Source of the DNA: a virus
Reading direction: 5' to 3' (one strand)
Virus record (IMG/VR): IMGVR_UViG_3300017970_000007
Span: 1 to 30,582 of that record
Length of the DNA stretch: 30,582 nt
A program made the translations under genes and the position numbers. The notes beneath the pieces were generated by a model that worked only from the letters and a program-made list of their open reading frames with translations, did no database searches and was not told the DNA's origin. Of this stretch, positions 1-30,582 are shown in pieces (within the stretch, counting starts at the first letter, position 1; each line of letters starts with the position of its first letter).

Positions 1-1
1 A

Positions 2-289
2 CTCGACCCGAAGGAGATCTTCTCTACGAACCTCAAGGCGCTCGAGGGAGCGGACCTGGTCGTCTGCAACCTGGACGGCGCCGACGTCGACTCGGGCACC
101 GCGTGGGAGATCGGCTACGCGGTCGCGCGAGGAAAGTCGATCATCGGCCTGCGGACCGACTTCCGGAAGAGCGAGCTCGGGCTGCCGGTGAACCTCATGG
201 TCGCCGAGAGCGTCTTTCTCGTGGATAGCCTCGAGAAGCTCGGGCGCGCCGTCGAAGCATTCATAGAAAACACACCTGACCGCGGCTGA
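2..289 (+). CDS. Nucleoside 2-deoxyribosyltransferase-like protein, 3' part
   Basis: Open from the first bases of the window, so the 5' end is missing; 95 residues remain. The segment DSGTAWEIGYA matches the D-x-GT-x-x-E-x-G-x-A signature of nucleoside 2-deoxyribosyltransferases, in which the Glu is the nucleophile that attacks the glycosidic bond. It is preceded by a hydrophobic strand ending ADLVVCNLDG, typical of the family's Rossmann-like core. In phages such enzymes salvage or modify nucleotides. A DUF4406-like relative lies at 12919-13488. The family call is firm; the substrate is unknown. Confidence 0.8.
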   Translation, partial: LDPKEIFSTNLKALEGADLVVCNLDGADVDSGTAWEIGYAVARGKSIIGLRTDFRKSELGLPVNLMVAESVFLVDSLEKLGRAVEAFIENTPDRG

Positions 290-351
290 GTCGCACGCTC
301 TCTCACGTTTCCTTATAACTACTTGGAATCATTGGTCTTTTACGATTGCCT

Positions 352-381
352 CTTGACCCACGGGTTTCCAACATGTCAAGA
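352..381 (+). promoter_or_regulatory. Possible promoter/operator with CTTGAC...GTCAAG dyad
   Basis: TTGACC at 353-358 resembles a -35 box. The -10 region 17 bases downstream (TCAAGA, 376-381) is poor. CTTGAC (352-357) and GTCAAG (375-380) form a dyad spaced by 17 bases. The site lies in the 91-base gap between the first gene and the long run of overlapping genes, where a promoter is expected. A similar dyad is found at 29319-29341. Confidence 0.35.
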
Positions 382-581
382 TGACGCTCATGAACGAGAC
401 GCGAGTGAAGAAGACCGTATTGCCGCCATGGTCGGCCCGGACCTGCGTGCTGGCGCCGCTTCGCGGCGTGGTTGTCGAGAAGGTTGACCTGGGGACGTCG
501 ACCTTCAGGTGGATCATGTATAGGCTCGAGACCGAGTCCACTTCGGCTCGGACGATTCCGGCTCCGCGGGGCGCGTCGTGA
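381..581 (+). CDS. Hypothetical protein, first gene of a long overlapping run
   Basis: 66 residues, no recognised family. The ATG at 381 is used here; an in-frame ATG at 390 is an alternative because the putative promoter almost touches 381. The gene ends in a GTGA overlap with the next one, which supports it being translated. There are no Cys pairs, membrane segment or other clear motif. It follows the only sizeable gap in the first 6.8 kb. Confidence 0.5.
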   Translation: MTLMNETRVKKTVLPPWSARTCVLAPLRGVVVEKVDLGTSTFRWIMYRLETESTSARTIPAPRGAS

Positions 582-943
582 GCGCGAACCGAAAGACCCA
601 CAGCGCCCCGAACTGGGTGCTCTCCCTCAGCAAGACGACGCTCGCCGACCTCGTCTGGTCGCTCGCCGCCCAGCACGGGTCCTGCCAGAGCTGCGACGAC
701 CCCTACGAGGTCGCCCGGGTCATGCGTGAGGTTGCCGCTGGAGAAAACGTCAGCAAGAGCGACATGTGCACGATCGACCGGTGGGTCTCGGCGCACGAGC
801 TGCTCGCGGAGAGCGACGCTGCGAGCAAGGAAACCAAGAGCGTGTCTCTGCCGTCGAACGACAAGACGCAGTCCAAGTGGGACGAGGGCAAGTTCGAACC
901 GTCTCCGGTCGAAGCTGGCTATCCGAGCTGGAGGCAGTCGTGA
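578..943 (+). CDS. Hypothetical protein with a CxxC pair
   Basis: 121 residues from a GTG start that overlaps the previous stop (GTGA). The N-terminal half has CQSCDDPYEVARVMREV and then DMCTIDRWVSAHELL, so three Cys could form part of a metal site. The C-terminus is polar and probably disordered (KSVSLPSNDKTQSKWDEGK). Not recognised as a named family. It overlaps the next gene by GTGA, so the two are probably translationally coupled. Confidence 0.65.
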   Translation: MSANRKTHSAPNWVLSLSKTTLADLVWSLAAQHGSCQSCDDPYEVARVMREVAAGENVSKSDMCTIDRWVSAHELLAESDAASKETKSVSLPSNDKTQSKWDEGKFEPSPVEAGYPSWRQS

Positions 944-1227
944 AGCTCAGCAAGGCCGAGAGGGCGCACCTCGAGCGTCTGTTGGTGCACACCTTCAACG
1001 GCAAGAGGATCGTGTCCAGTAACGTCACGACCAACGCCACGCAGACCCGCCACCACGTGCTCTGCCAGCTCGAGAGAAAGGGCGCCGTCACGTTCGAGGA
1101 CGACGCGGGGCCGCTCTCGCAGGCCTTCGGCGTGCGCTTCTGGCACGTGAGGCCCACGGACGCCGGCCTCAGGCTCTTGGAGGAGACCCCGCAAACCGAC
1201 GGTTTGCGGGGTTCGCTGCGCTCATGA
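940..1227 (+). CDS. Small winged-helix-like protein with repeat-encoded C-terminus
   Basis: 95 residues, GTG start overlapping the upstream stop. The pattern KLSKAERAHLERLL, HHVLCQLERKGAV, then FWHVRPTDAGLRLLEE resembles a winged-helix DNA-binding domain: helices, a recognition helix with L-x-R-K-G, and a wing ending in LT-x-x-G. A protein at 8938-9222 has the same pattern. The last 12 residues (PQTDGLRGSLRS) are encoded by a dispersed palindromic repeat, whose tail supplies the stop codon and the ATG of the next gene. The family-level call is an inference from pattern; the DNA target is unknown. Confidence 0.65.
   Translation: MKLSKAERAHLERLLVHTFNGKRIVSSNVTTNATQTRHHVLCQLERKGAVTFEDDAGPLSQAFGVRFWHVRPTDAGLRLLEETPQTDGLRGSLRS
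1187..1227 (+). repeat. Dispersed palindromic repeat, short type, tail to the right
   Basis: CCCCGCAAACC (1187-1197), loop GAC, GGTTTGCGGGG (1201-1211), a perfect 11-bp stem, then the tail TTCGCTGCGCTCATGA (1212-1227). The tail holds the TGA of the upstream gene and the ATG (1224) of the downstream gene. This is the best-preserved copy and serves as reference for the family. Confidence 0.9.
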
Positions 1228-1478
1228 GCGGCCGGTCGGGAAAGGCCATCGCCAGCCACACGCCGCTCATCGCGGTTGGGAAAAATACGTTCGCCTTGAC
1301 TCCGAGTCAGATGATGCTCGTCCGACGTGCGAAGATGACCGGCGGCGCGACGGGTCTCTCGGACAAGGAGCTGAAGAGCGCGGAGAAGCTCCAGGCGATC
1401 GGCGCTGGGCGAGTCGAAGGCCAGTCGCTTTCCGTACACGAGGTGGTGGAGATCCTCCAGATTGGACGGTCGCCGTGA
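1224..1478 (+). CDS. Hypothetical protein whose start codon lies in a repeat
   Basis: 84 residues. The ATG is the last ATGA of the repeat unit at 1187-1227, and the gene ends in a GTGA overlap. The sequence contains FALTPSQMMLVRRAKMTG, then LSDKELKSAEKLQAIGAGRV and LSVHEVVEILQIGR. The spaced helices look like a small helical, possibly HTH-like protein, but no named family is recognised. Confidence 0.6.
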   Translation: MSGRSGKAIASHTPLIAVGKNTFALTPSQMMLVRRAKMTGGATGLSDKELKSAEKLQAIGAGRVEGQSLSVHEVVEILQIGRSP

Positions 1479-1765
1479 GCTGCAGGCAGCGGTTCATATG
1501 GGCAGTCGCCGATCTCCATGAACCGCTGCACGCGATCGTCGAAGAGCAGATCGCAACGACGCAGGAAGCTTTCTGCGGCGCATCGCCCGAAGGATTGTGG
1601 GGCCGAGCGATGACCGAAGAGATCGACGGCTGGTGGCTTTATGGGCTCGTGAATCATGGCGAGAAGCGCCCCGGACGACCCAAGTGCAAACGCTGTCTCG
1701 CTGAGACTGCAGAGTGCGTCGACGAGTCGCGCGCTGGCATACGGTGGGCTGAGAAACAACCATGA
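1475..1765 (+). CDS. Hypothetical protein with CxxC pair
   Basis: 96 residues from a GTG start in a GTGA overlap. It contains RPGRPKCKRCLAETAEC near the C-terminus, a compact Cys cluster, and a Trp-rich stretch EEIDGWWLYGLVNHG. No family recognised. It overlaps the downstream gene by ATGA. Confidence 0.6.
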   Translation: MSCRQRFIWAVADLHEPLHAIVEEQIATTQEAFCGASPEGLWGRAMTEEIDGWWLYGLVNHGEKRPGRPKCKRCLAETAECVDESRAGIRWAEKQP

Positions 1766-2199
1766 GTAGGAGAGAGACGATGGCCGAGGAGCGCTGGGTC
1801 GTGCGCGTCCTCAACACGGCGAGCACCCTCTTCGAGACCGGAGTCAGCGTCGTCGAAGAGTACTACTCCAAGGGCGAGAGGGGCGAGGCCGAGGCCAGAG
1901 ACCGCTACGTCGGCCTGTTCCGTGCCCACAAGAACAAGACGCTGTCCGTCCGGAGAGCGGGACAGGGGCGCTACCGGGTGGTGGAGAGCGAACATATGGG
2001 CCTGTCTCCGTACCCGCGCCGGTGGCGGTCGTACGAGCCTCACACGCTCTCGGACGGGCGCGTGGTCATGGGGTGGGTGGTGTACGTCGAGGACGACGTT
2101 CTCTCAGAGAAGCGTGCGATCTCGTTCGATCCCGACCCGACTGGAGCGAAGCGGAAGGAGTCCCCGCAAACCGCAGGTTTGCGGGACGATAAGTACTAA
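1762..2199 (+). CDS. Hypothetical protein with repeat-encoded C-terminus
   Basis: 145 residues. The ATG at 1762 is chosen for the ATGA overlap; an in-frame ATG at 1780 has the better Shine-Dalgarno (GGAGAGAGACG just upstream). The body is rich in charged residues, with DRYVGLFRAHKNKTLSVRR and several beta-like strands. The last residues (SPQTAGLRDDKY) are translated from a dispersed palindromic repeat, so the original C-terminus was probably shorter. Function unknown. Confidence 0.65.
   Translation: MSRRETMAEERWVVRVLNTASTLFETGVSVVEEYYSKGERGEAEARDRYVGLFRAHKNKTLSVRRAGQGRYRVVESEHMGLSPYPRRWRSYEPHTLSDGRVVMGWVVYVEDDVLSEKRAISFDPDPTGAKRKESPQTAGLRDDKY
2144..2185 (-). repeat. Dispersed palindromic repeat, short type, tail to the left
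   Basis: A degenerate tail GAGCGAAGCGGAAGGAG (2144-2160) is followed by CCCCGCAAACC, loop GCA, GGTTTGCGGG. The unit lies inside the coding end of the upstream gene and is read in frame as SPQTAGLRD. Confidence 0.8.
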
Positions 2200-2200
2200 C

Positions 2201-2548
2201 GTGACCATCTACATCCTTCATATCGAACCGCCTCTCAGACGTGCCCGTCATTATGTCGGGTGGACGAAGGACGAGGATCCTTCGCGCCGCGTACGCGAGC
2301 ACCTGGAGCAGAAGGGTAGGAGTAAGATCATCGATGCGGCTCTGGCGAGCGGAAGGACGATAACTCACGTCGCCACGCTGCCAGGAGATCAGTCGGAAGA
2401 AAGGCGCCTAAAGAGCATGCACGGCACGTCGAGGTTCTGTCCGCTCTGCCGGTCGGTGTTCAACGAGAGGATGAGGGACCGCATGCGCCGCATCCGGGGA
2501 CAAGACGCGGCGTCACCTTCGACTCAAGAAGGGAGCAGCGAGTCGTGA
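2201..2548 (+). CDS. Small GIY-YIG nuclease-like protein
   Basis: 115 residues from GTG at 2201. YILHIEPP at residues 4-11 and HYVGWTKD at 17-24 correspond to the GIY and YIG strands. An Arg-rich helix RRVREHLEQKG follows at 29-39, and EERRLK at 67-72 supplies a candidate catalytic Glu. The tail RFCPLC at 78-83 is typical of small stand-alone bacterial and phage GIY-YIG proteins. The family would cleave DNA with a single Mg ion. It starts just after a palindromic repeat and overlaps the next gene by GTGA. No homing-endonuclease DNA-binding tail is visible. Confidence 0.8.
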   Translation: MTIYILHIEPPLRRARHYVGWTKDEDPSRRVREHLEQKGRSKIIDAALASGRTITHVATLPGDQSEERRLKSMHGTSRFCPLCRSVFNERMRDRMRRIRGQDAASPSTQEGSSES

Positions 2549-2799
2549 GAGTCCCGCAAACTAAAGTTTGCGGGGACCAGTACCTCGCTGTCGCTGCGGT
2601 ACTGGCCGGCGCCTACAGGGGCGGCGACAAGCGCCTGCTCGTGCACGTCGCCGTGCTCGACGAGCAGGGCTACGTCAGAAGGGCGCTCTGCAGCTCCGTG
2701 CGCCCTGATTCCCTGACGACCGACTCGGTCAAGCCGGGCACGCGTCCCACTTGCCCGACCTGCGTCCGCAGGTCGATGAAGATGGGGTTTCAACCATGA
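2545..2799 (+). CDS. Hypothetical zinc-ribbon-like protein with repeat-encoded N-terminus
   Basis: 84 residues from a GTG in a GTGA overlap. Residues 3-10 (VPQTKVCG) come from a dispersed palindromic repeat, so the start region of this gene has been invaded or built by the repeat. The body has YLAVAAVLAGAYRGGDKR and, at the end, CSSVRP...TCPTCVRRSMK, a Cys arrangement that could bind zinc. Function unknown. It overlaps the following membrane-protein gene by ATGA. Confidence 0.6.
   Translation: MRVPQTKVCGDQYLAVAAVLAGAYRGGDKRLLVHVAVLDEQGYVRRALCSSVRPDSLTTDSVKPGTRPTCPTCVRRSMKMGFQP
2553..2574. repeat. Dispersed palindromic repeat, stem only
   Basis: CCCGCAAACT, loop AA, AGTTTGCGGG. The inner base pair is changed on both arms (C-G to T-A) compared with the 1187 copy, a compensatory change that keeps the hairpin. 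No tail is seen. It lies within the first codons of the gene at 2545. Confidence 0.8.
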
Positions 2800-2990
2800 A
2801 ATGGCTGCCAAAGAGCTGGCCTGACCGATGCTCGCTGCTCTTGGTGCTCGTCTTCCTCGGAGCGTGCTTCTTCATCGCGAGGCACTCGAACGCCGTCAGC
2901 GACGCGCGCGAGCTTCGGGAAGAGCGCATCGAGCATGACATCCAGACTCTGCGCGACGAGGTCAGATCGCTGCGCGAGAGGTTACCGTGA
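2796..2990 (+). CDS. Small single-pass membrane protein with coiled coil
   Basis: 64 residues, ATG in an ATGA overlap. A positively charged N-terminus precedes the hydrophobic segment SLLLVLVFLGACFFIA (residues 13-28). A charged helix with heptad character follows (ARELREERIEHDIQTLRDEV), predicted to be a coiled coil. It is short for an i-spanin and no o-spanin or lysis gene is nearby, so no lysis role is claimed. It ends in a GTGA overlap. Confidence 0.65.
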   Translation: MKWLPKSWPDRCSLLLVLVFLGACFFIARHSNAVSDARELREERIEHDIQTLRDEVRSLRERLP

Positions 2991-3184
2991 AATCTTACGG
3001 CGTCATGGCGGCCGACAAGACCTGGGTCCAGTGGCTCACGCTCATCTCGGACGGCGAGCCGACCATAGGCTGGACCGAGCACGCTGGACGGGCCTACCGG
3101 GGGACTGAGCGCGAGTGCAAGGCAGTGTCGATGCTCGTGCCGCTGGAGCCTCGAGAGAAGCATCCGCTGACGGTGAGGCGGTGA
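2987..3184 (+). CDS. Hypothetical protein
   Basis: 65 residues from GTG, in 4-base overlap with both neighbours. It contains WVQWLTLISDGEPTIGWTEHA and may be a small beta-rich domain. No family recognised. Confidence 0.55.
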   Translation: MKSYGVMAADKTWVQWLTLISDGEPTIGWTEHAGRAYRGTERECKAVSMLVPLEPREKHPLTVRR

Positions 3185-3357
3185 GCACTACAAACCTTGG
3201 TCTGAGCGAGTACGTCTCTGCCCACAAGAAGCTTGCTCGCATCGCGGGCGGCCATGACGAGGATCAACTTACTCCGAAGGAAGCTCGCGCCTTGATCGAA
3301 CACATGGACTGGCTATCGAGCGAGCGAGACAGGCTGTTCACACAAGAGGACGACTGA
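3181..3357 (+). CDS. Hypothetical small helical protein
   Basis: 58 residues from GTG at 3181 (GTGA overlap). It is mostly helical and charged: LSEYVSAHKKLARIAGGHDE, then TPKEARALIEHMDWLSSERD. No family recognised. It is followed by a 60-base gap that contains a palindromic repeat. Confidence 0.55.
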   Translation: MSTTNLGLSEYVSAHKKLARIAGGHDEDQLTPKEARALIEHMDWLSSERDRLFTQEDD

Positions 3358-3374
3358 GAACATACCAACAGGAA

Positions 3375-3394
3375 TCCCGCAGACTAAAGTTTGC
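3375..3394. repeat. Dispersed palindromic repeat, degenerate stem
   Basis: TCCCGCAGACT, loop AA, AGTTTGCG. One mismatch interrupts the stem and the distal GGG is lost. It lies in the 60-base gap between genes ending at 3357 and starting at 3418. No tail is present. Confidence 0.65.
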
Positions 3395-3417
3395 GCGCGA
3401 CACGCGGAGAAACCACC

Positions 3418-3954
3418 ATGGGATGCAGGATCATATACGACCAGGAAGAGGACATGGCCGTCCTCTACGACAGCGTGACGATGACGTGCTTTGGGCCGGT
3501 CTTCGACGGTCCAGAAGCACAAGAAGAGGCGCAAGCGTTCGTCGACTGGTATGAGACCGAGTACGGTGGTGACCCGCGCAAGGCGGGAGCCCTGCGACGA
3601 GAGCCAAGAAGAGCACGAGAGGTCACTGTGAAGAAGGCGCAGGGCAAGAGCGAGCTGTCCGCCCGCGCCCTCGGTGTGCTGCACAGCGCGGTACGGGCCG
3701 ACCACGACCGGTGCCACGGTCTTGATCACGGGGGCCTCTTCGACCCTAGGACGCTCTCACTATCCGAGCTCCTGCGCCGAGCCGCCAAGATCGAGCCGCC
3801 CCTGTCCTACGACTCGCTCTGGCGAAGGCACAAGCGCTGCGGCAAGAGGACGGCGGCCGAGGTCTGCAAGAGCCTCGGTCTTCCGGTCCCTCAGCCGGAC
3901 CAGAAGAAAGCGCAGTGTCCGCGGTGCGGTCACGTGTTCGGGGGTCCGCGATGA
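3418..3954 (+). CDS. Hypothetical two-part protein with C-terminal zinc-ribbon-like motif
   Basis: 178 residues from ATG at 3418. The first ~60 residues (YDQEEDMAVLYDSVTMTCFG, AFVDWYETEYGG) look like a small acidic domain. After a basic linker (GALRREPRRAREVTVKK) a second part includes LSLSELLRRAAKIEPPLSYD and ends QCPRCGHVFGGPR. Its two halves look like two small genes joined in one frame, and an internal GTG near 3628 could start the second. No family recognised. ATGA overlap with the next gene. Confidence 0.6.
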   Translation: MGCRIIYDQEEDMAVLYDSVTMTCFGPVFDGPEAQEEAQAFVDWYETEYGGDPRKAGALRREPRRAREVTVKKAQGKSELSARALGVLHSAVRADHDRCHGLDHGGLFDPRTLSLSELLRRAAKIEPPLSYDSLWRRHKRCGKRTAAEVCKSLGLPVPQPDQKKAQCPRCGHVFGGPR

Positions 3955-4364
3955 GGCTGTCCGAGCTGGTGAGTAAGTACGCCGAGAACCGATTCCTCGC
4001 GTTCGGCGCCGGCTTGTCGGCCGTCGAGGCTCTGAACGAACTCTTCGCGTGGCGCGATTTTCATCCTAGACCCTCATGGTGGATCGTGCCCAATGCGTTC
4101 TTCGCAGTCCTCTACGTCGCACTCGTGCTCGCCGCGTGGGTGAGAAAGAGGCGCGAGAAGACCATCGAGATCGACTTCGGGAAGATCACCTGCGAGGACG
4201 TCGGCCGCTTTCCAGGCGGCGGCAGGACGGAGCTCTGGCGCACGCTCTCCTGGCAGGTCGGCGACGACCACGCGGACAGGATCGCCCGGATCCTCTCGGC
4301 CTACGCCAAGGTCTTCGGGATCCCACCTTCCATGTTGCGGCAAACGTCGCCGGGACCACGATGA
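3951..4364 (+). CDS. Hypothetical membrane protein
   Basis: 137 residues, ATG in ATGA overlap. A likely membrane segment is IVPNAFFAVLYVALVLAAWV (about residues 46-65), with a weaker hydrophobic stretch before it (FLAFGAGLSAVEALNELFAW). The remaining ~70 residues are soluble, with RIARILSAYAKVFGIPPSML at the end. A basic patch KKRREK after the segment suggests the C-terminal part is cytoplasmic. Function unknown. Confidence 0.6.
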   Translation: MRLSELVSKYAENRFLAFGAGLSAVEALNELFAWRDFHPRPSWWIVPNAFFAVLYVALVLAAWVRKRREKTIEIDFGKITCEDVGRFPGGGRTELWRTLSWQVGDDHADRIARILSAYAKVFGIPPSMLRQTSPGPR

Positions 4365-4561
4365 CGAACAAGGAGGGCTGCACCGATCCGCGCAAACGGA
4401 TTATCTCACGCAAGTGGCAGTACCAAGTCGTGACAATCAAAGATAACGATAGTGCCAAGAATATGTTAGACACCTTCGGCTCGGAGGGATGGGAGCTAGT
4501 GGCTGTACTTCACAAGACAGGCCACATCCGTTTCTTCTTCAAGAAAGTGAGGTCCCGATGA
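4361..4561 (+). CDS. DUF4177-like small protein
   Basis: 66 residues, ATG in ATGA overlap. WQYQVVTIKDNDSAKNMLDT followed by FGSEGWELVAVLHKTG matches the pattern of DUF4177-like proteins: a strand Y-x-Y/V-V-x, a helix, then G-x-E/D-GWE-L/V-V. Its codon use is less GC-rich than its neighbours, suggesting separate acquisition. A second protein of this pattern is encoded at 10196-10447. The biochemical role of the family is unknown. Confidence 0.65.
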   Translation: MTNKEGCTDPRKRIISRKWQYQVVTIKDNDSAKNMLDTFGSEGWELVAVLHKTGHIRFFFKKVRSR

Positions 4562-5013
4562 CGACCAAACTCGAGAACAAAGAAGACCGCGAGGCGTGGC
4601 TCAAGATCCTCCGGACCGTCGCGTCGTCGTACCTGCCGCAGTTCGTTGGCAGGATCGATGGTACCATCGACAACCTCTCCGATGTCATCGCGGCCACCAC
4701 CGACTCGCTCTTCGAAAGGTACAAGGCCCGCGCGGTGGACGAGCCAGTCCGCCGCGGCCGCGGCTGGGACATCTCCAAGCTATTGACCCGAGACGAGGCG
4801 GAAAGGCACGCGGCCTTCCTCGAGAAGAAGAAGCGCGTCCACGCCCTCGCCGCCGAGGTTAGTCCGGAGAGCCCCCCGGGCAAGTGTCTCGCGGACCAGG
4901 TCGGCGGGGCGGCGGCCGAGTACTGCAAGGGCCCCTACGGGCCGGAGGACGAGGTGTGCCTGGACTGTCTCATGGTCACCTTCGTCTCCCAGAATAGGCA
5001 GGAGCCCCGGTGA
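4558..5013 (+). CDS. Hypothetical protein with C-terminal Cys cluster
   Basis: 151 residues, ATG in ATGA overlap. Helical N-terminal half (REAWLKILRTVASSYLPQFV, TIDNLSDVIAATTDSLFERY) and a C-terminal set of Cys (GKCLADQV, EYCKG, EVCLDCLM) that could bind zinc. No family recognised. It overlaps the next gene by GTGA. Confidence 0.6.
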   Translation: MTTKLENKEDREAWLKILRTVASSYLPQFVGRIDGTIDNLSDVIAATTDSLFERYKARAVDEPVRRGRGWDISKLLTRDEAERHAAFLEKKKRVHALAAEVSPESPPGKCLADQVGGAAAEYCKGPYGPEDEVCLDCLMVTFVSQNRQEPR

Positions 5014-5282
5014 GGTGCACTTCTATCTTCGGCCACAAGTACGAGCCTCGCTACGACGAGGTCGAGAATAGCTTGGCCAATGGCCTGTCGGCCAAGAATG
5101 CGCCGCTCGACGAGGTGCGAAGGCTGATGGTGCGTCAGGTCTACGTGCGCGACGTGTGCGTGCGCTGCGGCGACAGGATCGAGCGTTCCATAGACGAGAA
5201 GAAGATCGACCAGGTCCTGTCCATGGACGATAGGGGCCCGGTTCATGTCGCTGCCGGCGGCGGCGGTGGAGGCTACCGGTGA
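5010..5282 (+). CDS. Hypothetical small protein with CxxC motif
   Basis: 90 residues from GTG. It begins RCTSIFGHKYEPRYDEVE and has VYVRDVCVRCGDRIERSI, the layout of small phage proteins in which a few Cys and His make a zinc knuckle. It ends in a Gly run (AAGGGGGGYR). GTGA overlap on both sides. Function unknown. Confidence 0.6.
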   Translation: MRCTSIFGHKYEPRYDEVENSLANGLSAKNAPLDEVRRLMVRQVYVRDVCVRCGDRIERSIDEKKIDQVLSMDDRGPVHVAAGGGGGGYR

Positions 5283-5497
5283 ATCAGAGTGAGGTCACGA
5301 TCTACGGTCCTATATGGCTGCTCTCCTCGCTCTCCGAAAAGGAGCAGCTCGCGCTCGCGCGCGGAGAGGTCATCATGCGCGGCAGCCTGGCCTTCGGCCT
5401 GTGCGGAGAGTGCCGCAAGGTGATTCGCGTCAACAGGCCCTTCTTCGGCGGCATGCACCTCTGCGCCAGTCCCTACAGGCCCTTGAGTGAGGAGTAA
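5279..5497 (+). CDS. Hypothetical small Cys-containing protein
   Basis: 72 residues from GTG in a GTGA overlap. It contains LSEKEQLALARGEVIMRG and then LCGECRKVIRV with a later HLC, so a zinc site is possible. No family recognised. Confidence 0.55.
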   Translation: MNQSEVTIYGPIWLLSSLSEKEQLALARGEVIMRGSLAFGLCGECRKVIRVNRPFFGGMHLCASPYRPLSEE

Positions 5498-5500
5498 GAG

Positions 5501-5770
5501 ATGAGCAAGCACGCTTACGTCTTCACGGACTACCACGCGGACGGCGACCGGCCGTACCGCGGTATCCTGCGCCGCCCGTCTGATGACACCGAAGCGCGAT
5601 TCTGCAACGTGATCAAGTCGGTCTGCGCCGACGCGGGCATCGTGGACGGTGACGAGTTCACGATCACCGTTACAAAGACAGGCCGTCGACCGTTCGGCAA
5701 CCGCAGGGTCGTGCTCGTCTCGCCCCACACCTACGAGCGAGAGTCGCTCGCGTCAGAGGGCGACCGATGA
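5501..5770 (+). CDS. Hypothetical protein
   Basis: 89 residues from an ATG three bases after the upstream stop, with AGGAGTAAGAG as Shine-Dalgarno. It contains AYVFTDYHADGDRPYRGILR and a strand pair FTITVTKTGRRPFGNRRVVLV. Probably a small alpha/beta fold; family not recognised. ATGA overlap with the J-domain gene. Confidence 0.6.
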   Translation: MSKHAYVFTDYHADGDRPYRGILRRPSDDTEARFCNVIKSVCADAGIVDGDEFTITVTKTGRRPFGNRRVVLVSPHTYERESLASEGDR

Positions 5771-6363
5771 GTCAGGCAGGCCCATTCGCCGCGCCCCTGT
5801 CCTGGCCGCTCGGGCAGCCTAGGACTGCCGAGAAGAGGACGCCGCACGGCATGAAGAGCGGGGTGTCCGCGACGACCTTCCGCCTGCTGCGCGAACTCAA
5901 ACTCATGAGGGCCACGAGTGTGATCCTGTCCACGAACCTCCCTGTCCGCAGAGACGGGATGCCCTACGCCGACGACTCGGACAGCGCGCTGGCCCTGCCC
6001 GACCCCGGCGTCGCCGCGTACTTCACGAGGAATGAGAAGCCCTTCGTCGTCGCGTGCGACAGCTACTCACGAGTCGACCACAACCTCAACGCCGTGGCGC
6101 TGACGATCGAGGCCCTGCGCTCCATCGAACGGCATGGGTCTCACTTCCTCGACCGCGCGATGAGCGGGTTTCTGCAGCTGCCAGAGGCAACGGACAGACC
6201 GTGGTGGGTCGTGCTTGGCGTCGCCGAGGGCGCCTCCTACCACGAGGTCACGACGGCCTACGTCAATCTCATGAAGATATGCCACCCCGACCAGGGAGGA
6301 AGTCACGAGAGGGCGAGCGAGGTCAACCGGGCCTATAGCCAGGCGAAGGGAGCAAAAAGATGA
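5767..6363 (+). CDS. J-domain (DnaJ-like) protein with N-terminal accessory domain
   Basis: 198 residues. The C-terminal ~55 residues form a J-domain: WWVVLGV (146-152), helix II ending MKICHPDQGG with the HPD triad at 173-175, and ASEVNRAYSQA. The N-terminal part (LSTNLPVRRDGMPY, VAAYFTRNEKPFVVACD, NLNAVALTIEALRSIERHG) is shared with a bacterial and phage J-protein family known to me by pattern. J-domains stimulate Hsp70 ATPase, so this may recruit host DnaK to replication or assembly. ATGA overlaps join it to both neighbours. Confidence 0.85.
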   Translation: MSQAGPFAAPLSWPLGQPRTAEKRTPHGMKSGVSATTFRLLRELKLMRATSVILSTNLPVRRDGMPYADDSDSALALPDPGVAAYFTRNEKPFVVACDSYSRVDHNLNAVALTIEALRSIERHGSHFLDRAMSGFLQLPEATDRPWWVVLGVAEGASYHEVTTAYVNLMKICHPDQGGSHERASEVNRAYSQAKGAKR

Positions 6364-6755
6364 GCGTCATGCTCGAGGACGACACCGAGAGGGCGGCGTG
6401 GGGTCAGTTCGCGGCCGCGGTGCTGGGGGAGGCGGGCGAAGAGTCGAGCCACGGCGACTTTCGCCAGAAGAAGGCGGCGGCCGTCGCCGACGAGATGATC
6501 CTCCACATGCGGGCGCGATGCGCCCAAAAAGACCCGGACCCATACCCGGGCGCCCGCGGCGAGAAGGCTGCCCACCACGTGCTCTCCGAGCTCAGAGAGA
6601 AGATCGTCCGCGCTGCAGACGTAGCCCACGAGGCTGCAGACAAGATCAGGGGTGAGCACGGTACGACCCTCTACGCAGCTGAGGCGGACGGCAAGTGTCA
6701 GGCCTACCTCATCGTCGTCGACGCCATCGACCGACTCTTGGGAGGTCACTCGTGA
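6360..6755 (+). CDS. Hypothetical helical protein
   Basis: 131 residues, ATG in ATGA overlap. It is strongly helical and Ala-rich: FAAAVLGEAGEESS, KKAAAVADEMILHMRARC, VLSELREKIVRAADVAHEA. Family not recognised. It ends in a GTGA overlap with a very small membrane-protein gene. Confidence 0.6.
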   Translation: MSVMLEDDTERAAWGQFAAAVLGEAGEESSHGDFRQKKAAAVADEMILHMRARCAQKDPDPYPGARGEKAAHHVLSELREKIVRAADVAHEAADKIRGEHGTTLYAAEADGKCQAYLIVVDAIDRLLGGHS

Positions 6756-6862
6756 GACTCGAGACGATGCTCAGAGCGGCGACGTGGATGCACCGGGTGG
6801 CGATACTCATGTTCGCAGTGACGACCGTGCTGCTTGCTTACCTAGAGACTTCTAGGATGTAG
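6752..6862 (+). CDS. Very small single-pass membrane protein
   Basis: 36 residues from GTG at 6752 in a GTGA overlap, ending TAG at 6862. Basic N-terminus (VRLETMLRAATWMHR) followed by a hydrophobic segment VAILMFAVTTVLLAYL. It closes the first gene run, just upstream of the helicase promoter. Short length limits certainty, but the overlap and the clear transmembrane segment support it. Confidence 0.5.
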   Translation: MRLETMLRAATWMHRVAILMFAVTTVLLAYLETSRM

Positions 6863-6888
6863 GTAGAAGTAATCTACAGGAGATCTAC
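6863..6888. promoter_or_regulatory. Possible operator: GTAGA/TCTAC repeats
   Basis: GTAGA (6863-6867) is followed by TCTAC at 6873-6877 and again at 6884-6888, giving an inverted and a direct repeat just upstream of the helicase promoter. This is a plausible regulator-binding site, but only from position and symmetry. Confidence 0.25.
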
Positions 6889-6896
6889 GGATAGAC

Positions 6897-6925
6897 TTGA
6901 CCTGTTGGAAACCTCTGGCCATAAT
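6897..6925 (+). promoter_or_regulatory. Sigma70-like promoter of the helicase gene
   Basis: TTGACC (6897-6902) and CATAAT (6920-6925) are separated by exactly 17 bases; each hexamer differs from consensus at one position. The predicted start point, seven bases after the -10, is position 6932, which is the A of an in-frame ATG. The transcript could therefore be leaderless. It is the strongest promoter candidate in the window. Confidence 0.7.
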
Positions 6926-6931
6926 AGACCC

Positions 6932-8941
6932 ATGATCGCGACTGCGCAGTCCTCCTTCCAAGCGAGACCGATGATCATCACCGCCAAGTACGCTTCTGCC
7001 TGCAAAGTCTGCCAGAAGCAGGTCCTGCCGGGCGACCGCGTGGAGTGGGTTCGTGGTGACAAGCACGTCTCCCACGTGCAGTGCACCGAGGAAGGTCAAA
7101 AGCTCGTAGCCGCCGTCGAAGCGAGCAAGGCGCCAGTTCCGACTGCCAGCGGCGTGGCTATCCCGTGCCCCGAGGAGCGGTCGTACCTGCCTTTTCAGAT
7201 CGCCGGGGTGCAGCACGCGCTGACCCTGCCGGAGGGCGTGCTCATCGCCGACCAGCAAGGGTTAGGCAAGAGTATAGAGACCTGCGCCTTCATCAACGCT
7301 TCTCCCGACATCCGCAAGATCCTCATCGTGTGCCCGGCCTCCGCGCGCATCAACTGGGAGAGAGAGTGTAACAAGTGGCTGGTCAAGCGCGCCTGCCAGC
7401 GCTTCGCGCTCGATCCGGTGACTGGCCGCGTCTGGGCCGACGTGGCCCTAGACCAGGTCCCCGAGGTCACGCAGTGGCCGCTCGTGCACGGCGACGTCGT
7501 CATCGTGTCCTTTGACTTGGTTGGCAAGCTGCTCGAGGTCCTGCCGGGCGCCTCTTGGGACCTCATCGTCATCGACGAGGTGCATCTGGTCAAGAACCCG
7601 AAAACCGCGAGGCACAAGAACGTCTCGTCCGCCAAAAAGCGCGCGGCAGAGACCAAGGTACTCGCCCTGACCGGCACTCCCATCCCGAACAAGACCGTCG
7701 AGCTCTTCCCCATCCTGCAGCTCGTCGCGCCGCTCGCCTGGGACCCGGCCGGGCGAGCGATGCGGAAGGAAAACGGCAAGAAGGTCTACTTTGCGGCAGG
7801 TCCTGGCGAGGGCGCGGGGTTCTTCCCGTTCGTCAAGAGGTACTCTAACGCGCACAAGGAAGAGCGCGGCAAAAAGTCCTTCTGGGTCTGGGACGGGGCC
7901 TCGAACCTGGACGAGCTCAACGAGAAGCTGCGCTCGACGTGCATGGTCCGGCGCCTCAAGAAGGACGTCCTCAAGGAGCTGCCGCCTAAGCGCCGGAGCA
8001 TCGTATGCTTTCCCCAGGACGGGGCCGTGGACGAGGTGACTGGCGAGGCGCGGGGCCTGTCTGAGGTGCTCAAGGCCGCGACCCTGAAGGAGGCGCTCGC
8101 GGCCCTGGAATCCCGTAAGGTGAGCTTCGAGGGTTACTCGAGTGCGCGCGTGGGAGCCGCGCTCGCTAAAGTCCAGCTCGTCGTCGAGCATGTCAGAAAC
8201 TCGCTCGAGAGCGGGAGCGAGAAGGTCATCGTCTTCGCTCATCACAAGGAGGTCGTCTCTGCGCTCGAGAGGGAGTTTTTGGACATGGGCGTCGTCACGG
8301 TCGACGGCGAGACGCCCAATACCGGTGACGGCAGAGGGACGCGGACCTGGGCCGTCGACCAGTTCCAGGATAATCCAGAAGTGCGCGTCTTCGTCGGCAC
8401 CATCGGCGCGGCCGGCGTCGCGCTCACGCTCACCGCGAGCGACCACGTCGTCTTTGCCGAGCTCCCACTTCGATTCATCGACCTGGAGCAAGCTGAAGAC
8501 AGAACGCACCGGATCGGACAGCACGGCAGCGTCTCGGTCGACATCCTCGTCTACGACGGCAGCGTGGACGCTCATATCGCGCGCCTGCTCGTAGAGAAGC
8601 AGGACGTCGCCGAGATGGCGCTCGACAAGGAGACGATCGTCTCGATAGAGGGCCGCATAGACGCGTCCGCCGCGCCCTCGTACAAGGAAGCACGAGAAAA
8701 GGCGTACAAGGACGCAGGGCTCACGAAAGAGGAGTGCAAGGAGCTACTCTCGAAGATGCAGTTCTTGGCCGGCATGTGCGACGGCGCTCAGCTTCTCGAC
8801 GGTCACGGTTTCAACAAGATCGACGCGAACATCGGCCACGCGCTCGCTGACTGCCGCGTGCTGTCGCCCAAGCAGGCCCTCTGCGCGCGAAAGTTGGCCG
8901 TCAAGTACAGAAGGCAGCTAGAGGGTAGGACATGGCAATGA
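6932..8941 (+). CDS. SNF2/SMARCAL1-like DNA helicase-translocase with N-terminal zinc motif
   Basis: 669 residues from ATG 6932; ATG 6971 is the alternative start. An N-terminal CKVC (24-27) with HVSHVQC (45-51) suggests a zinc knuckle. The helicase core shows YLPFQIAGVQHAL (Q-like motif, ~85-97), Walker A DQQGLGKS (107-114), DEVH (215-218) as motif II, and LTGTPIPN (III). The second lobe has VIVFAHHKEVV, then GTIGAAGVALTLTASD (V), and QAEDRTHRIGQ (VI, about residue 520). The HRIGQ ending is typical of SNF2 ATPases, closest to SMARCAL1-type annealing helicases. It probably remodels forks or protein-DNA complexes during replication. It is preceded by its own promoter. Confidence 0.93.
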   Translation: MIATAQSSFQARPMIITAKYASACKVCQKQVLPGDRVEWVRGDKHVSHVQCTEEGQKLVAAVEASKAPVPTASGVAIPCPEERSYLPFQIAGVQHALTLPEGVLIADQQGLGKSIETCAFINASPDIRKILIVCPASARINWERECNKWLVKRACQRFALDPVTGRVWADVALDQVPEVTQWPLVHGDVVIVSFDLVGKLLEVLPGASWDLIVIDEVHLVKNPKTARHKNVSSAKKRAAETKVLALTGTPIPNKTVELFPILQLVAPLAWDPAGRAMRKENGKKVYFAAGPGEGAGFFPFVKRYSNAHKEERGKKSFWVWDGASNLDELNEKLRSTCMVRRLKKDVLKELPPKRRSIVCFPQDGAVDEVTGEARGLSEVLKAATLKEALAALESRKVSFEGYSSARVGAALAKVQLVVEHVRNSLESGSEKVIVFAHHKEVVSALEREFLDMGVVTVDGETPNTGDGRGTRTWAVDQFQDNPEVRVFVGTIGAAGVALTLTASDHVVFAELPLRFIDLEQAEDRTHRIGQHGSVSVDILVYDGSVDAHIARLLVEKQDVAEMALDKETIVSIEGRIDASAAPSYKEAREKAYKDAGLTKEECKELLSKMQFLAGMCDGAQLLDGHGFNKIDANIGHALADCRVLSPKQALCARKLAVKYRRQLEGRTWQ

Positions 8942-9222
8942 AGATCTCCTCCGCACAGTTCCGAGCGCTCGAGACGGCCGCCCACTTCGGCAGCGTCGCG
9001 GGTGGCAGTAGCGACCGCAACGTCTGTCTCTCGCTCGTGCGGCGCGGTCTGCTCGAGTACAGCCACACCGGCACTGCGACCTCGGGCAACTTCGGCTGGA
9101 CGGTGCGCCTCTACAAGCTGACCGAAGAAGGAAGGCGCGTGCGTGGTCAGGAGCTCGCTAACGGCAGACGACCCTACAAGGACCCTCGCCAGGCTGACAT
9201 CGGGCCCTGGGCAGGCGCGTGA
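8938..9222 (+). CDS. Small winged-helix-like protein
   Basis: 94 residues. ATG 8938 is chosen for the ATGA overlap with the helicase stop; ATG 8932 would add two residues. AQFRALETAAHFGSV, NVCLSLVRRGLLEYSHTG and WTVRLYKLTEEGRRVRG follow a winged-helix pattern: recognition helix, L-x-R-R-G-L, wing, and LT-x-x-G-R. It shares this pattern with the protein at 940-1227, so the two are probably distant paralogues. It may be a small DNA-binding regulator. Confidence 0.65.
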   Translation: MKISSAQFRALETAAHFGSVAGGSSDRNVCLSLVRRGLLEYSHTGTATSGNFGWTVRLYKLTEEGRRVRGQELANGRRPYKDPRQADIGPWAGA

Positions 9223-9590
9223 TGGCTACGAGCCTGCTTGCGCTACCAGGCCGCCACGACTGGCGCAGTGGCAGTGGTCGCTACTGCGTGATCTGCGAAC
9301 TCGAACGCAGGCCCGTGGCGGATTGGCCTGGCGAGTGGGTCTATCTCGTAGGCGGGCAGTGGCAAGACACTCCGGCCGCCTGCGTGCCGAGGGTCCTAGA
9401 GAAGCTACCTGGCCTTTTCTCGGTCAAGGATGCGGCGCTCTTTGGCCTCTCGAAAGATCAGGTCTACACGCGCACCGCCGTGCGCCGCATCCGTCCGGCC
9501 TTCGTCACGGACAAGGGCGCATACCTGTGGCGCTGGACGGAGATGAGGAAGCTCGCGCAGAGCGACAAGGAGTGGCGCGATGCTCGCTGA
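9222..9590 (+). CDS. Hypothetical protein with possible HTH-like C-terminal half
   Basis: 122 residues from ATG 9222 (TGATG overlap); GTG 9219 would add one residue. The first half has GRYCVICELERRP, a CxxC knuckle, and WVYLVGGQWQDTPAAC. The second half, FSVKDAALFGLSKDQVYTRT followed by IRPAFVTDKGAYLWRWTE, resembles a small HTH plus strand pair as in excisionase-like folds. This is weak; the family is not recognised. Confidence 0.55.
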   Translation: MATSLLALPGRHDWRSGSGRYCVICELERRPVADWPGEWVYLVGGQWQDTPAACVPRVLEKLPGLFSVKDAALFGLSKDQVYTRTAVRRIRPAFVTDKGAYLWRWTEMRKLAQSDKEWRDAR

Positions 9591-9834
9591 CCAGCTCTGT
9601 CCGGAATGTCACGGTCCTCCGACTCTGGAGTACGTCGCGGGCACGCACCTCAGAAAAAGGTGCACCGAGTGCGGCCACCGGTGGCTCGAAGAGCGCGCGG
9701 CCGACTCCGTCTCGCCCGAGGCCGCCCTGGGCCTGCAGGTCCCGATCGACGAGGCGAGGCGGATGAGCGAGGCGAAGCCGAGCGAACCCCGTAAACCGCA
9801 GGTTTGCGGGGTGCAGAAGGTCGTGAGACCATGA
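9580..9834 (+). CDS. Zinc-ribbon protein with repeat-encoded C-terminus
   Basis: 84 residues, ATG inside the previous gene's end. CPECHGPPTLEYV then RKRCTECGHRW is a textbook zinc ribbon with two CxxC pairs 20 residues apart, as in transcription or replication accessory proteins. The last ~18 residues (SEPRKPQVCGVQKVVRP) come from a dispersed palindromic repeat read in frame. ATGA overlap with the next gene. Confidence 0.7.
   Translation: MLADQLCPECHGPPTLEYVAGTHLRKRCTECGHRWLEERAADSVSPEAALGLQVPIDEARRMSEAKPSEPRKPQVCGVQKVVRP
9764..9811 (-). repeat. Dispersed palindromic repeat, short type, tail to the left
   Basis: A tail-like TGAGCGAGGCGAAGCCGAGC is followed by GAACCCCGTAAACC, loop GCA, GGTTTGCGGGG. 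One G-T type change is present in the stem. The whole unit is inside the coding end of the zinc-ribbon gene. Confidence 0.8.
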
Positions 9835-10199
9835 GCCTCGCGCTCACCCTGGGACGCTTCTACAGGACCCGGAGCGGCCGCGTCTGGTGCTGCTTTGCCA
9901 TTGACCTCAAACGTGACGAGGCTCACAGGGCGCGGTGCATCGAGGTCAAGGACGGTGGGGTGTCATTCTTCTTCGCAGACGGCCGCTACCATGACAACGA
10001 GGCGCACCCGCATAACCTCGTCGCGGAGGTGTTTGCCGACGGCTCGGACTTCGACATCCGAGAGTTCTACCCCTACAAGGTCGGCTACGCGCACGGGGCG
10101 CAGGACGTCCGGTCGCGCGTCGCGCAGTTTCTCGAGGGCGACCAGGGGCACGAGCAAGAGCCTGACGGCCGTCCCGGCCGGCCAAGGAGCAAGTCGTGA
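9831..10199 (+). CDS. Hypothetical protein, FADGRY family, copy 1
   Basis: 122 residues, ATG in ATGA overlap. LGRFYRTRSGRVWCCFAIDL, ARCIEVKDGGVSFFFADGRY and HPHNLVAEV align with the protein at 10444-10836, showing a local gene duplication. The pattern of small strands suggests a compact beta-barrel, possibly SH3-like. The C-terminus is polar. Function unknown. Confidence 0.65.
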   Translation: MSLALTLGRFYRTRSGRVWCCFAIDLKRDEAHRARCIEVKDGGVSFFFADGRYHDNEAHPHNLVAEVFADGSDFDIREFYPYKVGYAHGAQDVRSRVAQFLEGDQGHEQEPDGRPGRPRSKS

Positions 10200-10447
10200 T
10201 CTGGGAGTACAAGTCCGTCCGCACGGAGTACCAGAGCCTCGTGGCCGTCCTCAACGAGGCTGGGCAGGACGGCTGGGAGGTCGTGGCCGTGTTCGGTCAC
10301 ACCGGCGCCGTGGATGAGGCTCGCTACGTCGTGACCGTCGACGCGCTCCTCAAGCGTGACGTGGAAGAGGAAAGCCTGCTCGCAAGGGCCATGCGCCTGA
10401 GAGACGAGATGGTAGACCGAGACGTCGAGAAGCCGGAGCCGCGATGA
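10196..10447 (+). CDS. DUF4177-like small protein, second copy
   Basis: 83 residues from GTG in a GTGA overlap. WEYKSVRTEYQSLVAVLNEA then GQDGWEVVAVFGHTG matches the DUF4177-like pattern of the protein at 4361-4561. A charged helical tail follows (KRDVEEESLLARAMRLRDEM). It is sandwiched between the two FADGRY paralogues, so the duplication may have involved the flanking genes only. Confidence 0.65.
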   Translation: MIWEYKSVRTEYQSLVAVLNEAGQDGWEVVAVFGHTGAVDEARYVVTVDALLKRDVEEESLLARAMRLRDEMVDRDVEKPEPR

Positions 10448-10836
10448 CGGACAAGCTCGCGCTCGCCCCGGGCCACTTCTACAAGTCTCGCGCAGGCGAC
10501 GTGTGGTGCTGCTACCGCGTCTACTCGCACCGGCCCCCTCACTGCCAGGCCCGCTGCGTGAAGGTCTCAGGCGGGCAGGTCGAGTACTTCTTCGCCGACG
10601 GCCGCTACGACAGCAAGGGTGATCGCGAGCACACGCTCGTCTCCGAGTGCGGACCCGAGGGCGGAGACCTGACTGCTCCTCTCGAGGACAAGGTCCGAGA
10701 GTACGAGCGGGTCCTGAACGAGATCGCCTGCTGGGGCGACGACGGCCCCCCGGCGGCGCGAGACGAGCCCTCCTCGAGCGAGCGCGCCAGGCAGGTCCTT
10801 CGCCGCTTCTCGGCAGACAGAAAGGAGTCGTCGTGA
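10444..10836 (+). CDS. Hypothetical protein, FADGRY family, copy 2
   Basis: 130 residues, ATG in ATGA overlap. PGHFYKSRAGDVWCCYRVYS, ARCVKVSGGQVEYFFADGRY and REHTLVSE correspond line by line with the protein at 9831-10199. The C-terminal ~60 residues differ and are helical (LEDKVREYERVLNEIACWG). Function unknown. Confidence 0.65.
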   Translation: MTDKLALAPGHFYKSRAGDVWCCYRVYSHRPPHCQARCVKVSGGQVEYFFADGRYDSKGDREHTLVSECGPEGGDLTAPLEDKVREYERVLNEIACWGDDGPPAARDEPSSSERARQVLRRFSADRKESS

Positions 10837-11276
10837 GCGAGGCCACGGACCGCGCAGCCGAGTACGAGAAGGCTCTGAGAGTCGCCGAGTGGGGCAATGA
10901 ACTCTCGGACAAGCGCAGGCTCATGCGGGAGGAATCTGAATATGAAGTGCGCGCCATCCTCGTTCTTGCCGGTATCCAGGTCACGAGGGCCTGGGAGCTC
11001 GCGAACGGCTACTGGCCCGACCACCCGGACTACGACTACTGTCGCCGTCCCTGGTGGCTCTTTCAGACGGACATCGGTCTCCTGCGCCTCGGATGGCGAA
11101 AGCGCGTGCTCGAGATCGATTGGTCGGCCACTGAGACCCGCGCGGTCGTGACGAAGGACGAGGTGACCAAGAGCCACACCATGTGCCACGCGTGGTCGAC
11201 CGAGAAGGCGGTCGAGTACTGCAAGGGGCTCAAGGTGGTAGCTACCAAGAAAGGGGCGGAGGATGAAAAATCGTAG
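10833..11276 (+). CDS. Hypothetical protein
   Basis: 147 residues from GTG in a GTGA overlap. Helical N-terminal half (RAAEYEKALRVAEWGNEL, EYEVRAILVLAGIQVTRAWE) and a beta-rich second half with many Trp (WPDHPDYDY, PWWLFQTDIGLLRLGWRKRV). No family recognised. Confidence 0.6.
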   Translation: MSEATDRAAEYEKALRVAEWGNELSDKRRLMREESEYEVRAILVLAGIQVTRAWELANGYWPDHPDYDYCRRPWWLFQTDIGLLRLGWRKRVLEIDWSATETRAVVTKDEVTKSHTMCHAWSTEKAVEYCKGLKVVATKKGAEDEKS

Positions 11277-11430
11277 GAAGAAGGACGACCTCGAGGCCTG
11301 GAAGAACCGCCAGCGCGCCGCGCTCGCGCGCCTGACGGCCGAGGATAGGAGGGGCCTGCATGCGGCGGCCGAGCGCATCCTGCTCCTGGTCGAGAAAGAG
11401 AAGGCGGCCATGAGGGGAGAGGTCCATTGA
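11263..11430 (+). CDS. Hypothetical basic helical protein
   Basis: 55 residues from ATG 11263, which has a strong Shine-Dalgarno (GGGGCGGAGG). It overlaps the previous gene by 14 bases. It is highly basic and helical (MKNRRKKDDLEAWKNRQRAA, AAERILLLVEKEKAAM), compatible with nucleic-acid binding. Family not recognised. TTGA overlap with the next gene. Confidence 0.5.
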   Translation: MKNRRKKDDLEAWKNRQRAALARLTAEDRRGLHAAAERILLLVEKEKAAMRGEVH

Positions 11431-11669
11431 GCCAGAAATGCAATAAGTGCGGCGCGCGCATCGAGCGAAACGGGGCCGGGCAAATCCGCGAAGTCCAAAG
11501 CGGTCGCCACCATAATCCAGGCGGCGAAACCTGCGTGCGAATCTTGGTCAAGCGCCTGCGGATGGCCACGAACGCGCTCGAAGACATTCATAGAGACGCA
11601 GACCGACAACCGTATGCTGCGACGTACGCAAAGACTGCCCTCACGGACATCGCAGAAGTCAGGTCATGA
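11427..11669 (+). CDS. Hypothetical zinc-ribbon-like protein with TTG start
   Basis: 80 residues from TTG at 11427, chosen because it makes a TTGA overlap. CNKCGARIERNG with a later HHNPGGETC is a likely zinc knuckle. The rest is helical. Function unknown. Confidence 0.6.
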   Translation: MSQKCNKCGARIERNGAGQIREVQSGRHHNPGGETCVRILVKRLRMATNALEDIHRDADRQPYAATYAKTALTDIAEVRS

Positions 11670-12055
11670 TCGACTACCTCGCTCTCAAGATGACTCCACC
11701 CGGCAGCTGCCAGGCCAGACTCCTTCGCTCCGCTGTCGGCGACTACCCTTACGCCGTGGTGCAAGGCTGCCCCGGCCCTTTCGGGTCTCCGCTCTCACGC
11801 ATCTGCCACCACTGCCTCGCGCTCGAGAACCGCGCGAACAAGGCGGCCGAAGAGTTCGCCAAGAACCTCAAACTGACGGACGACATCGCCGCGGCCTTCG
11901 CCGCGTGCGCGCACCCTTATGTCGACAAGGCTTCGGGCGAGGACCCGGGCTGGTGCAACGTCTGCGGCTCTATCCGAGTGAGCGGCCAGTGGCTGCAGCC
12001 CCACTGGCGAGACGTCGTGCACGACTTCTTGTTCAAAAAAGGAGGCTCAGGTTGA
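11666..12055 (+). CDS. Hypothetical protein with two CxxC pairs
   Basis: 129 residues, ATG in ATGA overlap. ICHHCLALENRANKAAEEFA and CAHPYVDKASGEDPGWCNVC give two Cys/His clusters. The last part is SGQWLQPHWRDVVHDFLFK. Probably zinc-binding; no family recognised. It ends in a TTGA overlap. Confidence 0.6.
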   Translation: MIDYLALKMTPPGSCQARLLRSAVGDYPYAVVQGCPGPFGSPLSRICHHCLALENRANKAAEEFAKNLKLTDDIAAAFAACAHPYVDKASGEDPGWCNVCGSIRVSGQWLQPHWRDVVHDFLFKKGGSG

Positions 12056-12492
12056 AGATGATGATCGCGCTGTCCGTGGTGTTCTTCCTCGCATGCTGCG
12101 CCGGGTCCTTCGCGCTCGGCGCATCGTCGCGCCTCTGGCAACACGCGGCTCTGCAACCTGCGCCGGAAAGGGCACACCCGAACGACACGAACGCGATCGG
12201 GATCGACCGGGACGTCATGCTCCGCGTCGCTTTCACGTCGAGCGACGGTCGGTCCATCGTCAAGACGGGTGGTGGAGGCGGCTCGGGCTGCGTCGGCCTC
12301 GAGTGTCTGGACCCGAAGAGGAGCTCTCTGAGCTACGTTTTCTTTGACGGGTCGCTCGTCACGGTCGACGTCGACTTCTTCCGCAGCGAGGAGGTGTACC
12401 TCGACTACGTCGAAAGAGAGCAGCGCCTGCGGCAAGCCTGCCTCGTCGCGCTGCCGGGTGGTTCAAGCGGAAACGGGAGTGTGATGCGATGA
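12052..12492 (+). CDS. Membrane-anchored or exported hypothetical protein
   Basis: 146 residues from TTG 12052, favoured over ATG 12058 because GGAGG lies six bases upstream and a TTGA overlap forms. The N-terminal MMIALSVVFFLACCAGSFAL is a signal anchor or signal peptide; adjacent Cys could be lipidated but the lipobox is not convincing. The exported part has a Gly-rich patch with CVGLECLD and strands SSLSYVFFDGSLVTVDVDFF. Function unknown. Confidence 0.6.
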   Translation: MKMMIALSVVFFLACCAGSFALGASSRLWQHAALQPAPERAHPNDTNAIGIDRDVMLRVAFTSSDGRSIVKTGGGGGSGCVGLECLDPKRSSLSYVFFDGSLVTVDVDFFRSEEVYLDYVEREQRLRQACLVALPGGSSGNGSVMR

Positions 12493-12620
12493 GCTACTAC
12501 TTGAGCGTCTGCTTCGTTCCTCTTACCCCGCAAACCTCCCGGTTTGCGTGGGTTCGCTCCGCTCATGATGCGCGTCGCGGACGCCAGGCGCGCCTACGAG
12601 CGTTTGAGAGCAGAAGGTAG
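12489..12620 (+). CDS. Mini-ORF reading through a palindromic repeat
   Basis: 43 residues from an ATG in an ATGA overlap with the previous gene. It starts MSYYLSVCFVPL and then reads the repeat (TPQTSRFAWVRSAHD) and an Arg-rich end. Whether it is an original gene cut by the repeat or repeat-made is unclear. A second frame starting at the repeat's own ATG (12565, 21 residues, ends 12630) overlaps it and would couple to the next gene instead. Confidence 0.4.
   Translation: MSYYLSVCFVPLTPQTSRFAWVRSAHDARRGRQARLRAFESRR
12526..12568 (+). repeat. Dispersed palindromic repeat, short type, tail to the right
   Basis: CCCCGCAAACC, loop TCC, CGGTTTGCGTGGG, then TTCGCTCCGCTCATGA. The stem has a GCGTGG variant also present at 19656. 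The tail ATGA leads into a small frame starting at 12565. Confidence 0.85.
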
Positions 12621-12629
12621 GGCCGGCTG

Positions 12630-12857
12630 ATGGGATTCTTGGGCAGAAAATACAGCAGTGACGACGGTGACTCGGGGCGTGCCTTCTGGAGCGTGTCGTG
12701 CAAGAGCGACTCGCGCTTTGACGGCAGCGGCTACGCCTATACCGTCATCTCCGCGGCCCTCTCGGCCGAGGACCACATCCAGCGCAGGATCAAGGAGCTC
12801 GGCCTGCGGGACGACGAGGTCCCGGAGGACATCGAGTACGGTGGAGGAAAACCGTGA
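12630..12857 (+). CDS. Hypothetical protein
   Basis: 75 residues from ATG at 12630, overlapping the TGA of the small frame at 12565-12630. It begins MGFLGRKYSSDDGDSGRAFW and has YAYTVISAALSAEDHIQRRI. Its stop (TGA, 12855-12857) is the first base triplet of a palindromic repeat. Family not recognised. Confidence 0.6.
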   Translation: MGFLGRKYSSDDGDSGRAFWSVSCKSDSRFDGSGYAYTVISAALSAEDHIQRRIKELGLRDDEVPEDIEYGGGKP

Positions 12858-12904
12858 GCGCAGCGAATCCCCGCAAACGAAGCCGAAGGCGAGGTTTGCG
12901 GGAT
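12855..12904 (-). repeat. Dispersed palindromic repeat, long type, tail to the left
   Basis: The unit starts at the stop codon of the upstream gene: TGAGCGCAGCGAATCCCC, then GCAAAC, an inner hairpin GCC-GAA-GGC with flanking GAG, GTTTGCGGGAT. The outer stem is the family's, with a larger structured loop. It fills most of the 61-base gap. Confidence 0.88.
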
Positions 12905-12918
12905 AGGGAAGAGCGAAG

Positions 12919-13488
12919 ATGAAGAAGATAGTTTACATCGCACATTGTCTCGGCGACGGCCCCGATCGCGCCGCCAACTGCGCGAGAGCCAGCAAGTGGG
13001 TAGCCTGGGCGGCAGACCAAGGCGTCGCCCCCGTCTGTACCTGGATCGTACTCGCAGGTCAGTGGAGTGAGCAGAGGCGCGAGGAGGGATTAGCCATCGA
13101 CTGCGCGCTCATCGGGAGGTGCGACGAGGTGTGGCTCTGCGGGCCGCGCGTCTCGCCCGGCATGAACGTCGAGGCTAGTCACGCGAAGAAGGTGGGCGTC
13201 CCCGTTTACGTCCTAGTGGATCCCTCGTACGTCGACGGACCGCCCGCTCGCTACCCCACGTTCAGGCAGCTTATGGCTGAACGTCTCCCGATCTCGAGCG
13301 CCGTCGTTACTCACATGAGGGCTATGGCGGCGAGTCACGGGTTCTCCTACGAGGAGTTCCTGGAACTGAAAGCCGACCGGGTCGCCGAGCTCGAGTATTT
13401 CAAACCGACGTCGCGGGTCGTAACCATCGCGGAACTGGGACTGAATGCGAAGAGCGGACAAGATCCACTGCAGGGAGATCCGAAATGA
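12919..13488 (+). CDS. DUF4406/nucleoside 2-deoxyribosyltransferase-like protein
   Basis: 189 residues. KKIVYIAHCLGDGPDRAANC at the N-terminus and ALIGRCDEVWLCGPRVSPGM then NVEASHAKKVGVPVYVL (about residues 65-100) follow the Rossmann-like core of this superfamily, in which the strand I-x-x-A-D/E-V-W/V is followed by G-x-E. Here the Glu in NVEASHA would be the counterpart of the catalytic Glu. The C-terminal ~85 residues are helical and not recognised. It may act in nucleotide turnover with the proteins at 2-289 and 17298-17669. Confidence 0.7.
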   Translation: MKKIVYIAHCLGDGPDRAANCARASKWVAWAADQGVAPVCTWIVLAGQWSEQRREEGLAIDCALIGRCDEVWLCGPRVSPGMNVEASHAKKVGVPVYVLVDPSYVDGPPARYPTFRQLMAERLPISSAVVTHMRAMAASHGFSYEEFLELKADRVAELEYFKPTSRVVTIAELGLNAKSGQDPLQGDPK

Positions 13489-13565
13489 ACCTCAACAAAT
13501 CGAACAAGGGATCATCCCGCAAACCTCGCCTGCGGCTCCGTTTACGGGATTCGCTGCGCTCATGA
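13485..13565 (+). CDS. Mini-ORF through a palindromic repeat
   Basis: 26 residues from an ATG in an ATGA overlap with the previous gene. After MNLNKSNKGSS it is entirely repeat-encoded and basic (RKPRLRLRLRDSLRS). It stops at the TGA of the repeat tail, in overlap with the ATG of the next gene. It bridges two genes that would otherwise be uncoupled; a function of the peptide is not claimed. Confidence 0.4.
   Translation: MNLNKSNKGSSRKPRLRLRLRDSLRS
13515..13565 (+). repeat. Dispersed palindromic repeat, long type, tail to the right
   Basis: TCCCGCAAACCTCGCC, TGC, GGCTCCGTTTACGGG, then ATTCGCTGCGCTCATGA. It is close to the reverse complement of the copy at 12855, showing that the same unit occurs in both orientations. 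The tail provides ATG 13562. Confidence 0.88.
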
Positions 13566-13975
13566 AGACCTACAGCGAAACTGACATCTTCTCCGCCGAG
13601 GACCTGCGGGCTTTTCGCCTGGCGACCGCGATCGTCGCGCGCTTTCCGGACGAGGACGTCCACGGCAATGCCCTCAGGTGCCACGAGGTCGCCTCTGCCG
13701 TCGGGCGGCTCCTGAAGATCCCCGTGGAGCACGGAGTGTACGAGGTCGGGGCGCAGCACTCCTGGCTGCGCTTGCCCTCCGGCCACATCCTCGACGCCTA
13801 CGCGGTGGGACGCCTGCCGCCCGTCATCCTCGTCGCGGTCGTCGTCGCCGTGCCCGTCCGTTACGAGAAATTGTCGCCGGCCAGGTTATCGTTCAACACA
13901 AACGAAGAGACGGTGAGGTGGCTCGTCGAACGGACGTGCAATGACCGGGGTCTCTACGAGGAGGTCTCTGAGTGA
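13562..13975 (+). CDS. Possible transglutaminase/cysteine-peptidase-fold protein
   Basis: 137 residues; the ATG is in the repeat tail. NALRCHEVASAVGRLL (Cys40 at a helix start), EVGAQHSWLRL (His66) and GHILDAY (Asp78) give a Cys-His-Asp order and spacing typical of transglutaminase-like or NlpC-like folds. A hydrophobic strand PPVILVAVVVAVPV follows. This is a fold-level guess from residue order; no closer family is recognised. GTGA overlap with the next gene. Confidence 0.45.
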   Translation: MKTYSETDIFSAEDLRAFRLATAIVARFPDEDVHGNALRCHEVASAVGRLLKIPVEHGVYEVGAQHSWLRLPSGHILDAYAVGRLPPVILVAVVVAVPVRYEKLSPARLSFNTNEETVRWLVERTCNDRGLYEEVSE

Positions 13976-14190
13976 CCACCTGCGCCCACTGCGAGAACAA
14001 CGACACGCTGCCGTGCCCGTTCTGCGGCTGCTACAGCGCGTCGCACAGAGAGCGACCGAGCCTCTTCGAGGGAGAGACGTGCTACTTCATCCTGTGCAAG
14101 CAGTGCGAGGCTTGCGGGCCAGAGGGCGACACGCCTACGGAAGCGTGCATCCTGTGGAGCAAGCGCGGAGGGTATACGGAGACCGAATGA
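13972..14190 (+). CDS. Lar-like (restriction alleviation) zinc protein
   Basis: 72 residues from GTG. LPCPFCGCYSAS (13-24), ILCKQCEACGPEGDTPTEA, then CILWSKR matches the Lar pattern: PCPFCG, a central CxxC followed by GP, then E-A-x-x-x-W-x-x-R. E. coli Rac prophage Lar modulates type I restriction, but most phage members are only sequence-related. Anti-restriction activity here is inferred from family. It overlaps the ParB-like gene by ATGA. Confidence 0.7.
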   Translation: MTTCAHCENNDTLPCPFCGCYSASHRERPSLFEGETCYFILCKQCEACGPEGDTPTEACILWSKRGGYTETE

Positions 14191-15209
14191 GCGAGTCGCC
14201 TCAAGTACCTCCGGGCACCGTCCTATCCCAGGCGAACAAGGCCAAGGGCGGTCCCGCGCCCAGTGAACGGGAGCAGTTCATCCGCCTCTCCGACATCGCG
14301 GCCGACTGGGACTGGAACGCGCGCACGCCCGCCTCGGTCGCGCAGGGTACCGAGAGCGATAGTGGCGGTGACCTCTCGGACCTCTGCGCTTCCTTACGCA
14401 AGACCGGGCAGCTCGCGGCCGTCGTGGTTAGGCCGAACGTGCATAGGAAAGGTCTCACGAAAGACAGGGCTAAAGGTACGGAAGTGTTTCCGCCGTACGA
14501 ACTATCCGCCGGCTTCCGGCGCTTCGCCGCAGTCAGGCTCTGCAACGAGGCCGCGAAGAAGAATGAGGTAGCCGTCAAGGATTTGCCCAACGGGACCATC
14601 CGCGCGGTCGTCCGGGACCTCGACGACCTTCAAGCGAAGCTGGTCAACGGACGCGAGAACGTCCGAAATCCCCTGGAGCCTCCAGAGTTGATGGCACATT
14701 TGCTATCCCTCGTCATGCCACCGTTCTCCATGAAGGAGACCGACGTCGCCGAGGACCAAGGTCTGAGTTTCTCGACGGTCCACAAGTACGTCACGGTCGG
14801 AAAAGCTATCTGTCTACCGGTGCTATCCCACTGGCGAAGCGGCGGCGACTTCGACGGCGTCAGCGTGCCGAAAAGGGCGTCGTTCGAGGAGATCGAGGAG
14901 GTCTCAAAGTACCCCACCGACAAGCAACCCGGCGCCTACAAGATCGTGCTCCTGTCGAAGGCGGAGCAGGCGGAGAAGAAGGACTGGTTCCTCTGGGCCG
15001 AGAAGAGCGCGCTTCGGGCCGGCAGGTACGTGGCGCGCCTGGTGAAGGAGGGCGTCGTGACGCGCACGAGCGTCCCGTGGGTCGACGCGCTCGACGCGAT
15101 CCTGCCCGTGCCGGCCAAGGCCAGGCGCAGGGCCAGGGAGGCTTTGGCGGCCAGGGTGGAAGAGGGTTTCGAGAAGGCGATGAGCCAGGATAGCGAAGAG
15201 GAGGATTGA
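14187..15209 (+). CDS. ParB-like nuclease/partition-domain protein
   Basis: 340 residues. FIRLSDI (31-37) and DLSDLCASLRKTGQLAAVVV (62-81) are the start of a ParB N-terminal domain. PPYELSAGFRRFAAVRL (102-118) is the G-x-R-R box, and NGRENVRNPLEPPELMAHLL the second box. ETDVAEDQGLSFSTVHKYVT is an HTH. The C-terminus is charged. No ParA is in the window. It may bind phage centromere-like sites, or act as a ParB/Srx-fold regulator or nuclease. Confidence 0.78.
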   Translation: MSESPQVPPGTVLSQANKAKGGPAPSEREQFIRLSDIAADWDWNARTPASVAQGTESDSGGDLSDLCASLRKTGQLAAVVVRPNVHRKGLTKDRAKGTEVFPPYELSAGFRRFAAVRLCNEAAKKNEVAVKDLPNGTIRAVVRDLDDLQAKLVNGRENVRNPLEPPELMAHLLSLVMPPFSMKETDVAEDQGLSFSTVHKYVTVGKAICLPVLSHWRSGGDFDGVSVPKRASFEEIEEVSKYPTDKQPGAYKIVLLSKAEQAEKKDWFLWAEKSALRAGRYVARLVKEGVVTRTSVPWVDALDAILPVPAKARRRAREALAARVEEGFEKAMSQDSEEED

Positions 15210-16031
15210 GTGAGCGAGCGTAGCAAAATACCAGACGATAAGTTCGGCGTGTTATGCGACGCCGCGCACGCCCTGCTCATCGCGCGCGAGCGCGGGCGCC
15301 ACGACCTGCCGGGCAACGACGTCCTGTGGCAGAACGTCAAGCAGGCGCTCCTCGCCATCGACCCGGAGATAGACTTCGTCTGGTCCGCCGCGAGCGAAGC
15401 GGGGCCGAGCGAGTCCCGCGGTCCGGGAAGCTCGGCGGCGCCCGTCACCGAGACCGAGGTGCGCGGCATCTTCCGGGACGAGGTCAGCAAGGTCGTGAGC
15501 GCGCACCTCGAGGAGAAGGACGGCCTCGAGGGCAGGATCAAGAGGCTGGAGGAAGTCAACCGGGGCCTTCACGACAGCATCAGGACGCAGAGCGAACAGA
15601 CGGTGAGGATCCGTGCGGCCCTGGGCCTGTCTGGCCTCGACGGTGAACTCACGGTCGTCGCGGCCCTTCGCGTCAGGACGGAGCGCGACCAAGCCATAGA
15701 GCAGCTCGAAGTCCGGAGCAAGATCGACGACGAGACCGCCGTCATGCGCGCGGCTCAAGAAATCGCCGAGATCGAGGGCGCTTCCGTCATAAAAGAGAGA
15801 CACCGCGACTGCGCCAGGAGGATCCTCATGGCCGGCGGCCAAGGCTTCCGCGTCGCGCGCCTCGAGCAGCAGATCAAAGAAGCTTGCACCAAGCTCCGCG
15901 ACCTCACGCAGTCTGGGTCCACCGACCTCTTGGCGCTCGTCGCCGACGCGGAGCTCGAGGTCGGCTCGGAGTACGAGCGTGCAGAGCAGGCAGAAAAGAG
16001 GCTGCGAGCCGCGGAGGGAGGAAAACCATGA
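15210..16031 (+). CDS. Coiled-coil protein downstream of the ParB-like gene
   Basis: 273 residues from GTG immediately after the ParB-like stop. An N-terminal helical part (LCDAAHALLIARERGRHDLP) is followed by a Gly/Ser-rich linker (EAGPSESRGPGSSAAP) with a repeat-like sequence. Then long heptad-rich helices follow (KDGLEGRIKRLEEVNRGLHD, RVARLEQQIKEACTKLRDL). Adjacency suggests a link with the ParB-like protein, but no family is recognised. ATGA overlap with the lipoprotein gene. Confidence 0.6.
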   Translation: MSERSKIPDDKFGVLCDAAHALLIARERGRHDLPGNDVLWQNVKQALLAIDPEIDFVWSAASEAGPSESRGPGSSAAPVTETEVRGIFRDEVSKVVSAHLEEKDGLEGRIKRLEEVNRGLHDSIRTQSEQTVRIRAALGLSGLDGELTVVAALRVRTERDQAIEQLEVRSKIDDETAVMRAAQEIAEIEGASVIKERHRDCARRILMAGGQGFRVARLEQQIKEACTKLRDLTQSGSTDLLALVADAELEVGSEYERAEQAEKRLRAAEGGKP

Positions 16032-16663
16032 AGTCCGTCATGATGACCTTGCTATTCATCGTCTCATGCTCCGGTGCGCCGTTCGGTACTGCCGAGATGG
16101 TGGCGACTGACCCGCCAGAGACCGTGAGGCCGACCGTCGTCGCGGTCACGCCGGACGACCCGGATGCGCAGGGCGGCGCAGCGGCGCAGGAAGCGAGTGC
16201 GCCGGCTACTATCGAAGCCAGCGCGCCGGCCGTCGTCGAGGCGAGTGCGCCGGCCGTCGTCGAGGCAGGCGCCCCTGCCGAAGCGAGTCCAGCCGCCGAG
16301 GCGAACGCCCCGGCTCCCCTATGCCAGCCGTACACGCTGGCCGGTCCCTTCATCGTGCTGTCACTAGCCCCCACTTCTTTAGACTTCGGCGACGTGCCGG
16401 TCGGCCAGAGCTCCGTGCTCACGGCGTCGCTCACGAACTCCGGCAGCTGCGCGGGCCCCACCCAGGCCGCGGGCGGCGCGCCAGAAAACCCCGCCTTCGT
16501 CGCCCTGACGAGCTGCGGCGGCGGGCGCGTGCTCGCTCCGGGACAAAGCTGCTCCATCGACTACACCTTCACCCCGGTGTCACCAGGAGCGCAGGCCAGC
16601 GTCTCAGCCTGGACCTTCGCGGGCGAGCCGTTCGCCATCACCTTGAGGGGCGTCGGCAAATGA
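16028..16663 (+). CDS. Predicted lipoprotein with Ala/Pro-rich spacer and ASPM/SPD-2/Hydin-like domain
   Basis: 211 residues. MKSVMMTLLFIVSC is a lipoprotein signal peptide with lipobox IVSC, Cys14 being the lipidated residue. Residues ~48-97 are a low-complexity spacer of EASAPA-type repeats. Residues ~109-211 form a single Ig-like domain (LAPTSLDFGDVPVGQ, VLAPGQSCSIDYTFTPVSPG) of the choice-of-anchor D/ASH type common in predatory and complex bacteria. It would be displayed on the envelope, which is unusual in a replication region; a superinfection-exclusion or other host-conversion role is possible but inferred. Confidence 0.78.
   Translation: MKSVMMTLLFIVSCSGAPFGTAEMVATDPPETVRPTVVAVTPDDPDAQGGAAAQEASAPATIEASAPAVVEASAPAVVEAGAPAEASPAAEANAPAPLCQPYTLAGPFIVLSLAPTSLDFGDVPVGQSSVLTASLTNSGSCAGPTQAAGGAPENPAFVALTSCGGGRVLAPGQSCSIDYTFTPVSPGAQASVSAWTFAGEPFAITLRGVGK
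16187..16312 (+). repeat. Imperfect tandem repeat encoding the Ala/Pro spacer
   Basis: Repeated units of ~24 bases; the clearest pair is 16223-16246 and 16247-16270, each starting GCGCCGGCCGTCGTCGAGGC. They encode EASAPAVV-like modules in the lipoprotein and are likely to vary in number by slippage. Confidence 0.8.
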
Positions 16664-16983
16664 CTGACAAGAAGACAGACGACAGCAAGGTCGTCTCGAT
16701 CCTGCCGCACATCCACGGTCGCCTTGACGCGGCCATCCGCCAGGCCCGCGCGGACAGCAGACAAAAGTCGCTCGAGACCGAGAAGAAGAAGACGCCGGCA
16801 GAGCGACTCTACGACAGGCACATCACCTACAAACTGTGCCCGCAGAAGGGGTGCGAAGTCTGCCGCCTGCACATCGTAGCGGAGGCGGCCGAGTACCTCT
16901 TGACGGGCAAGGGTCCGAGGTCGCCGAAGGCGGCTCTCATGCTCCTTCAGGAATGCCTGCGGCGCGCGGGCAGGGAGGTCTAA
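16660..16983 (+). CDS. Hypothetical protein with Cys cluster
   Basis: 107 residues, ATG in ATGA overlap. A basic N-terminal half (RQARADSRQKSLETEKKK) is followed by YKLCPQKGCEVCRLHIVAEA, a C-x4-C-x2-C cluster, and a helical end. Family not recognised. Confidence 0.6.
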   Translation: MTDKKTDDSKVVSILPHIHGRLDAAIRQARADSRQKSLETEKKKTPAERLYDRHITYKLCPQKGCEVCRLHIVAEAAEYLLTGKGPRSPKAALMLLQECLRRAGREV

Positions 16984-16984
16984 G

Positions 16985-17305
16985 GTGCCCGAGGACGAAG
17001 AAGACAGGCACGAGGGCTACAGAAAGTCCCCCGAGCAAGTGCTCGAGGACCTTCGGAGCAAGTCCATGGAATGGCTCGTGCGCGAGGTCTGCGAGAACCA
17101 CGGCGTGGCAGCCCTGGAGCTCTGCGGCTTCTCGCGCCAGGCGCCCGTGCCCGCCGCGAGGGCGGATCTCTGGACCGCCCTGAAGGTCAAGTACCGCTGG
17201 AGCTACCCCAGGATCGGCGAGGTCTTCGGTGTCGACCACACGACCGTGATGTCCCACGTCAAGAACTACAAGGCTAGGAAGGATAGGAACAAAGACGATG
17301 ACTGA
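16985..17305 (+). CDS. Stand-alone DnaA domain IV-like DNA-binding protein
   Basis: 106 residues from GTG. ARADLWTALKVKYRWSYPRI, GEVFGVDHTTVMSHVKNYK (59-96) matches DnaA domain IV: the helix before the signature, S-x-x-x-IG-x-x-FG, then DHTTV, which contacts DnaA boxes. The AAA+ domain is absent and the first ~55 residues are an unrelated helical region with one WLVREVCENHG segment. It may bind the phage or host origin, or compete with host DnaA. It overlaps the MazG-like gene by 8 bases. Confidence 0.85.
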   Translation: MPEDEEDRHEGYRKSPEQVLEDLRSKSMEWLVREVCENHGVAALELCGFSRQAPVPAARADLWTALKVKYRWSYPRIGEVFGVDHTTVMSHVKNYKARKDRNKDDD

Positions 17306-17669
17306 AACAGATCAAGCGGGACCCTCGCGGATGGACGTAACAGACAAAACATTCGGCGTCCTTCGCGAGGTCTACGCCGAGCGAAAACGCCAGGACGCGC
17401 TTGTCAAAGAGGACAAGTTCCCGTGGAACTGCGCTCACCCAAAACCGCATTGGTCCGAGAAGCTCGCGGTGCTCGCGGAGGAGTTCGGCGAGGTCGGCCG
17501 GGAGGTGACCGAGTACCTCATCACCAGGGACAAGTACTTAGAGGACAAAGAGCTCGGAAGCATCCCGGACCACCGGGTCAAGTACTACAGGGATCGTTTG
17601 AGGAAAGAGCTCATCCAGGTCGCCGCCGTGTGCGTGGCGTGGGCGGAGTCGCTCGGAGGATCCTCGTGA
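17298..17669 (+). CDS. MazG-like nucleotide pyrophosphohydrolase
   Basis: 123 residues. FGVLREVYAERKRQDALV and EKLAVLAEEFGEVGREVTEYL (about 54-74) give the E-E-x-x-E helix of MazG folds, and YYRDRLRKELIQVAAVCVAW the second helix with ExxQ/D-type spacing. Such enzymes hydrolyse (d)NTPs to monophosphates, or (p)ppGpp in some proposals. The central loop (DKYLEDKELGSIPDHRVK) is longer than in minimal members. The gene ends in a GTGA overlap. Confidence 0.75.
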   Translation: MTETDQAGPSRMDVTDKTFGVLREVYAERKRQDALVKEDKFPWNCAHPKPHWSEKLAVLAEEFGEVGREVTEYLITRDKYLEDKELGSIPDHRVKYYRDRLRKELIQVAAVCVAWAESLGGSS

Positions 17670-17752
17670 GCAGCGAACCGACGGTACCAGGTCCGAACGT
17701 CAACTGTGCCAACCCCACGTCACTCGGTGGTACACATATTCGATGGTACTAA
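17666..17752 (+). CDS. Mini-ORF overlapping the start of the DUF3310 gene
   Basis: 28 residues from GTG in a GTGA overlap with the MazG-like gene, stop TAA at 17750-17752. It reads VSSEPTVPGPNVNCANPTSL and ends GGTHIRWY. It overlaps the first 47 bases of the DUF3310 frame. It could be a leader that couples the two genes, or the true 5' part of the DUF3310 gene before a frameshift. Confidence 0.35.
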   Translation: MSSEPTVPGPNVNCANPTSLGGTHIRWY

Positions 17753-18041
17753 ATGTCAAGCCTGCCCGAATCCAGGCAAGTGCGGCTGCACGTGCGTGAC
17801 TTGCAAGCCTTCGCAACCGACTCAAGAGGAAGCCGTAGACCACCCGAGCCACTACACCGCCCACCCCTCCGGCGTCGAATGCATCGACGTCGTGGAGCAC
17901 ATGACCTTCAACCTGGGAAACGCCGTGAAGTATGTCTGGAGGGCGGGACTCAAGAGCAAGGACATCCTGGTAGATTTGCGCAAAGCCGAGTGGTACATAC
18001 GTAGAGAGATAGGTAGGATCGAGAAGGAGAAGAAGCCATGA
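17706..18041 (+). CDS. DUF3310-like phage protein with N-terminal Cys-rich region
   Basis: 111 residues from GTG 17706 (GTG 17727 also possible). The C-terminal ~65 residues (VDHPSHYTAHPSGVECIDVV, FNLGNAVKYVWRAGLK, DLRKAEWYIRRE) are a clear DUF3310, a widespread phage family annotated as SaV-like and sometimes linked to nucleotide kinases. The N-terminus has CQACPNPGKCGCTCVTC, four to six Cys absent from most members. The start has no good Shine-Dalgarno. Confidence 0.85.
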   Translation: MPTPRHSVVHIFDGTKCQACPNPGKCGCTCVTCKPSQPTQEEAVDHPSHYTAHPSGVECIDVVEHMTFNLGNAVKYVWRAGLKSKDILVDLRKAEWYIRREIGRIEKEKKP

Positions 18042-18337
18042 CGGACATCGACGCGGGAATCAAACAGCGCGCCGCCGAGATCGCGGGCGCCAGGAAGACC
18101 GTCAGCTCGCGCCTCGAGAAGGCCGAGGTCATGACCAAGTGCATCCACGACGCCATCGTGGCAGGCTGCGAGCATTATAATGAGGCGGGCGACAAGCTCC
18201 CCGACGTGCTCTCCGTGCTCCGCGCCCTGCGCGACGAGGGGACCGTTACTGTGCTCCAGCCAGGCGGCGTGGCCGAGCGCGAGGCGTACGGCTTTTCCGG
18301 CATCCCGAGGCAGCCTCGCGTCAGGAGAACTCCGTGA
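18038..18337 (+). CDS. Hypothetical helical protein
   Basis: 99 residues, ATG in ATGA overlap. It is helical: IKQRAAEIAGARKTVSSRLE, HDAIVAGCEHYNEAGDKLPD, VLSVLRALRDEG. Family not recognised. GTGA overlap with the next gene. Confidence 0.6.
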   Translation: MTDIDAGIKQRAAEIAGARKTVSSRLEKAEVMTKCIHDAIVAGCEHYNEAGDKLPDVLSVLRALRDEGTVTVLQPGGVAEREAYGFSGIPRQPRVRRTP

Positions 18338-18681
18338 ACGTGGACCCCAACGTCCTGACGGTCGCCCTGGCCAAAGCGCTCACCGACTCAGTCACGGGCG
18401 AGGTGCAGAGAGACGTCCTTCAGAAAGCGATGCACGCGTACCTCTTCACGCCTTTCAAGCCCAACAGCTACTCCAACGAAATGACGACGCCGCTTGCCGA
18501 AAGCTTCAAGAAGGCCATCGACGCGGTGACGGGCGAGGTCGTGCGCGAAGTCTTGAGGCAACCCGAGTTTCGCTCCGTCATCGAGTCGAAGGTGGAAGAG
18601 GCTTTCCGGGCCACGATGCAGTCCAATACGGCTGTAGACAAGATGACGGAGAAGTTTTTGCGCATGTTCCAGTCGTGGTAG
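18334..18681 (+). CDS. Hypothetical helical protein with internal repeat
   Basis: 115 residues from GTG. Two similar halves are visible: ALTDSVTGEVQRDVLQKAM and AIDAVTGEVVREVLRQPEF, so the protein may be built from a repeated helical hairpin. No family recognised. Confidence 0.6.
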   Translation: MNVDPNVLTVALAKALTDSVTGEVQRDVLQKAMHAYLFTPFKPNSYSNEMTTPLAESFKKAIDAVTGEVVREVLRQPEFRSVIESKVEEAFRATMQSNTAVDKMTEKFLRMFQSW

Positions 18682-18687
18682 GTCGCA

Positions 18688-18873
18688 ATGTTGCCAGAAC
18701 AAGCCGCCCAGAGACTGCGCAAAGCCCTGTCGAGCATGATGCACTTCCGCAATCACTTTGACGGGTGCAGCCTGCTTACTGACCCAGGGTCAGACACCTG
18801 CACGTGCGGCCTGGCGGACCATGCCGCCTCCGCGCGTAAGGTCCTAGAGGAAACCCAAGAATACGCGACGTGA
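18688..18873 (+). CDS. Hypothetical small protein with Cys cluster
   Basis: 61 residues from ATG 18688. HFDGCSLLTDPGSDTCTCGL gives a C-x10-C-x-C cluster with His, and helical ends. No family recognised. It is followed by a 46-base gap without a strong promoter or hairpin. Confidence 0.55.
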   Translation: MLPEQAAQRLRKALSSMMHFRNHFDGCSLLTDPGSDTCTCGLADHAASARKVLEETQEYAT

Positions 18874-18919
18874 TTGTTCGATTATTGAGACCACACGAAC
18901 CTTGGAAAGTACAAAGATC

Positions 18920-19417
18920 ATGAAGAAGAGTCAGAAGAAACTGAAGAAGGCGCACACGCCGAGCAAGCATCGAACGAGCAAGAAGGTCGCCGCCGTCAAA
19001 GCGAAACACTCGCCGCCCGAGAGTACCGGCAACGTCGGAGTTCCTGAGAAAAAGCGTCCCAGCAAGGCCCAGATCGTGAGGGAGCTTCCCCTGTCGATGT
19101 CAGCCAAGGAGGTCATCGCGCACGCCAAGAGAGAGGGCGTACAGCTCCAGGAGTCCTACGTCTACAACGTCAGGACGGCCATGAAGATGAAGAAGACGTC
19201 TACCTACGGCCTGCTCAATCCGAACAACGGGGCGAGCGTCACGATCGGCGCTTGGGGTCACGGCGGCGGAGGCGGAGGTAACGGCGCGTCGAGACAGAGT
19301 CGCGCCGAGGAGCTGCTCGTCTCCGTAGCCTCGGAGGTCGGCCTGCCGCGCGCGCTCGAGGTCCTAGAGGGCATGCGGGCGCCGCTCTCGGAGTTCTTGG
19401 CTCCGCTCCTAGGATAG
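18920..19417 (+). CDS. Regulator-like basic protein (SKAQIVRELP type)
   Basis: 165 residues from ATG 18920; TTG 18902 is an alternative. The N-terminal ~45 residues are Lys-rich. KKRPSKAQIVRELPLSMSAK, EVIAHAKREGVQLQESYVYN then VRTAMK resembles a helical domain (SKS-x-FVR-x-LP, AKEV-x-x-KAK, YVYNVR) that I associate with Myxococcota proteins. The C-terminus has a Gly-rich linker and a helical end (LPRALEVLEGMRAPL). It may bind DNA or RNA; the host hint is from memory and unconfirmed. Confidence 0.6.
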   Translation: MKKSQKKLKKAHTPSKHRTSKKVAAVKAKHSPPESTGNVGVPEKKRPSKAQIVRELPLSMSAKEVIAHAKREGVQLQESYVYNVRTAMKMKKTSTYGLLNPNNGASVTIGAWGHGGGGGGNGASRQSRAEELLVSVASEVGLPRALEVLEGMRAPLSEFLAPLLG

Positions 19418-19422
19418 TCGCC

Positions 19423-19695
19423 ATGCCGCTATCTCAAGGCGATCCGGCCCTCGACTACGACGGCAGCTGGGGCGACGCCTCGGCAGGGTGGCCGTCGATC
19501 GAGTTCGCGTCGGAAGAAGAAGCGGAGCGCGCCTACGTCACCTGTTGGCAGGGCGCGAAGGTGCCGTACGGGTCGTACGTCCTGGTCGGCAGCGTGCTCC
19601 GGCTCGAGACAGAAGAATACAAGGAGCTCGTCGTGAAGTTCTTCTTCGGAGTCGTCCCGCAAACTAAAGTTTGCGTGGATTCGCTGCGCTCATGA
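19423..19695 (+). CDS. Hypothetical protein with repeat-encoded C-terminus
   Basis: 90 residues from ATG 19423, five bases after the upstream stop. An acidic body (ALDYDGSWGDASAGWPSIEF) is followed by FASEEEAERAYVTCWQGAKV and strands. The last residues VPQTKVCVDSLRS come from the palindromic repeat, which also supplies the stop. Family not recognised. Confidence 0.6.
   Translation: MPLSQGDPALDYDGSWGDASAGWPSIEFASEEEAERAYVTCWQGAKVPYGSYVLVGSVLRLETEEYKELVVKFFFGVVPQTKVCVDSLRS
19656..19695 (+). repeat. Dispersed palindromic repeat, short type, tail to the right
   Basis: CCCGCAAACT, loop AA, AGTTTGCGTGG, then ATTCGCTGCGCTCATGA. It shares the inner T-A pair with the 2553 copy. The tail contains the TGA of the upstream gene (19693-19695) and ATG 19692. 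Confidence 0.88.
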
Positions 19696-19859
19696 CAAGC
19701 TCAGAGATGATCGAGGAGTTCCTCGAACTCTTCATCGCGCCGGGCAATCGCGGCGCGGCGCGGTCGGCCTTGCGCAAGATGATCGCGCTCGCTGAGGCGC
19801 GCGCGAGGACCGACCAGGTGAAGGACGACCTGGCTAGACTGCGTGCGGGTCGCCCGTGA
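19692..19859 (+). CDS. Hypothetical small helical protein starting in a repeat
   Basis: 55 residues from the ATG of the repeat tail. It is fully helical: SSEMIEEFLELFIAPGN, AARSALRKMIALAEARART. Its stop overlaps the GTG of the cupin-like gene (GTGA). Family not recognised. Confidence 0.55.
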   Translation: MTSSEMIEEFLELFIAPGNRGAARSALRKMIALAEARARTDQVKDDLARLRAGRP

Positions 19860-20449
19860 TCATAGAACGCGAAGAAGTGCGCTCGATCCTCGAGCGCGCG
19901 AGAGACACCGGCGGCGCCCCGGACGGTAAGACCTGCTCGCTGCAGGGCATGGGCATGTTTCGCTTGTACCTCTCGCGCGAGGTGCGCCTGCACGTCTGGG
20001 ACAGCCGGTTCATCGTGGAGAAGGTGTCGACCATCCACACCCACCCGTGGGACTTCTTGAGCCACGTCCTCTCCGGAGTCATCCTCGACCGGAGGTTTTG
20101 CAAGTTTGACCAGGCGACATCCGAGACCAGTAACTACCTGGAACAAGAGATCGTCTGCGGCCCGGGCGGAGGAGCGTCAGGCAGGCCTACCCCAGTCCGG
20201 CTCAAGTGGGACGGAGACGCCGTCACAGTGAGGGGCTACGAGTACATCCACTCGCACTCAGACATCCACGAGACCGTGGCGAAGTGCGGCACCGTGACGC
20301 TCGTCGAGCGAAAGTTCAAGAAGGACACCGAGCACGCGCTCGTGTACTTCCGCAAGGACAGGACGTGGGTGTCCGCCGAACCACGGCCCGCTCGCGAGGA
20401 CGAGGTGAAATCGATGGCGCGGATGGCGCTCGACCGGTGGGAGGCCTGA
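19856..20449 (+). CDS. Cupin-like protein
   Basis: 197 residues from GTG in a GTGA overlap. FRLYLSREVRLHVWD then STIHTHPWDFLSHVLSGVIL (His61, His63, His70) is the metal-binding cupin motif 1 pattern, and GYEYIHSHSDIHETV plus CGTVTLVERK could provide motif 2. A beta-barrel of strands is consistent. Members of this type occur in phages and bacteria without an assigned reaction. The stop (TGA, 20447-20449) starts a composite palindromic element. Confidence 0.7.
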   Translation: MIIEREEVRSILERARDTGGAPDGKTCSLQGMGMFRLYLSREVRLHVWDSRFIVEKVSTIHTHPWDFLSHVLSGVILDRRFCKFDQATSETSNYLEQEIVCGPGGGASGRPTPVRLKWDGDAVTVRGYEYIHSHSDIHETVAKCGTVTLVERKFKKDTEHALVYFRKDRTWVSAEPRPAREDEVKSMARMALDRWEA

Positions 20450-20589
20450 GCGTAGCGAATCCCCGCAAACGGAGCCGAAGGCGAGGTTTGCGGGATAGTG
20501 AATAGGAGAATGTGATGACTGATCCTGAGAACTTCCATACCCCGCAAACCTTCGGTTTACGGGGTTTCGCTCGCTGCGCTCGCTCATGA
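20447..20589. repeat. Composite palindromic element, copy A
   Basis: 143 bases made of a left-tailed long unit (20447-20496), a 43-base spacer with AATAGGAGAA as Shine-Dalgarno and a mini-ORF start, and a right-tailed short unit (20540-20589). The outer ends, TGAGCGTAGCGAA and its counterpart ...GCTCATGA, are inverted. The spacer is nearly identical to that of copy B (22501-22645). The left end is the stop codon of the cupin gene; the right end is the start of the next gene. Confidence 0.9.
20515..20589 (+). CDS. Mini-ORF inside composite element A
   Basis: 24 residues from ATG 20515 with AGGAG upstream. It starts MTDPENFHTPQTFGLRGF and ends ARCARS at the TGA of the repeat tail, overlapping the ATG of the next gene (ATGA). 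The same N-terminal peptide is encoded by element B. It probably works as a leader that restores translation across the repeat. Confidence 0.45.
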   Translation: MTDPENFHTPQTFGLRGFARCARS

Positions 20590-21194
20590 AGATCTTCTGG
20601 AAAGAGAACCCCTTGGCGACGCTCATCGAGCTCGACGCGCACGACCGGCGAGTCCTGCGCCTGCTCGTCGAGATTGAAGACCTGAAGGAGCGAATCGGCA
20701 TAGCCCACCTCGACCTCGACCCGAAGGACAGGGAGTGGCGAGACAAGACCATCGGGCCGCGGTCGCTCGAGGCTGCGGTCGCGTCAGCACTCACGCAGCT
20801 CGAGATCCCCGACGACGTAGAAAAGAAGTACGCCGAGCGGGCCGAGAATTACATCGGGGCGCTGCTCGACGCGCACGCGGGCGACTGCACGTGCCAGCCA
20901 TGCAGTTGCATCAAGTGCCACGCTGAGTCGCTCTTGGGTGTCAACACGACCAAAGGCCTCGGCAAACACGAGGGAAGCTACGTCGACGACGCGTTTGCGC
21001 CGCGCTCTGGCGGTAGTGTGCCGACGCTGCGCGAGGCCATCGAGAGCCTGAGAGACTACAGGCCCGAGAAGGGCGCCGGGTGGGAGAAGTGCTCGCAAGA
21101 GGAGTTCGACGCGCACGTCCCGAGGTGGACCAAGGAGGCCAAGGGCGCCCACGACTGGCTCGTGGCCTACGAGAAGGAGCACTTCTCCAAGTGA
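20586..21194 (+). CDS. Hypothetical protein with Cys-rich centre
   Basis: 202 residues from the ATG in the element A tail. A helical N-terminal part (LIELDAHDRRVLRLLVEIED) is followed by CTCQPCSCIKCHAESLLG (residues ~100-117), a dense Cys cluster. A further part reads VPTLREAIESLRDYRPEK. It may be a metal-binding protein; no family recognised. GTGA overlap with the next gene. Confidence 0.6.
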   Translation: MKIFWKENPLATLIELDAHDRRVLRLLVEIEDLKERIGIAHLDLDPKDREWRDKTIGPRSLEAAVASALTQLEIPDDVEKKYAERAENYIGALLDAHAGDCTCQPCSCIKCHAESLLGVNTTKGLGKHEGSYVDDAFAPRSGGSVPTLREAIESLRDYRPEKGAGWEKCSQEEFDAHVPRWTKEAKGAHDWLVAYEKEHFSK

Positions 21195-21424
21195 ACTCGG
21201 ACCTAGTCAGACACCTGGTCGTCCGGGACCCGGGTAACTACAACCGCATCGGCTCGTGGGCCACGAGCATGCTGGCGGCCTGCGGCCTACATTTGCCACC
21301 TCATCAACCGCGCGAGGTCACATGCCGCCTCGACCTGACCACGTGCGAAGGCTGCAAGATGTGGGCGCAGGGTCACATGGACAAGATGAGGCAGGATTCT
21401 CTTGGATACTGGGTGGTCCTATGA
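21191..21424 (+). CDS. Hypothetical small protein with Cys motif
   Basis: 77 residues from GTG. It contains DLTTCEGCKMWAQGHMDKMR and an upstream TCRLD, giving a possible three-Cys site with His. ATGA overlap with the next gene. Family not recognised. Confidence 0.55.
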   Translation: MNSDLVRHLVVRDPGNYNRIGSWATSMLAACGLHLPPHQPREVTCRLDLTTCEGCKMWAQGHMDKMRQDSLGYWVVL

Positions 21425-21445
21425 GCGGAGCGAAGCGGAGCGAAG
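21421..21445 (-). repeat. Possible remnant of the repeat tail
   Basis: TGAGCGGAGCGAAGCGGAGC at the junction of two genes resembles the left-facing tail TGAGCGCAGCGAA in tandem, without the palindromic stem. It encodes the N-terminal residues MSGAKRSEG of the next gene. Confidence 0.4.
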
Positions 21446-21792
21446 GGCTAGGAAAATGCGCCTCGTGCGACGGCTATAGAAAAAATAAAGTCCACGACGA
21501 CCAGTGCCCCTTCAAGCGTTTCGAAGAGCGCGATCTCCAGCTCGGTCTATGGTTTCAGTGTCTTGCCTGCGGGGGCTACGTCGGTTTCTTCCCGGTCGGC
21601 AAAGGTCACCCGCGCCACCCGATACCCCCGGGTTCGGTCGCGCACAGCAAGCCTGAAGGAAAGATCGGCATCCCCGACTCTACCGGGTGTGAGATGTACA
21701 GGTCTCTGTCGCCGCGCGAGATCTGGGCGATTCATATGAACGAGCAGCCCCTGCAAGAGCAGCCGAGCGAGTTTCGGCCGCTGGAGGGATAG
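21421..21792 (+). CDS. Hypothetical zinc-ribbon-like protein
   Basis: 123 residues, ATG in ATGA overlap. GKCASCDGYRKNKVHDDQCP and LWFQCLACGGYVGFF provide paired Cys for one or two zinc ribbons. The rest has GIPDSTGCEMYRSLSPREIW. Family not recognised. Confidence 0.6.
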   Translation: MSGAKRSEGLGKCASCDGYRKNKVHDDQCPFKRFEERDLQLGLWFQCLACGGYVGFFPVGKGHPRHPIPPGSVAHSKPEGKIGIPDSTGCEMYRSLSPREIWAIHMNEQPLQEQPSEFRPLEG

Positions 21793-21794
21793 CG

Positions 21795-22559
21795 ATGACC
21801 TCCTCCAAGCACTCCAAGGTCGATCGCGTGCACGCTCCGCAGAACCCGCGGCTCTGGGTCGACCTCTACCTCGACAAGGACTCGGGGTCATTCTTCGCTG
21901 ACGTCGGAAAAGAGCGCCTCACGGCCGACACCAAGAAGAAGGCCAAGGAGAAGATCCAGGCGCGCCTCTCAAAGCTCACGCAAGCCGCGTGGCGCGAAGT
22001 CATCGTCGTCCGCACAAGGAAGCGAAAGGAGAATGACCACCACAGCACGGAGAACGGCAAGCCCGTCTACTCGTGCTCCTGCTCCTTCACGTACATGCGC
22101 CGCGAGCGGTCCGTCAACCCCTTGAAGCCCAAGGAGACTATCGAGCGCGAGCACCAGGCTGACTTCGAGACCCGTGTCAGAGAGGAGCGAGAAAGAGCGG
22201 CGTCATGGAGAGGTTACGGCAAGAGCGGGAAAGAGGCCGCGGACGAGCGTGAGGCTGCGCTTCGCCAGGACAGAGAGAACCTGAAGGGGATCGACAGCCA
22301 GTGGTCGTCTTTTCGGGACGACGAAGTCGAGTACGAGATCCCGTATACGGAGCTTGCCTGGGAAGGCATCGGCCGCATCTCCATCGCCATGCAAGAAACG
22401 CAGAGGCGCCTCGACGACTTTGCCAAGAGCGCCACACCAAGCAAGCTCGCGATGCTCGCGGCGGGCGAGGTGCTCCGGTTTCTGCCGGGGCCGAATGCTG
22501 TGAGCGAAGCGAATCCCCGCGAACCCGCGCGTCAGCGGGGTTTGCGGGATGGTGAATAG
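21795..22559 (+). CDS. Hypothetical protein with repeat-encoded C-terminus
   Basis: 254 residues. The N-terminal part, WVDLYLDKDSGSFFADVGKE then LTADTKKKAKEKIQARL, is a small alpha/beta domain. The centre is charged and helical with a CSCSF motif and many Arg/Glu (ETRVREERERAASWRGYGKS), and LAMLAAGEVLRFLPG is near the end. The last ~19 residues (from VSEANPREPARQRGL) come from the left unit of composite element B read in a frame that escapes its TGA. No family recognised. Confidence 0.6.
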   Translation: MTSSKHSKVDRVHAPQNPRLWVDLYLDKDSGSFFADVGKERLTADTKKKAKEKIQARLSKLTQAAWREVIVVRTRKRKENDHHSTENGKPVYSCSCSFTYMRRERSVNPLKPKETIEREHQADFETRVREERERAASWRGYGKSGKEAADEREAALRQDRENLKGIDSQWSSFRDDEVEYEIPYTELAWEGIGRISIAMQETQRRLDDFAKSATPSKLAMLAAGEVLRFLPGPNAVSEANPREPARQRGLRDGE

Positions 22560-22645
22560 GAGAATACGGATGACTGAGTCTAAGAACTTCCATACCCCGC
22601 AAACCTCCGGTTTACGGGGTTTCGCTCGCTACCGCTCGCTCATGA
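22501..22645. repeat. Composite palindromic element, copy B
   Basis: 145 bases with the same plan as copy A: a left-tailed long unit (22501-22550; inner stem CCCGC/GCGGG), a spacer with AATAGGAGAA and a mini-ORF start, then a right-tailed unit (22595-22645). The tail reads TCGCTACCGCTCGCTCATGA instead of copy A's TCGCTGCGCTCGCTCATGA, and this length change puts the mini-ORF in frame with the next gene. Confidence 0.9.
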
Positions 22646-23097
22646 AGCGAATGACTGCAGCGCAGGCCACCGAGTTCTTCGTGGTCTACTTCGAGAAGGA
22701 CGAATTGCCGAACAGCCCGACCGACGAAGAGCTCCGAGCCCTGGCGAGGCAGGCCGCCTCAGCCCTGCGCCTGCTCGCTCCTGACATCACGGTGGACAAA
22801 ACCGACGCGAAGCGCGGCTTCTCGGAGGCCCTGCGAAGGCGCGGAGTCCTGCACCCGGAACTCGGGGTGGAAGACCACAGCGAGCTCGCCGCGCACTACG
22901 CGAGGGCGTGCGGGAGCGACAGGCAGCTCGCGCTCTTGATGGCCCTGTCCGCCGGCTTCTCCTTCGAGCGCGCCGTCTCGGCGTTCGGCGACGAGGGCCT
23001 TCGGATCGCCTTCGCCGCCACGGCTGAGGGCTACATCGACCGCGGAGTCCTGACGGACAAGGGCCGGGCGCGCATCGCGGCGGCGAGCGAGGCGTGA
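22570..23097 (+). CDS. Hypothetical helical protein fused to the element B mini-ORF
   Basis: 175 residues if started at ATG 22570 (AGGAG upstream), or 151 from ATG 22642 in the repeat tail, which is the likely ancestral start. The body is helical: MTAAQATEFFVVYFEKDELP, TDEELRALARQAASALRLLA, DRQLALLMALSAGFSFERAV. It ends at a TGA that begins another repeat. Family not recognised. Confidence 0.6.
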   Translation: MTESKNFHTPQTSGLRGFARYRSLMKRMTAAQATEFFVVYFEKDELPNSPTDEELRALARQAASALRLLAPDITVDKTDAKRGFSEALRRRGVLHPELGVEDHSELAAHYARACGSDRQLALLMALSAGFSFERAVSAFGDEGLRIAFAATAEGYIDRGVLTDKGRARIAAASEA

Positions 23098-23144
23098 GCG
23101 CAGCGAATCCCGGGCAGCGGTACCGCAGGCGAGGTTTGCAGAAT
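23095..23144 (-). repeat. Dispersed palindromic repeat, long type, diverged
   Basis: TGAGCGCAGCGAATCCCG, then GGCAGCGG, TACC, GCAGGCGAGGTTTGC. It starts at the upstream stop codon. The interior differs from other long copies but is very like the copy inside the DNA polymerase at 23566, 470 bases away. Confidence 0.75.
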
Positions 23145-23160
23145 AGGGAGACTTTCGGCA

Positions 23161-23448
23161 ATGAAGTGGAACATAGGTGACGACGTCCCAAGACTCGGCG
23201 AGCGACTCTATCGCCGCGACACGGGCGAGAGCGCAGAGGTCACGCACGTCTGCGAGGCTGGCAGAATCCCACCCATGTCTCTCTGCGCCCCGTCATACGA
23301 CGGCGACGTCGTCATGCAGTACGGCCCAGGACGCTACAGTGTCTGTTCAGGAGGCGCATACTTCTGGCAGCGGTGGAAGAGGCCAGGCAGCGATCACCTG
23401 CTTTATCTGTCGTTTGCCACCGGTTGCAATCCTTCGCTGCGCTCATGA
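23161..23448 (+). CDS. Hypothetical protein ending in a degenerate repeat
   Basis: 95 residues from ATG 23161. It is beta-rich: DDVPRLGERLYRRDTGESAE, VMQYGPGRYSVCSGGAYFWQ. The final FATGCNPSLRS is encoded by a degenerate repeat whose tail supplies the stop, in ATGA overlap with the polymerase start. Family not recognised. Confidence 0.6.
   Translation: MKWNIGDDVPRLGERLYRRDTGESAEVTHVCEAGRIPPMSLCAPSYDGDVVMQYGPGRYSVCSGGAYFWQRWKRPGSDHLLYLSFATGCNPSLRS
23411..23448 (+). repeat. Degenerate palindromic repeat, tail intact, at the polymerase start
   Basis: The stem has decayed (CGTTTGCCACCGGTTGCAA), but the tail CCTTCGCTGCGCTCATGA (23431-23448) is intact and contains ATG 23445 of the DNA polymerase. 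This suggests the tail is kept because it carries the start site. Confidence 0.7.
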
Positions 23449-25802
23449 GAGGCTACCTCGCAGAGGAGCTGCCGCGCGAGCTCGCGCCGCGCGCGAGCAA
23501 GAAGAGGAAGAAGAAGGACTGGCTGTCCTACCGCTTCGTCGGCATCGACGGCGAGGGGATGGATGTGAGCGAGCGAATCCCGGACAGCGGTGACGACAGG
23601 CGAGGTTTGCGGGACGGGTTCGAGAGTCCGGTTCGGAGACACCTCTACACCTACCTGTGTGCCACGGCCGAGGACGGCGAGGTCATCAGTGACTGCTATA
23701 GAGACACAGGCTTGACCCACGACGAGATCTGCAACGTGCTCCTGGCAGTACCCAGTGACTGCCTGTGCTTCGGCTACATGATCTCCTACGACATCACCAA
23801 GTGGATAGAAGCCCTGCCGGACGAGGACAAGTACCGCCTGCTGCGCCCTGACACGCGTCAGATCTACAGGTGCAAGGACTGCCACCGCACCTTCGCCGTG
23901 GGGCTGAAGTTCTGCCCGCACTGCCTCGGCCACGAGTTTCGCGAAGGCAACGACCCGATCAGGTGGAGCGGCCGCCAGTACGACTACTTCGCCGGGCCCT
24001 TCGAGGTCTGGGGAGACAGGGACCCCAATAACCGCAAGTGGCGCAGCCACACCAAGGTGTGGGACGTCATCCGGTTCTTCGGCACGTCCTTCGTGCAGGC
24101 CATCACCGACTGGAAGGTTGGCACTGCCGAGCAGCACGCGCGCATCGACGCGATGAAGAAGAAGCGCGGCTCCTTCGACGTCGAGAAGGAGGAAGACATC
24201 AAGGGGTACTGCCGGCAGGAGTGCGAGCTGCTCGCCCAGATGATGCGAAAGGTGGTGGAGGGCCACGTCGACGCCGGCTGGGAGCTTCGGGCCTTCTACG
24301 GGGCCGGCTCGACGGGCAAGGCCATGCTCACCGCGAACGGCGTCAAGGCCTACAAGGGGCCGAAGATCGGGTCGCTCGACCCCGCGCTCGCCATCGCCAT
24401 CATGAGCGCGTTCTTCGGCGGCAGGTTCGAGGACAGCCACGTAGGCGTCGTAAGACGTCCGATCTGGAGCAAGGACATCGCTAGCGCGTATCCGTACGCC
24501 ATGGTGCGCCTGCCGTGTCTCGCGTGCGGCAGCTGGCGGCGAATCGGCCCCGGCAAGTCGCTCCTGCGCGAAGTCGCCCAGGCGCCGCTCGCGTGCTGCC
24601 GGTTCACCGTCAGGAGCCTGCCGGAAAAAGAGCGAAGGCAGATGGCCTGGGCGCCGCTCCCTTTCCGCGACGAGTCGGGATCCATCGCGTACCCGCTCAA
24701 TTTCAGCGGCTGGGCGTGGAAGCCCGAGGCGATGCAGGCCCTCTTGGGCTGGCCAGATCTGGTCAAGATCGAGGAGGCGTGGGTCTATGACCAGGCCTGC
24801 GACCATAAGCCCTTCGAGTTCATGCCGGACGTCTACAGGCGCCGCGTTGCGATCGGAAAGGAGGGGCCAGGCCTAGTCCTGAAGCTCGGGGCGAACGCCG
24901 GTTACGGCGTCACGGCGCAGAGCATAGGCGACGACCCGCCTTTCCAGGAGTGGGTGTGGGCGGGCAACATCACATCGTCCTGCCGGGCGCAGGCCCTGGA
25001 GGTCTTCCGGTCGGCCAAGGACCCCTGGAGCATCCTCACCGTCGCGACCGACGGGATATGCGGGACCGAGGACTTCGCCGTCCCCATCCCCTTCGAGACC
25101 GGGACGCGCGGCTGCAGGGCGCCGCCGACCAAGGAGCATCCGGAGGGAGAGATCAAGCAACCGCTCGGCGGCTGGGAGAGCGAGGCGATACCCGAGGGGA
25201 TGTTCATCGCCAAGCCGGGGATGTACTGGCGCCTGGACCTCACGGACACGAAGAAGATGCGGGCCAGGGGCATAGGCAGAAAGGAGCTCTTCGATAGCAA
25301 GGACCGCGTGATCTCTGAATTTCTCAGGTGGGACAGGAAAGATTTCAAGTTCAAAGTCGTCGTGGAGAGCCGGAGATTTTTTGGAGCGAAGTCGACCATC
25401 TACGCCCGGTCTCGCTGCAACAAGTGCAACGTGAGCTGGCCCGGCACGCCCGAAAGACTGTGCCCCCGCTGCGGCTCTCTTGGTGTAGATTTTCGGGCGA
25501 TGCGCCAGACGCAAGTCACAGACGAGACGAGAAAAGACGAGGGGCGCGTCGACGTCTACGGGACCTGGGGGGTGAGGGCGATCGACATAAGGTTCGACCC
25601 GTTCCCCAAGCGCGAGCGCGAGGTCGGCAAGGGCGAGTGCTCGCGCCTCTTCGTGCGCGACGCGGACGGCAAGATGAGCTCTCCGTACAAGGGCGACAAG
25701 ACCCCGGAGGCGCTCGCTCTGATACCCGAGGCGGAGATGCTGGAGGAGCAGCCGGACTGCGGCGTCGACGTACTAGACATGGACGACCTCGGTGATGTCT
25801 GA
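23445..25802 (+). CDS. Family B DNA polymerase with in-frame repeat insertion and two zinc motifs
   Basis: 785 residues. Exo I is FVGIDGEG (31-38). Residues ~41-58 (VSERIPDSGDDRRGLRDG) are encoded by a palindromic repeat. Exo II is near CFGYMISYDITKW (108-120). A zinc motif CKDCHRTFAVGLKFCPHC lies at 143-160. Exo III is YCRQE (255-259), with Glu where Asp is usual. Motif A is DIASAYP (344-350), motif B KLGANAGYG (480-488), motif C ATDG (534-537) instead of DTDS, keeping the second Asp. GMYWRLD and GIGRKEL lie in the thumb, and a second zinc motif (CNKCNVSW...CPRC) is near 657-675. It is the likely replicative polymerase. The ATG is in the repeat tail. Confidence 0.93.
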   Translation: MRGYLAEELPRELAPRASKKRKKKDWLSYRFVGIDGEGMDVSERIPDSGDDRRGLRDGFESPVRRHLYTYLCATAEDGEVISDCYRDTGLTHDEICNVLLAVPSDCLCFGYMISYDITKWIEALPDEDKYRLLRPDTRQIYRCKDCHRTFAVGLKFCPHCLGHEFREGNDPIRWSGRQYDYFAGPFEVWGDRDPNNRKWRSHTKVWDVIRFFGTSFVQAITDWKVGTAEQHARIDAMKKKRGSFDVEKEEDIKGYCRQECELLAQMMRKVVEGHVDAGWELRAFYGAGSTGKAMLTANGVKAYKGPKIGSLDPALAIAIMSAFFGGRFEDSHVGVVRRPIWSKDIASAYPYAMVRLPCLACGSWRRIGPGKSLLREVAQAPLACCRFTVRSLPEKERRQMAWAPLPFRDESGSIAYPLNFSGWAWKPEAMQALLGWPDLVKIEEAWVYDQACDHKPFEFMPDVYRRRVAIGKEGPGLVLKLGANAGYGVTAQSIGDDPPFQEWVWAGNITSSCRAQALEVFRSAKDPWSILTVATDGICGTEDFAVPIPFETGTRGCRAPPTKEHPEGEIKQPLGGWESEAIPEGMFIAKPGMYWRLDLTDTKKMRARGIGRKELFDSKDRVISEFLRWDRKDFKFKVVVESRRFFGAKSTIYARSRCNKCNVSWPGTPERLCPRCGSLGVDFRAMRQTQVTDETRKDEGRVDVYGTWGVRAIDIRFDPFPKREREVGKGECSRLFVRDADGKMSSPYKGDKTPEALALIPEAEMLEEQPDCGVDVLDMDDLGDV
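23566..23614 (-). repeat. Palindromic repeat inserted in frame within the DNA polymerase gene
   Basis: TGAGCGAGCGAATCCCGG, ACAGCGGTGACGACAGGCG, AGGTTTGCGGGAC. It lacks an in-frame stop because the TGA is read out of frame. It adds ~18 residues just after Exo I, in a loop between two strands of the exonuclease sheet. It is nearly the same subtype as the copy at 23095. Confidence 0.85.
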
Positions 25803-25995
25803 GCGCGGCTGCGTCAGCGGGCACGAGATGGCGAGAAGGCGCCTATCAGGCACCTGCCCCTTCTGCGGTAGCCCACCGGGAAAATCCTGCGTCGCCGTCG
25901 TCACTGAACCGAGAGGGACGTCCATCGGCGCGCATCTCTCGCGCGTGGCGTGGCCGGCGACCTCGTACAGAAAGCCTGAAAGTCCACACGCATGA
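25795..25995 (+). CDS. Phage zinc-finger protein (CxxC, PGxxC, H pattern)
   Basis: 66 residues from ATG 25795 (GTG 25792 alternative), overlapping the polymerase end. TCPFCGSPPGKSC followed by GTSIGAHLSRV matches the small phage DNA-binding zinc-finger pattern CP-x-C-x-x-x-PG-x-x-C...H-x-x-R. Such fingers are common in phage genomes next to replication genes. ATGA overlap with the next gene. Confidence 0.7.
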   Translation: MSERGCVSGHEMARRRLSGTCPFCGSPPGKSCVAVVTEPRGTSIGAHLSRVAWPATSYRKPESPHA

Positions 25996-26216
25996 AGGGC
26001 TTCATCGACGTCGCGCTCCCAGTCTCGTGGGTGGAGCCTGCCCGCTGGCGCAACCCGAAGAGGAGGTCTACCGAAGAGACTGAGGAGAAGAAGAAGATCT
26101 GGCTCGTCTTTCGCACCTGCAAGGCGCGGTGCCTCGCGTGCGGCGAGTGCGGTTATTTCTGGGGCCCGGACCACGACAAGCTCGCGGGGCAGCCCGCGCG
26201 GTTCGGGATCGCATGA
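25992..26216 (+). CDS. Hypothetical small Cys-rich protein
   Basis: 74 residues, ATG in ATGA overlap. CKARCLACGECGYFWGPDHD gives four closely spaced Cys and a His. The N-terminal half has VALPVSWVEPARWRNPKRR. Function unknown. Confidence 0.55.
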   Translation: MKGFIDVALPVSWVEPARWRNPKRRSTEETEEKKKIWLVFRTCKARCLACGECGYFWGPDHDKLAGQPARFGIA

Positions 26217-26404
26217 CACTGCGCCTGCTCCGAGGTCCACACCAGTGGGCGACCGTCCACGGCCGGCGCCGAGAATTATCCCAAGTCCGTGACGACGCCT
26301 GCGCGCACGGCAAGAGGCTCACCGAGCACTGTCCCTGGTGCTACGTAGAGACCCAGGAGTACAAGGACTCTCTGGTAGAGTCTCTGCGACGGAGGGTCGA
26401 TTGA
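26213..26404 (+). CDS. Hypothetical small protein with CAHG/CPWC motif
   Basis: 63 residues, ATG in ATGA overlap. DDACAHGKRLTEHCPWCYVE is a likely zinc knuckle (C-x-H...C-x-x-C), with a helical charged tail. No family recognised. TTGA overlap with the next gene. Confidence 0.55.
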   Translation: MTLRLLRGPHQWATVHGRRRELSQVRDDACAHGKRLTEHCPWCYVETQEYKDSLVESLRRRVD

Positions 26405-26739
26405 CGACCAAGAAGCGCGACTCCTCGGATGCCCTGTACGCTCAAAGCGAGATGGGCAAGCTCAAGGCCGTCATCCGCCTGCTCGACGCGTTGCCAGGCC
26501 GCCACTCGGACTACGAGGCCCGCCAGCTCGCGGCGTTCCAGCGGATGCACGACGAGGTGGCGAGCGGCCAATTATCAAGGCTGTCCGAGAAGCAGCGCGC
26601 GTACCTCGACGGCGTCTGGGACAGGCTATCCAAGAGCGCGCAGACTATGGCTCAAAACACCAACAGCGAACAAGGCAAACGCGTCCTCACGCCCGCCGTG
26701 CTACGAAATTTACCCAAGAAGCCGCCCGGGAGAAGCTGA
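26401..26739 (+). CDS. Hypothetical helical protein with TTG start
   Basis: 112 residues from TTG 26401 in a TTGA overlap. KLKAVIRLLDALPGRHSDYE, AFQRMHDEVASGQLSRLSEK then QRAYLDGVWDRL resembles a short phage motif (LSEKQ-x-x-WL/YL-x-x-V-x-x-RL) of unknown role. It overlaps the next gene by TGATG. Confidence 0.6.
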   Translation: MTTKKRDSSDALYAQSEMGKLKAVIRLLDALPGRHSDYEARQLAAFQRMHDEVASGQLSRLSEKQRAYLDGVWDRLSKSAQTMAQNTNSEQGKRVLTPAVLRNLPKKPPGRS

Positions 26740-27239
26740 TGAGCCCAGACCAAGTCAAGGATCGCGTGGCGCAGGAGTCGGCTTCCCTGCACAACAGCCG
26801 CATCCCAGCGCCGACCACGATCACGGCGATCGAGGCCCGCGTGGAGGAGGAGGTCAAGACTGCGGGCGGGACGAGGGCGAGTAGCGCCATCGCGCTCGAC
26901 CCGCCCCAGCCCGACCAGACCAACGACTTCCGGGTCAAACCGCCGAAACCCTGCGAGGGGTGCGGCGGCCCCGCGCACGGGTCGGCCACGCAGGGCTACA
27001 ACTGCGTCCGTGACCGGATGAGGGAGGCGCGCGTGGCGCTAGGGCAGAAAGGGCCCTTCGCGTGCGACGGCTGCGGCAAGTCACATGCCCACTTCGACCA
27101 GGTGGTAGCGTGCATGCGCGGCGCGCTCAAGAGAGCGCGCGAGCGCGAGGGCATCGGGGTTAGTAGAGCCCAGTTCGAGGAGAACCGAAGAAGCTCGGAG
27201 CACTTCGAGCGCACGCGGGGGAAGGGCAAGGCGCTGTGA
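26739..27239 (+). CDS. Hypothetical protein with two zinc-ribbon-like motifs
   Basis: 166 residues from ATG 26739. PPKPCEGCGGPAHG then YNCVRDRM, and GPFACDGCGKSHAHFDQVVA then CM give two CxxC/H clusters. The N-terminal third is polar and possibly disordered. The TGA stop (27237-27239) starts a long repeat unit. May bind nucleic acid; family not recognised. Confidence 0.6.
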   Translation: MSPDQVKDRVAQESASLHNSRIPAPTTITAIEARVEEEVKTAGGTRASSAIALDPPQPDQTNDFRVKPPKPCEGCGGPAHGSATQGYNCVRDRMREARVALGQKGPFACDGCGKSHAHFDQVVACMRGALKRAREREGIGVSRAQFEENRRSSEHFERTRGKGKAL

Positions 27240-27288
27240 GCGTGAGCGAATCCCCGCGAACCCGCGCGCCAGCGGGGTTTGCGGGATA
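27237..27288 (-). repeat. Dispersed palindromic repeat, long type, tail to the left
   Basis: TGAGCGTGAGCGAATCCCC, then GCGAACCCGC, GCGCCA, GCGGGGTTTGCGGGAT, followed by AGTGAATAGTAG, which resembles the spacer of the composite elements. It is nearly identical to the left unit of element B, and looks like half of a composite element. Confidence 0.88.
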
Positions 27289-27309
27289 GTGAATAGTAGA
27301 GAGTGCAAA

Positions 27310-27498
27310 ATGAGCGTAAGCGACACCTTGCCACCCAGAGACTACGTGACGACGAGCGAGCTGCTCTCGCGTGCCAGAGACTGCCTTGCTGGCAAGAGCA
27401 AGTCCTACGTCTTGGATGCCACGCACTTCGCGAAAGCTCTGCTTTTACTCGAACCGGAACTTCAGTCAGGCGAGATAGAGATCGAGGTGGAGAGATGA
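27310..27498 (+). CDS. Hypothetical small protein
   Basis: 62 residues from ATG 27310; GTG 27289 in the repeat-linked spacer is an alternative start. It contains DYVTTSELLSRARDCLAGKS and HFAKALLLLEPELQSGEIE, helical. Family not recognised. ATGA overlap with the next gene. Confidence 0.55.
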   Translation: MSVSDTLPPRDYVTTSELLSRARDCLAGKSKSYVLDATHFAKALLLLEPELQSGEIEIEVER

Positions 27499-27695
27499 CG
27501 AGCAAACTGCGCTGCGACCACGAGGAATCCTTCTGGGCCGACGTCTACATGATAACTCTCAGTCACCACCCTGAGTGGAGCCCGAGAGAGGCCGCCGAGT
27601 TCGCGGACAAGAGCGTCGACGAGCTGCGCCAGAGGATGCCGTCGCACGCGGGGCTCGACTGCTCGGACACGGCTGCCGTGGAGAATCTGTCTTGA
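27495..27695 (+). CDS. Hypothetical small protein
   Basis: 66 residues, ATG in ATGA overlap. FWADVYMITLSHHPEWSPRE followed by AAEFADKSVDELRQRM looks like a compact helical protein of the sort found in phage small-gene runs. TTGA overlap with the next gene. Family not recognised. Confidence 0.55.
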   Translation: MTSKLRCDHEESFWADVYMITLSHHPEWSPREAAEFADKSVDELRQRMPSHAGLDCSDTAAVENLS

Positions 27696-27943
27696 GAGAA
27701 GCGCCGCTGCTCGGGTCCCTGTACGTCATCACCTTCCCGTGCGGCGCCTACAAGGTCTACAGGGACGAGGACACGGCACTCTGCCAGGGACGCCTGCTCG
27801 CCGAACAGCGCAGCTGCTGCGCCCGCGGGCACGGCGCGTTCCGCCTCGAGCTCTGGTCGCCCGAGGCCGTACTCCGGAGCTTCACGGACAGCAAGCAGTC
27901 CGTGTCCGAGGAGTCGCAGAGCCGCCTGCGGATTGCCAGATGA
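27692..27943 (+). CDS. Hypothetical protein with TTG start
   Basis: 83 residues from TTG in a TTGA overlap. SLYVITFPCGAYKVYRDEDT and RSCCARGHGAFRLELWSPEA give beta strands with a CC pair. Function unknown. ATGA overlap with the next gene. Confidence 0.5.
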   Translation: MREAPLLGSLYVITFPCGAYKVYRDEDTALCQGRLLAEQRSCCARGHGAFRLELWSPEAVLRSFTDSKQSVSEESQSRLRIAR

Positions 27944-28185
27944 AGAGCGTGCTCGCCCGACGCCACGACGCTCAAGAGGAGTTGCCAAGTACAACTCAAG
28001 AGAGAGTGCGACAAGATCTCCGTTTGAACGGCCTATGGACCTGGGGCGCTTTCACCGCGAAGAAGTGCCCCGAGTGCGGCTGCACGCCGGACGCGCCGTG
28101 CGCGGTCGTACTGCCTGAAGGATGCGGGGAAGCGGCGTGCGTGCCGGCGGGAGTCTTCTCTCGGACGTGTTCGAACTGCCCATGA
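27940..28185 (+). CDS. Hypothetical zinc-finger-like protein
   Basis: 81 residues, ATG in ATGA overlap. WTWGAFTAKKCPECGCTPDA, PCAVVL, GCGEAACVPAGV and CSNC resemble the phage CP-x-C-x-x-x-P-x-x-PC finger seen at 25795, with additional Cys. Possibly zinc and nucleic-acid binding. Confidence 0.6.
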   Translation: MKSVLARRHDAQEELPSTTQERVRQDLRLNGLWTWGAFTAKKCPECGCTPDAPCAVVLPEGCGEAACVPAGVFSRTCSNCP

Positions 28186-28418
28186 GAACCCGAGAATCTC
28201 TCAGGTGGAAAGAGTACCCTCGGAGCGCCCCGCCGCCGTCAGACGATGCCGCCGCCGGCATCTGGTGCGCGCCGTGCAACATGCTGCTCATGCCATACGA
28301 CAGCAAGGACACCGAGGCGATCATCACCGAGCACCTGCCGCACGGCGAGGCGTACCTCGCCACCGAGGAGCCGGACGGCAGCGTCACGAGGCGCGGGCGG
28401 ATCAGGAGGATGCACTAG
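28182..28418 (+). CDS. Hypothetical small protein with CxxC motif
   Basis: 78 residues, ATG in ATGA overlap. IWCAPCNMLLMPYDSKDTEA then IITEHLPHGEAYL. It ends in a basic tail (TRRGRIRRMH). Family not recognised. Confidence 0.55.
   Translation: MRTRESLRWKEYPRSAPPPSDDAAAGIWCAPCNMLLMPYDSKDTEAIITEHLPHGEAYLATEEPDGSVTRRGRIRRMH

Positions 28419-30582: not shown

Follow-up and report, generated by a model that had tools for sequence, protein, structure and literature searches.

The analysed window, a 30,582-nt stretch of DNA from an uncharacterised virus (IMG/VR record IMGVR_UViG_3300017970_000007), contains two composite elements on the plus strand, at 20447..20589 (copy 1) and 22501..22645 (copy 2). 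Each is built of two repeat units with their heads outward, which enclose a Shine-Dalgarno (SD) sequence and a short ORF. In copy 1, the left unit (20447-20498) is followed by AGGAG (20504-20508), a putative 24-codon leader ORF from ATG 20515 (AGGAG and leader together, 20504..20589) and an inverse right unit (20538-20587). In copy 2, the left unit (22501-22552) precedes AGGAG (22558-22562), ATG 22570 and the inverse right unit (22593-22644), with AGGAG and predicted ORF spanning 22558..23097. In line with the first-pass annotation of this DNA, TGAGCG stands at 20447 and 22501, CGCTCATGA ends at 20589 and 22645, TGAATAGGAGAAT is common to both spacers, each ATG has AGGAG 6-7 nt upstream, and both composites have outer inverted termini TGAGCG...CGCTCA of the MITE type. 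Its proposal that translation from the start codon continues into the next gene is correct for copy 2, whose ORF (22570-23097) crosses the right unit in frame into the gene and includes a second in-frame ATG at 22642. It does not hold for copy 1, in which the leader ends at TGA 20587-20589, overlapping the ATG (ATGA at 20586) of gene 20586-21194.

The two composites had been called near-identical, which is too strong for 123/145 identical positions (85%). Their left units agree at 41/51 positions, and spacer plus right unit at 84/95. The left unit of copy 1 matches a single unit at 12855 at 48/50 positions, compared to 41/51 for the left unit of copy 2, while the latter matches the unit at 27237 at 48/51. 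The composites are thus mosaic, with unit subfamilies crossing between them.

Alignment of the units defined an asymmetric repeat of about 50 nt (consensus RTGAGCGnAGCGAAtCCCCGCAAAC-[4-15 nt]-GTTTGCGGGAT), a hairpin with a 9-bp stem, a loop of 4-15 nt and a one-sided head, TGAGCGnAGCGAA, ahead of the stem. Where three places had been noted, the composites belong to a larger family of at least 15 copies, found in either orientation between genes that share one direction and known from this one virus genome. Fifteen copies in 30.6 kb are confident, 11 of them at other genes beside the composite units. In a held-out test, 14/14 units were re-found (E 1e-12 to 3e-6; best non-family match E >= 0.86); the 15th, a degenerate minus-strand unit at 28436..28497, scored 29.8 bits and was left out of model building. 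At one mismatch or fewer, GTTTGCGGG occurred 34 times, compared to 7.4 expected and a highest count of 14 among 100 shuffles. Loops and reading frames vary among the units, and no conserved peptide is encoded.

The units are concentrated at gene borders, relative to genes that were themselves called on this sequence: 16/17 hairpins lay no more than 40 nt from a gene edge, whereas random placement gave 5.1 ± 1.9 and none of 5000 placements reached 16. Read in the plus direction, TGAGCG of the head often provides the stop codon of the upstream gene. This was the case for the single units at 12854..12906 (gene 12630-12857; next ATG 12919), 23094..23146 (decayed stem; gene ending at 23097; next ATG 23161) and 27236..27289 (gene 26739-27239; next ATG 27310). 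The last of these had been described as a partial composite copy at 27237-27300; a left unit is indeed present, and as it now stands the site consists of this single unit plus a leader, as at 12855 and 23095. Two further plus-oriented units lie in the C-terminal parts of ORFs, at 9763..9815 (in frame in ORF 9580-9834) and at 2144..2189 (degenerate head; ORF 1780-2199).

Read in the minus direction, the head provides CGCTCATGA, an overlapping stop and start. This sequence occurred nine times (Markov mean 0.27, maximum 3 in 200), and its ATG opened an ORF of at least 21 codons in 9/9 cases; overlapping stops and starts of the 4-nt kind were found at 41/72 called gene junctions. Among the minus-strand single units, that at 1183..1227 combines the stop of ORF 940-1227 with the start of ORF 1224-1478 through CGCTCATGA, that at 13511..13563 the stop of the short ORF beginning at 13485 with the start of gene 13562-13975, and that at 19651..19693 the stop of ORF 19423-19695 with the start of ORF 19692-19859. 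In the unit at 12521..12567, the ATG opens a 21-codon ORF ending at 12630, the start of the next gene. Shorter relatives were also seen: a head-only remnant, TTCGCTGCGCTCATGA, on the minus strand at 23432..23448, which supplies the start codon of the DNA polymerase gene (23445); a second, ATGAGCGGAGCGAAG, at a stop/start overlap on the plus strand (21421..21443); a weak head-type match (19.8 bits) on the minus strand at 29752..29787, at the start of ORF 29786-30049; and two plus-strand sites with the hairpin only, at 2551..2576 near the start of ORF 2545-2799 and at 3374..3399 in the gap 3357-3418. Stop and start codons contributed to gene junctions by both unit orientations are a recurrent feature, wider than the leader read-in.

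One plus-strand unit (23565..23616) lies in frame within the phi29-type DNA polymerase gene (23445-25802), where it encodes about VSERIPDSGDDRRGLRDG and matches the other copies at DNA level with E 2e-11 to 4e-8. The exonuclease-domain loop at this place comprises 27 aa, compared to 5-11 aa in 19/19 homologues covering it, and in the predicted structure residues 43-63, between two strands, have pLDDT < 50. The closest relatives (L067 and L068) lack the unit. Polymerase alignments gave 19 relatives, then 2, with the closest at 33% identity, and a polymerase-only search of viral contigs found no relatives. As judged from these alignments, the in-frame copy and the shorter loops of the homologues are an independent sign of insertion; since the nearest homologues are only ~33-39% identical, the loop may also have grown in another way.

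Searches for the family elsewhere, which may leave out records very near the window, retrieved the exact unit pattern from no viral contig. The hairpin was absent from all 13 genome stretches with the head-plus-left-arm pattern and from all 16 viral stretches with the head pattern; the tail pattern occurred in 11 viral stretches. A spacer search, suggested earlier as a check, matched one contig, in which the match was an ordinary ribosome-binding site without a unit. The unit model R1, applied to 47/97 loci, scored at most 28.2 bits, with loci picked by the patterns in the top rows; a SNF2 helicase search added 25 distant loci, some of which were scanned with the unit model. Phages gave 0 records, and plasmids gave 13, in which all matches were short (E >= 0.4). 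Among the 73 predicted proteins, Pfam matches revealed no transposase or RAYT; the record probably covers only part of a genome. In a check for target-site duplication, TGA was found at both composite ends, where it is also required as a stop codon, and since no copy turned up in the other genomes searched, there is no empty site at the nucleotide level to compare.

Taken together, we consider it fairly probable that the units form a private family of non-autonomous, REP/RPE-like palindromes that has spread in this virus and is tolerated at gene borders. From one unit, copies would have spread to numerous sites in either orientation, alone or as the head-outward pairs seen in the composites, either by a transposase acting in trans or by recombination between copies. 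Gene junctions would be the main places where copies persist, as the head can itself serve as a legal gene boundary, with TGA as upstream stop one way and ...CGCTCATGA as overlapping stop and start the other way. A ribosome-binding site, inside the composites and downstream of single plus-oriented units, may then restart translation. Each composite would close every reading frame with a stop and supply an SD together with a leader ORF that reads through the right hairpin; this leader ends on the downstream ATG or continues in frame with it, and may thereby render the downstream gene translatable via coupling or reinitiation. In the DNA polymerase gene, in-frame insertion of one unit would have given rise to the larger, poorly ordered exonuclease-domain loop. 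The family itself, its orientations and places, the mosaic units and the longer polymerase loop are shown by the data, whereas mobility, its route and every step of translation are inferred.

Alternatively, the units could be fixed regulatory start-associated elements, akin to SAS/ESAS, that control downstream translation or transcription and are kept by selection without mobility. In favour of this, an ATG accompanied by an SD-like stretch lies 64-73 nt after each of five plus-oriented units, placing an inverted repeat upstream of a ribosome-binding site, much as SAS/ESAS are described to be placed (PMC3203893); hairpins occupy 7/12 called gaps of at least 50 nt; and the composites form much better folds than shuffled sequences do (z -5.2 and -4.5). 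Nevertheless, the 23095 unit and the polymerase unit fold no better than shuffles, several units are located at or inside gene ends and one within the polymerase, and both orientations are used, with an A-C mismatch on the transcribed strand in three minus-oriented units. The only sigma-70-like site found in 12400-28600 lies outside the units, and the leader codons of the two composites are four substitutions apart, each of which changes an amino acid; the leader peptide lacks conservation between copies. Fixed regulation is therefore unlikely. The two poorly folding units also count against the main reading, as does the stem variation, which included no compensatory pair; stem pairing (92.9%) was close to that in shuffles (92.2%; 72/500 as high) with no covariation beyond them, and Rfam gave no match at the gathering threshold. 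On the unit's own strand, eight one-sided changes were all to G-U or U-G, a wobble bias that can be explained by common descent. As candidate terminators, matches in 12400-28600 fell on a unit only at 28440 and on the minus strand, and this role was rejected.

It is rather unlikely that the units are recombination cassettes, exchanging modules at gene borders by homology and spreading by conversion between elements instead of transposition. Their location and the mosaic left and right composite parts would agree with this, but the in-frame polymerase copy and the single units with unrelated flanks are left unexplained by it. Similarly doubtful is a self-spreading translation boundary cassette, in which a composite would stop three frames and restart at its own SD, and the leader would melt the second hairpin and deliver the ribosome to the ATG downstream. 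In a GC-rich genome, codon-driven low-complexity sequence could account for TGAGCGnAGCGAA alone, which is also present in unrelated contigs, but is refuted and very improbable given the excess over shuffles, the held-out recovery and the finding of head with hairpin nowhere else searched. Finally, two similar composites 2 kb apart might be remains of a duplicated gene block, an explanation with almost no probability left: further copies lie at other genes, and it is refuted by unrelated flanking DNA, with none of the homology past the element ends that the first-pass annotation had named as refuting its proposal (100-nt flanks 49% identical on both sides; random sequence pairs 48 ± 4%).

If the palindromes are mobile, they would show a repeat multiplying in a genome with almost no intergenic space, and insertions adding peptide segments to a replicative polymerase; they also offer a testable case for the unexplained gene-border repeats of many phages. 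The boundary-cassette idea, if true, would mean that a densely overlapped phage genome accepts insertions or new genes at any junction with downstream expression kept, as a natural counterpart of engineered bicistronic designs. REP-like repeats have been described from bacterial chromosomes, and a limited literature search found no family of this kind that resides in a phage and has stop and start codons as part of its ends.

Among known systems, the promoter-early stem-loop (PeSL) cassettes of T4, reportedly treated by Arbiol in 2010, are likewise hairpins at phage gene borders and have reportedly been proposed to let phages swap gene modules by homology. The T4 cassette contains an early promoter, whereas no sigma-70-like promoter site was found within the present units in 12400-28600. 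In plan the composites resemble MITEs and BIMEs: the units are inverted, the inverted termini face outward around a short body, the copies are dispersed and their flanks are unrelated. This earlier reading is supported in part, by the plan and the in-frame polymerase copy; no target-site duplication or nucleotide-level empty site came to light, nor any autonomous partner or cognate transposase among the 73 predicted proteins of this probable fragment, and there is no REP tag. The SAS/ESAS of cluster K mycobacteriophages, as far as the cited source describes them (PMC3203893), are also phage repeats with inverted repeats directly upstream of SD and start codon; the TM4 copies differ in sequence from this family, and ESAS are reported to contain promoter hexamers (PMC11373665). 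The 13-bp SAS sequence GGGATAGGAGCCC had eight window matches at three or fewer mismatches, compared to 11.4 expected, none of them in units, and was rejected. With the Rickettsia palindromic elements (RPEs) the family shares palindromic DNA that lies in frame within a gene and extends a conserved protein by a short peptide (the 27-aa polymerase loop). It differs in length (about 50 nt compared to about 150 nt in the account of PMC10969869), in its location mostly at gene borders and in a peptide without conservation.

The closest likeness is to REP, BIME and REPIN sequences: they too are short hairpins tagged on one side, which occur in either orientation, as inverted pairs (here the two composites), at gene ends and within genes. 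REPs are described as palindromes of 20-40 bp in many copies (stem 5-13 bp, loop 2-20), and the present palindrome, stem, loop and copy number correspond, the whole unit with head being about 50 nt. REPs carry GTAG or CGTC at the hairpin foot (PMC3733652), and RAYT association is described, in the material cited, for GTAG REPs only; the present head is TGAGCGnAGCGAA. The family further differs in residing in a virus with no RAYT recognised, in a minus orientation that also gives a start codon, and in a composite that encloses an SD and a predicted leader ORF. Judged by sequence, the virus palindromes resemble bacterial REP repeats but form a separate family, and the likeness extends to REP ends that give stop codons and to REP copies inside DNA polymerase and repair genes (PMC3733652), matched here by the head TGA and the unit within the viral DNA polymerase.

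Matches to the composite element at 20447-20589 were found by BLAST at 13 places in the record, and alignment of 14 units in one orientation gave the consensus RTGAGCGnAGCGAAtCCCCGCAAAC-loop-GTTTGCGGGAT, a one-sided head followed by a hairpin with a loop of 4-15 nt; hairpins at 2553, 3376, and 28440, which have no good head, were left out of this alignment. Leave-one-out profiles built from 13 units recovered the held-out unit at E <= 3e-6 in 14 of 14 cases, with the best non-family match at E >= 0.86. A covariance model added a unit at 28436-28497 (29.8 bits) and, with lower scores, matched the head alone at 21421, 23432, and 29752. No copy of the unit was detected outside the window in the viral contigs, genome contigs, phages, and plasmids searched. 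The head alone occurs in unrelated contigs, and without the hairpin it carries no meaning by itself. Among the contigs retrieved for comparison, two from one Deltaproteobacteria MAG (L039, 3332; L040, 4705) have TGAGCGAAGCGAACCCCGCAAACGGGATGCAAGC in common, without a hairpin, and two others (L017, 1313-1365; L022, 5143-5195) carry a different, identical inverted pair on TGAGCGCAGCGAAACCC with a short spacer, which is probably a common bacterial intergenic repeat. The repeat family is real, REP-like in habit, new in sequence, and resident in a phage.

Both composites (copy 1, 20447-20589; copy 2, 22501-22645) lie where the first-pass annotation had placed them, with the Shine-Dalgarno sequence and ATG it described. 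In each, a plus-oriented unit is followed by the Shine-Dalgarno sequence with a short ORF and then by a minus-oriented unit, so that the heads face outward. The copies are identical at 123 of 145 positions, and their similarity does not extend beyond the element ends, as it would in the duplicated gene block that the annotation had named as grounds for rejecting its reading (100-nt flanks, 49%; random pairs, 48 +- 4%). The left unit of copy 1 groups with the unit at 12855 (48/50 identical) and that of copy 2 with the unit at 27237 (48/51), while the two left units share 41/51 positions and the spacer plus right unit 84/95, indicating that the parts of the composites differ in history. As RNA, each composite was predicted to form two hairpins closed by a stem between both heads, a fold that beat 200/200 shuffles (z -5.2 and -4.5); seven single stretches gave z from -3.8 to +1.4. 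The proposal that the internal start reads into the downstream gene held for copy 2, whose putative leader ORF is in frame with that gene, but not for copy 1, where the ORF comprises 24 codons and ends on the next ATG. All four substitutions between the leader codons, aligned to the hairpin end, change the amino acid, so conservation does not lie in the peptide.

The 30,582-base IMG/VR record, which the window spans entirely, is probably a fragment. A codon-score script, run on the plus strand only, called 73 genes, and 4-nt overlaps such as ATGA occur at 41 of the 72 junctions. Sixteen of 17 hairpins lie <=40 nt from a called gene edge (random placement, 5.1 +- 1.9; 16 reached in 0/5000 trials). 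In four of the seven clear-headed plus units (12855, 20447, 23095, and 27237) a called gene terminates at the head TGA, and the other three (9764, 22501, and 23566) are read through in frame. In both composites the interval from the head TGA to the following ATG contains stops in every frame; in three single units, the corresponding interval has stops in two frames. The ATG within CGCTCATGA opens an ORF at all nine occurrences in the window: it is a called gene start in six, lies in frame within a called gene in two (390 and 22642), and opens a 21-codon ORF at 12565; the occurrence at 385 is not part of any recognised unit. Elsewhere, the record encodes two nucleoside 2-deoxyribosyltransferase-like genes (1-289 and 12919-13488; PF05014, PHROG 355), an SNF2 helicase (6932-8941), and a ParB-like gene (14187-15209). 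Further Pfam matches comprised a DnaA C-terminal helix-turn-helix, a Lar restriction-alleviation protein, DnaJ, and DUF3310, and ORF 16028-16663 contains a 24-bp tandem repeat of ~3.5 copies (16190-16280).

One unit lies inside the gene at 23445-25802, a family B DNA polymerase (PHROG 11768, E 4e-29) whose predicted structure is closest to phi29 DNA polymerase (Foldseek E 2e-14). At the DNA level, the stretch 23566-23614 is similar to four other units (E 2e-11 to 4e-8). Of 20 aligned homologues, 19 cover this place (L072 starts later); all 19 have 5-11 residues between DGEG and the next strand, compared with 27 in the window polymerase. About 16 loop residues are attributable to the unit, which leaves a few of the extra residues unexplained when the loop is compared with that of the nearest relatives (5 residues). 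In the predicted structure, built from 18 sequences (mean pLDDT 71), residues 43-63 fall between two strands with pLDDT < 50. The unit is absent from the two closest polymerase relatives, L067 and L068 (33% identity by tblastn, 38-39% in alignments). The window polymerase also has cysteine-pair segments (residues ~143-165 and ~657-675) that resemble zinc ribbons and have no counterpart in these two.

The most economical explanation is that a non-autonomous palindrome has been copied at the DNA level and is tolerated at gene junctions because both its ends are legal gene boundaries. Indirect evidence for movement comes from unrelated flanks, both orientations, variants common to distant units, the polymerase loop, and composites of mosaic make-up. 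Counting against movement are the absence of a recognised transposase among the Pfam matches of the 73 predicted proteins, the lack of covariation found in the units, an unproven target duplication, and the want of a nucleotide-level empty site. The units may also act in regulation or recombination, and either is compatible with past mobility.

The units have parallels among known repeats. As described in PMC3733652, bacterial REPs supply stop codons from their ends and have copies in DNA polymerase genes, habits shared by our units; REPs carry a GTAG or CGTC tag, whereas the window units have neither. The SAS/ESAS of mycobacteriophages (PMC3203893, PMC11373665) are like the units in place but unlike them in sequence, and PMC7302621 and PMC4351075 describe further phage repeats without a known role. 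The nearest parallel to the polymerase copy is provided by RPEs (PMC10969869).

Follow-up and report, generated by a model that had tools for sequence, protein, structure and literature searches.

The question raised by this locus is how a short repeat that otherwise lies between genes came to stand in frame inside the exonuclease domain of a viral DNA polymerase. The window covers all 30,582 bp of a virus record that may itself be a fragment; its G+C content is about 64%, and no end repeats were found in it. Its source is an undescribed, phage-like virus. Nearly all plausible genes of the record are carried on the + strand, and its predicted products include a helicase (6905-8941), a nucleoside deoxyribosyltransferase-like protein (12919-13488) and a ParB-like protein (13941-15209). 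The gene of interest, polB (23445..25802, + strand), has its start ATG within the junction sequence CGCTCATGA and translates into 785 residues. The Exo I motif, the match to PHROG 11768 (E 4e-29) and the modeled fold, which VIA-align superimposes on phi29 DNA polymerase (Z 21.4, 494 residues, rmsd 4.0), all agree that the product is a family B DNA polymerase with a predicted phi29 fold.

Among the relatives found, the short viral contigs L016 and L017 are closest (45% identity in the helicase and 33% in the polymerase), together with L056, a portion of a 45-kb contig that was binned with an uncultured archaeon; the polymerase of L056 is 34% identical. The nearest polB homologues are just ~33-39% identical, and a search of 28 further genomes from the phylum of L056 gave no polB relatives. 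The polymerase also contains two zinc-ribbon-like stretches with CxxC pairs (residues 138-165 and 657-692), which give weak matches to HypA and transposase zinc domains and are absent from L016 and L017. Elsewhere in the window, a 24-bp tandem repeat in three overlapping copies lies within a coding stretch at 16190-16280.

Repeat finding, a pattern search and a profile agree on a family of about 16 copies in the window, in both orientations, the weak copies being uncertain. A unit is ~40-60 bp long and comprises a TGA stop, GCGNAGCG, a CCCGCAAAC...GTTTGCGGG hairpin and the start of the next gene, or the reverse complement of this arrangement ending in TCATGA. Forward units read TGAGCG-N-AGCGAATCCCCGCAAAC...GTTTGCGGGATAGGGA and end in GGGATAGGGA or GGGATAGTGAATAGGAG, the reverse units, which have the complementary sequence, finish with CGCTCATGA, and the termini TGAGCG/CGCTCA form an inverted repeat. 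Across all 12 units of the alignment, the polymerase copy included, 24 columns are invariant.

Canonical forward units are found on the + strand at 12855..12909, where the unit occupies a gene junction, at 20447..20501, where TGA ends the ORF 19856-20449, at 22501..22555, and at 27237..27292, where TGA ends the ORF 26739-27239. The unit at 23095..23149 (+ strand), which is the closest copy to that in the polymerase, provides the stop of the ORF 22549-23097 and has a degenerate hairpin. Reverse units occupy 1188..1227, with a terminal ATGA that is both the stop of the ORF 766-1227 and the start of the ORF 1224-1478, 12525..12565 (from the profile), 13514..13565, which starts the ORF ending at 13975, and 19655..19695, at the end of the ORF 19423-19695. 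The reverse unit at 20538..20589 brackets a 24-codon ORF with the forward unit at 20447, an arrangement that recurs at 22501-22645, where 22593..22645 is the reverse unit of the second pair. Finally, a degenerate reverse unit at 23422..23448, which matches the profile by its outer 13 positions only, contains a CTCATGA that combines the stop of the ORF 23161-23448 with the polB ATG. Read in frame, the forward unit at 22501 can also encode the C-terminal VSEANPREPARQRGLRDGE of the ORF 21795-22559 (254 aa), supplying its last ~19 residues, a possible second, C-terminal case of unit DNA serving as protein.

At four of the five forward junction units, the TGA terminates an ORF that is 75 aa or longer, compared with 70 of the 338 TGA triplets window-wide. 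In five of seven reverse units, the ATGA serves both as the start of an ORF with 50 aa or more and as the end of one with 24 aa or more, compared with 31 of 110 ATGA sites in the window; this count took the unit at 22642 at a wrong position, its ATG being in frame with the ORF 22549-23097. All four canonical forward copies fold well beyond the level of their shuffles (z -2.6 to -4.4), and reverse copies vary more (z -3.7, -2.2 and -0.7 for three copies folded on the + strand). Changes in the stem include G-U variants in the unit's own orientation and one compensatory UA to CG change, although the covariation support is weak, as 46 of 500 shuffles reach the score. The junction units may act as single-strand hairpins joining the stop and start of neighboring genes. 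A role as Rho-independent terminators was rejected, the junction hairpins not being among the terminator-like sites on the coding strand, and strict alternation of orientation, as in paired cassettes, was set aside after p ranged from 0.004 to 0.27 with the choice of weak units counted.

Family copies sit at gene borders, and the sole copy deep in a conserved domain is that of the polymerase. Its assignment to the family was made with an nhmmer profile built from the five other forward units of the window, the polymerase copy being held out. This profile matches 23566-23614 with 29.3 bits (E 2.2e-8), compared with a best match of 14.8 bits in 200 dinucleotide-shuffled whole windows, which bears out the repeat unit reported in the initial annotation. 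The affinity to the unit some 470 bases upstream, described there as nearly the same subtype, also stands: of 52 positions aligned with the 23095 copy, 471 bases upstream, the polymerase copy matches 46, and alignments with other forward units give 43-44 matches in 50-52 positions. Moreover, a variant left arm, CCCGG[G/A]CAGCGGT (degenerate), is found in these two copies only. The longest exact match of the polymerase copy elsewhere in the window is an 18-mer, CAGGCGAGGTTTGCGGGA, in the reverse unit at 13515. Since the right arm retains the canonical GTTTGCGGGA in the polymerase copy but has decayed to GTTTGCAGAAT in the 23095 copy, the latter in its present form is not the direct parent, and both copies probably descend from a common variant.

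In other respects, the polymerase copy departs from its family. No ORF is ended and no start is supplied there, and it shows no significant hairpin (z -0.2), the same being true of the 23095 copy (z +0.7). The term palindromic, which had been applied to the polymerase copy itself, is therefore a trait of the family and has to be withdrawn for this member.

The inserted segment, VSERIPDSGDDRRGLRDG, comprises 54 nt or 18 codons (23565..23618, + strand) and corresponds to residues 41-58; the repeat core was detected at 23566-23614, and the exact ends are inferred. As the initial annotation had it, these codons come directly after the Exo I strand FVGIDGEG (residues 31-38, 23535..23558, + strand) in an open 785-aa frame. 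DGEG is invariant across a 19-row alignment, and the stretch from DGEG to the next strand spans 6-13 residues in the 19 homologues and L056, compared with 29 in the polymerase of this record, so that residues ~41-58 are absent from the homologues. The 19 homologues with Exo I in frame are 18 from viral contigs plus DesireeRose, and the 12-residue loop of L056 was counted slightly differently. Toil as annotated begins after DGEG, and the annotated P19 protein is without the region, which is present in a longer Toil frame (L020). When V41-G58 is removed, what remains is MD joined to FESPVRRHL (residues 59-67, 23619..23645, + strand), a total of 11 residues within the homologue range.

At its start and at its end, the insert is read in the same frame as the other units that encode VSEANP...RGLRDGE; between these points, one -1 and one +1 difference offset each other. 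The -1 difference need not be a deletion made in the polymerase copy, because the same AGCGAGCGAA form of the left end recurs in the reverse unit at 20534. Third-position G+C is 0.93 for codons 1-40, 0.88 gene-wide and 0.78 for the insert, and the first of these values, set against the second, makes the part before the insert look coding. Internal translation initiation after the repeat was considered and rejected, given that no start with an ORF of at least 24 codons was found in the stretch checked and that codons 1-40 have coding-type third positions.

An AlphaFold2 model built from the 19 aligned sequences (mean pLDDT 72.9) predicts mostly confident strands at residues 30-41 and 65-75, the second of which the residual FESPVRRHL segment enters, while residues 44-61 fall below a pLDDT of 50. 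In this model, the turn that leads from the Exo I strand to the following strand is made longer by the insert. The low-confidence segment between confident strands agrees with the surface loop foreseen in the initial annotation, and the insert is probably a flexible surface loop, with which a low pLDDT is compatible but of which it is no proof.

Taken together, these observations make it likely that polB received an ectopic copy of a junction unit of the 23095 subtype, which stayed in frame and was tolerated as a surface loop. According to this model, the source would have been a nearby junction and the target the turn joining the first two strands of the exonuclease domain, with recombination or template switching during replication as the most likely route. 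The insert would have remained open and in frame and would be read as 18 residues, and it may be tolerated in vivo because it merely extends a flexible surface loop. Within the same genome, a ~155-bp stretch made up of a forward unit, the 24-codon ORF and a reverse unit is present in two copies, at 20441-20600 and 22495-22656, with identity in 136 of 168 aligned columns. This indicates at least one other copying of unit-bearing DNA, apart from the polymerase event. The small ORFs of this duplicated pair, of 24-25 codons, read MTDPENFHTPQTFGLRGFARCARS and MTESKNFHTPQTSGLRGFARYRS, and the second is fused in frame to the next gene.

The main rival is active transposition of a non-autonomous unit, for which the virus or host would provide in trans a single-strand transposase in the style of REP/RAYT or IS200/IS605, encoded outside the record. 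The presence of units in both orientations at many junctions, their terminal inverted repeat, the twofold occurrence of the pair with its enclosed ORF, and stem variants that are mostly G-U in the unit's own orientation with one compensatory change, as expected if one strand folds, would all suit such a process. However, no transposase, RAYT or recombinase was found by Pfam and PHROGs among 56 ORFs plus polB and the helicase (for PHROGs, among the matches listed, 25 of 29 families), in a record that is itself possibly incomplete, and this is why ectopic recombination or template switching is favored. Neither a target-site duplication nor a close empty-site relative was found, and the covariation is weak. 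In the light of these results, transposition is no more likely than recombination or template switching, and we consider it improbable. The earlier statement that the element is mobile is thus upheld insofar as a unit was copied into a gene and a pair was duplicated, but it finds no backing in an enzyme, a target-site duplication or a close empty-site relative.

The remaining explanations concern what the copy does or whether it is real. The polymerase copy may have been kept as a working DNA site for protein binding or processing, like a 14-bp palindrome in the L056 polB. The invariance of 24 columns, in the polymerase copy as well, would fit such a role, as would the L056 contig, where some of the ~38 dispersed palindromes lie inside ORFs, including polB. 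Yet the hairpin of the polymerase copy is lost, there is no stop or start at the site, and in L056 conserved codons were replaced by substitution and without insertion, which leaves this a rather remote prospect. It is very doubtful that the segment is an old loop lost in all homologues and unit-like by chance or shared composition; the homologues are all distant and differ in the length of their loops at this turn (6-13 residues), but a near full-length nucleotide match, an exact 18-mer and the lack of any shuffle close to it had already told against this idea. An assembly artefact joining polB to a repeat copy, conceivable in a single metagenomic contig with repeats, is just as doubtful, since an 18-nt longest exact match is too short for most assembly graphs to collapse and neither the frame nor the conserved strand on either side is disrupted. 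Least credible of all is that the insert is bypassed or spliced during expression and never becomes protein: 54 nt being a multiple of three, the reading frame alone cannot tell, but the frame is open, the predicted loop looks structurally harmless, and the hairpin on which bypass or splicing might depend is missing.

The unit appears confined to this record among the sequences searched. A DNA search with the full unit pattern found nothing in the viral contigs covered, the left half occurred in 20 viral contigs with one copy each, about the number expected by chance on a rough estimate, and none of these 20 had the right arm. CGAATCCCGGACAGCGG was present in three viral contigs, with no unit around it in any. 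No unit was found at 72 viral loci of helicase relatives, of which the new ones also had no polB relative; unit-bearing stretches had no blastn match in phages or plasmids, and the unit had no match in Rfam. Two other repeats came to light. The 45-kb virus-like contig CABMCB010000100.1 (L056, L061-L063), related to the window, carries ~38 copies of TATTCC[A/G]CGGAATA with at most two mismatches, a palindrome almost absent from the rest of the L056 MAG. Many copies lie 7-12 nt after stop codons and several inside ORFs, and in the L056 polB the palindrome codes for LFRGI at the conserved RFxGAK motif, by substitution and not insertion. In L017, a 65-nt repeat (1460-1524 and 1852-1916, 94% identical) ends in CACATGA and is possibly a junction repeat of another sequence.

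Rickettsia palindromic elements (RPEs), to which the initial annotation likened the insert, are dispersed hairpin repeats inserted in frame in conserved protein genes and read as protein (PMC2229807; PMC3733652). The outcome is alike, as an in-frame insertion in a conserved protein gene is seen here in one gene. However, RPEs are 105-146 bp long (PMC2229807) and occur in many genes of Rickettsia, whereas the viral insert is 49-54 bp and represents a single internal insertion. In addition, the normal setting of the viral unit is a stop/start junction, and the hairpin typical of RPEs is seen in the canonical forward copies but not in the inserted one. The viral unit therefore works like an RPE without belonging to that family, from which its length and the non-palindromic inserted copy separate it under the published description.

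In position and make-up, the viral family is nearer to the junction elements of phages. The ESAS/SAS repeats of cluster K mycobacteriophages have inverted arms and lie at the borders of non-structural genes, by start codons and sometimes with the stop of the preceding gene; the SAS has a conserved 13-bp core, GGGATAGGAGCCC, located 3-7 bp before start codons in nearly always one orientation, and the ESAS arms do not generally support RNA pairing (PMC3203893). The viral units are likewise inverted repeats beside gene starts, but they occur in both orientations, have a built-in TGA/TCATGA end and carry complementary, folding arms. The core GGGATAGGAGCCC is absent among them. PeSLs, another class of phage junction element, carry an early promoter. 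They are described as repeated intergenic stem-loop cassettes of T4-type phages that are thought to mediate gene shuffling (cited in PMC4503421), and they are invoked also for the archaeal virus HGTV-1 (cited in PMC3950731). The viral junction units similarly form stem-loops between genes, but promoter sites of the sigma-70-like type, to which the scan was directed, are not enriched in the window. To our knowledge, no PeSL lies inside a coding frame. Enterobacterial RU/ERIC elements are small mobile repeats of 103-168 bp read in frame in genes of bacterial chromosomes (PMC2759123). The viral unit resembles them as a small repeat in frame in a gene, and differs in being shorter and in its viral setting. 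REP/RAYT elements combine a GTAG or CGTC tag with a RAYT transposase. The viral unit alignment has no consistent tag of this kind, and no transposase family is seen in the scanned ORFs of the record.

The best-known examples of short dispersed repeats in frame within conserved genes come from Rickettsia and a small number of further bacteria, and no description of a junction unit in frame within a phage polymerase was found in searches of an open-access library. It is conceivable, though we hold this only tentatively and below even odds, that the units serve a new virus lineage as mobile linkers of gene junctions, each bringing a stop, a hairpin and a start, so that it could be inserted between overlapping genes with neither being broken, and that they sometimes land in genes as new protein loops, the unrelated palindrome of the related virus being similarly dispersed. 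Because the case consists of one event in one metagenomic record, its weight is moderate. It nevertheless joins two usually separate topics, the gene-junction repeats of phages and protein-coding palindromes, and a clear case in a viral replicative polymerase, with the source family in the same virus, would show that compact viral genomes gain protein sequence in the same way.
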